Shown one piece after another: positions 1 through 64,000 of a stretch of 64,000 nucleotides of DNA (positions within the stretch are counted from its first letter, which is position 1; every line of letters starts with the position of its first letter). Where the stretch lies: positions 434,001 through 498,000 of the forward strand of contig NZ_JACJPL010000026.1 of NCBI RefSeq assembly GCF_014696065.1, written 5' to 3'. The notes under the pieces are model-generated. The model did not search any database, was not told the DNA's origin, and saw only the letters and a program-made list of their open reading frames with translations. Source of the DNA: Leptolyngbya sp. FACHB-261. Lineage in GTDB: Bacteria; Cyanobacteriota; Cyanobacteriia; FACHB-261. The translations under genes were made by a program, and so were the position numbers.

Positions 1-49
1 AACCACGGTTCTGCTACAGGAAGTGGATATTGAAGGAGTGCTGAGCTAA
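1..49 (+). CDS. 3' end of an upstream gene, function unknown
   Basis: An open frame enters from the left edge and ends with TAA at 47-49. The visible C-terminus reads TTVLLQEVDIEGVLS. The stop overlaps the ATG of the next gene by one base (TAATG), which points to translational coupling and a shared operon. Too little is visible to name the product. Confidence 0.5.
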   Translation, partial: TTVLLQEVDIEGVLS

Positions 50-1266
50 TGACTACGCTCGACTCATCATTCCTCATCCCGCAGCTCGATTTAGCAATTG
101 AACGAGTAGTTAAGGGCAATCATGAGATAGGAGAAAGTGATCCTAAAGCTAGGATTTATTCTTGCTTTGCCCTGTTGCTAGCGACGCTGCCGTTCGCCAT
201 GATTCAGATCAATGTTGCGTTAGATCAGAAGGACATCTACAGCTTTTACCTCTGGATTTTCATTGCCTGTATAGTTGCTAGTTTGCCATTACTGGCTGTG
301 GGCTGGGCAGAGAGCCTTGTACCTCCAACTCTGCCGGTACCTGAAAGATTGGCTGATTTAGCAAAAATTGGTTTGGCAAAGCGCTGTGGTCATCAGGGAG
401 ACTGGCACTGGCGCGGCTGGAAAATACGCTATACATTCATTCATAATCCTCATAGCCAAGTACCTGTTATTTTGTTGCATGGTTTTGGTGGCTCCATTGG
501 TCACTGGCGACAAAACATTGTGGCTCTATCTAAACATCACAGTGTTTATGCTTTAGACCTACTGGGCTTTGGTGCTTCGGATAAGCCCGACACTCCCTAT
601 AGTGTGCAACTTTGGGTTGAACAAGTTCACGCCTTCTGGCAAACCTTCGTACAAGTACCGGCCGTTCTGGTTGGCAACTCTATTGGTTCGCTGGTTAGCT
701 TGAGCGAAGCTGCCGTCCATCCAGAGACTGCCTGTGGTGTAGCCATGATTAGTTTGCCAGACACAACCAGTCACAGAGAGACAGTGCCAGCTATTCTGCG
801 TCCGTTGCTGCAGGGTCTTCAGTTCTGCTTACTGTCACCGCTCCTGCTACAACCATTGTTTCACTTGCTGCGACAACCCTGGATGGTTCGTCGATGGGCT
901 GGGCTAGCCTATGCCTGCCAAGAAGCAGTCACCGACGAACTGCTAGAAATTCTTACTGCTCCCGCTCGGGAGAAGGGCGCCGCTAGAGCTTTCTGCGCCA
1001 TCCTCAAAGCTATGGTGAGTCCCCAATTCGGACCCTGTATTCAATCCATTTTGAGCAAGCTTCGGGTTCCATCTCTATTGCTATGGGGCCAACAGGATCG
1101 CATGATTCCCAAGGCGCTAGCTCAACGATTTGTAGTCTACAACCCAGCCTTGCAGCTAGTTGAGCTAGAAAATGCTGGTCACTGTGCGCACGACGAGTGC
1201 CCAGAGCGGGTTAACCAGGAACTCTTGGGCTGGATCCAAACGAGCGTATTACAAGCCACTGCCTAA
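49..1266 (+). CDS. Alpha/beta-fold hydrolase with N-terminal membrane segments
   Basis: A 405-residue alpha/beta hydrolase. The oxyanion region HGFGGSIGHWR sits near residue 145, the nucleophile elbow GNSIG near 221, the acid in WGQQDRMIP near 347 and the catalytic His in AGHCAHDE near 378. The first 90 residues are an extension with two hydrophobic stretches (about 42-60 and 64-87), so the enzyme is probably anchored with its catalytic domain on one membrane face. Cyanobacterial relatives without such an extension are nearer 300 residues. The ATG overlaps the stop of the preceding gene, so it is the second gene of an operon. The substrate cannot be told; ester, haloalkane or epoxide chemistry are all possible for this fold. 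Confidence 0.85.
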   Translation: MTTLDSSFLIPQLDLAIERVVKGNHEIGESDPKARIYSCFALLLATLPFAMIQINVALDQKDIYSFYLWIFIACIVASLPLLAVGWAESLVPPTLPVPERLADLAKIGLAKRCGHQGDWHWRGWKIRYTFIHNPHSQVPVILLHGFGGSIGHWRQNIVALSKHHSVYALDLLGFGASDKPDTPYSVQLWVEQVHAFWQTFVQVPAVLVGNSIGSLVSLSEAAVHPETACGVAMISLPDTTSHRETVPAILRPLLQGLQFCLLSPLLLQPLFHLLRQPWMVRRWAGLAYACQEAVTDELLEILTAPAREKGAARAFCAILKAMVSPQFGPCIQSILSKLRVPSLLLWGQQDRMIPKALAQRFVVYNPALQLVELENAGHCAHDECPERVNQELLGWIQTSVLQATA

Positions 1267-1271
1267 AATAG

Positions 1272-1341
1272 TTCCGGTTGTAGAGTAGTTAAGGGGATTT
1301 GGGTGCGCAAGTGCTCAAATCCTTGGTAGTAACAACCGGAA
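1272..1341 (+). promoter_or_regulatory. Nested inverted repeat in the leader of the HAD gene
   Basis: TTCCGGTTGT (1272-1281) is exactly complementary to ACAACCGGAA (1332-1341). Inside it, GGATTTG (1295-1301) pairs with CAAATCC (1316-1322). The right outer arm contains the only Shine-Dalgarno-like sequence (GGAAAG, about 1338-1343) before the TTG start at 1348, so folding would hide the ribosome binding site. There is no T-run after it, so it is less likely to be a plain terminator. Confidence 0.5.
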
Positions 1342-1347
1342 AGCCCC

Positions 1348-2031
1348 TTGCTAACAGCCCTCCTTTTCGATTTAGATGGAACCCTAGCCAACACAGACCC
1401 CTTACACCTTAGGACCTGGCAGGAAATTCTGGGACAATACGGCATCACAGTCGATGCTGTATTTTACAAAAAACATATCAGCGGGCGCTTGAATCCGGAT
1501 ATTGTGCGGGATCTGTTGCCCCAACTTTCGTTAGAAGAAGGTTTGCGCTTGGCCGATCGGAAAGAAGCTCGCTTCCGTGAGTTGGGAACTGAATTACAGC
1601 CGCTGCCTGGTCTCCTGGAACTGCTGGACTGGGCGAGCCAGCACCAACTATCTCGTGCTCTAGTTACTAATGCTCCGCGTGAGAATGCTCATTTCATGCT
1701 TGGGGTTTTAGGCTTGGAGTATGCCTTCACAACTGTTGTTTTGGCAGAGGAGGCAACAGCTGGCAAACCAGACCCTGCGCCCTATCAGCTTGCCCTTAGT
1801 CGCTTGGGTATAATGCCAGGGCAGGCTTTGGCTTTTGAAGATTCTCAAGCTGGGATTCGTGCAGCAGTGGCTGCTGATATTGCAACTGTTGGCATTGCCT
1901 CAACTCATGAGCCTCAGGTCTTGCAAAAGGCTGGAGCAATGCAGGTCATTCCAGATTTCACAGACCCAAAGCTCGTTGAAATCTTTGCTGCGCTTGGCCT
2001 TGAAATCACCGCTGGAACCAATAGTCTATAA
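1348..2031 (+). CDS. HAD-superfamily hydrolase, beta-phosphoglucomutase-like subgroup
   Basis: A 227-residue HAD phosphatase/phosphomutase of subfamily I. Motif I is DLDGT (residues 8-12, first Asp the nucleophile), motif II is TNA near 110, the motif III Lys lies in GKPDP near 139, and motif IV is FEDSQAG near 160. The helical cap lies between motifs I and II, as in beta-phosphoglucomutase and phosphoglycolate phosphatase (Gph/CbbY). Translation starts at a TTG, with GGAAAG just upstream inside a long hairpin. The 3' end overlaps the convergent acetyltransferase gene by 26 bases. The substrate is not determined; phosphoglycolate or a sugar phosphate are plausible. Confidence 0.85.
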   Translation: MLTALLFDLDGTLANTDPLHLRTWQEILGQYGITVDAVFYKKHISGRLNPDIVRDLLPQLSLEEGLRLADRKEARFRELGTELQPLPGLLELLDWASQHQLSRALVTNAPRENAHFMLGVLGLEYAFTTVVLAEEATAGKPDPAPYQLALSRLGIMPGQALAFEDSQAGIRAAVAADIATVGIASTHEPQVLQKAGAMQVIPDFTDPKLVEIFAALGLEITAGTNSL

Positions 2032-2845
2032 CATCACAAACGGGTTGATAGCCAATAGTTTGATAGATGTGATTCGAAGTTGGATTTGCTAAATCAGCAA
2101 ATAAGAAACAGTGACGCCGACCTGAATCTAGTAAGAATTGACTTAGAGCAGCAACACAGGAGCTCGCGTAACCTTGGCGTCGGTGCTCAGGTGGAGTGTA
2201 GACCAAATTAATTGTTGCTCCATTAGGGGTTGTGAAACCCTTGCTCGCCATTGAAACGGGCACTTCATTCTGCCAGAGCCAAATTGATTGGTTCTTCAAG
2301 CCTCTATCGACAAGCTGTTTAATTTGTGGCGAAATCGGCTCATTTAGCACCTCAAAAAGGGTTTTGCACCAATTGAGCAATAGATCCCGATCAGCTTCGG
2401 TCGCGCAACGCAAATAGCCTGGAACTTTGGTGATTGGCTGGACTTGATCTAGTTGATAAATGCGCAATCGCTCGCCTTGTTCAGGGATCTGTCCTGTAAG
2501 GCTTTGCCAGGCAGAAGCAAAGGTCTGTGCTTCCTGATTGGGACCATGGACTGCAGGAAGTTGTACGAATCGCTTGAGCAAATCTTGAGCAATCAGTGAC
2601 AAGGCTTCAGCGTTAAGTGCTCGCGAAACCACTAGCTTGTTGGGCGGTGTACGTAACGCAACAGCTAAAATTTGCCCTTGGGCTTCAACCAGGGCTAAAT
2701 AGGGTAATTCTGTAAAACGTTCAGGCTGCTGTATCAGGAGGCCTGTAAGACCAAGAATCAGGTTGTGATGTGCTTCGTCTTGCAGTAAATAGTCCTTCGT
2801 CACTGCACAAAATTGACTGACGTCATCAAAATGCACAACTTGCAC
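2006..2845 (-). CDS. GNAT-family N-acetyltransferase
   Basis: About 280 residues. The C-terminal half carries the GNAT acetyl-CoA signature: a beta strand INLVYTPPEHRRQGYASS, with R-R-Q-G-Y-A matching the Q/RxxGxG/A pyrophosphate loop, followed by a helix and NPTSNHIYQTIGYQPV, the usual end of the fold. The N-terminal half looks like a degenerate GNAT repeat, as in the two-domain FR47-like members. I place the start at a GTG (2845) because GGAG lies seven bases upstream; a TTG at 2896 would add 17 residues but has no ribosome binding site. The substrate is unknown. It is convergent with the HAD gene. Confidence 0.82.
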   Translation of the reverse strand: MQVVHFDDVSQFCAVTKDYLLQDEAHHNLILGLTGLLIQQPERFTELPYLALVEAQGQILAVALRTPPNKLVVSRALNAEALSLIAQDLLKRFVQLPAVHGPNQEAQTFASAWQSLTGQIPEQGERLRIYQLDQVQPITKVPGYLRCATEADRDLLLNWCKTLFEVLNEPISPQIKQLVDRGLKNQSIWLWQNEVPVSMASKGFTTPNGATINLVYTPPEHRRQGYASSCVAALSQFLLDSGRRHCFLFADLANPTSNHIYQTIGYQPVCDVIDYWFQR

Positions 2846-2975
2846 TGGGTCACTCCTACCGCACTCTCCACTCCAGCCGCTGCAAGGCAGCTTCAACTTT
2901 GTAAGTCGACTAAAAATCGGCCATGTTAGTCATCGTATTCGTCATCGTACTCAATGGGGAAAGTGCTACAGGATT

Positions 2976-4208
2976 ATGACAGCCGCTCCTCGAATCCTAA
3001 AATCCGTCCGCTTAGCTTGGCTAGAAGGCATTCGCGGCTTCGCGGTCATCTTGATCCTGCTGTATCACTCTCAACTGCTGTTCACAGACTATGCCTTCAC
3101 GCCCAAACCGACAGGTCTATCTGACAACCTAGAGCAGCTGCGCATGGCCTCAGATTATTTAGGAGCAGGTTTCCACGCTTGGCTGAGTATTCCAGGCTGG
3201 TTCGGTTTTCAGTTTGTTGATGTTTTTGTGTTGATCAGTGGTTTCAGCCTCGCGCTTTCGCTCCAGACGAAGCCCCTGCCGCCCATTGCCTTTCTCAAGC
3301 AACGCCTTATGCGTTTGCTCCGGCCGTTCTGGACCGTGGCTTGGCTTGCCTATCCAATTCTGTGGCTGATTGGCACTCTCACCAATAGCTATAGCCCAGA
3401 TGCCTGGCACAGCTTTGCAGGCATTACTTTTCCATTGAGCACAGATTATCGGGGTAGCTTGCTGCTGCCAACTAGTGGCTCTTGGTGGTTTATGCCTCTA
3501 ATCTTTAGCTTTACCCTCTTGTTTCCCTGGCTCTGGAAGTTGCTACACCGTTGGGGACTCTATAACTTGCTACTGGCCAGCACACTACTCACTCTGGCCT
3601 ATCGGTTGCTAGCAGTTTACTGCTTGGGTGGGCACCCTACTTACGTACTCATAGACACGCCTGCTGCTGAACAACCTTTTCAACTCTTTCTCGCTAAACT
3701 CAGCACCTTTGTCTTGAGCATGACAGTTGCCCATCGCTACTGCCAGGGTAAGGGACCACTCTTCTGGAGCCAACCTCAGGCTTTTGTCGTCGGGTTGGTG
3801 CTATATAGTTTGGGCTTTGTCGGTCAGTTTTCTCGGCTAGGTTGGGTCGTTGCCGAGTTATTACTACCCCTCGGTCTAACTTTGTTGTGTATGGTGGTCA
3901 CCCGCCTGTTATGTAAATGGTCCCCTCTACAACACTTCATGCGTTGGCTAGGGGGACACAGCTATAGTTATTTCTTAATCCACAACTTTGTAGTAGACCG
4001 TACGCTGAACCTAGTTGTCCGTGGTGAACTGGAACTGTACTACCAACTGCTACCTGTAATGGTGCTGGTAACCCTTGCTCTTGCAGTTCTAGCTGATAGG
4101 CTGAAGCCGCTGCTGAAGCGCTCCTCAGTCACCCTGATTCGTCACATTGACAACTATTTTAGTCGTTCCGAAAGCAGCCACTTAGCTTCTAAAACCAGCG
4201 ACTTTTAA
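2976..4208 (+). CDS. Acyltransferase 3 family integral membrane protein
   Basis: A 410-residue polytopic membrane protein of the AT3 family (OafA/NodX type), which moves acyl groups onto extracellular carbohydrates. The N-terminus has the family motif LEGIRGFAVILILLYHS, with the catalytic His in YHS near residue 37, followed by about ten hydrophobic segments. The C-terminal segment contains HSYSYFLIHNFVVDR, a typical late AT3 signature. AGGA lies six bases before the ATG. The 3' end overlaps the convergent STAS gene by 20 bases. The acceptor glycan is unknown. It is 3 kb from the Dlt-like acyl locus, so a shared surface polymer is possible but unproven. Confidence 0.85.
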   Translation: MTAAPRILKSVRLAWLEGIRGFAVILILLYHSQLLFTDYAFTPKPTGLSDNLEQLRMASDYLGAGFHAWLSIPGWFGFQFVDVFVLISGFSLALSLQTKPLPPIAFLKQRLMRLLRPFWTVAWLAYPILWLIGTLTNSYSPDAWHSFAGITFPLSTDYRGSLLLPTSGSWWFMPLIFSFTLLFPWLWKLLHRWGLYNLLLASTLLTLAYRLLAVYCLGGHPTYVLIDTPAAEQPFQLFLAKLSTFVLSMTVAHRYCQGKGPLFWSQPQAFVVGLVLYSLGFVGQFSRLGWVVAELLLPLGLTLLCMVVTRLLCKWSPLQHFMRWLGGHSYSYFLIHNFVVDRTLNLVVRGELELYYQLLPVMVLVTLALAVLADRLKPLLKRSSVTLIRHIDNYFSRSESSHLASKTSDF

Positions 4209-4554
4209 GATTTGCGATAGCAGTCTGCTGATCAGTGAAATGAGGAATTACCTCGCTGAGTCCATCTAGATGAAGCGCTAACTGCACCTCAGTACTAGCT
4301 CCAAATAGAGTTAAGCTCCCAGCTTGGAGACAGTATTTTTGAAACACAGAGGCAAGTGCCCTCAGGACAGAACCGTCAACTGAATGAACCCGGCTACAGT
4401 CTAGAAGTAGGTGGCTGTAGCCCCAGTCAATTCTACGCAGCAATGTTTGGCAAATCTCTAAACCAGTAGAGCCATCTATACAAGTAGGCAACGGAACAAC
4501 CACAACATCAATACTGCCGATGTGCTCTACTTGAATTACAGTTGCTGAAGACAT
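4189..4554 (-). CDS. STAS-domain protein (anti-sigma factor antagonist type)
   Basis: A 121-residue single STAS domain, the length of SpoIIAA-like antagonists. The strand-helix pattern is clear, and the segment LLLDCSRVHSVDGSVLRAL matches the region that holds the phosphorylatable Ser in the family (usually D-S-S/T-G; here D-G-S, so S in VDGS is the candidate). Such proteins bind anti-sigma kinases in partner-switching, or serve as soluble regulatory modules. No cognate kinase or sigma factor is adjacent; the upstream neighbour is a 400-base non-coding region. It is convergent with the acyltransferase gene. Confidence 0.8.
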   Translation of the reverse strand: MSSATVIQVEHIGSIDVVVVPLPTCIDGSTGLEICQTLLRRIDWGYSHLLLDCSRVHSVDGSVLRALASVFQKYCLQAGSLTLFGASTEVQLALHLDGLSEVIPHFTDQQTAIANLKSRWF

Positions 4555-4784
4555 AACACTGAGTGCTCATTCATCTGCTGCTATATTGGGCGCTTTAGGA
4601 GCTAGAATCTTCAGTGTTTTCAACCAAACAACGACAAGCGACACTCTGTAAGTACGGATAATAAGGATCAACTCTCGATGCCACCATACGTATAAAATTA
4701 CAAACTTAAAACAAATAGAAATTTGTATCTTCATCCGGATTTTAAAAACATGATTTTCTCAAATCTATTTGAGAGGCAGATATT

Positions 4785-4935
4785 CTGCTGCCGTTCCAGT
4801 GTCATCTGATGCGGTGGGCTTGCAGAGATGGCTGACCTTGGCTCCCGCCTGCCATTTTCGTACTCTCCCTGAAAAGGCTCTTTAGTGAGCGGCAAGGTAT
4901 CGACCGAGGTGAGGTATGGCTCACCTCGTCCTTTT
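4785..4935 (+). ncRNA. Candidate small structured RNA
   Basis: This lies in the 408-base gap 4555-4962. After an AT-rich stretch (4680-4790), TATTCT at 4786-4791 resembles a -10 box. Then comes a GC-richer segment with self-complementary parts: TGCCG near 4794 with CGGCA near 4890, and GCGG-GGGC near 4812 with GCTCCCGC near 4843. It ends in a perfect 9-bp hairpin followed by a T-run. A transcript of about 130-140 bases would result, and no open frame fits. It does not show the conserved loop of the SRP RNA. The 6S RNA or a lineage-specific small RNA is possible, but I cannot assign it. Confidence 0.35.
4905..4935 (+). terminator. Rho-independent terminator
   Basis: CGAGGTGAG (4905-4913) and CTCACCTCG (4920-4928) form a perfect 9-bp stem with a 6-base loop, followed by TCCTTTTTG. 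It lies only 28 bases before the next ATG and no plus-strand protein gene precedes it within 700 bases, so it presumably ends a non-coding transcript. Confidence 0.65.
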
Positions 4936-4962
4936 TGCGGCCAGTTTTTCTAAACTAGAGAT

Positions 4963-7050
4963 ATGCAACGCCCTCTGTGGATCACTGGCCCCAGCCGCAG
5001 CGGCAAGACAGACCGATTGGTTCAGTTTTTTCAGGACCAGCGGCTCTCGTTAACCGCGCGCCAGAGCATCTTGGCCCTCGCGGCTCATCGAGAAAGTCGG
5101 CTCAACCTAGCAGAACGGTTGACAACTGCTACTGACGGACAAGTCACGGTTGCCGACCATACGCCTGTTGGTTTCTTTCAGGCTGAGGTGGTTCTGTTTT
5201 GGCCTCTGCTGGTGCAAAAGCTAGATCTCAAGGCCCAGTTTCCGCTCCCCCTGCATCCTGAAAATGAGCAAGAGCTGGCAACTAGAGTTTGGGCCAAAGG
5301 CTTGGTAGCGCAAGGACCCTTGCGTTTGCCAAACCTGAGTGTAGAGCGTTGTGTTGAACGCCTATTAAGCCTGCTGCAACTGTCGGCCTTTGCGGCAGTG
5401 CCCTTGGCCGACAGCGCGTCGATTCTGGCAACTGGCACCGCAGGGCAAGCGGACTTGTCACCAGAACTATGGGAGCGGGTAGCTCGGGCGCTCGGTCAGT
5501 GGCGGGACTGGTGCTTAGCTCGTGGCCTGCTCACCAACGGCATTGCCACTGAATTGTATTGGCAATATTTGTTGCCTGACGCTAGTTACCAGCAGCAACT
5601 GCTTCGCCGCTACCCTGTGGTTCTAGCCGACGACGTCGACAACTACCCGGCTGTGGCTCGCCAGCTATTTGAGATCATGCTGGAGGGGCGGAGCCGTGCG
5701 GCCTTCAGCTTTAATGTCCATGGTGCAGTGCGCTTGGGCTTAGGCGCAGATCCAGAGTATTTGAGTGACCTGGCAAGCCGTTGTAATGTTGAGCGTTTAG
5801 GCGCCTCGCCAGACCTCTCTCTGTCGGTGGACTTCGGGCCAACCGTCGATTTGATGGTGAGTGATCCCACTGCACCTCTGTCTTTATTACCGGCCCAGTT
5901 TCAAACTATTCAAACCCTCTCACGCTCGACGATGCTGCGCCAGACAGCGGAATGTATCGTGCAAGCTGTACAAGCAGGTGTAGTGCAGCCGCGAGAGATC
6001 GCCATTCTCGGCCCCGGTATTGATGCCATTGGCCGATACGTTCTCACTGAAATTTTGACCCGGGCGGGTATTTCAGTAGAAGTTCTGCATGACCACCGAC
6101 CGCTCAGCCACTTTGCTCCTGTGCGGGCACTATTAACGCTGTGTGCTTTGGTTTACCCTGGCCTGGCTCATCTGGTTGATCGCGATGATGTCGCTCAGAT
6201 GTTAGTGGCCTTAAGCCAACAGCCCAAACAGCCGCATCTGCTCTCGCTCGAACCTGTGATTGATCCGGTGCGTGCTGGTTTACTGGCCGATCACTGTTTT
6301 GATCCGCAGCCAGCGCAGCCTCATCTACTGCTCAGCCAAGCTTACGAACGCTGGGATCGTTTGGGCTACCAGGTTTGCGACTTCTACGATCCCCTCGTGC
6401 AGTGGTTAGACAGCCAGCGGCAACAACAACAGGAGCATTTGTTAGGTAATCCGCCGGTTCTGCTGGACCGGGCGATTCAACGCTTTCTAGAGCCAACTCG
6501 TTTGCCCCTAGAATATAGAACGCTGCTGCGCAAATTTATGGAAACGTCAAGCCACTATTGGCAAGTCGAAGCGCGTTTGAGCCAGGTGGAACCAGAAGCT
6601 CAAGCTACTCATAAGCCCCTGGAAGACTTTATTCAACTCATCCGCAGTGGAGCCATTACTGCAACTCCCTTTCCGGTGCAGCCTTTACAAGCTCAGGCTG
6701 AGGGAGCCGTTACTCTAGCCGCAGTCTTTCAGTATCGAGCAGCTCAACCCTTACATCGCTGGCAGTTCTGGCTAGATTGCGGCTCGCAGTATTGGGGTGA
6801 TGGCGGGGCTGCTGTGCTATTTGGCTACGGTTTATTTCAAAAGCATTGGGACGGGCAACCTTGGACTCCAGCCGATACGGAACAGGCTGAGCAGGCTCGG
6901 TTGCAACGCACCCTTCAGGATTTACTCGGTCGTACGACCGAGCGAGTTTATCTATGCCACAGTGATTTATCCACTAGTGGCCAAGAACAATTTGGGCCTC
7001 TGACCCCACTTGTTGATGCAGTAGCTCCTGTAGAGATGAGTGTTTTATAA
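4963..7050 (+). CDS. Walker-A protein resembling an AddB/RecB-type helicase-nuclease subunit
   Basis: 695 residues. The N-terminus carries a P-loop, GPSRSGKT (residues 9-16), preceded by a beta strand (LWIT), and VVLADDVDNYPAVAR near 208 resembles a Walker B strand followed by a helicase-like acidic loop. Later segments (REIAILGPGIDAIGRYV near 346; ISVEVLHDHRPLSHFAPVRALLTL near 368) have the spacing of the UvrD/AddB second RecA-like domain. No C-terminal PD-(D/E)XK or Fe-S cysteine cluster is evident. I recall cyanobacterial homologues being labelled 'recombinase family protein', which says little. I infer a role in DNA-end processing or repair. AGAG near the ATG is a weak ribosome site. Confidence 0.55.
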   Translation: MQRPLWITGPSRSGKTDRLVQFFQDQRLSLTARQSILALAAHRESRLNLAERLTTATDGQVTVADHTPVGFFQAEVVLFWPLLVQKLDLKAQFPLPLHPENEQELATRVWAKGLVAQGPLRLPNLSVERCVERLLSLLQLSAFAAVPLADSASILATGTAGQADLSPELWERVARALGQWRDWCLARGLLTNGIATELYWQYLLPDASYQQQLLRRYPVVLADDVDNYPAVARQLFEIMLEGRSRAAFSFNVHGAVRLGLGADPEYLSDLASRCNVERLGASPDLSLSVDFGPTVDLMVSDPTAPLSLLPAQFQTIQTLSRSTMLRQTAECIVQAVQAGVVQPREIAILGPGIDAIGRYVLTEILTRAGISVEVLHDHRPLSHFAPVRALLTLCALVYPGLAHLVDRDDVAQMLVALSQQPKQPHLLSLEPVIDPVRAGLLADHCFDPQPAQPHLLLSQAYERWDRLGYQVCDFYDPLVQWLDSQRQQQQEHLLGNPPVLLDRAIQRFLEPTRLPLEYRTLLRKFMETSSHYWQVEARLSQVEPEAQATHKPLEDFIQLIRSGAITATPFPVQPLQAQAEGAVTLAAVFQYRAAQPLHRWQFWLDCGSQYWGDGGAAVLFGYGLFQKHWDGQPWTPADTEQAEQARLQRTLQDLLGRTTERVYLCHSDLSTSGQEQFGPLTPLVDAVAPVEMSVL

Positions 7051-7574
7051 TACAAGTAGGTGTATTTTTAATTACTCTGTCTTGTCGTGTAGATAGGTTC
7101 TATTGCTGCTTATAAAAAAGCAAGCGATAAAGAATTAAATCACAAGCTCTTGTAGCTTTAATCACACGGCAGACTAGTTTTGTTGTGGTTGCCTTTTCTA
7201 GACCTTCACCACAACTTCATAAAGCTCCGACAAAGGCTGTAGAAGCTGGTAGCAATCAAAGCTTTACTGACTAACCTTTCTCAAGATTTAGAGCAAAAAC
7301 CAGAAAGTATATTGTTTTGGTAAAGAGCGTTAAAAGAACTAGAGCAGGCAGATATAAACAAAGGCAACTCGATACAAACAAGAATCACTCCCAGAAGTGA
7401 TTTAAACGTTCTAAAACTAGCTACCCCAGTGATGACTCAAGCTATTTACCCCTAAGGCTATGAGAAGGGGAAGGAGATAATCTGAAGTCATGGTTTGCCT
7501 CTAGCTACCTCATTTTTTCTTCTCAGCGCTATCGCCAAAATTCGACGACGCTGTTCAGGTTATTACAACGAAGC
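7051..7574. other. Intergenic region upstream of the acyl locus
   Basis: This is 524 bases between the P-loop protein and the fatty acyl-AMP ligase, AT-rich compared with its neighbours. It holds one possible broken reading frame (7243-7455). A GC-rich hairpin is not apparent. The last 120 bases are pyrimidine-rich (CTCATTTTTTCTTCTCAG near 7510) and probably include the promoter of the acyl locus, but I could not pick a convincing -35/-10 pair. Confidence 0.4.
7243..7455 (+). pseudogene. Possible remnant of a small gene with an internal stop
   Basis: One frame reads 26 sense codons (LLTNLSQDLEQKPESILFW) to a TAA at 7321-7323, then 43 more (RALKELEQADINKG and on) to a TAA at 7453-7455. A TAG at 7240-7242 closes it on the left. 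The amphipathic, Glu/Lys-rich composition looks protein-like on both sides of the stop, but there is no start codon with a ribosome site. I do not recognise the family; chance is a real alternative. Confidence 0.22.
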
Positions 7575-9371
7575 ATGATGAGAACTACCGATTCTGTAGC
7601 TCCGGAGTCTTTTGCTGTGCAAAATTCTTCGACTCTGGTTGAGCTACTACGCTGGCGAGCTATCCAACAACCCAATCAACGCGCTTATACCTTCCTGGTT
7701 GATGGCAAGACAGAAGGCCCAACCTTGACTTATGCCGAGTTGGACCAGCGAGCTAGGGCGATTGCGGCACTACTTCAAGCGCATCAGGCTCAGGGGGAAC
7801 GAGCGCTACTGTTGTACCCCCAAGGCTTAGACGTTATTGCTGCTTTTTGTGGCTGTTTGTACGCAGGCGTTATTGCGATTCCGGTCCCTCCTCCTGATGC
7901 AGGGCGTCTAAAGCGGACTTTGCCCCGCTTGCGAGCGATCGTGAAGGATGCGCAAGCTTCATTGGTGCTAACTACCGCTCAAATTTTGGAGGTCCTCCAA
8001 GATTCACGGCTTGAGATCCCCGAATTTCAAGCCATGCACTGGTTAGATACGGGTGCTACTGATTTGCAACAAGCGGAGCAGTGGCAAGAGCCAGTGGTTG
8101 ACAGCGATACGTTGGCTTATTTGCAGTACACTTCCGGCTCTACTTCAACACCGAAGGGGGTCATGCTTAGCCATGCCAATCTGATGGGGCATTCGGCTAA
8201 TCTTCAACGAGCTTGTAGCTACACAGCAGACAGCCTTACAGTTACCTGGATGCCCTACTTCCATGACTACGGTTTGGTTGAGGGGCTGATCCAACCCCTG
8301 TATTCTGGTATCCCTTGCGTTGTGATGTCCCCGTTTGCTTTTGTCAAACGGCCGTTTCACTGGTTGCAAGCCATTTCCCGTTATCGGGCTACCCATAGCC
8401 AAGGGCCTAATTTTGCTTACGATTTATGTGTTCGCCGCATTACACCAGAGCAGCGTTCTACTTTGGATTTAAGTAGCTGGCGGGCGGCGGGCAATGCCGC
8501 AGAACCGATCAATCCAGAAGTGATGCAAGGTTTTTTTGAAACTTTTGCGTCCTCTGGCTTTCGCTGGCAAAGCTTTTGTCCTGCGTATGGACTGGCAGAA
8601 GCAACTTTATTAGTTTCCTCAAGTCCAGTTACGGCAGAGCCGGTGGTCTGTACGGTTCAAGCTCACGCCCTGGAACAGGGTCAGGTTCTTGAACTTTCTG
8701 AATCACAAAGAGGACGTGCGATTGCCGGTTGCGGTCGTCTAGTTTGTGAAACCCAAGTTGTGATTGCACATCCAGAGCACTTAACCCGTTGCAAAAATGA
8801 TCAAGTAGGCGAGATTTGGGTTGCAGATCGCAGTGTCGCTCAGGGATATTGGCAGCGCTCAGAAGAAACAGAACGCACCTTTCGAGCCTATCTCGCTGAT
8901 ACAGGTGAAGGCCCCTTTCTCCGAACTGGCGATTTAGGCTTCTTGAAGGATGGTGAATTATTTGTCACGGGACGCATTAAAGATCTAATTATCATTCGAG
9001 GAGCGAATCACTATCCTCAAGATATCGAATGGAGTGTGCAGCAACTACATCCAGCTTTGCGCCCTGATTATGGTGCAGCTTTCTCGATTGAGGCTGCTGG
9101 TGAAGAACGGTTAGTTGTGGTTCAAGAAGTTGAACGACAACAGCAGAATCTAGACATTGATCAAGTCATTGCTGCAATTCGACAAACAATCGCTGAACAG
9201 CACGAGATTCAAGTTTATGCAGTCATTCTTGCTAAACCTGGTACCATCTTGAAAACGTCAAGCGGCAAAATTCAACGCCGTGCTTGTCGAGATAATTTCT
9301 TAGCTGGAAGCCTGAATGCGATAGGTGAATGGAGCGAAGACTCCAAATACGCCACGGCAATTTTGGCTTGA
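7575..9371 (+). CDS. Fatty acyl-AMP ligase (FAAL)
   Basis: A 598-residue ANL-superfamily adenylating enzyme. It shows the P-loop YTSGSTSTPKGVMLSHAN near 180, the substrate-pocket/AMP motif YGLAEATLL near 337, TGDLGFLKDGELFVTGRIKD near 457, IIIRGANHYPQDIE near 477 and the C-terminal lysine motif TSSGKIQRR near 566. The form G-x-NHYPQDIE with a short C-terminal domain is typical of FAALs, which make acyl-adenylates and load acyl carrier proteins rather than CoA. The next genes include a dehydrogenase and a carrier protein, so the acyl-AMP is probably passed to that carrier. Starts at ATGATG (7575 or 7578). First gene of the 13-kb same-strand locus. Confidence 0.9.
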   Translation: MMRTTDSVAPESFAVQNSSTLVELLRWRAIQQPNQRAYTFLVDGKTEGPTLTYAELDQRARAIAALLQAHQAQGERALLLYPQGLDVIAAFCGCLYAGVIAIPVPPPDAGRLKRTLPRLRAIVKDAQASLVLTTAQILEVLQDSRLEIPEFQAMHWLDTGATDLQQAEQWQEPVVDSDTLAYLQYTSGSTSTPKGVMLSHANLMGHSANLQRACSYTADSLTVTWMPYFHDYGLVEGLIQPLYSGIPCVVMSPFAFVKRPFHWLQAISRYRATHSQGPNFAYDLCVRRITPEQRSTLDLSSWRAAGNAAEPINPEVMQGFFETFASSGFRWQSFCPAYGLAEATLLVSSSPVTAEPVVCTVQAHALEQGQVLELSESQRGRAIAGCGRLVCETQVVIAHPEHLTRCKNDQVGEIWVADRSVAQGYWQRSEETERTFRAYLADTGEGPFLRTGDLGFLKDGELFVTGRIKDLIIIRGANHYPQDIEWSVQQLHPALRPDYGAAFSIEAAGEERLVVVQEVERQQQNLDIDQVIAAIRQTIAEQHEIQVYAVILAKPGTILKTSSGKIQRRACRDNFLAGSLNAIGEWSEDSKYATAILA

Positions 9372-9455
9372 GATTATTTAGGGTGCTCTCAGGTTGCTGG
9401 TTGAATATGACGGGCGATGGGGTTTAACCCCTTAAGAAGGGAGTGGAGAATGTAG

Positions 9456-11261
9456 ATGCATCAGCTAGCGCAGTATCAATCGGCTGAAGCGCTTGAGCAA
9501 TATCTGGGCGATCCCTGTGACACTCGCAATCTTCTATCATTTCAGCATTTGATTGAGCTGGATGAGCGGGAAGAATTTCCAGCCGCTGAGGTAGCATCAC
9601 TCTACCGTTGGCAATTGCAGGACTACCACGTGCCAGTGGAGCTGGGAGGCAAATTTCAATCCTATGAGGAATTTGTTGCCCAAGTTCGAGTGCTTTCTCG
9701 GCGGGATCTAACCACGTCGATTACCTTTACCACTCTGTTCTGGTCGGGCTTAGTCTGGATGGCCGGAACAGATGCCCAGAAGCAAAGCCTATCTCAGTTC
9801 ATCCGAGATCAGGATGGAGCTATGTGCTTGGCTTACTCAGAAAAGGCTCATGGCAGCGACTTGTTGGCCAGTGAAGTTCGAGCCGTCAAAGTGCTAGGGG
9901 GCTATCTACTTTCCGGTGAGAAGTGGCCGATCAACCGGGCAACAATTTCGGGCATCACATTTGTTCTGGCGCAAACGGATGAGGCTGCAGGGGCTCGTAG
10001 TCTGTCTCTGTTTATGGTGCGGAAAAGTGAGCTGAATCCTGATAATTATTCAAACCTGCCTAAGATCAAAACCCACGGTATCCGTGGCTCGGACATGAGT
10101 GGCATTCGCTTTGATCATTGTTTTGTCAGTGAAGAAAGCCGCTTAGGGCCAGAAGGCGCTGGTTTAGAACTTGGGCTCAAAGGCTTTCAGGTCACTCGTA
10201 CTCTATGTTCTGCCTTCTCTCTAGGCGCAGCCGATACTGCCCTGCGAACTACACTGAAGTTTGCTCTAAATCGTCAACTTTATGGCAAGACTGTTTTCGA
10301 TCTGCCTCAGCCTCAAAGAACGCTAACTGATGCTTTTTTGGATCTCTTGATCTGCGACTGTGTCACGATTGCTGCAGCTCGGGGTTTCCATGTTGTGCCG
10401 GAGCAATTCAGCGTTTGGTCAGCTGTTGTCAAATATTTTGTGCCCACGACGGCTGAAACGCTGGTTCAGAACTTGTCAGTCGTGATGGGCGCACGCTTCT
10501 ATTTACGAGAAGCTCACGATTGGGGCATCTTTCAAAAGGTCGTCAGGGATAATGCAATCATCAGCGTCTTTGATGGCAGCACAGTCGTCAATTTGCACGC
10601 CCTGATTCTGCAATTGCGTCAACTTGCTAAGTCACGGGCCAGAAGACGGGAGCAGCAGATGATGGCCTTAAACTCACGGCTGTCGGTTATCTGTTCTCTA
10701 ACTCAGCCCCTACCCAAATTCCAGCCCGACAAGCTTGAGCTATTCAGCCGTGGCAACGACGATATTCTGCAAGGTTTGGAACTCGCTCTGGCCCACCTCC
10801 ACGGCTTACAGGATGATGCGAGTATCAATTTAGTTGTTGGCCAAATCACGGCTCTGGCTGAAACCCTGCTAGCGTTGCTCAATGCCCAGGATGAGGCGCT
10901 GCTTCAGTCGTCTTTTGAGCATGGGCATGAGCAATCGCCTGAACTATTTGATCTTGCTAAGCGCTACTGCACTCTCCATGCAGCCGCAGCCTGTATTCAA
11001 CTTTGGCTTCACAACCGAACTGAACTGGGAGAGTTTTTTGCCAGGGGCGAGTGGTTAGTCTTAAGCCTCCATCGGCTTCTGAAAACCATTCATCCAGTTC
11101 AGCAATCAGTGCCACAAGCCTACTATGAGCCAGTTACTCAGCAATTGCTCAAGTTGTATACGGCAGATCAGCTCTTCTCAATCGCTCCATTTCAACTTGC
11201 TCAGTCTCGACCCGTAGAGGATGAAATTCATGCAACTACAGAACTCCAGCTCCAAGCCTAA
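9456..11261 (+). CDS. Acyl-CoA dehydrogenase-like flavoenzyme with extra C-terminal domain
   Basis: 601 residues, against about 380-400 for a simple acyl-CoA dehydrogenase. Residues 1-380 hold the family fold: FAD-binding segments MCLAYSEKAHGSDLLASEV and LSGEKWPINRATISGITFVL, and the C-terminal helical part with NRQLYGKTVFDLP. The site that carries the catalytic Glu in medium-chain enzymes (YEGT) reads FDGST here, giving Asp373. Residues 400-601 form an additional helical region. Placed between a FAAL and an ACP, it probably oxidises an acyl-carrier-bound chain to a 2,3-unsaturated one. GGAG lies upstream of the ATG. Its 3' end overlaps the ACP gene. No ETF gene is nearby. Confidence 0.87.
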   Translation: MHQLAQYQSAEALEQYLGDPCDTRNLLSFQHLIELDEREEFPAAEVASLYRWQLQDYHVPVELGGKFQSYEEFVAQVRVLSRRDLTTSITFTTLFWSGLVWMAGTDAQKQSLSQFIRDQDGAMCLAYSEKAHGSDLLASEVRAVKVLGGYLLSGEKWPINRATISGITFVLAQTDEAAGARSLSLFMVRKSELNPDNYSNLPKIKTHGIRGSDMSGIRFDHCFVSEESRLGPEGAGLELGLKGFQVTRTLCSAFSLGAADTALRTTLKFALNRQLYGKTVFDLPQPQRTLTDAFLDLLICDCVTIAAARGFHVVPEQFSVWSAVVKYFVPTTAETLVQNLSVVMGARFYLREAHDWGIFQKVVRDNAIISVFDGSTVVNLHALILQLRQLAKSRARRREQQMMALNSRLSVICSLTQPLPKFQPDKLELFSRGNDDILQGLELALAHLHGLQDDASINLVVGQITALAETLLALLNAQDEALLQSSFEHGHEQSPELFDLAKRYCTLHAAAACIQLWLHNRTELGEFFARGEWLVLSLHRLLKTIHPVQQSVPQAYYEPVTQQLLKLYTADQLFSIAPFQLAQSRPVEDEIHATTELQLQA

Positions 11262-11643
11262 TCCTGAATTGCAGCCAGCTGATACTGCTACATCCGTCAA
11301 AGCGATTGAGGCCTGGCTGGCCACTAAGCTTGCGAAACAGCTGAGATTGGATGTGAAAACCTTAAGTGTCCATGAGCCATTGACGCGTTATGGTCTCGAC
11401 TCCATCGATGCAGTAACCTTGGTCGGGGATTTAGAAGACTGGCTTGGCCTTGAGTTACCGTCGACTCTGCTATGGGATTATCCAACCATTGAGAAAGCAT
11501 CTCAGTATCTAGTCAAGGACTTTGATATCTCTGCTGCTTTGGCGCCGGGTTCGGAGTCAAATTCTGAGCAAAGCGATGCGCCAGATGCGCCTGCTAAAAC
11601 TCAAGGATGGGGCAATCTCTGGCGTCAAATTAGCGGCAGCTAG
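11230..11643 (+). CDS. Acyl carrier protein
   Basis: About 137 residues. The carrier domain spans roughly residues 20-95 and carries the phosphopantetheine site GLDSIDAVTL, with the Ser codon at 11401-11403, followed by LGLELPSTLLWDYPTIEKAS, the usual helix II-III region of stand-alone and PKS/NRPS-type carriers. A flexible acidic, Ala/Ser-rich tail follows (residues 100-137). GAGG at 11217-11220 is best spaced for the ATG at 11230; an ATG at 11221 sits directly on it. The gene starts inside the end of the dehydrogenase gene in another frame, so the two are probably translationally coupled. It is the likely acceptor for the FAAL. Confidence 0.9.
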   Translation: MQLQNSSSKPNPELQPADTATSVKAIEAWLATKLAKQLRLDVKTLSVHEPLTRYGLDSIDAVTLVGDLEDWLGLELPSTLLWDYPTIEKASQYLVKDFDISAALAPGSESNSEQSDAPDAPAKTQGWGNLWRQISGS

Positions 11644-11718
11644 TTGAGACGCGCGAGGGCTAGCAGGTTGTCCAGGCTAGCATCACTGTCTGTTCGGATT
11701 AACGAGTTTAGTTCTGTC

Positions 11719-11756
11719 CTTTACCCAATTCGAGAAGTTTCTTTGATTGGGTAAAG
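11719..11756 (+). promoter_or_regulatory. Hairpin between ACP and MBOAT genes
   Basis: CTTTACCCAAT (11719-11729) and ATTGGGTAAAG (11746-11756) are perfectly complementary over 11 bp with a 16-base loop, in the 151-base gap between the carrier and MBOAT genes. No T-run follows, so it may be an attenuator, an RNA-processing site or a stabiliser rather than a full terminator. It is the largest gap within the first half of the locus. Confidence 0.45.
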
Positions 11757-11794
11757 CTAATCGCCAATCTCAAGACTGGTGAGGGGAATAAGCA

Positions 11795-13258
11795 TTGAAT
11801 TTCTCTGACTTTTCTTTCTGGTGGGTACTGCTGCTGTTCAGCATTCCATTTTTCACGATTCGCTCCCTGGGCAAGTCGATGAATTTGTGGTGGCCCATTT
11901 TAGATGGCATTGGCCTAATGGCAATGTCGCTAATTCTATTCGTCAACGCTTCTCGCTCTAGCTTCGCGATTTTTATTTTCGAGCTCATTTTCAATTACGC
12001 GATGGTGGAGCTGATGCTCCGCCGTAAGGGGCAGGCAGCTGTGGCAATTGCCACAGCGGTCATCGCGGTTGACATTGCCATTCTTGCTTACTTCAAGTAT
12101 TTAAATTTCTTTGTTGAAGATGTGTTGAGTCTAATGCTGGGTAGCCTCGGTTATGCAGCCCCAACCAAGCTCAATTTGCCTGGGATGTACTCAATTCCTC
12201 CGGGCCTTTCTTTCTACAGCTTTCAAATGGTCGCCTTCGTCGTAGATTCCTTTAGGTCTAGAGATAAAAAAGCGATCGGCTTTGTCGATTACGTCAACTT
12301 TGTGTCGTTTTTTCCTCAAGTTGTTGCTGGGCCTATTGAGCGCCGATCGGATTTCTTTCCACAGATTGAGGCCTTTCGATTTAAATTCTCATGGTCCAAT
12401 CTGGAAGCAGGTTTTTGCTGGCTATCACTGGGCCTGTTCATGAAACTCGTGCTAGCGGACAATTTGGCCCCTTACATTCAGTTGGAGGAAAGCGCTAATG
12501 CCTGGCTCCTTTGGTTCTTCGCCTACTTGTTCACCTTGCGCATCTATTTTGATTTTGCTGGCTACAGTTTCATTGCCCTTGGCTTAGCTCAAATTCTTGG
12601 CATTCGTCTAACTGTCAACTTTCTGGCTCCCTATACGGCACAGAGCATTCAGGAGTTTTGGCGGCGCTGGCACGTAACCTTGAGCACCTGGTTCCGCGAC
12701 TATGTTTTTCTGCCCTTGATGGGTTCCAAAAAGCAATGGGCCCCCTTCTTCCTCTTGGTCACCTTTACGCTCTCTGGTTTCTGGCATGGGGCAGCCTGGA
12801 ATTTTGTGTTGTGGGGTGCTTACCACGGCTTGCTACTCCTGGTTTTGCGTTATGCAGGTCGTCCCTTTCACCGCTTTGTTGGTCAGCATTTGTTCATGCC
12901 TCAATTCCTATCTTGGGCATTAACCTTTGGATCTGTAATTTTAGGCTGTCTGTTCTTCATGGAGAGCGATATTGGGCGTTTGGGTCTCAAGATGCAGACC
13001 TTGCTCAATCCCTTGGCTTACTCTCTTTCCAATGTTTCTCAAGCTTTGAGTTCTTTCAGTGCTAATGAGTTGTTTGCTCTAGCGCTGACCTTAACTCTGG
13101 CAACAACCGTGCTTCTGCTCGAGCATATGGCTGTTTGGCAGAAACGGGATTGTGAATATGCGATCTTGCGCTCTCCATTAATGGCTCGGGCCCTATTTGG
13201 CTTGACCATTCTGTTCGCCGCCAATATTCCCTCCAAATTCATCTATTTTCAGTTCTAA
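11795..13258 (+). CDS. MBOAT-family O-acyltransferase (DltB/AlgI-like)
   Basis: A 487-residue polytopic membrane protein. It has the MBOAT signatures FFPQVVAGPIERRSDFFPQ near 170, FWRRWHVTLSTWFRDYVFLPL near 290, and SGFWHGAAWNFVLWGAYHG, in which His331 is the predicted catalytic histidine. Bacterial members (DltB, AlgI, PatA) transfer an acyl group across the membrane onto extracellular polymers. Start is a TTG with GAGGGG at 11781-11786. Its stop codon shares a base with the next ATG (TAATG), tying it to the SGNH-like partner exactly as dltB/dltD or algI/algJ work in pairs. Upstream ACP and FAAL suggest a fatty-acyl rather than acetyl donor. Confidence 0.9.
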   Translation: MNFSDFSFWWVLLLFSIPFFTIRSLGKSMNLWWPILDGIGLMAMSLILFVNASRSSFAIFIFELIFNYAMVELMLRRKGQAAVAIATAVIAVDIAILAYFKYLNFFVEDVLSLMLGSLGYAAPTKLNLPGMYSIPPGLSFYSFQMVAFVVDSFRSRDKKAIGFVDYVNFVSFFPQVVAGPIERRSDFFPQIEAFRFKFSWSNLEAGFCWLSLGLFMKLVLADNLAPYIQLEESANAWLLWFFAYLFTLRIYFDFAGYSFIALGLAQILGIRLTVNFLAPYTAQSIQEFWRRWHVTLSTWFRDYVFLPLMGSKKQWAPFFLLVTFTLSGFWHGAAWNFVLWGAYHGLLLLVLRYAGRPFHRFVGQHLFMPQFLSWALTFGSVILGCLFFMESDIGRLGLKMQTLLNPLAYSLSNVSQALSSFSANELFALALTLTLATTVLLLEHMAVWQKRDCEYAILRSPLMARALFGLTILFAANIPSKFIYFQF

Positions 13259-14277
13259 TGTCCAGTCTAATCTCCGGCCCTATAAAGCTTGCTAGTTGGT
13301 TTGCCGTTGCAGGTATTGCCTGGTCTGCTGGTTACATCTACAACGTGTACTACGGTGGAGAACTGAGTTGGGTGCGTTCGATGTATCAGCAAAAAGTTGA
13401 GTTGGTTCGCCAGATTCAAGCACCAAGACGATTATTAATCTTGGGTGGTTCTGGCGCACACTTCACCGTCGATGCAAAATTGATGGAGCAAAAACTTAGC
13501 TTCCCAGTTTTTAATTTAGGTCTGGATGGCCCTGTGGGTTTAGATGTTATTTTGGCGACGACTTTAGCCGAAATTCGTCCTGGTGACATTGTGCTTCTAA
13601 TCCCGGAATATCTGATTCTGATGGATGAGGATGGCTTACGCGAACGTTCGGCTTCTTTTGGTGTGGCGATTGGTCGTCCTGGGCTAGGTGATATCCCAAC
13701 GAAGCAGCTTGCCCAAGAAACTATGTTGCTAGGGGTACCCAGTTTAAGGGCGCTAAGCAAATCCACACTAGATGTTTTAGAAAAAGGCAAACTCACTGGT
13801 TACTATTCTGACCCTATTGATACTCATGGTGGTCCAACTGTGCTCAAGCAAAGGGGCGACGCTGACTGGTGGCAGATGCGCATCCAAAAACCAATCTCTA
13901 AGCATGCCGTGCAGCGGATTGCTAGCTTTCAAAATGAGGTAAAAGGTAAGGAAGCAAGTTTAGTTTTAGGTTTGCCGTGGGTGTATGCCAGTCCAGACGA
14001 GGAAACTCTGGATAACATTCGCAAAACAGCAGATGCTCTGGCTGAAATTGCCCCTCTCCTTTACGATCCAGTTTCGTTGAACCTTAAGGCTGATTCCAGC
14101 CTGTTTGGTGATACTCACTACCATCTCAATGCTCAAGCGAGACAGCAGCGCTCACAGGAATTAGTACAGCAACTGAAGCCCTTGCTGGAGAATCAACTGA
14201 AGTCTGCAAAAGTTGCTGGTTGTCAGTCTCAAAGCTCTCTCAATTCCTTCTTGGCTGGCTGTACCCGCAGTCTCTAG
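13258..14277 (+). CDS. Membrane-anchored SGNH-like protein (DltD/AlgJ-type partner)
   Basis: 339 residues. There is one N-terminal hydrophobic segment (about 8-28), then an extracytoplasmic domain. The block I equivalent is LLILGGSGAHFTVDA with Ser65, followed by FPVFNLGLDGPVG, the Asn-Leu-Gly seen in SGNH partners of MBOAT enzymes. The C-terminal block V equivalent is FGDTHYHLNAQA with Asp285 and His287. So a full Ser/Asp/His triad is available. DltD and AlgJ/AlgX proteins with this layout complete acyl transfer or act as esterases outside the membrane. The ATG overlaps the MBOAT stop codon, so the two are translated together. Sequence similarity to DltD itself is too low to claim by eye. 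Confidence 0.75.
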   Translation: MSSLISGPIKLASWFAVAGIAWSAGYIYNVYYGGELSWVRSMYQQKVELVRQIQAPRRLLILGGSGAHFTVDAKLMEQKLSFPVFNLGLDGPVGLDVILATTLAEIRPGDIVLLIPEYLILMDEDGLRERSASFGVAIGRPGLGDIPTKQLAQETMLLGVPSLRALSKSTLDVLEKGKLTGYYSDPIDTHGGPTVLKQRGDADWWQMRIQKPISKHAVQRIASFQNEVKGKEASLVLGLPWVYASPDEETLDNIRKTADALAEIAPLLYDPVSLNLKADSSLFGDTHYHLNAQARQQRSQELVQQLKPLLENQLKSAKVAGCQSQSSLNSFLAGCTRSL

Positions 14278-14342
14278 CGAATGATGTGCAATGACCTGTT
14301 ATAAGCCATTTCGGACATCGCTAACCTTTCAACAATGAAAAG

Positions 14343-15698
14343 ATGTACAACAAGCTAAGCGATGAAAAGCTCCAAGGATTGAGTAACTTTGGTCTAGGTT
14401 TTCCTGAGACTGATCCTTCTGCTACCAGGATTTGTATTCTTGGTGGTGGTTTTGCTGGTTTGTTTACAGCTCTTGATTTTTATAAACGGTATCGCTCCAG
14501 CCATCAGGTTAAAAATTCAAAGCTTCAGTCTTGCCAGATTATTCTGATTGAGCAGCGCGATCATTTTCTGTTCACTCCTCTACTTTATGAGCTGGTCACA
14601 AACGAATTGCAAACCTGGGAAATCGCACCCTCCTATCAGCAACTGTTGGCTCAAACTAGCATTCAGTTTTGTCGCGCAACTGTGGAGGCAGTCAATCTTA
14701 AACAACGTCAGATCCAGCTGCTAAGTGGGGCCTTTCTCTCTTATGACTATTTAGTATTAGCCGGGGGTGGTCAAACCAATCTAGTTGGCTGTCCAGGCGT
14801 AGACGACCATGCTTATCCCTTCCGAACACTTGCCGATGTAGACCGGTTAAAAGAACGCTTACATCACCTAGAACAGTCTGACCGCCGCTTGATCCAAATT
14901 GCCATTGTGGGCGGTGGGCCTAGTGGGGTTGAACTGGCTGGAAAACTGGCTGATCGCCTGAAAGCCCGTGGCCGGATCGATCTGGTTGAGCAGGGGGAGC
15001 AAATTCTCAACGGCTTTACCCCTGCCAGCCGTGCCATGGCTCGCCGCGCTTTAAGCAGTCGGCAGGTGCAGATTTTGACCAAGGCCCGAGTTCTGGCCCT
15101 GGATGCTGACCAGATCTCGTTAGAACTTCAGGGACAGGTGGAATGGCGACCGGTAGATTTAGTGCTGTGGACTGTGGGGAACCGGCTCCCCGCTTGGGTG
15201 GATCAATTGGATTGCCAACATAGCCCGAGGGGCCAGTTGCTCACCACGCCAACCTTGCAATTGTGGGACTATCCCGAGGTCTTGGCGCTTGGAGACTTGG
15301 CCGAGATCCGGGATGAAGGTAAGCCAGTTCCCTCAACGGCTCAAGCTGCCGTTCAACAGGCTAAGTGTGCAGCTCGTAATTTACAGGCTATGCTCAACGG
15401 CAAACGTCAGCGCCGCTTTCAATATCTACATCTGGGTGAAATGCTAACCCTGGGAACTGACGCAGCGGTTGTTTCCAGCTTTGGCTTGACTGTGGGGGGG
15501 GATCTAGCTTGCCTGACTCGGCGCTCCGTCTATCTTCAGCGGCTGCCTACATTCCGCCATCGTCGCCAAGTGCTGTGGCAGTGGCTCATTCGTTGGTGGC
15601 TCAAGTTAATCAGTGGTTGGCGCTGTCAGTTAAAACGAACCACATCTAAACGACAGCAGTATTCATTATCAGATACGCCATTGCGAACTAAGCTCTAA
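14343..15698 (+). CDS. Type 2 NAD(P)H dehydrogenase, NdbB-like
   Basis: A 451-residue two-dinucleotide flavoprotein. The FAD motif ILGGGFAGLFTALDF starts near residue 32, IEQRDHFLFTPLLYELVTNE near 76 is characteristic of the plant NDC1/cyanobacterial NdbB group, and the NAD(P) motif IAIVGGGPSGVELAGKLADR lies near 186. ALGDLAEI near 318 is the second FAD contact. A basic, hydrophobic C-terminus (WQWLIRWWLKLISGW) probably sits on the membrane. In this family NdbB reduces quinones, including demethylphylloquinone in vitamin K1 synthesis. Here it lies inside the acyl locus just before an HTTM protein, a relative of vitamin-K-dependent carboxylase, which suggests local quinol use. Weak ribosome site. 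Confidence 0.85.
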   Translation: MYNKLSDEKLQGLSNFGLGFPETDPSATRICILGGGFAGLFTALDFYKRYRSSHQVKNSKLQSCQIILIEQRDHFLFTPLLYELVTNELQTWEIAPSYQQLLAQTSIQFCRATVEAVNLKQRQIQLLSGAFLSYDYLVLAGGGQTNLVGCPGVDDHAYPFRTLADVDRLKERLHHLEQSDRRLIQIAIVGGGPSGVELAGKLADRLKARGRIDLVEQGEQILNGFTPASRAMARRALSSRQVQILTKARVLALDADQISLELQGQVEWRPVDLVLWTVGNRLPAWVDQLDCQHSPRGQLLTTPTLQLWDYPEVLALGDLAEIRDEGKPVPSTAQAAVQQAKCAARNLQAMLNGKRQRRFQYLHLGEMLTLGTDAAVVSSFGLTVGGDLACLTRRSVYLQRLPTFRHRRQVLWQWLIRWWLKLISGWRCQLKRTTSKRQQYSLSDTPLRTKL

Positions 15699-15732
15699 TC
15701 GCAATTGTCTGTTCCTCTGGAGATTATTAATA

Positions 15733-17571
15733 ATGAGTATGACGGTTCATTCACCTAAGAAAAATCTTTTTGCTTCGAAGCTCGGAGAAATATTTAGTTT
15801 AGATTTGCGTTCGCTAGCTCTGTTTCGGATGGGCTTAGCCCTAGTTATTCTTGCTGATTTAGGGTTTCGGGCTAGAAGTTTGACGGCCCACTATTCTGAT
15901 GTGGGAGTGTTGCCACGGACAGCCCTAATTGGGGAGGTGCTAAAACCCTGGTACTGGTCTATTCATCTAATCAGTGGTCAACCCCTGGTTCAGGCCCTAT
16001 TGTTCGGGGTAGCGGGCTTAATTGCCCTGGCTTTGTTGGTGGGTTATCAAACCCGGCTGGCCACTATTGCCTCCTGGGCTCTCGTCGTATCATTACACAA
16101 CCGCAACCCAGCCCTGATCTTTGCAGCTGATGATGTGCTGCGAGCTCTGCTGTTTTGGGCGATGTTTCTGCCATTAGGGGCACGTTATTCGATTGACAGT
16201 GCGCTCAATACCGCAAATCAGAGACAGCTCAATCGTTGGTTATCGGGTGCCACTGTAGCGCTGATCTTTCAGCAGTGTTTTATTTACTGGTTCTCGGCAG
16301 CTTTCAAATCTGAGAGCCCCGTTTGGTTGGATGGCAGCGCTGTTTATTACGCGCTCAGTTACGACCAGTATGTGACCGGGCTAGGTCAGATCCTCTTGGG
16401 TTTTCCACTGCTGCTGAGTTTCTCTACCCTAACTACGTTTGCTTTGGAATGGGTGGGGCCGTTTCTCTTATTCATGCCCGTGCGCACGGACTTCTTTCGC
16501 AGTTGCGCTGTCGTCACGTTTATTCTCTTGCACATTGGCTTTGGCCTAACTCTAAACCTGGGCATTTTTCCGATGCTTAGCGTGTTTAGCTGGCTCGCCT
16601 TTATTCCGAGCAGCGTTTGGGATCGCCTCTCTAAGAGACTCTATACGCCAGAGCGTATAGGGCTGAAGATTTACTATGACGGTGATTGTGGATTCTGCAA
16701 GAAAGTAGTTCACCTGCTACGCACGTTCCTGATCTTGCCTGAAACCCCACTCGAAATTGCTCAGTCAGACCCCAGTATTGAGGCGGATATGCAAGCCTAC
16801 AACTCCTGGGTGGTGGTGGATTGGCAAAATCACAGGCACTTCAAATTCGAAGCTATTGCTTATATTTGTTCTCTGTCGCCTCTGTTCGCTCCTCTCGCTC
16901 ACCTATTGCGCTGGAAGCCTGCGATGGCTGCCGGTACCAGGTTTTACGAAACGATTGCTGTGAATCGCAAAGCAGCCGGTAGATTCACAGCACCCCTCCA
17001 ATTTCGCTCACTTGAAGTTCGTCCTTCAAAGCCGGCTAATCTAGCTGCCTTGTTGCTGCTGGCCTATCTGTTTGTTTGGAATCTCCGCAGCCTTTCCCCC
17101 TCAACTTTCAACCGCAAAGCTCTCAACTCTGTGGATTGGATTGGTCGTCTCCTGAGATTGGATCAAAATTGGAGCATTTTTGCTCCTAGCCCACCCAAAG
17201 ATGACGGCTGGTATGTGATGCCTGCAAAACTGAAGGATGGAACTGAGGTTGATTTGCTGACTAAGAATTCTGCGAGTTGGGACAAACCAAATTCTCAACT
17301 TCGCAGCGAAATCTACCAGAACATGCAATGGCGCACTTACTTGATCAATCTCAATCGGTCAATCGGTGAGAAACTTTATCCTTACTATGCTCAATATCTC
17401 TGTCGCAATTGGAACAGCCAGCATCGAGGCAAGCAGGAAGTTGCAAACCTGGAAATATACTTTATGAGCGAGCGTACTGTTGCACCAGGACAAACACAGA
17501 ACGTTGAGAGAAAGCGCACCTGGCAGCAATCTTGTACCAGTGATTCGATGCCCGATGCTCCTGAGAATTAA
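15733..17571 (+). CDS. HTTM-domain membrane protein fused to a DCC thiol-oxidoreductase domain
   Basis: 612 residues. Residues 15-310 form several membrane segments of the HTTM type (related to vitamin-K-dependent gamma-carboxylase), beginning SLDLRSLALFRMGLALVIL. Residues 313-425 are a DCC/DUF393 domain with YYDGDCGFCKK, giving the redox pair Cys319/Cys322. A further hydrophobic segment near 435-450 is followed by a soluble C-terminal part (460-612) with NWSIFAPSPP and DGWYVMPAKL, seen in HTTM proteins. Both domain types are known, separately and fused; the exact reaction is not. It follows a quinone reductase gene by 34 bases. GGAG lies 13 bases before the ATG. Confidence 0.8.
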   Translation: MSMTVHSPKKNLFASKLGEIFSLDLRSLALFRMGLALVILADLGFRARSLTAHYSDVGVLPRTALIGEVLKPWYWSIHLISGQPLVQALLFGVAGLIALALLVGYQTRLATIASWALVVSLHNRNPALIFAADDVLRALLFWAMFLPLGARYSIDSALNTANQRQLNRWLSGATVALIFQQCFIYWFSAAFKSESPVWLDGSAVYYALSYDQYVTGLGQILLGFPLLLSFSTLTTFALEWVGPFLLFMPVRTDFFRSCAVVTFILLHIGFGLTLNLGIFPMLSVFSWLAFIPSSVWDRLSKRLYTPERIGLKIYYDGDCGFCKKVVHLLRTFLILPETPLEIAQSDPSIEADMQAYNSWVVVDWQNHRHFKFEAIAYICSLSPLFAPLAHLLRWKPAMAAGTRFYETIAVNRKAAGRFTAPLQFRSLEVRPSKPANLAALLLLAYLFVWNLRSLSPSTFNRKALNSVDWIGRLLRLDQNWSIFAPSPPKDDGWYVMPAKLKDGTEVDLLTKNSASWDKPNSQLRSEIYQNMQWRTYLINLNRSIGEKLYPYYAQYLCRNWNSQHRGKQEVANLEIYFMSERTVAPGQTQNVERKRTWQQSCTSDSMPDAPEN

Positions 17572-17619
17572 ATCAGTTCGCTAATAATCTGGGTTCACGC
17601 TGTTCATTATTCTTTGACC

Positions 17620-19191
17620 ATGAATAACTTGAAACCTCGAATGGAGGCTTATCCGAAAAGCTTTCTGGAATCGATCAAGCTGTCTGAGGTCAGCACCTAT
17701 CTCAAGGTATTTATATTTTTCTGGTCGTTGTTTGCCCTAACCAATAGTGGCTTCGACAATTCGGAGGGTGGTTTTCACTATCAAGTTGCAGAACACATTA
17801 TTGAAACTGGACAGCTAGGCTTCGAAACTTCGCAGCCCGGTATTTTTACGGTTGCTCCTAACGGGAGAACTTACGCCTCCCATGAAATTGGCAATACGCT
17901 TTTCTTTCTGCCAATCGCCTGGCTGAACCTCACGCTGCAAAAGCTGTGGTTTGGCTCTCTAAGCTCGGAGCAACTGGAAATTGCCAAAGAGTTTGTCCGT
18001 TCGTTTCAGCCTAGTTTTTACTCGGCAATCACCCTGGCTGCTTTCTTTGGGATCTTGCGGCTTGGCTTTGCTCAAAAACGAATTCCTGCTCTGCTGGCAA
18101 CTTCAGGTCTAGCACTCACAACCTTTTTCTGGACCCACACTCGAGAGTCATTCGATGGCGTTTTATGCTCAACCTTGTTGACAATATCTTTTCTATTTCT
18201 GTTGCGATTCAAGCAACAAAAAAGTCGGCTTGACCTGATTATCGCTTTTGCAAGCTTGGGATTTGGTTTTATTACCAGAATCTCGATGGTGCTGGCGATC
18301 GTAGTTTCTATCGGCTACTTAGTGAGCATCAGTAGGCCTTATGCCCAAACTCTAGTTAGAAACCTCGGGCTGGCACTGTTGACGCTTGTACCCTTCGTCG
18401 TCTGGCAATCTTGGTATAACCAACTGAGAACTGGCATTTTTTATCTTTCGCCTGTGCAAACAGATGCCAAGTATCGATTTGCCAATGCCCTGGATGGCAA
18501 TCTTCTAGTGGGACTTCAAGGTATCCTGGCCAGCCCTGGCAAAAGTATTTTCATCTACGCGCCTTTGCTGATTCTCTCTGTACTTCTGTTCCGGAAGTTT
18601 TGGAAGAATCATCCTAAGGAAGCCCTTTACATTCTGGTACTCAGTTTGGCCTGGTTGCTCCTGCATGCGAGGCTCAGAAGCTGGTACGGTTCCTGGGGCT
18701 GGGGGCCTCGTCACTTCATCACTATCTTGCCCATTCTGTTTATTCCGTTTGCAGCCAACATTGAATTAGTATTACGAAAAGCCTACTTAAAAGTGTTAGC
18801 GCTACTTCTAGGCAGCCTTGGCTTTGTGCTTGCTCTCGCTTCGATGATTTCCGATTGGCACTTCAGAATGGTGCTTGCTGATGGCAAGACCTTAAGCGAT
18901 GAGTTTTTCGTCTGGAGTCTGCGTCATAGCCAACCTGTGGATATGCTGACTGGCGTGCTCAAGAATTTGATCACTGTTTTTAAGTTAGTCATGCACTCGC
19001 CCTCAGTTCAGAATCAAAATCTTTGGTTCTTAAACTCTGGTCTCAAGGAATACGGTAGTTTTACGGTCAACTTTTGGCCTAACAATCTGATTTTTGCGGG
19101 GGTTGCCTGGTATTGGATTGTTCCTCCCGTTGTACTTTTGATTGTTTTGATGTTCTCCTCGCTGCGAAGCGTTTTAGCTTCTAAAGCCTAA
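17620..19191 (+). CDS. GT-C-like integral membrane protein
   Basis: About 523 residues with roughly ten hydrophobic segments. The first long loop has the acidic motif FDNSEGGFHYQVAEHIIETG followed by SHEIGNTLFFLPIAWL, the layout of polyprenyl-phosphate-sugar-dependent GT-C glycosyltransferases (GT39/ArnT-like), where an acidic residue of that loop binds metal or substrate. A later SWGWGPRHFITILPILF is also typical. The ATG at 17620 is taken; a TTG two codons upstream (17614) is in frame and neither has a good ribosome site. It is followed by a second protein of similar layout. It may make or glycosylate the acceptor that is acylated by the MBOAT pair; this is inference. Confidence 0.65.
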   Translation: MNNLKPRMEAYPKSFLESIKLSEVSTYLKVFIFFWSLFALTNSGFDNSEGGFHYQVAEHIIETGQLGFETSQPGIFTVAPNGRTYASHEIGNTLFFLPIAWLNLTLQKLWFGSLSSEQLEIAKEFVRSFQPSFYSAITLAAFFGILRLGFAQKRIPALLATSGLALTTFFWTHTRESFDGVLCSTLLTISFLFLLRFKQQKSRLDLIIAFASLGFGFITRISMVLAIVVSIGYLVSISRPYAQTLVRNLGLALLTLVPFVVWQSWYNQLRTGIFYLSPVQTDAKYRFANALDGNLLVGLQGILASPGKSIFIYAPLLILSVLLFRKFWKNHPKEALYILVLSLAWLLLHARLRSWYGSWGWGPRHFITILPILFIPFAANIELVLRKAYLKVLALLLGSLGFVLALASMISDWHFRMVLADGKTLSDEFFVWSLRHSQPVDMLTGVLKNLITVFKLVMHSPSVQNQNLWFLNSGLKEYGSFTVNFWPNNLIFAGVAWYWIVPPVVLLIVLMFSSLRSVLASKA

Positions 19192-19264
19192 GCCGAAGGC
19201 ATCAGTTTCTGGTGCCTTGCGAATTGAGAGACTTTTATTAAAATCATCAAAAATGGAGGGAGAC

Positions 19265-21001
19265 ATGAAGGTAGACAATGTCAAATTTTTGCCTTTGCCT
19301 GATGAGACAAAGTTAAAAATAGATAGTTTTAAGCTTCTCCCATTTGTCGTTATCTTCGGCGGGATTTTATTTTCTCTCTACTTGTTTTCTTTAATTCAAG
19401 AGGAAATCTATTTCAGTGGCGACGGTGGTTTAAAAGCTCTACTGGCTAAACAACTCAGCTCCGGTAATTTACGACTCGACCTGATTTTGCCAGCGGAGAC
19501 CTGGGTGCAGCAGCTTTGGTCTAAGGGTTTATACCCCTTCAAACCGCCATTTGTCTACCACGAAGCTAACCACTACTACATTACTTTTCCGTTTACGTTC
19601 CCCCTGTTAACTGCACCCTTTCATGCTCTCTTTGGCTTTAGGGGTCTTTACATTGTGCCTCTGGTTTCTCTGTGGTCGATCTGGCTTAGCTTTTATTGGA
19701 CCTGCCAGCGCCTAAGACTCGGCAATATTAGTAGCTCAATCGCAGTCCTCGTCCTAATTTTTGCATCGCCTTTATCTCTCTACGGCGCGACTTACTGGGA
19801 GCATACTTTGGCTGTGGCTCTAGCTTTTCATGGGCTCTCGCTGCTCCTCGTGCCTACCAACCAAGGATTGTCGAAGTGCTCAGCTCTGCTCAGTGGCATC
19901 CTAATCGGCTTATCCGCTTGGTTTCGGCCAGAGCTTTTATGTGTGGCTGGTGTTCTACTAGCTCTAGCGCTTGCCTGCTCAAGATTTAGCTTTTTACTAA
20001 ATCTCAGCTATCTGGTGGGAGGGGGTCTACTCGGCTTATCGATTTGGCTAAAAGATGGGGCAATTGGTTTTGCTGGTTTATCTTGTTTGCTATTTCAAGC
20101 TCTCCCCAAAACTGAATTCTCCTTGCCTAGAAAAAAGTTTTTAGTTGCTAGTTTAGTCATAACTATCGCTGTCTTTTTTGGCCTAAATACTCTTATCTAT
20201 CACCATCCGCTTGGAATTCATGCCATTCAGGTGGTGGAAGGCTTCTCAGTGCGCACTCGTTTGCTTGAGGCCTACAGGTTCTTCGGCAGCATGAATTCTG
20301 AGTTAATGGCTTACTTTCCCGTAATCTTCTTTCCACTCATTTGTGTTCTACTGTCTTTATTTGAGCGGGAAGTTAGACTTGCGCCAAACGTTAAGTTAAT
20401 CGCTTTATTCTGTATATTGACAGCTTGCCTGATTCCGATGCTGCTTCCTAGCGATGGGGGCAAGCAGTGGGGGCCTAGGTTTTTGCTGATCCTCGTGCCA
20501 ATCTCTACGTTGGTCTCTGTCTCAATTTTGCAGTCGATTCTGCAATGGCGTCCTAGCAGCCTGCGCTATTTTAGTATCGGCCTTTTCTCGATGCTGGTGG
20601 CCGTTGGCATTCAAACCAATACCATCCAAGGTGCAGCTTATTTCGCTCAAAACTTTAAGACAGCACCACTCACTCAGTCCCTGCGTCAGGACTCCAGCCC
20701 GGTAATCGCAGTCACACACCAGTATTTGAACCAGATGCTCATGCCAGTTCTAATCTCAAATGCCTTTTTCCTAACCGAAGATGAGGCAGCGCTGGCCGAA
20801 TTAGGTAAGGCTCTAGTTCAACAGAAGCAACAACAGTTCACTTATATTTGCTATCGAGAAACCACTTGCCAGGCTTCAACGGGGCTCTCAGGTTTTAACC
20901 TGAATGGACAGCAGTTCAGCTTCCAATTTGCGGGTGTCAAGAAGTTTGAAGGTCACTCTGTATACAAGGCGTCCATCGTTCAGGCTGGGGCCAGCAGTTG
21001 A
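19265..21001 (+). CDS. GT-C-like integral membrane protein
   Basis: About 578 residues and ten or more hydrophobic segments. After the first segment comes IYFSGDGGLKALLAKQL, then FVYHEANHYYITFPFTFPLLTAPF and later WFRPELLCVAGVLLALAL, a layout shared with the preceding gene and with GT-C enzymes. A KQWGPRFLLILVPIS segment matches the GWGPRHF segment of its neighbour, so the two may be distant paralogues. The start is well defined: GGAGGG ends five bases before the ATG at 19265, whereas an in-frame TTG at 19217 has no site. It is the last gene of the locus; a strong hairpin covers its stop codon. Confidence 0.65.
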   Translation: MKVDNVKFLPLPDETKLKIDSFKLLPFVVIFGGILFSLYLFSLIQEEIYFSGDGGLKALLAKQLSSGNLRLDLILPAETWVQQLWSKGLYPFKPPFVYHEANHYYITFPFTFPLLTAPFHALFGFRGLYIVPLVSLWSIWLSFYWTCQRLRLGNISSSIAVLVLIFASPLSLYGATYWEHTLAVALAFHGLSLLLVPTNQGLSKCSALLSGILIGLSAWFRPELLCVAGVLLALALACSRFSFLLNLSYLVGGGLLGLSIWLKDGAIGFAGLSCLLFQALPKTEFSLPRKKFLVASLVITIAVFFGLNTLIYHHPLGIHAIQVVEGFSVRTRLLEAYRFFGSMNSELMAYFPVIFFPLICVLLSLFEREVRLAPNVKLIALFCILTACLIPMLLPSDGGKQWGPRFLLILVPISTLVSVSILQSILQWRPSSLRYFSIGLFSMLVAVGIQTNTIQGAAYFAQNFKTAPLTQSLRQDSSPVIAVTHQYLNQMLMPVLISNAFFLTEDEAALAELGKALVQQKQQQFTYICYRETTCQASTGLSGFNLNGQQFSFQFAGVKKFEGHSVYKASIVQAGASS

Positions 21002-21032
21002 AGACCAGTTCAGCCCAATCTTCAACTGCTGG
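20991..21032 (+). terminator. Hairpin at the end of the acyl locus
   Basis: CCAGCAGTTGAAGA (20991-21004) and TCTTCAACTGCTGG (21019-21032) form a perfect 14-bp stem with a 14-base loop. The TGA stop (20999-21001) lies within the left arm. No T-run follows, a common situation in cyanobacteria, so termination is probable but not certain. Confidence 0.6.
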
Positions 21033-21498
21033 TGGCTGCAAAGAGCACGGCCAACGAGGGGTAGCCATCATTGTGACTAGAATATCTCTCCTTTTACAGC
21101 GCTGACCCAACGTTATTAATTTAGGCTCTGTATCCATTCACTTAGAGCCAAGCCCCCATTGCTCAAGGGCGGTTCCTGGTTACCGGGCAGATGTCCCACC
21201 TGAGCATGAAGCGGTTCTTAGTTACAAGGCTGATGTCCTCACAGAACCAGAGGCTGTTGCTTGAAGCGACAAGACAGATACTGCTAGCCAAGGCCCCATT
21301 CTTTGTTGCTTGGATGCTCTCCTTTGCAGCAAAGAAGCCAAGTCTAAGACTAATCAAGGCAATGATTTCAGCAGATCTACGGGTAATTATTGAGTAGTTT
21401 GCCTCAGCAGGGATAATTATTCGTGGATTACCCTGGGGTCTGTGGCTCCATGCATTGTTTAGGCTGGCCTTACCAACTTAAGCATGGAGAAATGCAGC
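21033..21498. other. Intergenic region with a 42-base duplication
   Basis: This is 466 bases without a convincing gene. It contains an imperfect tandem repeat (21169-21241) and, later, two TAATTATT elements (about 21385 and 21416) that could lie in the promoter of the small gene at 21499. A short frame at 21191-21397 overlaps the repeat in a non-repeat-conserving frame and is not called. Confidence 0.4.
21169..21241 (+). repeat. Imperfect 42-base tandem repeat
   Basis: GCGGTTCCTGGTTAC at 21169 and GCGGTTCTTAGTTAC at 21211 begin two copies that share GCGGTTC, GTTAC, GGC and GATGTCC at the same spacing. The period, 42 bases, equals 14 codons, and in one frame the copies read AVPGYRADVPPEHE and AVLSYKADVLTEPE before a stop. 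This could be the tail of a decayed repeat-containing gene. Confidence 0.5.
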
Positions 21499-21873
21499 AT
21501 GGCTCGCGTAAAACGTGGTTCTGAAATCCTCAAAAAAGCCGAACTTCGAGCCGTCGGTTTAAAGGTTATTAGTCCAAACCTCGACCTAGGATACTCTTTA
21601 ACCCTTGAGGCGTTCACAACCGCCATCGCCGAACTACGCGCTAAGCTAAACACCTACAATATGCTGCTTTCAACCGTGGATGGTGCTCAGTGCGAAGTGG
21701 TTGCCCTAGAGAAAGCGCTGCAAGAGTTAAACAGCCGAATGCTGCTCGGTGTGGCTTCAAAGTACGGCAAAGACAGCTATGAATACCAGCAAGCCGGCGG
21801 TGTGCGCAAGAGCGAGCGTAAGCGGCCTGTGCGCAAAACTGCAACGAGAACGAAACAAGCAGGGACAAAATAG
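21499..21873 (+). CDS. Conserved small protein of unknown function
   Basis: About 124 residues, starting MARVKRGSEILKKAE. It has a basic N-terminus, a central stretch SLTLEAFTTAIAELRAKLNTYNMLLSTVDGAQCEVVALEKAL that is probably two long helices (coiled coil), GKDSYEYQQAGGVRKSERKR, and a Lys/Arg/Thr-rich tail. I recall similar proteins, often in several copies, in other cyanobacteria without a known role; nucleic-acid binding would fit the charge but is a guess. GGAG at 21486-21489 is well spaced for the ATG at 21499, so an in-frame ATG five codons upstream is less likely. Confidence 0.75.
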   Translation: MARVKRGSEILKKAELRAVGLKVISPNLDLGYSLTLEAFTTAIAELRAKLNTYNMLLSTVDGAQCEVVALEKALQELNSRMLLGVASKYGKDSYEYQQAGGVRKSERKRPVRKTATRTKQAGTK

Positions 21874-22014
21874 CCCCAATCAGCGAGAAGAGAAAGCTTA
21901 AATCGCGGCTATACCAAACTCTAACCAAGCCTGGGCAAGCTTTGCTCCAATGAACTTTGGTTTGCGTAGCGGTTTGTGTAGCCGCGGTTTAATGCCTAGA
22001 CTTTCTGTCTATGC

Positions 22015-22317
22015 CTACGACATTTGCGACCACAAAGTCAGCAATCCTTGCTGACCTAAGAGAATTTCGCGCAACAGACTAATAATTCCGACCCAGATGA
22101 TTGGGGTGATATCCACACCACCAATGGGCGCCACCAGCTTGCGTGTCACCCTTAAGAAGGGCTCAGTGGGCCAGCTAACCAGGCTAACTGGAAACTTGTT
22201 GAGGTCAAACTGGGGATACCAGCTCAGCACGATGCGGAAGATAAACAGCAGAATGAACAGTCCCAGAAGCGGGCTGAGAATCCAGGAGGCGAGCAAGGTA
22301 GTATCCACGGGCGTCAA
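22015..22317 (-). CDS. YggT-family membrane protein
   Basis: 100 residues with two hydrophobic hairpin regions: SPLLGLFILLFIFRIVLSWYP and the second around ITPIIWVGIISLLREIL. The sequence FPVSLVSWPTEPFLRVTRKLVAPIGGVDITPI is the YggT signature (W-P-T-EP-L-RK--P--G-VD-SP). Members take part in division-related or thylakoid/nucleoid organisation (CCB3, YlmG) in plastids and cyanobacteria. The frame begins at a TTG; a GTG three codons later is equally possible, and no ribosome site decides. The gene stands alone, convergent to the small protein at 21499. Confidence 0.88.
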   Translation of the reverse strand: MTPVDTTLLASWILSPLLGLFILLFIFRIVLSWYPQFDLNKFPVSLVSWPTEPFLRVTRKLVAPIGGVDITPIIWVGIISLLREILLGQQGLLTLWSQMS

Positions 22318-22400
22318 TCTAGCGCAAACTTACTTTAAATTGTAAGAAATTTTAAGCCCTAGATTAGAAACCCTAGATTGAAACTCTAGATCGAAACCAA

Positions 22401-23360
22401 TTAAGGCCGCCAGGCAAGCTCCAGCAGAATCGGCAAGTGATCAGAGCCAACATCTGGCCCTACCTGGCGCTTGATCACCTCTAGCTCCGGAGCAACTAGG
22501 GCATGATCGATGGGGATGCGCAACAGGGCTGGCAATGAGCTCGGCCAACTGGTCTGTAGCCCGAATCCCTGACGACTGTCGTGCAATTTGGTCTGACGTA
22601 ACAAGGCTCGGAAGTAGGGAGACCAAGCTGTAATGTTCAGGTCGCCCAGCATCAGCACTGGATTGGCTTGTTGGGCTAGATAGGTTCCAGTCGCCTTTAA
22701 CTGGTCATTGCGTCGAGCCGAGGCGGCGGCGCTGGTAGGAGCTTTGGGATGGCTCCCCAACAGCAATAGATCACGCTCACCCAGGGGCAAGCGGGCTTTG
22801 AGAGAAGGTGTACTCTGGTCGCCCAAGCTCAGAATCTCGGGCTCGAGCAGAGGCAGGCGGCTGTAGAGACCGATGCCAGTGGCATCTCGGCGCGGCAGGC
22901 TGAGTTGGTAGGGATACGCTTCCAGAACTGGCTGCAGATCTTCGGTCCACTTAGGCGTCAGTTCCACCAGGAGCAAGACATCCGGCTGAACCTTTTGCAG
23001 GAACTGGGCAACAGGCTGGTGGTTGCGGTTGGTAAATAGCAGATTCAAAGACACCGCTCGTAACGGTGGCTGGCTGATTTCTTGGCTAATTTCTTGGCTA
23101 ATTTCCGGGTTCATGATCAAGCTGACTGGCCACAGCCAGTAGGTCTGCAAGACCAAAATCAAGTTGATGACCACAAACGGTAGTAGTCCTACAGCCAAGC
23201 GCCGTCGTTGCTGGAGGGTTAGCAGCAGCGAACAGGCCACCAACCAAAACAGATATTGCAGCCGGAAATGGCTAGCGAGATCGAGCAGCCAATGGGCCTG
23301 ACCCCAGAAGCCCATCAGAGTCAGCACACAGCCCAGGAGCGATAGGAGAGTTAGCAGCAT
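22401..23360 (-). CDS. Membrane-anchored endonuclease/exonuclease/phosphatase-fold protein
   Basis: 319 residues. The N-terminus has three hydrophobic segments (about 1-20, 28-47, 55-75). The EEP domain follows from residue 105: AVSLNLLFTNRNHQPV (strand 1), PDVLLLVELTPKW with the metal-binding Glu, DATGIGLYSRLPLL, LMLGDLNITAWSPYF (the Asp/Asn pair) and the final GSDHLPILLEL, with Asp/His of the active site. Such membrane-anchored members act on phospholipids, phosphodiesters or nucleic acids outside the cytoplasm; the substrate is unknown. Between anchor and domain is a thrice-repeated four-residue unit (EISQ). ATG start, no strong ribosome site. Confidence 0.85.
   Translation of the reverse strand: MLLTLLSLLGCVLTLMGFWGQAHWLLDLASHFRLQYLFWLVACSLLLTLQQRRRLAVGLLPFVVINLILVLQTYWLWPVSLIMNPEISQEISQEISQPPLRAVSLNLLFTNRNHQPVAQFLQKVQPDVLLLVELTPKWTEDLQPVLEAYPYQLSLPRRDATGIGLYSRLPLLEPEILSLGDQSTPSLKARLPLGERDLLLLGSHPKAPTSAAASARRNDQLKATGTYLAQQANPVLMLGDLNITAWSPYFRALLRQTKLHDSRQGFGLQTSWPSSLPALLRIPIDHALVAPELEVIKRQVGPDVGSDHLPILLELAWRP
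23062..23107 (-). repeat. 12-base tandem repeat inside a coding region
   Basis: Three near-identical 12-base units (read on the plus strand as GATTTCTTGGCT, AATTTCTTGGCT, AATTTCCGGGTT) encode EISQEISQEISQ in the linker between the membrane anchor and the EEP domain. Being in-frame, slippage here changes linker length without breaking the gene. Confidence 0.6.
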
Positions 23361-23567
23361 ACTGCTCCGTTTATGTGTGAGGTTAGGGGTAAGGGATGGG
23401 TGAGGATACGAGCCGCGAGCAGTCTGTACTCAATCAGAGGTAAATCAATCAGGAGTAAGAATACCCACTTCTGCAATTTGTCCTGACGCTGACCTCTGGT
23501 AATGCCTGTTTATACTAGAGCGGTCTATCTTGCGATAGATTAAATCGAAACTGGTGAGGGTCACCTT

Positions 23568-24908
23568 GTGCTGGAACTGCTGGGCGCTGGTTTTTTATCG
23601 CTGTGGTTGAAGTCTGCTGGTGTAGACGTACCAACTCTATTCAATCCCCTAACCTTGTTGGCCTCAATGGACTCCTCGCTTCAGGTGTCTGATGCGGGAG
23701 CCAACAGTGCCGTAGAACGCTACCTGAGCAGTATTACCAGCCGGGGTTTTTCTCGCCAGATGCAGGGCGTTTGGATCCAGGCGGGTCCTCTAGTTTTGTC
23801 GAGTCAGCAGGGAACGACGCCCTTGAGTGCTGCCTCTCTAACCAAAGTGGCAACCAGCCTAGTTGCGCTGGATACTTGGGGCGCGGACCATTCGTTTGTG
23901 ACCCTGCTGAGCGCTAGAGGTCGGATTCAAAACGGCGTGCTCCAGGGTGATCTCTGGGTTCAAGGCAGCGGTGACCCCTTCTTTGTTTGGGAAGAGGCCA
24001 TTGCGGTGGGCAATGCCCTCAAGCGTGCGGGCATCAACCGGGTGAACGGCAACCTGGTTGTCACAGGCCCTTTCTACATGAATTTCGAATCTGACCCGCT
24101 TAGAGCCGGAGCATTGCTCAAACAAGCGTTCAATAGCTCTACCTGGAATCGGGAGGCGCAACAGCAGTACCAAACCTTGCCTCCTGGTACACCGCGTCCC
24201 GATGTCGTAATCGCCGGAACAGTCAGAACAGCAGGCGTTGCTGCCTCTACGTCCAGTGACCTGCCTTTAATCCGCCATCGCTCGGTGCCCCTATGGCACC
24301 TGCTCAAGCGCATGAATATCTACAGCAACAACGCGATGTCTGAGATTTTAGCGGCGAATCTAGGCGGTGGCCCTGCACTGGCACGGCGGGCAGCTCAAAT
24401 CACACAACTACCACGGCGAGAGTTCCAGTTGTCGAATGGCTCTGGGCTAGGGCAAGAGAACCGTCTGTCGCCCCGTGCGGTTGCTGCCATGTTCATGGCG
24501 ATTCAACAGCGGGCTCAGCCGAGCGGCATGAGTGTCTCCGATCTGTTCCCTGTGGCGGGCTATGACCTGCAAGGAACGGTTCGATATCGTCGCCTGCCGA
24601 TGGCCACCGTGATCAAAACTGGAACCCTATCGGATGTGAGTGCCTTGGCGGGCGTGTTGCCAACCCAACGCTGGGGTCCTGTTTGGTTCACCTTTATCAA
24701 TCGGGGAACTCAGTTAGACGGCCTGCGCGGTCTACAAGACCAGTTGCTACAAAGCTTAGCGGTCCAGTGGGGGGCAGTTCCCGTGGCTCCGGAGGGCTTT
24801 GCCCCAGCTTCCTGGAAAGATGTGCAAGACCGTAATGAACTGCTGCTTGCCCCTACCTCTCAGACACAAAGCAACATCGGTCCCCAAGCTCAGAATTCAT
24901 TGCCCTGA
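23568..24908 (+). CDS. dacB: D-alanyl-D-alanine carboxypeptidase/endopeptidase, PBP4 type (peptidase S13)
   Basis: 446 residues. The three penicillin-binding motifs are present: SLTK with Ser90/Lys93, YSNNAMSE (SxN, near 250) and IKTGTLSDVSALAG (KTG, near 345). The order and the large insert between motifs 1 and 2 are typical of S13 enzymes, which trim D-Ala from peptidoglycan side chains or cut cross-links in the periplasm. The N-terminus has a short hydrophobic region but no textbook signal peptide, so export should be treated as likely rather than shown. GTG start with GGTGAGGG seven bases upstream. A hairpin follows the gene. Confidence 0.88.
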   Translation: MLELLGAGFLSLWLKSAGVDVPTLFNPLTLLASMDSSLQVSDAGANSAVERYLSSITSRGFSRQMQGVWIQAGPLVLSSQQGTTPLSAASLTKVATSLVALDTWGADHSFVTLLSARGRIQNGVLQGDLWVQGSGDPFFVWEEAIAVGNALKRAGINRVNGNLVVTGPFYMNFESDPLRAGALLKQAFNSSTWNREAQQQYQTLPPGTPRPDVVIAGTVRTAGVAASTSSDLPLIRHRSVPLWHLLKRMNIYSNNAMSEILAANLGGGPALARRAAQITQLPRREFQLSNGSGLGQENRLSPRAVAAMFMAIQQRAQPSGMSVSDLFPVAGYDLQGTVRYRRLPMATVIKTGTLSDVSALAGVLPTQRWGPVWFTFINRGTQLDGLRGLQDQLLQSLAVQWGAVPVAPEGFAPASWKDVQDRNELLLAPTSQTQSNIGPQAQNSLP

Positions 24909-24942
24909 GCCCTAAGCTCAACTCGCCAAGCTCAACCTGTAG

Positions 24943-24961
24943 GGGTGCGGTCGCCGCACCC
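24943..24961 (+). terminator. Short perfect hairpin after the carboxypeptidase gene
   Basis: GGGTGCGG (24943-24950), TCG loop, CCGCACCC (24954-24961), followed by TTAATTT. This works as a factor-independent terminator for the preceding gene. Its compact GC-rich form, with GTAGGGGTGCGG at the left, also resembles dispersed palindromic elements of cyanobacterial genomes; only a genome-wide count would tell. Confidence 0.55.
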
Positions 24962-25148
24962 TTAATTTGTGCTTCTGAGGTGCTTCTCAACTCATGGGCT
25001 TTTAACCTCCGCTGACCTCTTTTAAAAAGGTGTTTCTAGCTGAATTGGTCAGTCGGCAGAATTGGCTCTATGAGAACGAACTAGAAGTGGTACTACCGAA
25101 AACCACTTGAGTTCGATAACTTGTGGTTGCACCTTTCAAATTGCATCA

Positions 25149-25664
25149 ATGCAACCCGTGACCTGTTCTCCTCCTGAGCTTGAGCAATACGATTTAGCAC
25201 AAGCCAATATTGCCTACACACGAGCAGCCTTGAGTGAGCCTGTGATGGCTGGTTTTGTTGCCCAATTGGAAGCAATTAATGCTTTAGCAGATAGCAGCCC
25301 AGGCTTTGTGTGGCGCTTACAAACAGAAGCAGGCGATGCCACCGAGATTCGTGCTTATGATGACGAGCGTATTATCTTCAATCTTTCGGTTTGGTGTTCG
25401 CTAGAAGCTCTCACCCAATACGTTTACCGCAGCCAACATGCAGCAGTGATGCGTGACCGTCGCCATTGGTTTGAAAAGTCTCAGGAGCCAATTCTCGTGC
25501 TGTGGTGGTTGCCTAGGGGGCAGATTCCAACAGTGAGTGAAGCCAAAGCGCGTTTGGATCATTTACGCGTTCACGGTCCCACACCTTACGCGTTCTCCTT
25601 CAAAAAACCATTTTCTCAACCGAATACTCAACTCAGTGAGGCCTCTCATGCAGTTTCTTACTGA
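25149..25664 (+). CDS. DUF3291 domain protein
   Basis: About 171 residues. It matches the DUF3291 layout: YDLAQANIAYTRAALSEPVM near the start, SPGFVWRLQTEAGDATEI, FNLSVWCSLEALTQYVYRSQHAAVMRDRRHWFEK and LVLWWLPRGQIPTVSEAKARLDHL. It is a small cytoplasmic ferredoxin-like-fold domain, possibly a monooxygenase-like or ligand-binding protein; function unknown. I start it at the ATG at 25149, which fits the usual family N-terminus; a TTG at 25107 would add 14 residues. It overlaps the following exporter gene by 17 bases, so the two are cotranscribed. Confidence 0.8.
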   Translation: MQPVTCSPPELEQYDLAQANIAYTRAALSEPVMAGFVAQLEAINALADSSPGFVWRLQTEAGDATEIRAYDDERIIFNLSVWCSLEALTQYVYRSQHAAVMRDRRHWFEKSQEPILVLWWLPRGQIPTVSEAKARLDHLRVHGPTPYAFSFKKPFSQPNTQLSEASHAVSY

Positions 25665-26277
25665 TTGGCTTGTTGTCTTCAGTGTTGGCTGTCTCGCGGT
25701 CACTAGCCCCGGTCCCAATCTCGCCATTACGCTTCGCAATAGCTTGGCCTACTCCCGACAATCTGGCATTTATACCGCGCTAGGTTTAGCCGCCGGTAAT
25801 CTCGTCCATACCACTTACTGTCTGTTAGGTATCGGGCTGGTGATTTCTCAATCTATTTTGTTGTTTAGCGCTTTGAAGTGGGCGGGGGCTGCTTACCTCA
25901 TTTATGTTGGCTGCCAGGCCCTGCGCTCTCAAAAATCAGCGGCTATCACTTCTGCTAGGAGTACACAGGCTATTAGTCGAATAACAGCTGTTCAGATGGG
26001 CTTCTTGACCAATCTGCTCAATCCCAAAGTGACCTTATTTTTTCTGGCTCTGTTTACCCAAATCATTCAGCCTGAAACTCCTTTATGGGTTCAAGTAATC
26101 TACGGTCTGACGATTGTGGCTCTTGAATTCACCTGGTTTGCTTTGGTCTCGCTGTTGGTTTCACAGAAAGCCGTCAAGCAGCAATTTCAAGCAGTTAGCC
26201 ATCGGCTTGAGCGAGGGATGGGCATTATGCTGATCGCTTTAGGGCTACGGCTGGCATTGGCACAAAACAGCAATTAG
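25648..26277 (+). CDS. LysE-family amino-acid exporter
   Basis: A 209-residue RhtB/LysE-type exporter of six membrane segments. VFSVGCLAVTSPGPNLAITLRNSLAYSRQSG contains the family SPGPN motif near residue 24, and NLLNPKVTLFFLALFTQII near 133 is the second signature. GAGG seven bases before the ATG at 25648 defines the start, inside the end of the DUF3291 gene; the frame runs open further upstream but without a site. It is the first of two tandem LysE-type genes, followed by a MocR regulator. The substrate is an amino acid or derivative, not determinable here. Confidence 0.9.
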   Translation: MQFLTDWLVVFSVGCLAVTSPGPNLAITLRNSLAYSRQSGIYTALGLAAGNLVHTTYCLLGIGLVISQSILLFSALKWAGAAYLIYVGCQALRSQKSAAITSARSTQAISRITAVQMGFLTNLLNPKVTLFFLALFTQIIQPETPLWVQVIYGLTIVALEFTWFALVSLLVSQKAVKQQFQAVSHRLERGMGIMLIALGLRLALAQNSN

Positions 26278-26327
26278 ACTCTGCAGCTAATCCAAACCGA
26301 CACTCAGTACAACGCTGAGTAAAAGTA

Positions 26328-26957
26328 ATGCCCCATTTTTCAAATCTGCTCCTGTTTGTTGCCGCTGCAATTGTGCTGATAATGACCCCTGGTCCCGATA
26401 CGCTCTATGTTCTGGCTCGCACTTTAGGCCAGGGAAAAATGGCTGGTCTTGTTTCTGCTCTGGGGATTTGTACAGGGCTTCTAGTACATATTTCAGCGGC
26501 AGTTATTGGGCTCTCATCCCTGTTGATGACCTCAGCACTTGCCTACAATCTCGTGAAGTATGTAGGCGCTACGTACCTGGTTTATCTAGGACTATGCACA
26601 ATTTTGAACCGTGAGCATCGAACAGCCCTTCGTCCGTCTCAAGGGGTCAGTTTAGCCAAGAATTTTTCTCAGGGTGTGCTCTCCAGCACACTCAATCCGA
26701 AGCTGGCGCTATTCTTTTTGGCCTTTCTACCTCAATTCGTTGACCCGGATCAAGGTAGCGTTAGTTGGCAGATTTTTACGCTGGGGGTTCTGTTCGTGAG
26801 CATGGCGGTTGTTTGGTTTCTACTCATCGTTCTCTTGATCAGCTCATTCAGCGATTGGCTACCCAAACATTCAAATTTCGCCAAGGTTCAGAAGTGGCTA
26901 ACGGGCAGTATCTTGATCAGTTTAGGAATCCGTTTGGCCTTGCCAGAACGGAGTTAG
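26328..26957 (+). CDS. LysE-family amino-acid exporter, second copy
   Basis: 209 residues, six membrane segments, with AAIVLIMTPGPDTLYVLARTL (TPGPD at the position of SPGPN) and SSTLNPKLALFFLAFLPQFV. It has the same length as the preceding gene but is clearly diverged in sequence, so this is either an old duplication or two distinct subfamilies brought together; the N-to-D change in the motif may go with different substrates. The gap to the previous gene is 50 bases and to the MocR gene 36, so all appear to be one operon. Confidence 0.9.
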   Translation: MPHFSNLLLFVAAAIVLIMTPGPDTLYVLARTLGQGKMAGLVSALGICTGLLVHISAAVIGLSSLLMTSALAYNLVKYVGATYLVYLGLCTILNREHRTALRPSQGVSLAKNFSQGVLSSTLNPKLALFFLAFLPQFVDPDQGSVSWQIFTLGVLFVSMAVVWFLLIVLLISSFSDWLPKHSNFAKVQKWLTGSILISLGIRLALPERS

Positions 26958-26993
26958 CTCAGGAGCTTAAAGCGCAGGCATTAAAGTGTAGGC

Positions 26994-28430
26994 ATGTTTT
27001 GGATTCCTCTCGAAAAATCCTCGCCTACTCCCTTAACTCGACAAGTTTATGAGTATCTGCGCGAGCAGATTTTGCGCGGAGAATTGGCTTCAGGGCAGCA
27101 GCTACCCGCTACCCGCGAGTTGGCCTTAAACTTGGGAGTCTCACGTAACATCATTCTGCTCGCCTATGAACAACTTCTGGCTGAGGGCTGTTTAGAAGGG
27201 CGTCCGGGATCAGGAACCTATGTTGCTGAAGGAGCCTATTTGGCGTCGCTGGCTGGGAGGCTTCCTGTGGCCAATTCTGTAGCTAGCCCTCGAAATTCAG
27301 GTGTAGACCCAGTTAGCCCAGCGCTGACTGAAAAGTTAACTGACTGGATTGACTTCCGGTCTGGTATACCGGCGCTGGATCAGTTTCCTCGTAAGCTGTG
27401 GGGCCAACTCAGCAGGCAAGTTTGTGTAGAGGCGCCCCCCTCCCAATTAGGCTACGGAATTGCTGAGGGATGTGCTGAATTAAGAACAGTTTTGGCGCAA
27501 TATCTTTCAAGAACGAGAGGAGTTCACTGCCACCCTGACCATCTCGTGATTACCTCCGGCGCGGCTCAGGCTTTTGCCTTAGTCACCAAGCTATTGCTGA
27601 GGGCAGGGGAGGTGGCTATTGTGGAAGATCCAGTTACCTCCGAACTGCATGAAATATTCACAACTACGGGTGCTACTTTGTACCCAGTTGCCGTTGATCA
27701 ACAGGGTCTACGCACAGACTTGTTGCCAGAGAATATAAATCCTAAGTTTGTATTTCTGACTCCCTCACATCAGTTTCCTTTGGGAGGCATTTTGCCGATC
27801 CAACGGCGCATCGAACTTATTCAGTTTGCCAGAACAACTAACTGCTTCTTGCTGGAAGATGACTATGACAGTGAGTTTCGTTACGAAGGAGCTCCCTTAA
27901 GCTCACTGCAAGGATTAGCACCCGAACAGGTTCTCTACGTTGGCACCTTCAGCAAAATTTTATCGCCAGCCCTGCGGCTGGGCTATTTAATCGTGCCACC
28001 CAGCTTAGTTGAGCCCTGCCGTAAGCTCAAACGCTTGGCAGATTTACACACCTCTGTTTTGGAGCAGCTTACGCTTGCCCGCTTGATCGAATCAGGGCAT
28101 TTGGAGCGACACATTGCCAAGATGAAAAAGCTCTACCGCCAACACCGAAATCTGCTCGTCGCCAGCTTGTTTAAACATTTTTCAACTGACGTGAAAATCT
28201 TGGGTGGTTCTACGGGTCTGCACCTAGTTGCTGAATTTCAGCATGTTGAATTTTCAGAGACAGTCCTGCAAAAGATAGCCCAGCATCAAGTGCGGGTTTA
28301 TCCAGTAGAAGTACATGCCATTCGCAAAGGACAGCATTGCAATCGCATCATCTTGGGCTATGGCAATCTGACTGACATCATGATTGAAACTGGCATTCAA
28401 CGTTTGCAGGCCGCGTTGATGAGTTTATAA
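26994..28430 (+). CDS. MocR/PdxR-type regulator (GntR HTH plus aminotransferase domain)
   Basis: 478 residues. Residues 10-78 are a GntR winged helix (LTRQVYEYLREQILRGELASGQQLPATRELA and SRNIILLAYEQLLAEGCLEGRPGSGTYVA). Residues 105-478 are a fold-type I aminotransferase domain with the PLP lysine in VGTFSKILSPALRLG (Lys321) and the DDYDSEFRY motif near 297. Such proteins sense PLP-linked amines or amino acids. Unlike many MocR regulators, which are divergent from their target, this one is the last gene of the exporter run, suggesting autoregulation of the whole operon. Weak ribosome site. The 3' end overlaps convergent ampG by six bases. Confidence 0.88.
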   Translation: MFWIPLEKSSPTPLTRQVYEYLREQILRGELASGQQLPATRELALNLGVSRNIILLAYEQLLAEGCLEGRPGSGTYVAEGAYLASLAGRLPVANSVASPRNSGVDPVSPALTEKLTDWIDFRSGIPALDQFPRKLWGQLSRQVCVEAPPSQLGYGIAEGCAELRTVLAQYLSRTRGVHCHPDHLVITSGAAQAFALVTKLLLRAGEVAIVEDPVTSELHEIFTTTGATLYPVAVDQQGLRTDLLPENINPKFVFLTPSHQFPLGGILPIQRRIELIQFARTTNCFLLEDDYDSEFRYEGAPLSSLQGLAPEQVLYVGTFSKILSPALRLGYLIVPPSLVEPCRKLKRLADLHTSVLEQLTLARLIESGHLERHIAKMKKLYRQHRNLLVASLFKHFSTDVKILGGSTGLHLVAEFQHVEFSETVLQKIAQHQVRVYPVEVHAIRKGQHCNRIILGYGNLTDIMIETGIQRLQAALMSL

Positions 28431-29705
28431 GTTCTCAAACGCATTTGGACCTGGAGGCTTCGTAGGACGAATCAACAGCAGAATGGCCAGACCGGGCAAA
28501 GCTCCCGCAGCCGTCAAGGCAAAAAAAGGCGCCCATGCCATTTGCTCTGCTAGGTAACCCGAGAACGAACCAGCCACCGTTCCACCCACCGCGAACAGAC
28601 TGGAGAGAAGCGCGTATTGGGTGGCAGTAAACTGTCGGTCACACAAGCTCATCAGGAAGGCGAGAAAGGCTGAGGTGCCCATACCCCCACAGAAGTTTTC
28701 GATGGTGATAACGCCGACCATACCTGGGTAGTTTTGACCCAGTAAGGCCAGCCCAGTAAAGCTTAGATTGCTGATGCCTTGAAGGATGCCCGAGAACCAG
28801 AGCGCGCGCAAAATCCCACTCCGGTTTACAAGGGCACCCCCAATAAAAGCACCAGCCAAGGTAGCTATCAGGCCGACCACACTGCGGATCAGACCCAGGT
28901 CAGTTTTGCTGAAGCCAGTTTCTAACAGAAAGGTAGTGGCCATCTGTCCTGCCAACCCATCGGCCAACTTGTAGAGCACGATGAACAGCAGAATCAAGCC
29001 AGCCTGCGAATGTTGCTGCCAGAAAGCCCGAAAGGGCTCAAAGACTGCTGCCTGAAGCGACTGAGGGGCCTGACTGCTGCCCTCTGGTTCTGGTGCGAAG
29101 TAAGAGACAATCAGGCCCACCAGCATCAGGGCAGCCATGAGAGCGTAAACCTGGGACCAAGGCAAAAAATCGGCCAGGTAAACAGCAAAGCCACCACTGA
29201 CCAGCAAGGCAATTCGATAGCCCGTAACGAAAATTGCTGCCCCTGCGCCCATCTCAGGTTCAGTGAGCACATCGGTTCGGTAAGCATCGACGGCAATATC
29301 TTGAGTGGCGCTGAAGAAAGCCACTGCCATGGCCACAGTAAAAAAGATCTGAAACTGAGCAGGGTTCTGGAAACCCAAAAGCCCGATGCTGAGAATCAGC
29401 AGTATCTGTGTGAGGGCCATCCAACCACGTCGTCGGCTGCCCCGCAATCGTGCGGCCAAAGGGGGTATGAACCGATCTAGTAGGGGTGACCAGACAAATT
29501 TAAAGGAGTAGGGAATTCCTAGCAGGGCTGATAAACCGATGGTAGTTTTGCTCAAGCCTGCTTCGGTGAGCCACGCTTGTAGAGGCGTGCCGCCAGTAAG
29601 CAGCAACGGCAGTCCTGACGAAAACCCCAGCAGGAGCAAGACGCCCATGCTGAGGCTGCCATAGACACCGAGCGAGGCTTGAAGAGACTTGAGCGGGGAA
29701 TTCAT
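28425..29705 (-). CDS. AmpG-like MFS transporter
   Basis: A 426-residue, 12-segment major facilitator. The N-terminus, LGFSSGLPLLLTGGTPLQAWLTEAGLSKTTIGLSALLGIPYSFKF, is the AmpG/acetyl-CoA-transporter-like signature, followed by WSPLLDRF and GSRRRGWMALTQ. DIAVDAYRTDVLTEPEMGAGAA is also characteristic. AmpG imports anhydromuropeptides from cell-wall turnover; the PBP4 gene 4 kb away belongs to the same broad process but is not linked in an operon. The start ATG has no good Shine-Dalgarno sequence. Confidence 0.87.
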   Translation of the reverse strand: MNSPLKSLQASLGVYGSLSMGVLLLLGFSSGLPLLLTGGTPLQAWLTEAGLSKTTIGLSALLGIPYSFKFVWSPLLDRFIPPLAARLRGSRRRGWMALTQILLILSIGLLGFQNPAQFQIFFTVAMAVAFFSATQDIAVDAYRTDVLTEPEMGAGAAIFVTGYRIALLVSGGFAVYLADFLPWSQVYALMAALMLVGLIVSYFAPEPEGSSQAPQSLQAAVFEPFRAFWQQHSQAGLILLFIVLYKLADGLAGQMATTFLLETGFSKTDLGLIRSVVGLIATLAGAFIGGALVNRSGILRALWFSGILQGISNLSFTGLALLGQNYPGMVGVITIENFCGGMGTSAFLAFLMSLCDRQFTATQYALLSSLFAVGGTVAGSFSGYLAEQMAWAPFFALTAAGALPGLAILLLIRPTKPPGPNAFENL

Positions 29706-29845
29706 GACGAACAGCGCAAATAATAGCCGCCATCTTACGAGATAACGGGCGAAATCACAGGCGGGATCACGAGAGCCCAGGGGATGTTATTCCAAAACCC
29801 CGCCCAAGCCTCTCAACCTACCTAGAGGTCTGACTAGGAGCTTGC

Positions 29846-30457
29846 TTAGGGACTACTGATCCTGAGATCTCCAGAGTTGAGATCGCTTGGTCCAGCCAGT
29901 AGCCTCACAATTTCGACTTTGCGTCTACGCTTGGTTGTGGACTTGGTTGTAGATTGGGCTTTTGACGTGGTTGCGCTTAGGTTGGCCACTGCTACGCTTT
30001 GAGCTGCTTTCAACTCTTGTTTGGCTGGCTTTTCTGGAATAGATTGCTCCAGCTTTTGCCGGGTGACTTGCTCCAAATACAGGCGCAGTGCATCGAGAAA
30101 TGCGTAATCTTCCGGGTTGAAGTGAGCTCGTTTTTGCTTCAACAGCCTCACAAACAGCCAGTAACAATGCAGCATGAGCTCTTGACCGTCGCGGAAGTTG
30201 GCCAGATTTGCCAAACCGCTATCAGCAAGCTTCTGCTCAACGACCCGGTTCCGCTGTTTTAACCAAGCCTTGATCGCACAGATCTGGCGGGTTAAGACCT
30301 GGATCTCCAGTCCCTTTTGCAAGCTCCAAGTTCTGGGCTTACTGGGTTTGTGGCGAGCAAGTTCATCTTGCAGATGACACAGGTCAGCCCTGAGATCTTG
30401 AAGACGTTGCTGGGCTTCTGTCTCTGTTGTCGGTAGCTCAAATTCAAATTCAGGCAT
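29846..30457 (-). CDS. Hypothetical protein with basic C-terminal tail
   Basis: About 203 residues from an ATG at 30457 (AGGG nine bases upstream); a GTG at 30493 would add 12 residues and also has a possible site. Residues 10-80 are predicted helical and charged (TETEAQQRLQDLRADLCHLQDELA, probably coiled coil), followed by DGQELMLHCYWLFVRLLKQKRAHFNPEDYAFLDALRLYLEQV, then a low-complexity Ser/Thr/Lys linker and KRRRKVEIV. The pattern could serve protein or nucleic-acid binding. I do not recognise the family. Confidence 0.6.
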   Translation of the reverse strand: MPEFEFELPTTETEAQQRLQDLRADLCHLQDELARHKPSKPRTWSLQKGLEIQVLTRQICAIKAWLKQRNRVVEQKLADSGLANLANFRDGQELMLHCYWLFVRLLKQKRAHFNPEDYAFLDALRLYLEQVTRQKLEQSIPEKPAKQELKAAQSVAVANLSATTSKAQSTTKSTTKRRRKVEIVRLLAGPSDLNSGDLRISSP

Positions 30458-30557
30458 GAGACGCAGCCCTTTTTCAGCACTTGAGCACGACACATTACCA
30501 GACCTGCAAGCGCCTGGGAAGCCCTAAATGTTAATTTATATTAAGGGCTGCCATAAC

Positions 30558-30589
30558 AGAACTCCCGTCCGGCTACCGGATGGGGTTCT
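30558..30589 (-). terminator. Hairpin downstream of cysK
   Basis: AGAACTCCCGTCCGG and CCGGATGGGGTTCT fold into a nearly unbroken stem with a three-base loop, 20 bases past the cysK stop. On the minus strand no T-run follows directly, but the position and strength suggest transcription ends here. Confidence 0.55.
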
Positions 30590-30609
30590 GACTGAGGAAA
30601 AATTTAGCT

Positions 30610-31584
30610 CTAGGCAGGGACTAGACCTTTAGAGGCTAGCCACTCCTTGCTGAACAGCCGTGACTGATAACGAGCGCCACTGTCACACAAAATAGTCACA
30701 ATCGTATGACCTGGTCCCAATTGCCGAGCTAACCAGACGGCTGCACCGACATTAATACCCGAGGAGCCTCCCAAGAACAGCCCTTCTTTCTCTAGCAGTT
30801 GATAGACAATTGGCACACACTCTTCGTCAGAAATAACCACGGCATCATCAATAGGAACCCCCTCCATATTGGCGGTCACCCGACTGTTGCCAATACCCTC
30901 AGTAATTGAACTCCCTTCAGTTTTGAGTTCACCGGTTTTGGCGTAGCTGTAGAGGGCGCTGCCTTTGGGATCAGCCAGGACTGCTTTAACAGCCGGGTTC
31001 TTTTCTTTGAGGTACAAGGAGACACCTGCGTAGGTACCGCCGGTCCCCGTGGCACAAGTCCAACCGTCAATTTTGCCCCCGGTTTGTTGCCAAATCTCAG
31101 GGCCTGTTGTCTCGTAGTGGGCACGGCGATTGGCAAGGTTATCAAATTGATTGGCCCAGATTGCATTTTCAGTTTCCTGTGCAATACGGCCCGACAGTTT
31201 GACATAGTTATTAGGGTCTTTGTAAGGAACTGCAGGCACGGTTCGCACCTCGGCTCCCAACATGCGTAGGGCATCAATTTTTTCCTGTGATTGTGTTTCA
31301 GGAATGACAATAATGCACTTGTAACCTCGAGCATTACAAATATGGGCAAGGCCAATACCTGTATTGCCTGCAGTGCCCTCTACGACCGTACCGCCAGGTT
31401 TGAGCAACCCTTTTTCTTCAGCGTCTTTAATCATGTAGAGCGCCGCTCGATCCTTGACAGAACCACCAGGATTGAGGAACTCTGCTTTGCCTAAAATTTC
31501 ACAGCCTGTCTCTTCACTAAAACTCTTTAGGCGAATCAGTGGTGTGTTGCCTACTGTACCGACAAAACCATCCTTAATATCCAT
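30610..31584 (-). CDS. cysK: Cysteine synthase A (O-acetylserine sulfhydrylase)
   Basis: 324 residues. It forms L-cysteine from O-acetylserine and sulfide with PLP in the cytoplasm. GNTPLIRL is at 12-19, the PLP lysine is Lys44 in [24 protein letters not shown] is the substrate loop near 70, and the phosphate-binding glycine loop is [10 protein letters not shown] near 178. SSGINVGAA near 271 is the pyridine-nitrogen region. Length and motifs are those of CysK/CysM; A and B types cannot be separated with confidence by eye. It lies downstream of a peroxiredoxin gene on the same strand, 147 bases away, with a hairpin between them, so separate transcription is likely. Confidence 0.92.
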
Positions 31585-31675
31585 AACCGGGTGCTATCTG
31601 CTGAGGGGGGCAAGGGGGGACGTTAATCACCAATCTCTCACAAATCTCTTAGGCCATGTGAACGGCAACGTAAAC

Positions 31676-31711
31676 AATAGCCAGCAAAAGCGGAAGCTCT
31701 CGCTGGCTATT
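31676..31711 (-). terminator. Terminator of the peroxiredoxin gene
   Basis: AATAGCCAGC (31676-31685) and GCTGGCTATT (31702-31711) form a perfect 10-bp stem with a 16-base loop, 20 bases downstream of the peroxiredoxin stop. The minus-strand sequence after the stem begins GTTTACGTT, a weak T-rich tail. Confidence 0.6.
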
Positions 31712-31731
31712 GAAGATTGAGCGTTCAGGCT

Positions 31732-32370
31732 CTAACGATTAGGTTGGGGAGTTAAGCGCAGGTAGGGCTTCACTTCGCGGTAACCTTTGGGGAACTTCTC
31801 CTTGAGGACCTCAGGATCCTTAAGAGAAGGTACAATCACGCAGTCGTCGCCATCTTTCCAGTTAGCTGGTGTGGCAACGCTGTAGTTATCGGTCAGCTGT
31901 AGGGAGTCAATTACCCGCAGCAATTCATCAAAATTGCGTCCGGTGCTGGCTGGGTAGGTCAGAGTTAGGCGCAGCTTTCTGTTGGGATCAATCACGAACA
32001 CTGAACGCACCGTTAAGGTGTCGTTAGCGTTGGGGTGAATCATGTCGTAGAGGTCAGAAACCTTGCGATCGGGGTCAGCCAGGATCGGGTAGTTGAGGGC
32101 GCTGCCTTGCGTTTCTTCAATGTCACCAACCCAGCCTTTGTGGGAGTCAACGTCATCCACGCTTAGTGCTAGGGCTTTGACATTGCGCTTGTCAAACTCG
32201 GGCTTGAGCCTTGCCACTTCCCCTAGTTCTGTAGTGCAAACCGGGGTAAAGTCCTTGGGGTGAGAGAAAAGGATCACCCAATTATCACCAGCCCAGTCGA
32301 AAAAGTGGATTTCCCCGTGGGTAGAATCCTGGGTAAAGTCGGGAACAACATCGCCTAATCGGAGAGCCAT
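31732..32370 (-). CDS. 1-Cys peroxiredoxin (Prx6 type)
   Basis: 212 residues. It reduces hydrogen peroxide and organic hydroperoxides in the cytoplasm. The peroxidatic site is HPKDFTPVCTTELG with Cys45, and the long C-terminal domain (ADPDRKVSDLYDMIHPNANDTLTVRSVFVIDP, later KGYREVKPYLRLTPQ) marks the Prx6/1-Cys subgroup. No resolving cysteine is evident. The start is the ATG at 32370, with AGGA seven bases upstream; the frame stays open 32 codons further but has no site. Neighbouring cysK gives a thiol context. A hairpin follows the stop. Confidence 0.92.
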   Translation of the reverse strand: MALRLGDVVPDFTQDSTHGEIHFFDWAGDNWVILFSHPKDFTPVCTTELGEVARLKPEFDKRNVKALALSVDDVDSHKGWVGDIEETQGSALNYPILADPDRKVSDLYDMIHPNANDTLTVRSVFVIDPNRKLRLTLTYPASTGRNFDELLRVIDSLQLTDNYSVATPANWKDGDDCVIVPSLKDPEVLKEKFPKGYREVKPYLRLTPQPNR

Positions 32371-32585
32371 AGCTAATTCCTGTGATCTCGAAACAATCGC
32401 ACAGTTTTCAGTTGTATCATGCCACAAACCCCGGTTAGCCGGTCGGGATTCTGTTCTTATTATCATTTTTTAACATTGTGTTCTTAAAGCTAAAACATAT
32501 AGATTTGGCCTAGACAAAATTCTTCTGTTCTGGACCGTCCCTTCTTCTCGCAGAATAAGTGGATGAAGCGAGAGTCAAACCGAAC

Positions 32586-33014
32586 GTGAAGTACTTTTTT
32601 TTAGCCCAAGGCTGGCACGTGGGTCGGATTTGGGCAGCAGGCGGTCTCTGGAGCGAAACCGCCTGGCGACGCAAGCCCCGGATTGAACTGATGGGGCTTT
32701 ACCCCGTTGACCAAGGCGAAAGCATGTGGCTTTACCGGGTTGAAGACGCTGTCCTCATGGTTGAAGTCACGCCAGAGTCAGGGCATCCCGATGCCAATAT
32801 TGGTCAGGTCGTGCTCAAACGTCTGATTACAGCTGATCAAGCCCTGGAGCGAATCACTGCCCTGTCGCCGACAGAGGCAAGCTCAGCCGCTCGCCCTGAG
32901 GCAGCCAATTCTGGAATAGCTAATCCTGGGGCAGTCAATCCTGGGGCAGCCAATACCGATGGCAATGAAACCACCGAGGCGAAGCCGCCACTCAACAACT
33001 CAATCATGAGGTGA
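32586..33014 (+). CDS. Conserved hypothetical protein
   Basis: About 142 residues. The conserved-looking part is the first 95 residues: VKYFFLAQGWHVGRIWAAGG, RRKPRIELMGLYPVDQGE, WLYRVEDAVLMVEVTP and IGQVVLKRLITADQALERI, a small alpha/beta domain. The last 45 residues are low complexity with short repeats (SGIANPG, NPGAVNPG, AANTDG). I start it at the GTG at 32586 because the conserved strand begins there; a GTG at 32559 is possible and neither has a good ribosome site. Function unknown. It precedes ftsH on the same strand by 51 bases and may share its transcript. Confidence 0.6.
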   Translation: MKYFFLAQGWHVGRIWAAGGLWSETAWRRKPRIELMGLYPVDQGESMWLYRVEDAVLMVEVTPESGHPDANIGQVVLKRLITADQALERITALSPTEASSAARPEAANSGIANPGAVNPGAANTDGNETTEAKPPLNNSIMR

Positions 33015-33065
33015 TCTCCTCAGAGCGAGCTCCTAAAGCAAGCCTCCTGGGCACGCACGCAATCA

Positions 33066-35033
33066 ATGCCCAGCCAGAGCAGGTTTGCTACCCTAAAGGG
33101 ACTGCTTGCCCTAAGAATCGGTCTCATGAAGTCGTCCCGTAAAGTTGGCTTTCTCTGGCAACTCCAGACCTCTCTGCTTAGCCTGATGATTGCGCAGGGA
33201 ACCCTGCTAGGTCTTCCAGCCAGCGCCCAATTGCGTACCGATTCAAACTCGGCCACCCCGAATGGGTCCTCGCTCAGCTACAGCCAGTTTCTCAGATATA
33301 TCGACGAGGGCCGTGTGCTCAAGGTTGACCTTTACGAGAGCACGCAAACGGCTGAAGTGGAATTAGAGAGCGAAGACGGCAAGGGCGGCCCTCGCACCGT
33401 GCGGTTAAATCTGCCGGTCAACGACCCGGATTTGATTCGCAAGCTGAGATCGAGCGAGGTGGATCTAGCCGTTTGGCCCAATCCTCCTGGTCGGCTCGCT
33501 TGGGGGCTCCTTGGTAACTTATTGCTGGTCGGATTACTTCTGGGCAGCCTGGTACTGCTGTTCCGACGCTCTGGCAGCATGGGCGGCCCTGGACAAGCCA
33601 TGAACTTTGGCAAGTCCCGCGCTCGCTTCGCTATGGAGGCCAAGACCGGCGTCCTCTTCGATGATGTCGCTGGCATTGAAGAAGCCAAAGAAGAACTCCA
33701 AGAAGTCGTCACCTTCCTCAAGAAGCCCGAGCGCTTCACCGCAGTGGGTGCCAAGATTCCCAAAGGCGTGCTACTAATCGGCCCTCCTGGGACGGGCAAA
33801 ACTCTGTTGGCTAAAGCAATTGCTGGCGAAGCTGGTGTGCCCTTCTTCAGCATCTCGGGCTCTGAGTTCGTCGAGATGTTTGTCGGGGTCGGTGCTTCTC
33901 GGGTGAGAGACCTATTCAAGAAAGCTAAGGAGAATGCGCCCTGCATCATCTTCATCGATGAGATCGATGCGGTGGGACGGCAGCGAGGAGCGGGGATTGG
34001 CGGTGGCAACGACGAGCGAGAGCAGACGCTCAACCAGTTGCTGACGGAGATGGATGGGTTTGAGGGGAACACAGGGATTATCATCATCGCGGCGACCAAC
34101 CGGCCCGATGTGTTGGACTCTGCCTTGCTGCGCCCCGGTCGTTTTGACCGGCAGGTGATGGTGGACCTGCCCACCTACAAGGGCCGTTTAGGCATCCTGC
34201 AAGTCCACGCCCGCGATAAGAAGCTAGCTGATGATGTTTCGCTGGAGGTACTAGCCCGTCGCACTCCCGGTTTCTCGGGTGCGGGGCTAGCCAACTTGCT
34301 CAACGAGGCTGCCATCCTGACCGCTCGCCGGCGCAAAGACATGATCACGATGCTGGAGGTGGATGACGCTATTGACCGCGTCACCATTGGCCTCACCCTC
34401 AATCCCTTACTAGATTCCAAAGGCAAGCGCATTCTGGCCTATCACGAAATCGGTCATGCTCTCTTGGGCACCCTCCTACCTCACACCGATCCCTTAAGCA
34501 AGGTAACGGTGATTCCTCGATCGGGTGGTGTAGGCGGTTTTGCCCAGTTTGAACCAGCTGAAGAGATGGGTCTAGAGAGCCGAGCCAAAATTCTCGATGA
34601 GATCACCATGACCCTGGGAGGCAGAACCGCCGAGGAGCTGATCTTTGGTGATGCGGAAGTTACCACCGGTGCTTCCAATGATCTGCAACATATCACCAGC
34701 CTCGCGCGGCAGATGGTGACCCGGTTTGGAATGTCAGATTTGGGTCCTGTTGCGCTTGAAAGCCAGCAGAGCGAGGTCTTCTTGGGCCGCGATTGGATGT
34801 CTCGCTCAGAATACTCTGAGTCGATTGCGTCTCGAATTGACCAGCAAGTCAGGCAGATTGTCACCCACTGTCATAGCGAGGCTCGGCGCATCTTGAGCGC
34901 TCACCGAGTGCTGATTGACCGGCTAGTGGACTTGTTGATCGATCAAGAAACTATTGATGGCGAGGAGTTCCGCCAAATCGTTGCGGAGTATACCCCTGTT
35001 CCTGAAAAAGCTTTAAGCGTGCCCCACTTCTAG
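33066..35033 (+). CDS. ftsH: FtsH-type membrane AAA+ metalloprotease
   Basis: 655 residues. A leader ending LGLPASAQ is followed by a short extracytoplasmic part and a membrane segment near 150-168 ([19 protein letters not shown]). The AAA+ domain has [13 protein letters not shown] (Walker A), [17 protein letters not shown] (Walker B) and the second region of homology [20 protein letters not shown]. The zinc site is HEIGH (His460-His464), with [16 protein letters not shown] supplying the third ligand region. In cyanobacteria FtsH complexes degrade damaged PSII D1 and regulators. The start may instead be the ATG at 33126, which would make the leader a more regular signal peptide. HEIGH replaces the commoner HEAGH but keeps HExxH. 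Confidence 0.93.
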
Positions 35034-35086
35034 AGCAACGCTAAGGGTTGAAACTGATAGTGCTCAGCAGCGAATAGGCAAGCTTA

Positions 35087-35109
35087 GGAGGGTCAGTCCC
35101 TGTCCCTCC
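35087..35109. terminator. Hairpin between convergent genes
   Basis: GGAGGG (35087-35092) pairs with CCCTCC (35104-35109) across an 11-base loop in the 85-base gap between the ends of ftsH and the DUF760 gene. The stem is short and no T-run follows on either strand, so bidirectional termination is only a suggestion. Confidence 0.3.
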
Positions 35110-35118
35110 CAGCCAGTT

Positions 35119-35466
35119 TTATTCAGGCTTGTCTAAGCCAGACAGGCCCGCGAGCTGGTGATCAAGCTGCATGCGCTGTTCCATTTGGCGCAGAAAGTAA
35201 CCGGTCATCATGGCTGAGGCCAACATGCCAGCTAAATTTTCCCGATCAGTCGTGACTTGAACGTTAAAGGCTTCAGACGGCAGCATCCCCACCAGCCCTT
35301 GAATATTCTGGGAGATAATCTGCCGAACCTCGGGGCTCACCGAGCGGGCAACGTTTGCTAGAACCTCCGGGGACTGGTGCTGCAGGTACTTCAGCAATGG
35401 GTTACCAGCAGCTACATCTGCCGAATCCACGCTGAAAAAGCTGGCATCATTCGGGTTAAAGGCCAT
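35119..35466 (-). CDS. DUF760 domain protein
   Basis: 115 residues, cyanobacterial/plastid DUF760 family. NPLLKYLQHQSPEVLANVARSVSPEVRQIISQNIQGLVGMLP is the family core, followed by NVQVTTDRENLAGMLASAMMTGYFLRQMEQRMQLDHQL. It is predicted mostly helical and soluble. Plastid members have been discussed as substrates or adaptors in proteolysis and stress signalling; the bacterial role is unknown. ATG start. It is convergent with ftsH. Confidence 0.85.
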   Translation of the reverse strand: MAFNPNDASFFSVDSADVAAGNPLLKYLQHQSPEVLANVARSVSPEVRQIISQNIQGLVGMLPSEAFNVQVTTDRENLAGMLASAMMTGYFLRQMEQRMQLDHQLAGLSGLDKPE

Positions 35467-35655
35467 GGGTACTCTGAATAAAGCTTCAGGACTGTTTCTT
35501 TATTGTGGCACTGTGTTCAAATATGACTAGCTCCCAGGAGAGCCAAATAACCGAACCGGATGGGGACGGCGTTCTCACCTCGGGGAAGGTCTTGGGTGGG
35601 ACAGTTGCCGAGTGCAGTAGGATTTCTAGCCCACATCCCAATAGGCAGAGTTGAG

Positions 35656-36444
35656 ATGACGGCAGATATTTTGTGCCAAAGCGAAACTATTGGCGACATC
35701 CCGGTTTTACAGGTTGCGGCAGCCGAGCAGTTTTACCAAGCCCTGCCTACGGTCTTCATCCAGCATGATCTTCTGGGCAGCAAGGACTGGGAACTGCGCT
35801 ATGGTTACCCACTCGCGCAGGCCGGTTTTCGTGCTGTCCTGATCGACGCGCCCGGTCACGGTGAGCGGCGCCTCCCTGCCGTTTCATTCGACCAAATGAT
35901 GCTCCATGCCTTTTGGGAAATGGTGCAGCAAACCGTTACTGATCTAGATACGGTGCGCTTTGAACTGCTACAGCGAGGATTGCTGCAAGCTGACCGTCTA
36001 GGTATTTTGGGCATTTCCCTGGGTGGGATGATCGGCTTTGGTGCTTTAGCTCAGCTTCCTTGGGTCCGGACCCTGGTTTCGCTGATGGGTACACCGGACT
36101 GGATCGGATTCATTGAGTGGACGCGGCAACAATGGGCGTTGCAAGGCGAAGATTTCCCTCTGTCTGAGGCCCAAGTTCAGGAGCAGATTCAGAGCTTGCA
36201 CGCTACCAACCCAATCGATCAATTTGCGCAGTTTGCGGGTAAGCCAATTCTGATGTGGCACGGGCTAGCTGACGGGGTGGTGCCAATTGAAGGCAATCGC
36301 AATTTGTGGCGCAAACTGCAACCTGCTTATACAGAGCAACCAGATGCGCTCCAGTTAGTCGAGATGCCGGGGCAAGGACACAGTACGACTAGTGCTTGTC
36401 TGGATCTGAGCTTAAGTTGGTTTGGCCGTTACCTGTTAGGTTAG
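35656..36444 (+). CDS. Alpha/beta hydrolase (YjfP/dienelactone hydrolase-like)
   Basis: About 262 residues. The nucleophile elbow is LGISLGGMIGFG, the acid is in MWHGLADGVVPIEGN and the catalytic His is in EMPGQGHST. VFIQHDLLGSKDWELRYGYPLAQAGFRAVLIDAPGHGERR is the oxyanion-loop region found in YjfP-type esterases. The start is put at the ATG at 35656, preceded by AGAG; the open frame extends 32 codons further, but those residues do not look like part of the fold. Soluble, cytoplasmic esterase of unknown substrate. Confidence 0.85.
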   Translation: MTADILCQSETIGDIPVLQVAAAEQFYQALPTVFIQHDLLGSKDWELRYGYPLAQAGFRAVLIDAPGHGERRLPAVSFDQMMLHAFWEMVQQTVTDLDTVRFELLQRGLLQADRLGILGISLGGMIGFGALAQLPWVRTLVSLMGTPDWIGFIEWTRQQWALQGEDFPLSEAQVQEQIQSLHATNPIDQFAQFAGKPILMWHGLADGVVPIEGNRNLWRKLQPAYTEQPDALQLVEMPGQGHSTTSACLDLSLSWFGRYLLG

Positions 36445-36478
36445 GCAACCCATTTCATTGGTCCTTCCATTCCATCCA

Positions 36479-39400
36479 TCAGATGCCAGCCTCACTGGTA
36501 TGCAGAACGCCCCGGAGCGCTCTCAGCAATTCTTGGGTGGAATAGGGTTTCGCCAGAAAAGCAGCAATGCCCATTGCCGAAGCTTCCGTAACCTTCTCAT
36601 TGGCGGCTAGACCACTAGTTGCCAAGATTTTGACCTTGGGATTGAGCTTCTGTAAGGTGCGAGCCGTCGTGGTGCCATCCATGACTGGCATCATCATGTC
36701 GAGCAGCACGGCGCCGATCTCAGCTTGATGCTGAACATACAGTGCAACTGCTTCGATCCCATCTTGGGCCAGTAAAACCCGGTAGTTGTACAGCTCTAAA
36801 AAGGCCTGAGTAATCTCGCGGACGGGCGCTTCATCATCGACCACGAGAATCAGCTCACCATTGCCCGGCGGTAGTTCAACTTCCTCAACGGGTTGGGCTA
36901 CAGCTTGCTCAATCGCTGGCAAATACACCTGAAACTGGGTGCCTCTGCCCACCTTGCTGTCAACTTCGACAAAGCCACCATGACTTCTGATGATGCCCAT
37001 CACGGTCGATAGACCTAGCCCTGTACCCTTGCCGACTTCTTTGGTTGTGAAAAAGGGCTCGAAGATGCGATCTACAACCTCTGGTCGCATGCCAGTGCCC
37101 GTATCGCTGACTGTAAGTACCACGTAGGGTCCAACTTGGGCCCCAAGGTGCCTTCTAAGATCCTGGCGAGTGAGCAGCAGGTTAGCAGCGGTCATACTCA
37201 AGGTGCCACCATTAGGCATGGCATCACGAGCATTGACACAGAGGTTCATTAGCACCTGATGCAACTGAGTCGCGTCGCCAGAGAGCATCCAGAGATCAGG
37301 AGCGAGTTGACTCTTGATCGTGATCGACCTAGGAAACGTCTCACGGGCAACGGTCTCAATTTCTGAAATCAGGTGTTTGATCTGCAAAAACGTGCGCTCA
37401 CCATCAGCTCCCCGCGCAAATGACAGAACTTGCTTGACCAGGTTAGCGCCCCGTTTGCCGTTGTTTTCTAGAGTTGTTAGCAGCTGCTGAGCCCGTTCAT
37501 TGGTTACACTGCGCTTGAGCAGCTGAACGGAGAGCAAAATCGGCGTCAGGATATTGTTGAGATCATGTGCAATACCACCTGCCAGAGTGCCCAAGCTTTC
37601 CATGCGCTGGGCCCGCAAGAATTGTGCTTCTAACTGCTTTTTCTCGGTGATATCTGTACTGACTACCAGCGCTGACTTGGGTTTGCCATCGCTATCCCGG
37701 ACCAAGGTCCAACGGCTGGAGACGATGATTTCTCGACCTGTTTTTGTGACTTGATGGAGTTCACCCTGCCACTCGCCTGTTTCCAGTAGAGTGCGCTGAA
37801 TTTGGGTCAGCAGTGTCTTTTCTTCGTGGAGCAACTGATCGACCGGCTGACCCAGCACTTCCTCGATCTGCCAGCCATACAGCCGCTCGGCCCCCTTGCT
37901 CCAAAACAACAGGTGTTGCTCAAGATCGCAAACCGTAATGGCATCAGTCGTGATATCTAAGAGGGCTGCTTGTTCGCGGATTTTCTGCTCTGCCCGTTTG
38001 CGCTCGGTAATGTCGGTTTGGATGCCGACGAAATAGAGGCAGTGGCCTGCTTCAGAGAATACCGGCGAGATTCTCAACTCACTCCAGAACGATTCCCCAT
38101 CTTTGCGGTAGTTCAGCAAGACAGCTCTGATTTCCCGTTGCTCGGCGATAGCCCGACCGATTTGAGCCACGACCTCTGGGTCAGTGTCTGTGCCTTGCAA
38201 GAAACGACAATTGCGGCCCAGAATTTCCTCTGGCTCGTACCCTGTGGTGCGTAGAAAGGCGGAGTTAGCGTAAATAACCGGGTTGTCTGGCTGGTTAGGG
38301 TCGGTAATCAAAACACCATCTGACACTGAGGCTAGGGCTTGAGCCAGCTTCAAGTTCTCAGTCGCCGCCTGCCGCAGAGCTCGTTCGTGCCGTTGCCGCT
38401 CTGCTAACTCTGCTAAGCGCTCGGCTTGGCTCTGACGCTCGTAGCGGATCTGCTCTTGGTAGTCGCGGAAGAAGTTAGCCAGCGCAGGTTCTTCTAGTAA
38501 CAAAGCAGGAAGGTTCTTCTGGACGCGCTGGTCCGCTTCGTAGGCTACCTCTGGATGGGCTTCCATCCACACATGGCAGGTTTTGACGTAGGCGATGAAT
38601 GTGACTAGGTGCTGATACTGAACAGGTCCTAGTAAGCGGCGCAACTCCTGACGGCAGAACTCGCTATGCTCTCGCTCCAGCGCCATGAAAATGGCACAAG
38701 CGAGTAGGCTGGATTCGAGGCTGGAGTGAGCTGCTGGCCAGTGGGTTAGGAGACTGGCGTGGGTTGCTAGGTGTTGAAGATGCTGGTTGACATCGTCCAC
38801 TGAGGGTGAAGGAGCTTGCAACAGCGCCAACACTTCCCGAGCCTGAAGACCCAGAGGACGGAGGGTGCAACTGTGGCACACCATGCAATAGGGGACTGCG
38901 CAATAGCGTGAGAGATACGTAGATAGCTTCTCCTTGAACAGGGCAGGCAGGGGATTGTTGACGTAGGCCGCCAGCGTTTGCTGCCACAAATTTTCTAAAA
39001 CCTCTGGCGTCTCTTCCGCTGGGCCAAAGAAAGGCGGCACAAAACCAAATTTGGCCTGGATTTCTGCTCTAATCTGCTCGCTGGTTCGAGATGAAGCAGG
39101 CTTCCCAGATTTCAAGGCATTAGGGGTCAAGGCATCTCTCAAAGCATCGTTTTTGGCATTGACCCAGCGCTGTTTACAGGTTGGTTTCAAGGGGGCAGGG
39201 GGCAGAGTAATGACGCTTTGCCGCAGTTTCTCTGTAATGCTGCTTAGGGCCATCAAGCTACGCCTGAGTTTGAGCTGGCTGACCACCTGGCGACCGAGTG
39301 CTCGTAGAGCTTCTATCTGGTTAGCGCTTAGACTATGGGGCTCTGGACTGGCAACGCACAATACAGCCAGTGGCACCTCTCCCGCAGCGCTCTCCAGCTC

Positions 39401-39799
39401 TGGAGCCTGAACCGTTGGGGTATGCAGCAGCGGTATGAGTACACAAAAGCGCAATTCGGAGAATGGGCTAACCAGTGAGCTGACGCTCGTTTTGCCAAAC
39501 TGCTTGTCTAGCGTTGTATTGGTCACGAACGTAATGTCAGCTGAGCCCTGGCACAGAAGCCGCAAGTCAAGCGCTTGACTTGCCTCCTGAATAGCATCCG
39601 TCATGCCAAAGCCAAGGTTGGCTGGAACCTCGTAGCATTCGCTATCAGCAAGCTGAAGCAAAGCCATGGGCGAGTTACAAGCCTGAGCAGCTAATTGGAC
39701 AAGGTCACGTAATGCTGTCTCAAGGTTTGTTCCAAGGTCTTGAGTTTGGCAAAGCGCTTCAAGTTTTGCCAACTCGCTAATGTGCAGTCCAGCCACCAT
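36479..39799 (-). CDS. Hybrid sensor histidine kinase with GAF, AhpD-like, LOV and PAS domains
   Basis: 1106 residues, soluble. From the N-terminus: a GAF-like domain (about 15-185); an AhpD/carboxymuconolactone-decarboxylase-like domain (about 245-430) with YCMVCHSC, i.e. Cys305, Cys308 and Cys311; a helical linker; a LOV-type PAS domain (about 487-605) with GRNCRFLQG, where Cys531 is the flavin-adduct cysteine, plus NYRKDGESFW and FVGIQTDIT; a second PAS (about 610-725); HisKA with GGIAHDLNN (His745); HATPase_c with NGGTLSM and GTGLGLSTV; and a C-terminal receiver with LLDMMMPVMDG (Asp1034). It is therefore likely a blue-light and possibly redox sensor. AGGG precedes the ATG. No response-regulator gene is adjacent. 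Confidence 0.92.
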   Translation of the reverse strand: MVAGLHISELAKLEALCQTQDLGTNLETALRDLVQLAAQACNSPMALLQLADSECYEVPANLGFGMTDAIQEASQALDLRLLCQGSADITFVTNTTLDKQFGKTSVSSLVSPFSELRFCVLIPLLHTPTVQAPELESAAGEVPLAVLCVASPEPHSLSANQIEALRALGRQVVSQLKLRRSLMALSSITEKLRQSVITLPPAPLKPTCKQRWVNAKNDALRDALTPNALKSGKPASSRTSEQIRAEIQAKFGFVPPFFGPAEETPEVLENLWQQTLAAYVNNPLPALFKEKLSTYLSRYCAVPYCMVCHSCTLRPLGLQAREVLALLQAPSPSVDDVNQHLQHLATHASLLTHWPAAHSSLESSLLACAIFMALEREHSEFCRQELRRLLGPVQYQHLVTFIAYVKTCHVWMEAHPEVAYEADQRVQKNLPALLLEEPALANFFRDYQEQIRYERQSQAERLAELAERQRHERALRQAATENLKLAQALASVSDGVLITDPNQPDNPVIYANSAFLRTTGYEPEEILGRNCRFLQGTDTDPEVVAQIGRAIAEQREIRAVLLNYRKDGESFWSELRISPVFSEAGHCLYFVGIQTDITERKRAEQKIREQAALLDITTDAITVCDLEQHLLFWSKGAERLYGWQIEEVLGQPVDQLLHEEKTLLTQIQRTLLETGEWQGELHQVTKTGREIIVSSRWTLVRDSDGKPKSALVVSTDITEKKQLEAQFLRAQRMESLGTLAGGIAHDLNNILTPILLSVQLLKRSVTNERAQQLLTTLENNGKRGANLVKQVLSFARGADGERTFLQIKHLISEIETVARETFPRSITIKSQLAPDLWMLSGDATQLHQVLMNLCVNARDAMPNGGTLSMTAANLLLTRQDLRRHLGAQVGPYVVLTVSDTGTGMRPEVVDRIFEPFFTTKEVGKGTGLGLSTVMGIIRSHGGFVEVDSKVGRGTQFQVYLPAIEQAVAQPVEEVELPPGNGELILVVDDEAPVREITQAFLELYNYRVLLAQDGIEAVALYVQHQAEIGAVLLDMMMPVMDGTTTARTLQKLNPKVKILATSGLAANEKVTEASAMGIAAFLAKPYSTQELLRALRGVLHTSEAGI

Positions 39800-40380
39800 T
39801 GTGCTTTCCCTAAATTTTGGGTGTGGGGCAATTCCCTAAGCGATAACTTGCTCTCCCCAGCCTCAGCCTTGCTTGTGAGGTCTGGAAATAGTTCGTCCTT
39901 GGTAGAAGCCAACTCTTAAACTTGCTTCCGGTTCTCTCCTGACTCCTGTCTCTATCCTAAGAGGGGTCTTGAAGATAACATCTGTGTCTTTGTAAAGATT
40001 ATCCTTCGTATAGATACATGTTTCGTTGTACTACCTAGTGTGAGCAATTACTTACGACCGGTAGAAATACTTGAAAACTATTAGAAAATATTAGTTGAAT
40101 CGTGGGAAGCAACAGCAAAACGGTTTGTGTTGCTTATCGCCCTTGACATTTTCAGGATTATTTCGATGGCGTTTGAAGATAGCACTTGAAGGTATGGCAT
40201 TTGAGAAAATAAGGTTTTAAAGTCAGTCTCAGATCTCACTTCGAACGCCATCAGGTTAAAGTTCAATGTCTCAGGCGTTGATAGACCTCATCCGGTGTAA
40301 AGAGACTGCCAAACAGTGGTGGAGGCCAAACCATTAGCGTTAAATTGTGCTGAGCAAGCTCTTAGAACGCAAATTTAGCC
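39800..40380. other. Intergenic region between the kinase and the xylanase
   Basis: This is 581 bases with no gene I can support. It lies between two divergent genes, so it should hold both promoters; the stretch 39960-40090 is AT-rich. It also contains a near-perfect 14-base inverted repeat around 40165-40252. A short minus-strand frame at 40081-40266 lies across that repeat and lacks a ribosome site. Confidence 0.4.
40165..40252. repeat. 14-base inverted repeat
   Basis: GATGGCGTTTGAAG (40165-40178) and CTTCGAACGCCATC (40239-40252) are complementary with one mismatch that is a G-U pair in RNA, spaced by 60 bases. It could be an operator pair, a large RNA hairpin or the ends of a small non-autonomous element; no flanking target duplication was evident. 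Confidence 0.4.
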
Positions 40381-41562
40381 TTGACTAAACACTTCGCAAA
40401 CAGCCGACGGCAGGTTTTATTGGGGTTACAGGCTCTAGCAGGGCTAACAACCTTGACAGCGCTGGGGCAATTTCGCTTGGGATGGGGCACCACGATGGCT
40501 CAAGCAACCAGGAACCTGCCCAAGACTAGGGAGACGTCCTTGGGCATCCGCGCCGACGCCAAAGGCTTGCTATACGGGGCTGCGGGACGTTACCGCCATC
40601 TGAGCAGCGATGCTGCGTATGCTGCTGCCTTTGTCCAGCAGTGCTCAATTCTAGTACCTGAGAATGAACTGAAATGGCAAGCCTTACGCCCTGCCCCTGA
40701 CCAGTTTGATTTCCAGCAGGCAGATTGGCTCGCTAACTTTGCTCGCGCTCACGATCTGAAATTTCGGGGGCACACATTGCTCTGGCATATTGGTATGCCT
40801 AAGTGGTTTAAGACCACGGTGAACCGTCAGAATGCTGAGCAATTTTTGCGCGAGCACATCACCACAGTGGTCAGCCGCTATGCGGGGACTATGCACTCCT
40901 GGGATGTGGTCAACGAAGCGATCAACCCGGGTGATGGACGAGCTGATGGCCTGCGCAATACAGCTTGGCTGAAATTTTTGGGACCAGACTATATTGACCT
41001 TGCCTTTCGCTTGGCGGCGGCAGCCGATCCGCAGGCCTTGCTGGTCTACAACGACTTTGGGCTTGATTACGATACAGCTGAAGAAGAAGCCAGGCGAGTC
41101 GCAACCCTCAAACTTCTAGAACGATTGAAATCTCAAGGGACGCCCATTCATGCCTTAGGCATTCAGGCGCACTTACTGTTTGGCGGAGATGCGACTAGTT
41201 TCAATGTCAGCAAACTGCGCAGTTTCTTAAAAGCCGTCGCCGATTTGGGCTTGAAGATTCTGATCACCGAACTGGACGTTAAAGACCAACAATTGCCCTC
41301 GGACATCTCGGAACGCGATGACTTGGTAGCTAAGGCTTACGAAGATTATTTAACTACTGTGTTGTCTGAACCAGCAGTGAGTGCTGTTCTTACCTGGGGG
41401 TTGAGCGACTGCTATACCTGGCTCACCAGTTATCGCCCCCGTCAAGACGGAGCTCCAGCTCGTCCCCTGCCTTTAGATGCCCAATTGCAGCGTAAACCCG
41501 CTTGGTACGCCATGGCCCAAGCCTTCGACCAGGCTCCTCAACGTCCCACACCGCGAATCTAA
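40381..41562 (+). CDS. GH10 endo-1,4-beta-xylanase, Tat-exported
   Basis: 393 residues. The N-terminus NSRRQVLLGLQALAGL followed by a hydrophobic region and TTMAQA is a twin-arginine signal, so a folded enzyme is exported. The GH10 barrel includes LKFRGHTLLWHIGMPKWF, the acid/base motif WDVVNEAI (Glu179) and the nucleophile motif ILITELDV (Glu297), then LTWGLSDCYTWL. Family members cut xylan or related beta-1,4 glycans. Start is a TTG with no clear ribosome site; a TAG lies just upstream in frame and the first ATG would remove the signal, so the TTG is accepted. No other xylan gene is near. A target in the cell's own glycan is possible. Confidence 0.9.
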   Translation: MTKHFANSRRQVLLGLQALAGLTTLTALGQFRLGWGTTMAQATRNLPKTRETSLGIRADAKGLLYGAAGRYRHLSSDAAYAAAFVQQCSILVPENELKWQALRPAPDQFDFQQADWLANFARAHDLKFRGHTLLWHIGMPKWFKTTVNRQNAEQFLREHITTVVSRYAGTMHSWDVVNEAINPGDGRADGLRNTAWLKFLGPDYIDLAFRLAAAADPQALLVYNDFGLDYDTAEEEARRVATLKLLERLKSQGTPIHALGIQAHLLFGGDATSFNVSKLRSFLKAVADLGLKILITELDVKDQQLPSDISERDDLVAKAYEDYLTTVLSEPAVSAVLTWGLSDCYTWLTSYRPRQDGAPARPLPLDAQLQRKPAWYAMAQAFDQAPQRPTPRI

Positions 41563-41687
41563 ATGACTTGGCCCAGAGACTCTGGCTTGAGCCATTTAGG
41601 AGCGTTTTCTGCTCCCACCGCCTCACGATTCGTTGGGATGTCAATCACACTGGATAGCACAACATTAGCGGTGATATCGGTACCCTT

Positions 41688-43013
41688 TTATTGGCTGTTA
41701 CTTAACCGACGATAGACGGTGGCCAAGGCATCAGCATCACCAACATTACCGGGGAATAAAACGACCGGCAAATCAGGAAATTGGGGATGGTCAACAGGTG
41801 TGCGCACCATTGAACAACCGGCTAGAATCTGGCCCAGTAAACGAGCTGAGCGAAGGGCCAAACCGGTGCTCAGCACGTCATTGGAGGTGATCCCTCCCTT
41901 ACTGATCAAAAAGCCAATGTCGCTGGGCAGACCCTGCACAATATCCATTAATAACCGGGATACGGCTTCCCCAAACTGTAGTCGGGTCTGGCTATCTTCA
42001 AAGCTGAGTTCCTGGCGACTGGTGAACACAACCGGGGTTTTGCCCTGTTGGTGAGCTTTTTGCACCTGTTCTAGAGCTTGTTGCAGCAGGATAGGGCGAG
42101 GATCAGTTGTGCGCTCCAGGAGCCGAGCTACCTCGACTTCTACGGGTACTGTGCCCGGCTCTTGTAACAACCTTTCCAGCTGCTCAGTGGTCTTTTTGAC
42201 GTGAGAACCAACCACTACCGCACCTGGCTTTTCCCCGCGCACATATTGCGCCATATCTGTTGCAGCAATCGGCTGGGGTGGCAACGCGGCTAAAGCGGTC
42301 AACCAACTGGCCGCACTGCGAAACAAAAAGCGCTTGCCCTGTTGGGCAGCCGCTAAAACGTCCGCAGCAAAGCGGTTGAGATCTGCTTGCGTTTCGCCGT
42401 CAACAACGCCACATTGGTTGTGCTCAAGTTTGAGCAGCCGTTGCAAACTTCCCTTGCGAATGTCAGCGAGCAAAAAGCGCTCGACCTCGGCAGCTTTAAT
42501 TCGGCCCTGCGTTTTTTCGGCTACATAATCGGGCAAGTAACTGTGGTGATAGCCGAAGACAGAGTCCCGAGCGAACTCGGTCTCGTGAACGGGAGTATCT
42601 ACACCATTAATTTTCAGATAATGCACACTGTCCCGTGTGACTCGTCCGCCTTCGAAAAAAGCAAGCACGAGAAAATGCGCGTCGAAAGGCCCCAATTCCT
42701 CAGCAATCACATCTGTTTCTACTGGATAATGACCACGCAGAGTGGAGTCAGAGCGGCTAACTACTAGAAAATCCTCGACTGCCTCCGCAGCAAGCGCCTG
42801 CTTAAGGTTGTGGCAAGCCTCGCGTGTGACCACAGCAGCCTGCTCTGGCGGTAGGGCTCGCGTGTTAGTCAGTACAAAGAAAATTGGTGAGTCATCCGCC
42901 AGTCCCAAGCGCAGGGTATCTACATCCCAACGCATGAGCAGCAGGCAACTGTGAACGGTTTGGGAACCGGTTGGGTCATCATCCAAGACGATTACTTTCG
43001 GCTGTTTATCCAT
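41688..43013 (-). CDS. Four-carbon acid sugar kinase family protein
   Basis: About 441 residues. The N-terminal domain opens VIVLDDDPTGSQTVHSC, the catalytic DDDxTG-type motif of this family (formerly DUF1537; OtnK/DtnK/LtnK types), with SRSDSTLRGHYPVE near 85. The C-terminal nucleotide-binding domain has GAVVVGSHVKKTTEQLERLL and GFLISKGGITSNDVLSTGLA, ending PVVLFPGNVGDADALATVY. Members phosphorylate erythronate, threonate or related acids in ATP-dependent catabolism. The start is the ATG at 43013 with GGGGG upstream; a GTG at 43055 is in frame. The usual partner dehydrogenase and aldolase genes are absent here, so the substrate remains open. Confidence 0.85.
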   Translation of the reverse strand: MDKQPKVIVLDDDPTGSQTVHSCLLLMRWDVDTLRLGLADDSPIFFVLTNTRALPPEQAAVVTREACHNLKQALAAEAVEDFLVVSRSDSTLRGHYPVETDVIAEELGPFDAHFLVLAFFEGGRVTRDSVHYLKINGVDTPVHETEFARDSVFGYHHSYLPDYVAEKTQGRIKAAEVERFLLADIRKGSLQRLLKLEHNQCGVVDGETQADLNRFAADVLAAAQQGKRFLFRSAASWLTALAALPPQPIAATDMAQYVRGEKPGAVVVGSHVKKTTEQLERLLQEPGTVPVEVEVARLLERTTDPRPILLQQALEQVQKAHQQGKTPVVFTSRQELSFEDSQTRLQFGEAVSRLLMDIVQGLPSDIGFLISKGGITSNDVLSTGLALRSARLLGQILAGCSMVRTPVDHPQFPDLPVVLFPGNVGDADALATVYRRLSNSQ

Positions 43014-43163
43014 CGGGTGAGCCCCCAACCTACTGGCTTGATCGTGACTGAGCACAGTTTACAGCCGCAGCAACCCGTGGCTTCGTGCCTGCGGTTCCTG
43101 CGGCTTGGAGTGGTTCCTTAAAAAGGCTCTAGGGAATGTAGCCGAGATTTTTGCTCGACAAAC

Positions 43164-43622
43164 TTAATCGAGATACCCCATCAGTTCAGCGTCAGGCAGC
43201 AGGTTGGGAGCAACTGGACGATTATTGGGCAGTGGCTCTGCCTCACTGGAAACTTGCAAATTGCTGGCGACAACCGGACGGTTTCCTAAGGTTTTAACAA
43301 TCTCAATGCCGCTGACGGCAATCGGACGGTTTCCCAGCAGAGTGCCTGCGACTTGAATACCCGCTACAGCAATCGGACGACCTTCAGGCAAGTCGCTAGT
43401 CTCTAGAATCTCTAGGGTTGTGGGGAAAACTGGACGGTTGTTGGGGAGGGGGCGGGGTTCGTAAACCCGGATGGCTTGAGCTCCGGAGGTTCGTTGCAGG
43501 GCACCTGGAGCGGCTGAAGTGGCGATCTGGACGTTATCTTTGCCCTCGTTGAGCGATTCTTCAACAGGCTGACTGCTGCTCTTGCGCTGAGTCGTCCGAG
43601 TTTTAGGGGTACTAGCGGTCAT
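43164..43622 (-). CDS. Small protein with repeated N-R-P motifs
   Basis: 152 residues. The first 50 are Thr/Ser/Gln-rich and polar. The rest is built on five short repeats: NNRPVFPTTLEI, EGRPIAVAGIQV, GNRPIAVSGIEI, GNRPVVASNLQV and NNRPVAPNLL, each about 16-22 residues apart, each with a turn (G/N-N-R-P) and a beta-like strand. The tail is ELMGYLD. There is no signal peptide or membrane segment. I recall similar repeat proteins in other cyanobacteria but know no function; a small solenoid or binding scaffold would fit. The ATG start lies after an AT-rich promoter region. Confidence 0.7.
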   Translation of the reverse strand: MTASTPKTRTTQRKSSSQPVEESLNEGKDNVQIATSAAPGALQRTSGAQAIRVYEPRPLPNNRPVFPTTLEILETSDLPEGRPIAVAGIQVAGTLLGNRPIAVSGIEIVKTLGNRPVVASNLQVSSEAEPLPNNRPVAPNLLPDAELMGYLD

Positions 43623-43987
43623 GGGCTATCCCTCCAGATGTTCTATTTCACATTGGTTTACCTAGCTCAGCCCAGTAGCAACTGTGAGTAAGAACAAACA
43701 TCTACTCTGTTGCTTATCTTGAGCTTGACTTGCATTGTAAGTGTGAATTTTGGTATCCATAATCCCAAGAATTATTAATAGAATTTATCTTTCTGAGAAG
43801 ATTCATTAGTCTCGATTTATTAGTGCCATTCGCCGTTTATTCAAAAAGGTCAGTTGGGCTGGACCTGTTTAGCCCAACTGACCTAACTGTCATCAGCAAT
43901 CCAACAGCAACTTAGTCTTGGGGTTGAGCAACCCAACCCCCTTCTCAAGCTGAAGGATCAGAACCTCGGTTATTGCACGGATGTAAT
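43623..43987. other. Intergenic region with two hairpins
   Basis: This is 365 bases between the N-R-P repeat gene and the phosphoketolase-like gene, both on the minus strand. The part next to the repeat gene (43690-43830) is AT-rich and presumably carries its promoter. The part next to the phosphoketolase-like gene carries a strong terminator and a smaller 7-bp hairpin, GGGGTTG (43920-43926) with CAACCCC (43934-43940). Confidence 0.5.
43843..43883 (-). terminator. Rho-independent terminator
   Basis: GGTCAGTTGGGCT (43848-43860) and AGCCCAACTGACC (43871-43883) form a perfect 13-bp stem with a 10-base loop. On the minus strand the stem is followed by TTTTTGAATAA, so this is a textbook terminator for the transketolase-like gene that ends at 43988. 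Confidence 0.8.
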
Positions 43988-46201
43988 CTATTGCACCAAT
44001 GCAATCGCTCGCTCTGCCAGGGCTTTAGCACTTAAGCCGTTGAAGTCCATCAATTGAGTCGCCGTTGCTGTCGTTTCGCCCCGCTTCCAGGCGAAGGTAT
44101 CTCGCTTCGCCGTGCTGCGCAGCAGAATGGGCTCCAGGATGCCGCTGGCACCTCCAGTAATGCCTAGCAGCGCATCGCCACCGAATAGAGCCTCGAAGCC
44201 AGCATCGCCCAGGAAGTCACCATCTGGTTCCGAGCAAGTTGACCAAGCCACATCGTGAAGACGATAGAGACGGCGTGGATTGACCACGGAGACAATGCGC
44301 GTGCCAATGCCCTGGGTTGCCAACTGCGCCGCGGCTTCGAATGCGGGCAGTAAGGTCATGTCACCTACTACGGCCAGGACCACTGTTTTGCTGCCCGGCG
44401 TCTCCTGGAGCACGATTGCCCCATCTTGAAGCGCCTGACGCGCTTGAGCAAAGCTAGTGCGAATCGGCAACGGCGATTTGCTGGCCGTGATCACGATGCC
44501 CTTATTGCGCGTGGTCAGCGCCCAATCGTAAGCCACCTGAATGCTGTTGGCGTCGGTGGGGAAGATCGGGAAGATGTTGCCGTTGCGCATCATGGCGGCA
44601 AAGTAGGCTTCAATTTCGGGCCGTTGATGGGTCCAGCCATTGCGTCCCTGCTCTAGGGCACCTGCGGTAAACAGAGTGACCGTGGAGGGGGTGGGACGGC
44701 GCAACTCAGCCATCGCTTGAGTCACAGTCTGCCAAATCGGTAGGCCGTTGATGGCAAAGGATTCGTAAGAGCACCACAAGCTGCGGCTGCCCATCAAAGC
44801 CAGACCCACGGCTAAACCCGCACAGGCATCTTCACTCAGCGGCTCATAGACCTGACCCTTGGGCTGTTGGTTATAGAGCGGATCGGGAGTTGGGTGAATG
44901 ATCTGAAGCGCTTGGTTGATGTTGGCGATACCCGAGGCTTCGTTGCCGTCAGCGTTGGAAACCAGATAGGCTGGATCCTGCTGGCCAACGTAGCCCACCA
45001 GACGGCCCATGGCTGTCGTGGCAATTTTGGCTTCACCGCCCACCGGGTATTCTTCCAGTGGCAGTTTGCCTAGGTCGGGCAAGGGCCGCACTGACTCAGT
45101 AACCGCCGTTTTCGCGGCTGGGCCACCCCCTGCCCGCTCCAGATTGGCGCGCACCAATGCCCAGGCCGCTGGAGACAAAGCCCGTGACTTGAGGCCATTG
45201 ACCACATCCGCATTGTCTAGCGTGTGGTGGGCATAGAGGTTGTGAGATTTAGCACCTTTGGCATGGACGCCTGCGCCCTTGAGCTGCTTGAGGATCAAGA
45301 CTGTGAGCTTGCCGCCTAGGGCAGACCGAGCTGCTTGGTCTGCGGCCACCAACACGGCTTCGGTGAAGGCCAAGCGCTGCTTTAGCGAGAAGCTGGTGCT
45401 GTCCACATAGGCACCGGGCTGATTTTGGTCATCGAAATCCTTGGCGTCGATCAGGATTACTTCTTCAAAGCCGTTACCGCGCCAGTAGGCCAACATCTCC
45501 TGATTGGACTTGGTCGAGACCATGCTGTGGTGCTCCTGGCTGAAGCCATTCCAAATCAGCACCGGCAGGAAGTTGGTTGCGCTGGGATAGGCGGTATGGA
45601 AGTGAGCCATAGAACTCATCACATAGGGCTCGCCCAAACCACCATCACCGACTGTAAAGGGGAAGAGCTTATCGCGATGCAGCAGTGCAGCAGCCATAGC
45701 AAAGTGCTGGCCCTGGCCCAGAGGCCCAGCGGGAGCCAGAATTCCCGGAATATAGCCAGAGAGGTGGCCTAGCAGACCGTGCGTTTCGCGGAAGCGGTCA
45801 CGCAACTGCGCCACGCTACTGATGCCCATGTCTTCCAATGAGCGGTCCAGGAACATGGCGCTGTAGAAGCCAGGGGCGTGGTGGCCAACTTCGGTGAGGA
45901 TGTTCTTGTGGCCCAGCATCACTAGAGCCGCATAAGCTTCAACTGAACTAGCAAAACCGCCTGGGTGCCCAGAGGCCTTGCTGGCTGTAACTTGCAGAGT
46001 CAGGTAGCGCAGAGCGTCGGCAGCGAGCAGTGTTTGAAAGACAGCGGCGGGGTCGGTAGGGTTGGCAATCGCCAAGTTTCCTTCAGCAATAACGGGCGCT
46101 TTGCCATGCGTTTCAAAACCGGGCAAAGCCTCACCGAAGTATTGAATTCCTTCACAAAAAGCTGGAGTGGCTAACATTACCTCTTGGGGCGATGCTGTCA
46201 T
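43988..46201 (-). CDS. Transketolase-like TPP enzyme, putative phosphoketolase
   Basis: About 737 residues. The N-terminal half has ASKASGHPGGFASSVEAYAAL near 80 and the thiamine diphosphate motif beginning GDGGLGEP near 197 and ending in NG (LPVLIWNGFSQEHH). The C-terminal half shows the pyrimidine domain (SNADGNEASGI; SEDACAGLAVGLALMGSRSLWCSYESFAING) and a transketolase-like end domain. It differs from the classic Xfp-type enzyme (slr0453 kind) and resembles the second Synechocystis protein, sll0529, which has been discussed as a phosphoketolase. It would split xylulose- or fructose-phosphate to acetyl-phosphate. The start is the ATG at 46201, with AGGG eight bases upstream; an ATG at 46249 has no site. 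A strong terminator follows. Confidence 0.8.
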   Translation of the reverse strand: MTASPQEVMLATPAFCEGIQYFGEALPGFETHGKAPVIAEGNLAIANPTDPAAVFQTLLAADALRYLTLQVTASKASGHPGGFASSVEAYAALVMLGHKNILTEVGHHAPGFYSAMFLDRSLEDMGISSVAQLRDRFRETHGLLGHLSGYIPGILAPAGPLGQGQHFAMAAALLHRDKLFPFTVGDGGLGEPYVMSSMAHFHTAYPSATNFLPVLIWNGFSQEHHSMVSTKSNQEMLAYWRGNGFEEVILIDAKDFDDQNQPGAYVDSTSFSLKQRLAFTEAVLVAADQAARSALGGKLTVLILKQLKGAGVHAKGAKSHNLYAHHTLDNADVVNGLKSRALSPAAWALVRANLERAGGGPAAKTAVTESVRPLPDLGKLPLEEYPVGGEAKIATTAMGRLVGYVGQQDPAYLVSNADGNEASGIANINQALQIIHPTPDPLYNQQPKGQVYEPLSEDACAGLAVGLALMGSRSLWCSYESFAINGLPIWQTVTQAMAELRRPTPSTVTLFTAGALEQGRNGWTHQRPEIEAYFAAMMRNGNIFPIFPTDANSIQVAYDWALTTRNKGIVITASKSPLPIRTSFAQARQALQDGAIVLQETPGSKTVVLAVVGDMTLLPAFEAAAQLATQGIGTRIVSVVNPRRLYRLHDVAWSTCSEPDGDFLGDAGFEALFGGDALLGITGGASGILEPILLRSTAKRDTFAWKRGETTATATQLMDFNGLSAKALAERAIALVQ

Positions 46202-46376
46202 GCTGAGATCCCTACTTCCATCGAAATGACTGTTACTGCGTTGCTGCATTCATGATGTTACAGCTTTTGTGTTATAAGAAAGTAATTTATATTATCAACT
46301 ATCCCTTTGGTTATGATGAGGGATTCTGCTCAAAGTTACTAAGGACCCAACAAGTCTTTGTGAGAGTAAAGCTGCT

Positions 46377-47741
46377 ATGCCATTACCTGCTGGTCCACAG
46401 ATTCCGCCCTTACTGCAACTCATTCAATGGATCGCTCAGCCGCTTGCTTTTTTAGAGTCTAATGCTCAGCGTTATGGTGACGTTTTTACAGCGCGATTTG
46501 GTGCTTTAGAACCGATTGTATTTCTCAGCCATCCACAAGCAATTCAAGAAATTTTTAATCGTCCTGAGCAATTTGATTCAGGTATTGCCAATGACATTCT
46601 AAAACCTCTTTTAGGGAATCACTCGTTGATGTTAATGGATGGTGAACGCCATCAAAAACAACGTCGCTTGGTTACTCCACCGTTCCATGGGGAGCGGATG
46701 CGCACCTACGGTCAAATTATTTATGACATCACACAGCAGGTAAGCGACCGCTGGATTTTGGGTGAGCCGTTTTCAGTTCGCTCTGCCATGCAAGAAATCG
46801 CGATGAGCGTGATTATGCAGGCGGTATTTGGCTTGCGCGAGGGCTCTCGTTGCCAGCAACTGAAGCAACTGCTGGCAGAGATGCTCGATGTTACCAGCTC
46901 GCCGTTAAGTTCTAGTCTGTTGTTCTTTCCCTGGCTACAGCGCGATTTAGGTGACTGGAGTCCCTGGAGTCGTTTTCTGCGCCGTCAGGAGCAAATCGAT
47001 GAGCTGATTTACGCTGAAATTCAAGAGCGCCGCCAGGAGGTAAATACTGCTCGGTCTGACATTCTCAGTTTGATGATGGCAGCTCGGGACGAGTCAGGAC
47101 AGCCCTTAACGGATGCTGAGTTGCGCTCTGAATTAATCACGCTTTTGGTCGCAGGTCATGAGACAACCGCATCAGCTTTAACTTGGGCACTGTATTGGGT
47201 TCATGCTTTGCCCAACGTGCATGAAAAGTTGCTTCAAGAGTTGAATTCGCTAGAAGATAAAACAGATTTCAACGCTATTTTTAAGCTGCCTTACTTAACG
47301 GCGGTTTACCAGGAAACGTTGCGCATTTATCCGATTGCCTTGATTACTTTCTTGCGAGTTCTAAAGTCGCCAATGCAGTTGATGGGACAGTCCTTCGAGG
47401 CTGGAACTGTGCTAGGGCCCTGCATCTATCTCACCCATCAAAGGCCAGATTTGTACCCGGAGCCTAAGCAGTTTAGACCCGAGCGTTTCTTAGAGCGGCA
47501 GTTTGCGCCCCATGAATATTTGCCCTTCGGCGGTGGCAGCCGTCGTTGTATCGGCATGGCCTTTGCCCAGTACGAAATGAAGCTAGTTTTGGCGGCTGTC
47601 TTGTCGCGGTTTGACCTGGCAATGGTCAAGAATCAGAAGGTTCAGCCAGTCCGTCGAGGCTTAACCCTGGCCCCTTCGGCGGGTAAGTGGCTAGTGCCAA
47701 CAGGTCTGCGGCAGGCTGATAAGGTGCCAGCCCGGGTTTGA
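46377..47741 (+). CDS. Cytochrome P450, CYP110-like
   Basis: A 454-residue soluble P450. The I-helix oxygen-binding motif is VAGHETTASALTWAL, the K-helix motif is ETLRIYP, and the heme-binding loop is FGGGSRRCIGMAFA with the thiolate Cys391. The N-terminus PLPAGPQIPPLLQLIQWIAQPLAFLE and DVFTARFG are typical of the CYP110 family found in cyanobacteria, whose members hydroxylate fatty acids or terpenes. There is no membrane anchor. It is divergent from the phosphoketolase-like gene (gap 175 bases). No terpene synthase or ferredoxin gene is adjacent, so the natural substrate cannot be inferred from context. GAGAG lies upstream of the ATG. Confidence 0.9.
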   Translation: MPLPAGPQIPPLLQLIQWIAQPLAFLESNAQRYGDVFTARFGALEPIVFLSHPQAIQEIFNRPEQFDSGIANDILKPLLGNHSLMLMDGERHQKQRRLVTPPFHGERMRTYGQIIYDITQQVSDRWILGEPFSVRSAMQEIAMSVIMQAVFGLREGSRCQQLKQLLAEMLDVTSSPLSSSLLFFPWLQRDLGDWSPWSRFLRRQEQIDELIYAEIQERRQEVNTARSDILSLMMAARDESGQPLTDAELRSELITLLVAGHETTASALTWALYWVHALPNVHEKLLQELNSLEDKTDFNAIFKLPYLTAVYQETLRIYPIALITFLRVLKSPMQLMGQSFEAGTVLGPCIYLTHQRPDLYPEPKQFRPERFLERQFAPHEYLPFGGGSRRCIGMAFAQYEMKLVLAAVLSRFDLAMVKNQKVQPVRRGLTLAPSAGKWLVPTGLRQADKVPARV

Positions 47742-47763
47742 TCTGGCCTATTTCACACGGGGC

Positions 47764-48873
47764 CTATTTTGTAGGGGTCCATGCCGCTTTCCCTGTACGG
47801 TCAATGTAGCTCCATTGACCGCCGGTTTTTACTCGTGCCAGCCCTTCGGCAAAGGAACCGGCTTCATCAAATTGTGGACTAACGATGAGGTTGCCAGTTT
47901 TGTCGATGTAGCCATATTTACCACTGATTTGCACCATCGCTAAGCCTTCTGAAAAGTCAGATGCGGCATCGAATTGGGGCTGAATTACAAGGTTACCAGT
48001 CTTGTCGATGTAACCCCATTTTCTAGCGATGGAGACTAAGGCGAGCCCTTCGGAAAAGTCAGAGGTGAAGTCAAACTCCGCATTAATCACCGAGCGACCA
48101 GTGCGATCAATGTAGGACCAAACATCGCCAGTCCGAACCCGCGCCAGTCCTTCTGAAAAGTGAAAGGCCCCGTCAAATTTTGGTTCAACGACCAACTTGC
48201 CGGTCCGGTCAATATAGCCCGCTCTGTGATTGAGCCGGGCAACGGCTAAGCCTTCAGTAAAGTTCCAGGCATCCTCAAATTGAGGCTGAATCACAACTTT
48301 GCCGGTGGGGTCGATGTAACCATAGCGACTATTCAATTTGATCGCAGCAAGTCCCTCGGCAAAATCTGAGGCCAATTCAAATTGGGGTTCGATCACATAT
48401 TGCCCTTCTGGGTTGATGTAGCCATAGCGGTTTCCCACTTTCACTGCCGCTCGTTTTTCGGCAAAAGTAGCAGCGCCATCGAACCTGGGCTCAATCACGT
48501 ACTCGCCCTGCTTGTCGATGTAACCGTACTGCTCACCCACACGGCTCAGTGCTAGGCCATCAGCGAAAGAAGAACTTCCCGCAAAATTAGGCTCGATCAC
48601 ATAACGACCCGTCTTGTCGATGTATCCATATTTGTCCTCCACACGAACCAAGGCCAGCCCTTCAGCAAAATCCCAAGCGCCATCAAATCGCGCTTTAGAA
48701 GTTGCTTGGGTAGGTGGCTCAGGCGCTACTGAGGGGCTGGGGCGAAGGGACGGTAAAGGTTGGCTCCAAGCCTGGTCTTGGCTCTGCTGCCCACAGGCGC
48801 CAAGCGTCAAGGCGACCAGGGTTAGAACAAGTGAACCGAGTCTAGTGAAATTGGGGCGACCGAGCCGATCCAT
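47764..48873 (-). CDS. WG-repeat lipoprotein
   Basis: About 369 residues. The N-terminus has a hydrophobic stretch and the lipobox LGAC (LTLGACGQQ), so the protein is exported and lipid-anchored. After a Pro/Ser/Gln-rich linker, nine tandem WG (KWG Leptospira-type) repeats of about 34 residues follow, each of the form FAEGLALV--YGYIDKTG-YVIEP-F; the last ends TGKAAWTPTK. Eight of the nine keep the central Gly-Tyr-Ile-Asp/Asn or Ser-Tyr-Ile-Asp. The array probably forms an elongated beta structure used for binding at the surface. Start ATG at 48873 has GAGG eight bases upstream; the frame also has a GTG two codons earlier. Confidence 0.85.
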   Translation of the reverse strand: MDRLGRPNFTRLGSLVLTLVALTLGACGQQSQDQAWSQPLPSLRPSPSVAPEPPTQATSKARFDGAWDFAEGLALVRVEDKYGYIDKTGRYVIEPNFAGSSSFADGLALSRVGEQYGYIDKQGEYVIEPRFDGAATFAEKRAAVKVGNRYGYINPEGQYVIEPQFELASDFAEGLAAIKLNSRYGYIDPTGKVVIQPQFEDAWNFTEGLAVARLNHRAGYIDRTGKLVVEPKFDGAFHFSEGLARVRTGDVWSYIDRTGRSVINAEFDFTSDFSEGLALVSIARKWGYIDKTGNLVIQPQFDAASDFSEGLAMVQISGKYGYIDKTGNLIVSPQFDEAGSFAEGLARVKTGGQWSYIDRTGKAAWTPTK

Positions 48874-48951
48874 CTCCACAACCTCACTCCTAGGCGTTGG
48901 TAAAACCTGTGATTGGCTGCCTCTAGATCGTCGTTTCTAGCTCTAGATTTC

Positions 48952-50310
48952 TCAAGCCACTGCATCAAGTTTGACGCCTCGAATCGAGTAATCCAATAGC
49001 TCGATTGGATGAAGAATCGGTACCTGTTTCCCCTGGATCCGCAAATGCTTACTGATTTGTAGAGAACAACCAGGGTTGGAGGAAGCGATCAGAGTTGCGC
49101 CCGTACTCAGCAGGTTTTCAACTTTCTGCTGGCCCAAGTCATCCGCAATCTCAGGTTGCAGCAGATTGTAAACGCCTGCACTACCGCAGCACAGAGCCGC
49201 ATCCAACGGTTCGCGTAATTGCACACCAGGAATTTGTTTGAGCAAGCGACGCGGTTGCACACTAATTTTCTGCCCGTGCAGAAGGTGACAGGCGTCTTGA
49301 TAGACCAGAGTCAAAGGCTGCTCTTGGAGCGGTGCGAGGGGTGTGCTCAGCCCAATGGCCTCCAAAAATTCCTGCACATCTTTGACTTTGGCGGCAAATT
49401 GAGCCGCTTTCTCGCGATAAGCAGGGTCATCTTGCAGAATGTGACCGTACTCCTTGAGCGTGTGGCCACAGCCCGCGGCGTTAATGATCACGGCATCAAC
49501 GCCTGTGCCCTCGAAGCTGTCGATCATCTGGCGGGCTAGGGCCTGAGCTTGCTCTGTTTGCCCCTGGTGCTGGGGCAAGGCTGCGCAGCAACCCTGGCTT
49601 GAAGGCACAACCACCTCACAGCCGTTGGCGCTCAATACCCGAACCGTCGCTGCATTAACACCCGAGAAGAACAAGCGCTGCACACAGCCTGAGATCATAC
49701 CGACGCGATAGCGCTGCTGGCCTTGGGCTGGGATGACCGTGGGCAGGTTGTCGGTAAAGGCGCTGAGCTTCACCTCCGGTAAGATCGACTCCATTGCAGC
49801 GAGCTGGGGCGAGACTCGCCGCAGTAGCCCGGTCGAGCGTACCAGCTTCTGAAGGCCCAGTTTTTGATAGAGCAGCAGTGGGGCCAGCAGCAGGCGCAGA
49901 CGCCCAGGATAGGGAAACATCGAGAAAATCAACTGCCGCAGCAACCGGTCCTGCCAGGAGCGTGGGTAGTTGCGCTCGACCTGAGGTCGGGTCGCTGCAA
50001 TGAGTTGGTCATACTGCACGCCTGAAGGACAGGTGGTGACGCAGGCTAGACACCCTAGGCAAGAATCAAAGTGCTGCGCCACCGCAGGCGAAAGTGGGAT
50101 ATCGCCCTCATTGAGGGCATCCATCAAGTAGATGCGGCCGCGTGGGGAGTCAGTCTCTTTGCCCAACACGCGATAGCTGGGACAGGTAGACAGGCAGAAG
50201 CCGCAGTGCACACAGGCATCGATCAGTTTTGGATCGGGCGGCTGCTGGGTGTCAAAGCTGGGCAAAGGCTTCGCACCAGCAGGGGTAGCTGAATTTTCTG
50301 AAACTTGCAT
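48952..50310 (-). CDS. glcF: Glycolate dehydrogenase iron-sulfur subunit
   Basis: About 452 residues. Two 4Fe-4S clusters are given by CVHCGFCLSTCPSY near 31 and CLGCLACVTTCPSG near 84. Two cysteine-rich CCG-type domains follow, with GCCAALP near 240 and LCCGSAGVY near 370, as in GlcF, LldE and related electron-transfer subunits. It passes electrons from glycolate oxidation to the quinone pool as part of photorespiratory glycolate recycling. Start is the ATG at 50310, four bases past the glcE stop, so the two genes are translationally close; an in-frame TTG at 50331 overlaps glcE. Confidence 0.92.
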   Translation of the reverse strand: MQVSENSATPAGAKPLPSFDTQQPPDPKLIDACVHCGFCLSTCPSYRVLGKETDSPRGRIYLMDALNEGDIPLSPAVAQHFDSCLGCLACVTTCPSGVQYDQLIAATRPQVERNYPRSWQDRLLRQLIFSMFPYPGRLRLLLAPLLLYQKLGLQKLVRSTGLLRRVSPQLAAMESILPEVKLSAFTDNLPTVIPAQGQQRYRVGMISGCVQRLFFSGVNAATVRVLSANGCEVVVPSSQGCCAALPQHQGQTEQAQALARQMIDSFEGTGVDAVIINAAGCGHTLKEYGHILQDDPAYREKAAQFAAKVKDVQEFLEAIGLSTPLAPLQEQPLTLVYQDACHLLHGQKISVQPRRLLKQIPGVQLREPLDAALCCGSAGVYNLLQPEIADDLGQQKVENLLSTGATLIASSNPGCSLQISKHLRIQGKQVPILHPIELLDYSIRGVKLDAVA

Positions 50311-50314
50311 GGCT

Positions 50315-51610
50315 TTAGATACCACCCACAAAACGCTGGGGACTTAAAAGATTTTCAGGATCAAACTGTTGCTTGATTCGCCGCATTAACTCCAGCGTAT
50401 TACCAGCGTAACCCCAGACTTCTAGCTGCTGCTTAAGCGCTACGGGTGCTGCCAGGATGGTCAGGAAGCCGCTCCGCTCCTGGCACCAAGCGCGCAGGGC
50501 CAAGAGTGCTTCGGCAGTGACTGGTTGGTTGAGGCACAACATCCCCAGCCCACTGCCGACATGGATTAAGGCTGTGCTCTCAGCAGGCAACAGCGCCTTA
50601 ATTTGCGCCAATGTCGCTACGGCCTCGGCAGAAACAACTCCAAACTTGCAAACGATTTGCTCTGGTCTAGGAGATTTCAAGAGCTGCAAGTTCTGCCATA
50701 GCTCGGTGTCCCCCGACTGGGTGTAAACCTTTCCCTGTAATCCCAAGGTCTGCCCCACCTCTAGAAGCCTTGTAGCCTGCTGATTGACACTGGCTTCAAT
50801 GTTCTGAAAGCGGACTACCAGGCCCATGTCCCGCCCCAAATCGAGCTGCTGTACCAGAGATGCCGTGAGCAGATCGACCCCGGTAGGGGTTAGGGCAGAA
50901 GCCAGCAGCGTTTTGGTAGCAGTCGTCAGTGCTGCAGCATCGCCTGTAAGCACAACCGTTGCTGCTGCTTCTGGCAGCGGATAAACGCGAAATGTTGCCT
51001 GCGTGATCATGCCCAGGGTGCCGAAGGAGCCAGTGAACAGCTTCATCAAGTCGTACCCCGCCACGTTCTTCACGACACGCCCCCCTGCCTTGGCAACCTG
51101 GCCGTCGCTGCGCACAAAGTTAATGCCCAGCAGCATATCGCGCAGGCTACCGTAGCGATGCCGCCAGGAGCCCGTATCTGCTGTGGCAATTATGCCGCCT
51201 AAAGTTGCCGTCTCTGGGTAGGACGGATCGAGCGCCAGAAATTGACCCGTGGGCTGGAGGGCCGCTTGTAACTGTGAAAAGGGTAGGCCCGCCTCGACCG
51301 TGACCGTCAGGTCTCCAACCGCATGTTCTACCAGCTGAGATAGACGCTCGGTGCTGAGAATAATCTGAACAGGTGGCACCAAGCCGCCCCAACTCAGTTT
51401 TGTGCCTCGACCACAGGGCAAGACCCGCCAACGCTGGCGATAGGCATAGGCCATCACCGTTGCCAGTTCTGCTTGGCTGCGCGGATAGACCAAACAATCA
51501 GCAGTAATGCCAGCAAGTGCTTGGGGTTGAGTGCCAGGGTCAACCTTTTCCCAAGCACAAACCCCATCTGGTCCAACAATTTGCTCTAGCTCTCGGGCAA
51601 TCGCGTTCAT
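50315..51610 (-). CDS. glcE: Glycolate dehydrogenase FAD-binding subunit
   Basis: 431 residues. An N-terminal FAD-binding (PCMH/FAD_binding_4) domain has LPCGRGTKLSWGG near 60, LDPSYPETATLGGIIATADTG near 122 and GRVVKNVAGYDLMKLFTGSFGTLGMI near 177. The C-terminal part is shortened relative to GlcD. GlcE lacks an independent substrate site in known complexes and works with GlcD and GlcF. It ends 143 bases downstream... of glcD on the same strand and just before glcF, giving the standard D-E-F order. Start is ATG at 51610 with no strong Shine-Dalgarno sequence. Confidence 0.91.
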   Translation of the reverse strand: MNAIARELEQIVGPDGVCAWEKVDPGTQPQALAGITADCLVYPRSQAELATVMAYAYRQRWRVLPCGRGTKLSWGGLVPPVQIILSTERLSQLVEHAVGDLTVTVEAGLPFSQLQAALQPTGQFLALDPSYPETATLGGIIATADTGSWRHRYGSLRDMLLGINFVRSDGQVAKAGGRVVKNVAGYDLMKLFTGSFGTLGMITQATFRVYPLPEAAATVVLTGDAAALTTATKTLLASALTPTGVDLLTASLVQQLDLGRDMGLVVRFQNIEASVNQQATRLLEVGQTLGLQGKVYTQSGDTELWQNLQLLKSPRPEQIVCKFGVVSAEAVATLAQIKALLPAESTALIHVGSGLGMLCLNQPVTAEALLALRAWCQERSGFLTILAAPVALKQQLEVWGYAGNTLELMRRIKQQFDPENLLSPQRFVGGI

Positions 51611-51753
51611 TCAGTGCACGGTTTCACCATGCAGATAACGATATGAGGAGGCCAACCCCTTGACAAGCGAAGGTACTCATCTCAAGTAAGCCAGATCCGT
51701 AAATTGGCAATTGAGTGGGCTGTGCAGCTCTCTATATGGCTATTGGTCATGGC

Positions 51754-53220
51754 CTAGAAGAGTTCAACGGCTGGAAACTGTTTGACATCAGCTCTAGCTG
51801 ATTCGCCGCAGGTACGAGGCGTTGGGAAGATTTTGCCAGGATTAGCTAAGCCTTGCGGATTGAAAACTTGGCGCACCCACTGCATGGTTTCGAGATCGCT
51901 TTTGCTAAACATCTCGCTCATGTAGCAGCGCTTATCGGCACCGATGCCATGTTCTCCAGAGATACTGCCCCCGACTCGAACACAAAGCTTGAGAATTTCG
52001 CCCCCTAAAGCTTCAACTTGCTCCAAAGCCCCCGGCACCGAGTTGTCGTAGAGAATCAAAGGATGTAAGTTACCATCACCAGCGTGAAAGACATTGGCGA
52101 CGTAGTAGCCATATTGTTCGCCTAGAGAGGCAATTTCCTTGAGCACCAATTGCAATTGGGTGCGAGGAATGACCCCATCTTGCACATAGTAATCTGGGCT
52201 TAACTTACCCATTGCAGCAAAGGCAGCTTTGCGACCTTTCCACAGCAGTAATCGCTCCTGCGGATCAGTTGCCACGCGCACATTGCGCGCGCCATTTTGC
52301 TTGCACAACTCGGTAATCCGCTGGCTATTCGCCTCAACCTCAACCTCTAGGCCATCCACTTCGACGAGCAGAATTGCCTCGGCATCGCGAGGATAACAAC
52401 CTGTGCAAACGACATCTTCCACAGCATTGATGCTGAGGTTATCCATCATCTCCATACCACCGGGAATGATGCCAGCGCTGATGATGTCCGAGACTGTAGC
52501 TCCAGCAGCCTCGACACTAGTGAAATCGGCCAGCAGAACGCGAATTGCTTCGGGCGTTTTGAGCAACTTCAAGGTAATTTCAGTGGCAATACCCAGTGTG
52601 CCCTCAGAACCGACAAATAGGCCGGTCAAATCGTAGCCGGGCATCTCAGGCACCTTACTGCCCACATCAACAATTGAGCCATCCGGCAGAACCAGCTTGA
52701 GCCCCAGAACATGGTTCGTGGTGACCCCATATTTGAGGCAATGCACACCGCCCGAGTTCTCCGCCACATTGCCCCCAATCGAGCAAATGATTTGGCTGGA
52801 TGGGTCTGGCGCATAGTAGAAACCAGCCCCGCTCACCGCTTGCGTGACCCAGTTGTTGATCACACCTGGCTGTACAACAACCCGTTGATTTTCCAGATCA
52901 ATCTCTAGAATTTTGCGCATCAATGAGGTGACAATCAACACGCAATCTTCCACGGGCAAAGCTCCACCCGACAGCCCGGTTCCTGCCCCCCGCGCCACAA
53001 AGGGAGCCTGCTCACGGCTACAGATCTTGACGACTGCGGCCACTTCTTCAGTCGTTCGCGGTAAGACCACCACAGCCGGTTTCTGGCGATAACTGGTCAA
53101 GCCATCGCATTCATAGACCAGCAATTCCTCACGGCGGCGCACGACTCGCTCAGCCCCGACCACCGCTTCGAATTGCTTAATAACCGGCTGCCAATTGCGG
53201 CATTGTTCCTGCGTGATCAT
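51754..53220 (-). CDS. glcD: Glycolate dehydrogenase catalytic FAD subunit
   Basis: 488 residues. It oxidises glycolate (or D-lactate) to glyoxylate. The FAD domain shows ARGAGTGLSGGALP near 77, PDPSSQIICSIGGNVAENSGG near 138 and GYDLTGLFVGSEGTLGI near 194. The C-terminal FAD-linked oxidase domain includes NVFHAGDGNLHPLILYD (metal/substrate His residues) near 378 and GGSISGEHGIGADKRCYM near 423, both diagnostic. In cyanobacteria this enzyme, not glycolate oxidase, starts the recycling of phosphoglycolate carbon. It is followed by glcE and glcF and preceded within 50 bases by a Ser/Thr kinase gene on the same strand. Confidence 0.93.
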   Translation of the reverse strand: MITQEQCRNWQPVIKQFEAVVGAERVVRRREELLVYECDGLTSYRQKPAVVVLPRTTEEVAAVVKICSREQAPFVARGAGTGLSGGALPVEDCVLIVTSLMRKILEIDLENQRVVVQPGVINNWVTQAVSGAGFYYAPDPSSQIICSIGGNVAENSGGVHCLKYGVTTNHVLGLKLVLPDGSIVDVGSKVPEMPGYDLTGLFVGSEGTLGIATEITLKLLKTPEAIRVLLADFTSVEAAGATVSDIISAGIIPGGMEMMDNLSINAVEDVVCTGCYPRDAEAILLVEVDGLEVEVEANSQRITELCKQNGARNVRVATDPQERLLLWKGRKAAFAAMGKLSPDYYVQDGVIPRTQLQLVLKEIASLGEQYGYYVANVFHAGDGNLHPLILYDNSVPGALEQVEALGGEILKLCVRVGGSISGEHGIGADKRCYMSEMFSKSDLETMQWVRQVFNPQGLANPGKIFPTPRTCGESARADVKQFPAVELF

Positions 53221-53270
53221 GGGCGCTTGTGGTAGATGCTAAGAAGTCAAAGAGAGGCCAAAAGCTGCGA

Positions 53271-54677
53271 TTAAACGGCTTGCAAACCCAACCAGTCATA
53301 GATTTCCTGGCTGAGCCAATCACGCTCCACTGCCGTCAGTCCTGCCCCAAAAGAGTAGCGCTTGATGCCAGCCTCAAGGGTAACCACTTCATGATCCAGA
53401 AAGGGAATTTTGCTATCGCTGGGAACCCGTTGATTTCTGATTCTGGGGTTTATGAACCCTAATGGCATCAGGGTTTCTTGAGAGACTTTATTGACATCCG
53501 TAGTTTGTCCTCGTTGCCGATACCAAATGCCAAACAACCGCCACTCGATCTCAAAACGGTCGCTGTCGAAATAGACGTGGGTACGGCCAAAGGCAGGCAA
53601 TAGAACCGCTGCCATCATTCTAGGCCCGATCAACCAGTAAGGAATGAATAGCAAGCTCAAGGGCCAAGCTCCAGTCAGCAGTATCCCGGTCAGATGAACG
53701 AAGGTAGGAACCAGGCCTAGCCACACTGCCGAAAATAGAACCGGAAAGGTATCGGACAGGTGCAAGCCCTGCCGGGGAATGCTGATGCGCAATTGGCTCG
53801 AAGACTTGCGGAACCAAACGCGGCTGCCCGCAGGCTGGCGCACTTTTTCCGTTGGCTTACTGAGGTCCCCTCCTGAGTTGAGTGCCTCACGCGCCTGCAA
53901 AGCCGTATTGAAGCGCCGCTCAAGGGCTGGCTCCGTCAAGCCTCGAATCCAGCGCACCAGCGCCGGACTAGCACTGGCCTGCTCAGCAAACTGGATGCGC
54001 AAGTTGTGCTGAGGCAGGTCAGCCGGAGCTGTGCCAGTTAGCAAGTGGATTAAGGTCGCCCCCAATGCATACAGATCGGAAGCCGGAACAGCCCGTCCGC
54101 CAAACTGCTCTGGTGGCACATAACCGTAGGTGCCAACCACCGTAAAAGTTGCACCCTCCGCTGCTGCCCGGTCTTGCACGGCGCCAAAGTCCACCAGATA
54201 GAGCTGCCCATCCTGACCCAAAATGAGATTGCTAGGCTTGATATCCCGGTGGATCACGGGAGGATTCAGCTCGTGCAGGTAGATCAAAACGTTCAGCACC
54301 AGCTTGGCCAGGTTCCGCACCTGAACCTCGCTGAGCCGTTGGCCCTGCTCAAGCAATTGCTTGAGGGATTGGCCTGGAATGTGCTCCTGCACTAAGCCAA
54401 ACCAGAGAGCGTCGCCGGGTTGCTCTCCTAGTGAGAAGTAATCTCGGTATTTGGGAATCTGAGGATGGTTCAGCCGACGCAGTACCTGAGCCTCACGCTC
54501 AAACAGCTTGAGATTGTCCCACTGCATCTGAGCACCGAAGGCCAGCAGTTTGACCACTACCTGAGCGACTGGCTGTGCCAGTTGATCTTCGGCCAGCCAG
54601 GTTTGGCGACCCGCATTTTGTCCTAGCAGGGCTTTAAGCCGATAACGTCCGCGTAGGACCTGCCCTGATTCCAGCAT
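53271..54677 (-). CDS. Serine/threonine protein kinase with membrane tail
   Basis: 468 residues. Residues 10-275 form a Hanks-type kinase: a Gly-rich loop LLGQNAGRQTWLAED (looser than GxGxxG), VVVKLL with the ATP lysine, REAQVLRRLNHPQIPK with the paired Glu, VIHRDIKPSNLIL as catalytic loop and LVDFGAV as the DFG motif. A polar linker is followed by two hydrophobic segments (about 327-348 and 352-372) and a soluble tail, SDRFEIEWRLFGIWYRQRGQ, resembling a PH-like fold. So the kinase lies in the cytoplasm, tethered to a membrane. The gene sits between tpiA and glcD on the same strand (gaps 97 and 50 bases), so control of carbon metabolism is an attractive but unproven role. Confidence 0.87.
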   Translation of the reverse strand: MLESGQVLRGRYRLKALLGQNAGRQTWLAEDQLAQPVAQVVVKLLAFGAQMQWDNLKLFEREAQVLRRLNHPQIPKYRDYFSLGEQPGDALWFGLVQEHIPGQSLKQLLEQGQRLSEVQVRNLAKLVLNVLIYLHELNPPVIHRDIKPSNLILGQDGQLYLVDFGAVQDRAAAEGATFTVVGTYGYVPPEQFGGRAVPASDLYALGATLIHLLTGTAPADLPQHNLRIQFAEQASASPALVRWIRGLTEPALERRFNTALQAREALNSGGDLSKPTEKVRQPAGSRVWFRKSSSQLRISIPRQGLHLSDTFPVLFSAVWLGLVPTFVHLTGILLTGAWPLSLLFIPYWLIGPRMMAAVLLPAFGRTHVYFDSDRFEIEWRLFGIWYRQRGQTTDVNKVSQETLMPLGFINPRIRNQRVPSDSKIPFLDHEVVTLEAGIKRYSFGAGLTAVERDWLSQEIYDWLGLQAV

Positions 54678-54774
54678 CTGCCCTTGACTCCACTCCCAGT
54701 GGTGATCAAGCCTAATTTACCCGTCCCCTGTTAGGAATCAGTACAGATAGCGGCTCTGATTACAGGAGTTAATG

Positions 54775-55500
54775 CTAGCGATGGTTGACAATGCGAGCAA
54801 AGCTGTCTGGGTCGAGGCTTGCCCCACCCACCAGAACACCGTCGATCTCAGGCTGAGCCATGATGTCATCAATGTTGTTGGCTTTGACGGAGCCCCCGTA
54901 CTGGATGCTGACCTCAGGATTGGTGAGTTGGGACCGGATCAGGCCGATCACCCGATTCGCTTCCTCACAATCACAAGTCTCGCCTGTACCAATCGCCCAG
55001 ATCGGTTCGTAGGCAATGATCAAGTTGGACTGATCCACGCCAGCCAAGTCTTTGTCGAGCTGAGCAAAGATCCGCGCTTCCGTTTCTCCGGCTTCCCGCT
55101 CCTGCTTCGTCTCACCGACGCACAGAATCGGAATCAGGCCGTGGTGCTGAGCAGCCTTCAGCCGGAGATTGACTGTCTCGTCAGTTTCGCCAAAAAACTC
55201 TCGCCGTTCGCTATGGCCGATGATCACGTAGCCCACGCCCAGCTCGGTCAACATTGGAGCCGCAATCTCACCGGTGAAGGCACCGCTGTCTTCCCAGTGG
55301 ACATTCTGCGCTCCCAAGGCTGCGCGGCTGCCATCAAGTTGAATGGCCACAGTTGCCAAATCGGTAAACGGCACACACAGCACCACGGCCCGATTTTGAG
55401 GCACGTCTTGCAGCTTAGGTAGAAAGGCGGTCAGAAACTCCCTGGCTTGCACCTGGGTTTTGAACATCTTCCAATTCCCAGCAATGACGACCTTGCGCAC
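54775..55500 (-). CDS. tpiA: Triosephosphate isomerase
   Basis: 241 residues. It interconverts dihydroxyacetone phosphate and glyceraldehyde 3-phosphate in glycolysis and the Calvin cycle. All active-site pieces are present: AGNWKMFKT (Asn10, Lys12 by family; here residues 9 and 11), [13 protein letters not shown] with the electrophilic His, [11 protein letters not shown] with the catalytic Glu, and the phosphate loop [11 protein letters not shown] then GVLVGGASL. Length is normal for the bacterial enzyme. It is divergent from pnp (180-base gap) and upstream of the kinase and glcDEF on the same strand. Confidence 0.95.
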
Positions 55501-55680
55501 AGTTGCCCTAGCCTCTCAATCAGCGTGTGTACAGCTACAACAGTGTATTGGAGAAAGGTCACCAACTGTGAAGAAATCCTCTAATCCTTTGCAGACCTGC
55601 AGGGGGATGGCACAGGCAAATTAGTCGCCAGTGCTAGGATTGCAGGCAGAAAAGAAGAAAAAAAGGACAAGCAAGGTTCT

Positions 55681-57837
55681 ATGACAGAACACGTAAAGTC
55701 GATCTCCTTCGACGGACGGGAGATTCGGCTCAAGATTGGCGTTCTCGCGCCACAGGCTGGCGGGGCAGTCTTGATCGAGTCAGGCGATACCTCGGTGCTA
55801 GTGACGGCAACCCGAGCCAAGGGCCGTGAAGGAATTGACTTCTTACCGCTAACGGTTGACTACGAAGAGCGTCTATACGCAGCCGGTCGTATTCCCGGCA
55901 GCTTTATGCGGCGAGAAGGCCGTCCGCCGGAGAAGGCGATTCTCACCGGTCGCTTGGTGGACCGTCCCTTGCGTCCTCTGTTTCCGGATTGGCTCCGGGA
56001 CGATTTGCAGGTGATCGCTACCACCATGTCGATGGATGAGGATTTCCCCCCCGACGTGTTGGCAGTGACGGGGGCGTCGATTGCTGTGCAACTGGCTCAG
56101 ATTCCCTTCAATGGCCCGATGGCAGCTGTGCGTGTTGGTTTGGTCGGTGACGATTTTATTTTGAATCCGACCTACAGCGAAATCGAAGCGGGCGACTTAG
56201 ATCTAGTAGTTGCCGGAACTTCTGAAGGCGTGATCATGGTTGAGGCAGGCGCGAACGAGCTGCCAGAAACCGACATGCTAGAGGCTATCGATTTCGGTTA
56301 CGAAGCTTGCCTGGAGCTAATCCGCTTCCAAAACGAACTGATGGCGGAATTGGGCATTACGCGGGTCGAAGCAGTCAAGCCTGAAACCGACCCAGCGCTG
56401 GGCAATTTCATCGCTGAGCAGGGACAGGCAGCAGTCCAAGAAATTCTGGGCCGCTATGAGAAGGACAAGCCTGTTCGCGACGCTGCCCTAGATGAAGTGA
56501 AGGCCAAGATCGTTGAAGCGATTGCGGCGCTGGAAGACGAGCATCCAGTGAAGGTTTCGGCGGCAGCAGATGGCAAAGCTGTTGGGAACACGTTTAAAGG
56601 GCTGACCAAAAAGCTGATGCGCCAAATGGTGATCACGGACAGCGTACGCATTGATGGGCGCAAGCTTGACGAGGTGCGGCCTGTGAGCGCCCAAGTACAG
56701 ATTCTGCCCCGGCGGGTCCATGGCACGGGTCTGTTCAATCGCGGTCTAACCCAGGTGCTCTCCTGCGTTACCTTAGGCACCCCTGGTGATGCCCAGGAGC
56801 TCGACGACCTGCACCCAGATGAGCAGAAGCGTTATCTGCACCACTACAACTTCCCGCCTTTCTCGGTCGGCGAAACTCGTCCCATGCGCTCACCGGGGCG
56901 GCGCGAAATTGGGCATGGTGCGCTGGCGGAACGGGCGATTACGCCGGTCTTGCCTCCCAAGGAAGACTTTCCCTATGTGATTCGGGTGGTGTCAGAAGTT
57001 CTCTCTTCTAACGGCTCGACCTCAATGGGTTCGGTGTGCGCTTCAACTTTGGCCTTGATGGATGCGGGTGTACCGATCAAAAAGCCAGTTAGCGGTGTCG
57101 CTATGGGTTTGATCAAGGAAGGCGAAGAAGTCCGCGTCCTCACCGACATTCAGGGCATCGAAGACTTCCTAGGCGACATGGACTTCAAGGTGGCGGGTAC
57201 CGAAACTGGTATTACGGCGCTCCAGATGGACATGAAGATCACTGGCATCACCATGCAAACCATTCGGGATGCGGTTGAGCAAGCCAAGTCCGGGCGGGCG
57301 CATATTCTCAGCAAGATGCTGGAGGCAATCGACAATCCGCGTAACGAAACCTCGCAGTTCGCCCCACGCCTGTTGACGATCAAGGTTGACCCTGATCTAA
57401 TCGGTCTGATCATCGGTCCCGGCGGTAAGACGATTAAGGGCATCACCGAGGAGACAGGGGCCAAGATCGACATTGAGGACGATGGCACCGTTACTATTTC
57501 CTCGCTCAAGGCTGAACAGGCCCAGAAAGCACGGGCAATTATCCAGGGCATGACCCGCAAGATTAGCCAAGGTGATGTCTACGTGGGTCGTGTCACCCGC
57601 ATCATCCCCATTGGTGCTTTTGTCGAGTTTCTGCCCGGCAAGGAAGGCATGGTCCACATCTCACAATTGGCAGATCGCCGGGTTGGCAAGGTAGAAGATG
57701 AGGTTGCCGTGGGCGATGAGGTCATCGTCAAGGTACGTGAGATCGACAACCGGGGCCGCGTTAACCTAACCCGTTTGGGCATTCATCCTGATGAGGCTGC
57801 GGCTGCCCGTGGCGCTGCGGCCACTGCTCCTGCCTAG
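55681..57837 (+). CDS. pnp: Polyribonucleotide nucleotidyltransferase (PNPase)
   Basis: 718 residues. It degrades RNA phosphorolytically and, in cyanobacteria, also adds heteropolymeric tails. The domains run RNase PH 1 (about 10-145, [22 protein letters not shown]), helical linker (150-310), RNase PH 2 (310-545, with [27 protein letters not shown] and the metal-site region [19 protein letters not shown]), a KH domain ([15 protein letters not shown], near 575) and a C-terminal S1 domain ([20 protein letters not shown] near 632). The ATG follows AAGCAAGG; it is divergent from tpiA. A strong hairpin follows the stop codon. Confidence 0.96.
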
Positions 57838-57888
57838 ACTCGGTTAGAGCGCTGCAGCCAGCGAGTCAGTAAAACCAAAGACAAAACC

Positions 57889-57940
57889 TGTCCCCAGGTG
57901 TTTGCCTCTTGTAGGAGGTAACACCTGGGGACAAGCTTTT
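57889..57940 (+). terminator. Terminator of pnp, possibly bidirectional
   Basis: TGTCCCCAGGTGTT (57889-57902) and AACACCTGGGGACA (57920-57933) form a perfect 14-bp stem; the loop itself contains CCTC and GAGG that can pair. AGCTTTTC follows on the plus strand, and on the minus strand the other side reads GGTTTTGTCTTTGGTTTT, so it may also stop the convergent glycosyltransferase transcript. Confidence 0.75.
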
Positions 57941-57983
57941 CAACCCTTAGGTCTGGAAGCACCTGAGGTCTGGAAGTAGAGGT

Positions 57984-59069
57984 TTAGACTGGTCGAGTCA
58001 CAAGAGGAGTGCTTGAACGGCGATGTCCGTTCTGGGCAAAGCGCTCTGCCACAATCTTCTGGTAAATAGCCTCATAGCCATCGGTCATGCGCTGCACACT
58101 AAATTTTGCTAAAACATGCTCCCGGCAGGCGCGGCGGTCCAGTTCTGGCACTCTATCGATAGCGGCAATCGCCTCCTCCAAGCTGTTGCACAGGAATCCA
58201 GTTTTGCCATGCACCACCACCTCGGCAGTAGAACCCAGGTTCATCGCGATCACAGGGGTGCCCGTTACCATCGACTCAATCATGACCAAACCAAACGGTT
58301 CGCGCCAGGTAATTGGGAATAGGGTTGCCACTGCGGCTCCCATCAGGTCGCTCTTCTGCTCGTGATTGGCCTCACCCAAGTATTCGATTTGCTTGCCGTC
58401 AATGTGGGGTTTAATCTCTTGCTCAAAATACTCCACATCGACCACATCGACCTTACCCGCCATCTTCAAATGCCAGCCTGACCGCTTGGCAATTTCGATG
58501 GCGAGATGGGTACCTTTTTCCGGAGATATGCGCCCTAAAAAAGCCAGGTAGGGAGGATCCTCTGGCTTCTCTTGGAACTTGTAGGTGCTGGTATCAATGC
58601 CGTTGTAGACAGTACCAACACAGTTGAGATTTAATCGGGGTTCTCGCTGCGCCTCAGAAATACTCACATAGGGTTGCTGGCGAGCATGAACGTACATCTT
58701 TTCATTGTCAGGAGTAAAAATGCCATGCAGCGTATGGACGCTGGGCGTTTTTACCAAATTGGCATAAGCCAAAGCGGCACATCCCATGTGCGAGTGAATG
58801 ATGTCAAACTCGCTGGCCTGCTCGTACACTCGACTCAACTGCAACATCTCATAGATTGCAGTCTCTTTAACAGCGGCATCAAGACGTAAGGCGCGAGGGT
58901 GAACCGCTTCTAGCTTGGCAAGACTGATCGAATCACCGGAGGCAAATAGGGTAACTTCGTGGCCGCGTCGAACTAATTCATCACAGAGCAAACCAACAAC
59001 TAGTTCAATGCCACCGTAGGCTGGGGGGGGTACACGCTCCCATAAGGGTGCAACCTGTGCAATCCGCAT
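57984..59069 (-). CDS. GT4-family glycosyltransferase
   Basis: 361 residues, GT-B fold. The N-terminal domain starts RIAQVAPLWERVPPPAYGGIELVVGLLCDELVRRGHEVTLFASGD, with the GGxE/G-type loop. The C-terminal domain has AFLGRISPEKGTHLAIEIAKRSGWHLKMAGK and the nucleotide-sugar site PFGLVMIESMVTGTPVIAMNLGSTAEVV, with the E-x7-E motif starting at Glu in PFGLVMIE. Such retaining enzymes use UDP- or GDP-sugars. Divergent from it, across 420 bases, is a glycogen-debranching-type glucosidase, so a joint role in a glucan or compatible solute is plausible. ATG start with AGGAGG-like AGGTTTAGG upstream. Confidence 0.88.
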   Translation of the reverse strand: MRIAQVAPLWERVPPPAYGGIELVVGLLCDELVRRGHEVTLFASGDSISLAKLEAVHPRALRLDAAVKETAIYEMLQLSRVYEQASEFDIIHSHMGCAALAYANLVKTPSVHTLHGIFTPDNEKMYVHARQQPYVSISEAQREPRLNLNCVGTVYNGIDTSTYKFQEKPEDPPYLAFLGRISPEKGTHLAIEIAKRSGWHLKMAGKVDVVDVEYFEQEIKPHIDGKQIEYLGEANHEQKSDLMGAAVATLFPITWREPFGLVMIESMVTGTPVIAMNLGSTAEVVVHGKTGFLCNSLEEAIAAIDRVPELDRRACREHVLAKFSVQRMTDGYEAIYQKIVAERFAQNGHRRSSTPLVTRPV

Positions 59070-59489
59070 CCTAAACCTCCTAGGTCACAACGCAAGAAAT
59101 AACTAAAATAGGGAACATCCTGATTAGCTGTAGACGTCGGGAACACTAGATAGATAGACGGTGTTTAGTCAAACATTGATTTCGCCTCAAACTCAGAAAC
59201 AGGACAGAAGTTAAGCAAATCCTATAGTTTGGGAAAATGGACTCATGTACGGCAATCTCCAGACTGATCAGTAGAGATTTCCGTACTCTCATAACCGCAT
59301 AAGTTGTATTCAAGTATCGTTAGCGGTAAGTATTAAGAAATAAATTTGTAGCTACAGGCTGTCAAGTCGAGCTTCTGATAGAAGCTCTTGATAGAGGCTT
59401 TTGATGGGCTGAGCCTCTCCTGTTAGAGCGCAGGAGCCAAGTCCATAATCAAGTAGACCTGATTGCCTTGAGGGATCGAACGCCTTATC
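59070..59489. other. Divergent intergenic region
   Basis: This is 420 bases between divergent carbohydrate genes, so both promoters should be here. The middle (59280-59350) is AT-rich. Near the right side GAGCTTC (59369-59375) and GAAGCTC (59381-59387) form a 7-bp palindrome with a 5-base spacer, followed by repeats of TTGATAGA/TTGATGG (59388-59410). This could be an operator for the debranching-type gene. Confidence 0.4.
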
Positions 59490-61766
59490 ATGAGCCCGAA
59501 GCCAAACGCCAAGCCTAGCGCTACCGACCACCACAACAGCCCTGATCAGCCTATATCTGAGGTTGCCACTACAACCAGGGTTCGTCCGCGTTATGTACCT
59601 CAGGACGGCTTACCGCTAAATAGTTGGCCCTGTATTCTCACTCAAGTTGACCAGCCAACGCTGACCCTCAAAGACCAGGATATCTTCCTGGTCACCGACC
59701 TCATGGGCAACATTGCCAGATGCGGTGAAGAGACCTCATTAGGACTGTTTTGCCAGGATACGCGCTACCTCAGCCGCCTAGAGTTACAGGTTGACGGGCG
59801 CGCCCCAATTTTGCTTGATAGTGACGCAGGTGACGGTTCTTTTCTCAGCGCCCTGTGCACTAACCCTCGGATCTCGCGGGGGGAAGATCGTGAAGATTTG
59901 TTGCCGGAGCGAGTTGGCATTCAACGAGAGATCGCTCTTTGTGGTGGCATGTTGGAGCAGATCACGGTCACTAACTACCATCGTGAGCCGGTGACGCTCA
60001 CCTTTAGCCTGACCTTTGAGGCCGATTTTGCCGACCTGTTTGAGGTGCGAGGTATGACGCGCCTGCAGCGAGGTCAATCGATGCGGCCTGAAACCGAGCT
60101 AGACCACCACATTCTTTTGGCTTATGAAGGGCTTGACCAGCGCCTGCTGCTGAGTGAAGTGACTTTCAGTGATCACTTGCCGGACCGGATTGAAGGCAAC
60201 ACAGCAGTCTGGACCTTGGACCTGGACTCTCATGACCAAAAGATTTTGAGCTATCGCGTCGAAATGCTGATCGACGACAAGCCAGCTTCGGTTGTCAAAG
60301 CTCCACCGACCCTAGCGCAGGCACAAGCAACGACCAAGGCTGAACGTGAAGGCTGGCGCTCTCAAATCACCCATGTCCGCTCTGATAGCCAGGGTTTTAA
60401 CCGGGTGATCGAACGGGCGGAGGCCGATTTGTATCTGCTGCGTCAGCCCGTTAGTCAGCACACCGTATTTGCGGCAGGCGTGCCTTGGTTCTCAACCCTG
60501 TTCGGACGTGACTCGCTGATCACTGCTAATCAAGCCTTGGTTTTAGACCCCACCGTTGCCCGAGATACCCTGCTGGTCCTGGCTGAGTTCCAGGGCACCA
60601 AGGATGACGAGTGGCGCGATGAGCAACCGGGCAAGATCTTGCATGAAATTCGTACCGGCGAGATGGCTCGCTGCAACGAAATCCCACATACGCCCTACTA
60701 CGGCACCATCGACGCAACGCCCCTGTGGCTGATGCTGCTGGGTGACTACTATGCCTGGACCGGCGATCGGGTAACGGTTGAGAAGCTTTGGCCCAATGCC
60801 CTGGCGGCGATGGGCTGGATCGACCGCAACTGCCCCAGAAATGGCTATCTTGCCTATCAACGTCGCTCGGCGCGGGGCCTGGTAAACCAGGGCTGGAAAG
60901 ATTCGGGCGATTGCATTGTCGACCGCACCGGCCAATTTGCTGAAGCGCCCATTGCCCTGTGTGAAGTGCAGGGCTATGTCTACAGCTCTAAAGTTCGAGC
61001 AGCAGACCTAGCGCATATGCTGGGTTATCCTGGCCTGGCCCGCCAATGGAAAGAAGATGCTCAGGCGCTCAAGGTTCGATTCAATCGGGACTTCTGGGTC
61101 AGTGAGCTCGACTACTGTGCCCTGGCTCTAGATGGTGATGGCAAACCCGTTGACAGCATCACCTCTAACCCAGCTCATGCCCTATTTACTGGCATTTTTA
61201 GCGATGAACACGCCCGCAGTGTGGCCGAACGGGTGCTAGCCCCTGATCTCAACTCAGGCTGGGGTATCCGAACTCTGAGCAGTGACTCGCCTGCCTACAA
61301 CCCAATGGGCTATCACACCGGCTCAGTTTGGCCCCACGACAACGGCATGATTATTCAGAGCCTGCGAGCGGTTGGCATGATTAAGCCAGCTCTGGACCTA
61401 ACCACCCATCTGTTTGAAGCGGCTCGAACCCAGCCTTACTCGCGCTTACCAGAACTGTTCTGTGGCTATCCCCACACCGAGCGCAATCAGGTCATTCCCT
61501 ATCCGGTGGCCTGTTCGCCCCAGGCTTGGGCAGCAGGCAGCGTCTTTCAACTGTTGCAGGCAGTGGTGAACTTGGTACCGGATGCACCCAATAACTATCT
61601 GCGCGTGATCGACCCTATGCTGCCAGAGGCTATTGAAACCCTCAGCTTCCGCAACTTACGCGTTGGATCCACGGTGTTGGATCTGGAATTTGAGCGCAGT
61701 AACGGCACCACCAGTTGCCGGGCTGTGAACAAGCGGGGCCACTTGCGCGTATTGATTGAAGCCTAA
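59490..61766 (+). CDS. Glycogen-debranching-type amylo-alpha-1,6-glucosidase
   Basis: 758 residues. The N-terminal beta-sandwich domain (GDE N-bis type) shows DIFLVTDLMGNIARCGEETSLGLFCQDTRYLSRLEL near 65. The C-terminal (alpha/alpha)6 barrel has GVPWFSTLFGRDSLITANQAL near 330, with the acid RD-S motif, GWKDSGDCIVD near 470 and GSVWPHDNGMIIQSLRA near 610, containing the second acid region. Members hydrolyse alpha-1,6 or other glucosidic links in storage glucans or glucosylated solutes. There is no signal peptide, so it is cytoplasmic. Its divergent neighbour is a GT4 glycosyltransferase. ATG start; GAGGG lies 20 bases upstream, too far to be decisive. Confidence 0.87.
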   Translation: MSPKPNAKPSATDHHNSPDQPISEVATTTRVRPRYVPQDGLPLNSWPCILTQVDQPTLTLKDQDIFLVTDLMGNIARCGEETSLGLFCQDTRYLSRLELQVDGRAPILLDSDAGDGSFLSALCTNPRISRGEDREDLLPERVGIQREIALCGGMLEQITVTNYHREPVTLTFSLTFEADFADLFEVRGMTRLQRGQSMRPETELDHHILLAYEGLDQRLLLSEVTFSDHLPDRIEGNTAVWTLDLDSHDQKILSYRVEMLIDDKPASVVKAPPTLAQAQATTKAEREGWRSQITHVRSDSQGFNRVIERAEADLYLLRQPVSQHTVFAAGVPWFSTLFGRDSLITANQALVLDPTVARDTLLVLAEFQGTKDDEWRDEQPGKILHEIRTGEMARCNEIPHTPYYGTIDATPLWLMLLGDYYAWTGDRVTVEKLWPNALAAMGWIDRNCPRNGYLAYQRRSARGLVNQGWKDSGDCIVDRTGQFAEAPIALCEVQGYVYSSKVRAADLAHMLGYPGLARQWKEDAQALKVRFNRDFWVSELDYCALALDGDGKPVDSITSNPAHALFTGIFSDEHARSVAERVLAPDLNSGWGIRTLSSDSPAYNPMGYHTGSVWPHDNGMIIQSLRAVGMIKPALDLTTHLFEAARTQPYSRLPELFCGYPHTERNQVIPYPVACSPQAWAAGSVFQLLQAVVNLVPDAPNNYLRVIDPMLPEAIETLSFRNLRVGSTVLDLEFERSNGTTSCRAVNKRGHLRVLIEA

Positions 61767-61799
61767 TCACGTGGCGGTTTGATTTAAATCTTCAAGCAG

Positions 61800-62075
61800 T
61801 TAAGCCCATGTTGTATAGCAGCATGGGTTGACTGCTTTTGAGGATGATTGAACATCTGCTTGCTCATTAGTCTCACCGGTCTGACAGCGTGAAACCTCGC
61901 CTCGCTCTAGAGCGTCCATGAGGCGATTCAGCGCATCCAGATCCGTGGAGGTGAAGTCTTGTTTACTCAGCAGATCACTGATCCGCCACTCAGCCCAAGC
62001 AGAAAGTTGGTGCGCGGCCAGAGCTTTTGTTGCGAGATAGCAGATGCTGAGCCGGGAATGCGAGGCAGAATTCAT
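61800..62075 (-). CDS. Small conserved-looking protein of unknown function
   Basis: 91 residues. The body is helical: LSICYLATKALAAHQLSAWAEWRISDLLSKQDFTSTDLDALNRLMDALERGEVSR, followed by a polar, divergent tail. There is no membrane segment. I recall similar 70-90-residue proteins in cyanobacteria but no function. A CCCATG/CATGGG hairpin (61805-61827) covers its stop codon region and lies between it and the convergent debranching-type gene. The ATG at 62075 has no good ribosome site. Confidence 0.55.
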   Translation of the reverse strand: MNSASHSRLSICYLATKALAAHQLSAWAEWRISDLLSKQDFTSTDLDALNRLMDALERGEVSRCQTGETNEQADVQSSSKAVNPCCYTTWA

Positions 62076-62279
62076 CGCGTTAATCTACTCAACTGGCTCT
62101 GCACCCTACGCGACCCTTAGGCTCGGCTCAGGGCAGATTGTTTAAACTTTTTCTGTCTTTAACTCAGGTCTTAATTCCAGGTTCTATCTAGAGAGCAGTG
62201 TTTTTCTCTCACAAGCGAGATGCTTCAGGCTCAGCTTTAGCGCAGCATAAAAGACTATGCCTCCCGTAGGATTTGTCTT

Positions 62280-64000
62280 ATGCTTCTCCAGCTTCCGGTT
62301 CTGGAACCCTCAGAAGCAGCCCTTACCTTCTCAGGCTCCCAGTTTTTGGTGAGTTTGATTGCAGGGCTGATTATGGCTTTTGCCTTTCAGTTATTGCTGA
62401 CCAATTTTGGGGTTGCTGCAGGGATTACAGCTCTGGGTTTTCTGTCCCCGTCTAAAGCCTCCTCTACAACAGAAACCGCAGAGATTGTGGAAGATTTAGA
62501 AGATGCAGATAGCAGCCTACCTAATATTGGTTTCTGGTTAGGATTTAGCACGCTACTGACGGTCAACACTGTACTATTTTTCGCCTGTTTTCTGGCGGTG
62601 AAATTGAGTTTGGTGAGTAGTGCCAGCGTGGGAGCAATTCTAGCGATTGTGATCTGGTCCTCGTATTTCCTGATTCTAATTTGGGTGAGTTCTACAGTCA
62701 TTGGCTCCTTTATTGGTGCAGTTGTGAACACGGCGATTTCAGGGTTTCAAGGACTGGTCAATACAGCTTCCAATGCCTTTGCTAAGCCAGTTGAACCCAA
62801 AGCTACGGAGCAGCTCCCACTGAGTCAAGTTGAAACTGTGGCTGCACTTAGTCAGGGTTTCAGCGATGCTTTGAGTAACAGTGGCCTGCAAGAAACGCTG
62901 CAAACCTATCTGCAACGCTTGCAGCCACCTCAACTCGATTTGCCTGCAATGCGCAACGAAATCAAGGAGCTATTGCAAGCAGAGCTAGAGCCTGTACGCG
63001 AAAGTCGATTAGCGAGCAAATTCGCCAGCAATTTGGAGCGTCAGGCTTTATTGGACTTAATCAAGAGCCGTCCTGATTTTTCCCAACAGGAGGCCGATCA
63101 GTTGGCTGACGAGCTAAAAGCTGCTTGGCAACAGGTTAGCCAAGACCCGCCTGATCCCCAAACTGAATTGCTCGATCTTCTACAATCAGCGGATCCAAAG
63201 TCTCTAGACGCCCAATCTCTTCAACAGCGGTTGCATGCCGCTGGCAAACAGCTCAGCTCCTTCGCATCTCAGAACCTCACTCAAAATCTTGATTTCAAGG
63301 CGCTGCTCAGAACTGTACTGCAACGAGTTGACCTCTCCGACTTAGATGTGGAGAAAATTCTGCCACAGGTGCAAGCCTTTTTGGGTTCTAACCCTAACGA
63401 AGTTGCTGAAAAATCGGCACAGCCTTTTAGTACAATTCGGGCTGATATTGAAAATTACTTACTCAACGCTTACCCCTGGGCACTGAGGCGCAAAACCGTT
63501 AAAACCGAGTTCAAAGATGTTCTCTATGATCCAGAGGCGGCGCCAGAAGCAATCCAAAAACAATTGGAAAAGCTTGATCGCAGTTACTTTGTTCAGGTGC
63601 TTCAGCAACGCCAAGATCTAACTCCTGACAAGCTAGAGAAAGTCGCTAACCGGCTAGAAGAAGTGCGGCTCGATGTCCTAGATAAAGTCCAAGTGGCTCA
63701 GACCCAAGAACAAGCACAGGATCTGCAAAACCGCTTGGGTCACTATCTCAGGTCACTCAAAAAATCCAAGTTTGGAACTAAAAGTTTTCAACGAGAGCTG
63801 AAAAGCCTATTAAGCTCAGAGGCAAATTTCAGTGGTCTGCGCCAACGCCTGAGCCCTTTAGATCGCCATAGCCTACGACACCTACTGAAGGAGCGAACTG
63901 ACCTTAGCCAGGCCGAATTGACCAAATTGCTCAATCAGCTTGAAAGCCTGCGAGATCAGGTTTTGGCCGAGGCCTCAGACCAACAAGAACGTGCTCAAAC
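62280..64000 (+). CDS. Large membrane protein with repeated helical modules (3' end outside window)
   Basis: The frame is open from the ATG at 62280 (TAGGA eight bases upstream) to the window edge, over 570 codons. Residues 20-60 and 84-165 contain about four hydrophobic segments (FLVSLIAGLIMAFAFQLLL; FWLGFSTLLTVNTVLFFACF; GAILAIVIWSSYFLILIW; SSTVIGSFIGAVVNTAI). Thereafter the protein is soluble, Gln/Leu/Glu-rich and helical, with a recurring unit R-x-D-hydrophobic-S/T followed by a helix: RPDFSQQEADQLADEL, RVDLSDLDVEKILPQV, RQDLTPDKLEKVANRL and RTDLSQAELTKLLNQL. I know such proteins only from cyanobacteria, with no function. An anchored scaffold is a reasonable guess. Confidence 0.8.
   Translation, partial: MLLQLPVLEPSEAALTFSGSQFLVSLIAGLIMAFAFQLLLTNFGVAAGITALGFLSPSKASSTTETAEIVEDLEDADSSLPNIGFWLGFSTLLTVNTVLFFACFLAVKLSLVSSASVGAILAIVIWSSYFLILIWVSSTVIGSFIGAVVNTAISGFQGLVNTASNAFAKPVEPKATEQLPLSQVETVAALSQGFSDALSNSGLQETLQTYLQRLQPPQLDLPAMRNEIKELLQAELEPVRESRLASKFASNLERQALLDLIKSRPDFSQQEADQLADELKAAWQQVSQDPPDPQTELLDLLQSADPKSLDAQSLQQRLHAAGKQLSSFASQNLTQNLDFKALLRTVLQRVDLSDLDVEKILPQVQAFLGSNPNEVAEKSAQPFSTIRADIENYLLNAYPWALRRKTVKTEFKDVLYDPEAAPEAIQKQLEKLDRSYFVQVLQQRQDLTPDKLEKVANRLEEVRLDVLDKVQVAQTQEQAQDLQNRLGHYLRSLKKSKFGTKSFQRELKSLLSSEANFSGLRQRLSPLDRHSLRHLLKERTDLSQAELTKLLNQLESLRDQVLAEASDQQERAQ

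Follow-up and report, generated by a model that had tools for sequence, protein, structure and literature searches.

A putative carrier-protein-fed, membrane-spanning fatty-acylation module in cyanobacteria

Acyl-tyrosine shuttle systems link an MBOAT acyltransferase to an SGNH transferase. Experiments on Dlt and PatA established that the acyl group travels between the two enzymes on the Tyr of an FxYxxF hexapeptide, which either belongs to DltX or forms the C-terminal end of the MBOAT itself (PMC12148441). PatA mutants in the Tyr or His lose auto-acetylation (PMC12148441). Fused-motif systems draw on acyl-CoA and, for that reason, are described as having no carrier protein (PMC12148441). Among these, PatA-PatB, AlgI-AlgJ and WssH-WssI share with the locus reported here an MBOAT with a fused C-terminal FxYxxF and a membrane-anchored SGNH transferase; they differ in that they use acetyl-CoA and no carrier (PMC12148441), whereas here an ACP and a fatty acyl-AMP ligase (FAAL) are co-inherited with the pair. 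Acinetobacter A1S_0112-0119, the acinetin 505 locus, matches the other half of our locus, with a FAAL, an acyl-CoA dehydrogenase-like protein (ACAD) with Asp at the base position and a stand-alone ACP in the same order and with 37-48% identity, but it feeds an NRPS rather than an MBOAT-SGNH pair.

The Dlt system (DltA, DltB, DltC, DltD, DltX) is the closest analogue overall. An adenylating enzyme, a dedicated carrier, a DltB-type MBOAT, an SGNH-fold transferase and FxYxxF are common to both. DltA is an amino acid ligase, whereas the best matches of the enzyme here, among families and in the PDB, identify it as a FAAL; the cargo would be a fatty acid instead of D-Ala; the shuttle motif is fused to the MBOAT instead of lying on DltX; and the ACAD, NDH-2-like and gamma-carboxylase-fold partners occur only here. 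A PP-binding protein with GLDSI, encoded in the operon, fills the DltC role but is not DltC itself. Teichoic acids are not known from cyanobacteria. With neither DltA nor DltX, the system is Dlt-like in its working and not a Dlt system proper; it is a hybrid that joins Dlt-style carrier charging to a PatA-style fused shuttle.

Layout and extent of the locus

The window is the whole 64 kb stretch of Leptolyngbya sp. FACHB-261 DNA that was analysed. Genes for FAAL, ACAD, ACP, MBOAT and SGNH proteins occupy 7575-14277 on the + strand in the order that the earlier note had claimed (Table 1), and the two overlaps it described measure 41 nt (ACAD/ACP) and 1 nt (MBOAT/SGNH). All five members of its gene set stand, but its boundary does not: the conserved unit runs to about 17571 and takes in the NDH-2-like and HTTM/DCC genes. 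The gene order is repeated in many cyanobacterial loci and is thus not due to chance, and most of these operons continue past the MBOAT or SGNH gene with an NDH-2-like flavoprotein and then a membrane protein of ~600 residues. The NDH-2-like and HTTM genes belong to the module, which makes seven genes. These two co-conserved downstream genes and the acyl-shuttle motif had been missed by the earlier note.

Table 1. Features of the module and adjoining genes, in window coordinates
Feature	Position	Strand	Match or basis
FAAL, stand-alone fatty acyl-AMP ligase, 598 aa	7575-9371	+	AMP-binding 9e-66
ACAD, flavoprotein resembling acyl-CoA dehydrogenases and extended at its C-terminus, 601 aa	9456-11261	+	ACAD domains 9.5e-14, 2.9e-12
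ACP, stand-alone carrier protein, 140 aa	11221-11643	+	PP-binding 2.8e-16
MBOAT acyltransferase, 487 aa	11795-13258	+	MBOAT 1.6e-29; DltB TIGR04091 1.2e-51 (under the model's own cut-off)
FIYFQF, MBOAT C-terminal acyl-shuttle hexapeptide	13238-13255	+	Tyr484 = nt 13244-13246
SGNH-fold extracytoplasmic acyltransferase (predicted), 339 aa, one N-terminal membrane helix	13258-14277	+	AlphaFold model
NDH-2-like NAD(P)H:quinone oxidoreductase-type flavoprotein, 451 aa	14343-15698	+	Pyr_redox_2 5.2e-37
HTTM membrane protein, 612 aa, predicted vitamin K gamma-carboxylase fold interrupted by a DCC thioredoxin-like domain	15733-17571	+	AlphaFold; DCC1-like 1e-9
Two GT-C type putative glycosyltransferases	17614-19191, 19217-21001	+	PMT_2 7.1e-7; LA_3751-family 1.2e-116

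No paper that combines FAAL and MBOAT was found in the open-access literature, and open-access work on HTTM/DCC proteins and cyanobacterial MBOATs yielded nothing on this system. The exact seven-gene combination, which occurs across scattered cyanobacteria, is as far as we found apparently undescribed in that literature.

Predicted carrier charging and acyl-tyrosine shuttle

The MBOAT gene starts with TTG, and the MNFSDFSFWW start is common to its orthologues. Its match to the DltB model falls under that model's own cut-off (Table 1), and among solved structures it is closest to DltB (profile 6.4e-40, versus 5.8e-6 for HHAT). Two extra C-terminal hydrophobic stretches follow the DltB-like core, as described for fused-motif MBOATs. 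His331, within GFWHGA, is invariant and is the candidate catalytic His. Every intact MBOAT orthologue ends in FIYF[EQS]F. FxYxxF followed by a stop occurs once in the six frames of the window, at this C-terminus, and in related loci (1.1 Mb) it lies nearly always on long, MBOAT-sized ORFs; a DltX-like small ORF with the shuttle motif was absent from the six frames of the 64 kb.

The SGNH protein has no Pfam match, and sequence searches against Pfam and the PDB gave nothing useful, so it was identified through its fold. The AlphaFold model (pLDDT 86.7) has an SGNH fold and one long N-terminal helix (residues 6-32), which agrees with an earlier description of a single-span SGNH-like protein. Foldseek and VIA match the model to SGNH esterases and PatB, with Z 11.6 over 170 residues at 4.0 Å for Campylobacter jejuni PatB. 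DltD (7dxm) is among the Foldseek matches, as a likeness of fold without a sequence match; it is absent among the best 50 matches listed by VIA, which we do not count against likeness to DltD. Ser65, in GGSGAH (nt 13450-13452), and Asp285 are invariant in 22 sequences, and His287 or His289 of the DTHYH motif (from nt 14110) is the candidate His. The MBOAT-SGNH pair has the tested features of acyl-Tyr shuttle systems, namely the C-terminal FxYxxF, the MBOAT His and an SGNH partner with Ser and Asp/His; the acyl-Tyr step itself is predicted.

On the charging side, the FAAL is closest among solved structures to a FAAL-type PKS domain (1e-175) and to Legionella FAAL 3kxw (1e-131). Its top-ranked matches are FAAL subfamily models and solved FAALs, which marks a FAAL-type and not a CoA-ligase sequence, and the enzyme would load the carrier protein. 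The ACP has its phosphopantetheine site at Ser61 (nt 11401-11403), within GLDSI, and GLDSID is conserved among module orthologues. The genome carries two phosphopantetheinyl transferase genes, either of which could activate the ACP.

We consider it probable (about 0.7) that the module is a carrier-protein-fed, membrane-spanning fatty-acylation system. This reading draws on the gene set, the motif, the catalytic residues, the predicted SGNH and HTTM folds and co-inheritance, from which we infer all reactions, the acyl chain and the acceptor. The FAAL would convert a free fatty acid to acyl-AMP and then load the ACP, on which the ACAD may modify or guard the acyl chain. On the cytoplasmic side, the MBOAT would accept the acyl group of acyl-ACP and pass it via His331 to Tyr484 of FIYFQF, which would lie outside the membrane. 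From there the SGNH protein, anchored in the membrane, would move it to Ser65 and on to an extracytoplasmic acceptor, for which a glycan or glycolipid is the likeliest candidate. The NDH-2-like quinone reductase and the vitamin K carboxylase-fold protein would serve the same pathway. Transfer from ACP to MBOAT is deduced from the genes, and the use of acyl-CoA as donor by the fused-motif MBOATs studied to date counts against it (PMC12148441). The view of the locus as a functional analogue of Dlt, advanced in the earlier note, is strongly supported by the C-terminal FxYxxF, the conserved catalytic residues and the shared occurrence in the same 18 of 386 genomes.

Co-inheritance of the genes across cyanobacteria

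Ortholog calls at strict thresholds in a sample of 386 cyanobacterial genomes place FAAL, ACAD, MBOAT and SGNH in an identical set of 18 genomes from 12 genera; a lack of joint conservation, which the earlier note had named as grounds against its reading, was not observed. The HTTM gene is present in all 18, with more distant copies in other genomes, and the NDH-2-like protein has an orthologue plus paralogues in module genomes. A looser ACAD cut-off adds a 49% relative in another context (G229), a decayed copy in G385 and distant ACADs; the SGNH search also finds the decayed G385 copy. The probability of identical sets of 18 arising by chance is 2.7e-31, or 1e-17 by genus, figures that ignore ancestry and are good to an order of magnitude only, as co-occurrence counts include the effects of shared ancestry. 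Mirror-tree correlations are high (0.92-0.97) and were left out of the evidence because species phylogeny alone can produce such values.

Microcystis G312 has the module at four separate loci (ACAD-ACP; FAAL; MBOAT-SGNH-NDH2; HTTM), two further genomes (G105 and G143) have its genes at three loci each, and the SGNH gene is sited away from the rest in Okeania and in one Crocosphaera genome. The genes are retained together even where they are unlinked, so co-inheritance is not a matter of linkage alone. In G385, the whole operon has broken into fragments together. Within one genus (g7), G191 carries the set whole and G019, G024 and G042 lack it, which indicates that the genes come and go as a set.

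These distributions bear on the main rival explanation, in which FAAL, ACAD and ACP make a soluble small lipid or lipopeptide, and the MBOAT-SGNH pair is an independent O-acetylation pair that is their neighbour by chance. FAAL-ACAD-ACP sets do occur elsewhere beside a PKS (L065), an NRPS (L112) and an alpha-oxoamine synthase with a reductase and a hydroxylase (L079), so the triad could have a second product. MBOAT-SGNH pairs that use acyl-CoA are common (PMC12148441), and many of these genomes have a second MBOAT (FLYFQF) and a DUF1574 protein downstream. We nevertheless judge a chance neighbourhood unlikely: the orthologous triad and the MBOAT/SGNH pair share exactly 18 genomes even when unlinked, ACAD-ACP-MBOAT remain adjacent in Crocosphaera-like genomes, and the operons listed contain the triad without a PKS, NRPS or condensing enzyme.

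Possible chain modification, quinone-linked partners and acceptor

The ACAD matches PDB ACADs down to 1.3e-25. At the position of the catalytic Glu (MCAD Glu376) it has Asp373 (nt 10572-10574), and this Asp is invariant in all 47 homologues, which include members from PKS and other contexts; the Acinetobacter relative has Asp there too. ETF is the usual electron acceptor of acyl-CoA dehydrogenases. ETF (PF01012) was absent in the 17 module genomes searched and present in 10 of 14 control genomes, so the ACAD lacks its usual electron acceptor in those 17. In acinetin 505, where the Acinetobacter triad feeds an NRPS, acyl unsaturation is not evident and the acyl chain is hydroxylated (PMC5376624). 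The earlier proposal that the enzyme desaturates the fatty acid on the carrier is not borne out, given the Asp for Glu in 47/47, the missing ETF and the acinetin 505 chain. Dehydrogenation with another acceptor is possible, and the ACAD may act as a modifier, a proofreader or guard, or a tailoring step on the ACP-bound chain.

A true acyl-ACP alpha,beta-dehydrogenase, from which a 2-enoyl or, after hydration, 3-hydroxy chain would be exported, is the form that the earlier note's proposal takes here, and it is a variant compatible with our best explanation. The domain families fit it, the ACAD is strictly associated with FAAL and ACP, an acidic residue is kept at the base position throughout, and the hydroxylated chain of acinetin 505 could come from dehydrogenation followed by hydration. 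The Glu to Asp change, the lack of ETF and the absence of evident unsaturation reported for acinetin 505 (PMC5376624) weigh the other way, and we hold this variant as plausible while leaning somewhat against it.

The HTTM protein was recognized through its AlphaFold model (pLDDT 85.7); its profile matched no chain among PDB sequences, and only fold comparison did so. The top 16 PDB matches are all vitamin K-dependent gamma-carboxylase (GGCX; Z 15.4-23.0; next Z 7.2), with residues 11-600 covered, about 380 aligned, 5.7-5.9 Å rmsd and 16% identity. The HTTM Pfam model (PF05090) is reached by 3 of 25 homologues (best 1.3e-10), with the window protein itself below reach. The predicted fold is thus shared with GGCX, the carboxylase known from humans; low identity, the inserted DCC thioredoxin-like domain and the acyl-transfer operon set the protein apart, and carboxylation here is hypothetical. 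The inserted domain has a CxxC at nt 16687-16698, and its GFCKK is kept in all module members aligned. Lys192 (nt 16306-16308) is invariant in 25/25, and alignment gave no equivalence between it and the GGCX catalytic Lys217/218.

Phylloquinone is made by cyanobacteria, and its precursor is a substrate of one NDH-2-type enzyme. The NDH-2-like and HTTM proteins probably act in the same pathway, where they may oxidise the product or its acceptor in a step linked to quinones. A more specific proposal, which we regard as speculative and improbable, is that the NDH-2-like protein reduces phylloquinone, the GGCX-fold protein uses it and the fused CxxC domain recycles it, so that the exported acyl group or its acceptor would be modified by vitamin K-type hydroquinone chemistry into a novel carboxylated or oxidised surface lipid or glycan.

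Neighbouring genes suggest a glycan or glycolipid acceptor. GT-C enzymes adjoin the module in the window and in three other loci (L076, L097 and L104); the homologue in L097 adjoins SGNH-HTTM, and that in L104 adjoins an SGNH copy. The two GT-C proteins of the window are possible makers of the acceptor and lie outside the fixed module. In Microcystis, dTDP-rhamnose (rhamnose-precursor) genes occur near the FAAL gene. As a variant of the fatty-acylation reading, the acceptor could instead be a lipid, such as a glycolipid or carotenoid glycoside, or a protein, and not a surface polysaccharide. GT-C enzymes use polyprenyl-phosphate sugars, and their presence beside the module fits a lipid, while the HTTM partner is related by fold to an enzyme that modifies proteins. 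The Microcystis rhamnose-precursor genes argue against this variant, as does the action of the closest characterised MBOAT-SGNH pairs on polymers (PMC12148441); neither point is decisive, and we hold this variant too as plausible but somewhat less likely than not.

If the fatty-acylation reading is true, fatty acids would join acetate and D-alanine as cargo of the acyl-tyrosine shuttle, and a fused-motif MBOAT would prove able to draw on a charged carrier protein of its own. A bacterial vitamin K carboxylase-fold protein is also placed in a defined, testable pathway. Through its genes, the module would open to study an acylated surface molecule of cyanobacteria that matter ecologically, including bloom-forming Microcystis and Anabaena.

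Acylation genes added to or displaced from the module

The table lists features in and around the acylation module. A second MBOAT with the C-terminal motif FLYFQF, together with a DUF1574 protein, is a further acylation pair added onto the module in locus L063, and the same arrangement recurs in L033, L041, L054 and L101. The Okeania genome that carries a sulfotransferase gene in L041 has its SGNH gene elsewhere in the genome. The acyltransferase-3 gene of the window is another candidate for envelope acylation; no such gene was seen alongside the module in other genomes.

Features in and around the module and its relatives
Locus	Coordinates	Feature
Window	2976-4208	acyltransferase-3 (OafA-type) gene, few kb upstream of module
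L041 (Okeania)	14431-15351	sulfotransferase gene between MBOAT and NDH-2-like genes, at usual SGNH position
L063	14666-17389	second MBOAT and DUF1574 protein, directly 3' of HTTM gene
L065 (Pyrinomonadaceae MAG, Acidobacteriota bin)	1510-15102	FAAL-ACAD-ACP triad, modular PKS genes directly downstream
L079 (G229)	5101-15110	two FAALs, ACAD and ACP adjoining fatty acid hydroxylase, alpha-oxoamine synthase and SDR
L103 (G321)	8307-12268	two tandem relatives of gamma-carboxylase-fold HTTM protein

Relatives in other settings

Relatives of the triad occur in other gene contexts. The gene set of cyanobacterium G229 looks like a carrier-dependent, sphingolipid-type pathway, and the ACAD of the acidobacterial triad is 49% identical. 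The G229 alpha-oxoamine synthase resembles BioF/serine palmitoyltransferase. The tandem HTTM relatives of G321, a 2.3 Mb genome from a distant family of the phylum, occur without the module's acylation genes.

Decayed and possibly decaying copies

Locus L080 (genome G385) is an example of joint decay, in which stops and frameshifts break up the entire operon. In Crocosphaera watsonii WH 8501, the SGNH gene (L110) contains in-frame stops and the ACAD gene (L058) has an open reading frame; this organism may be losing the pathway.
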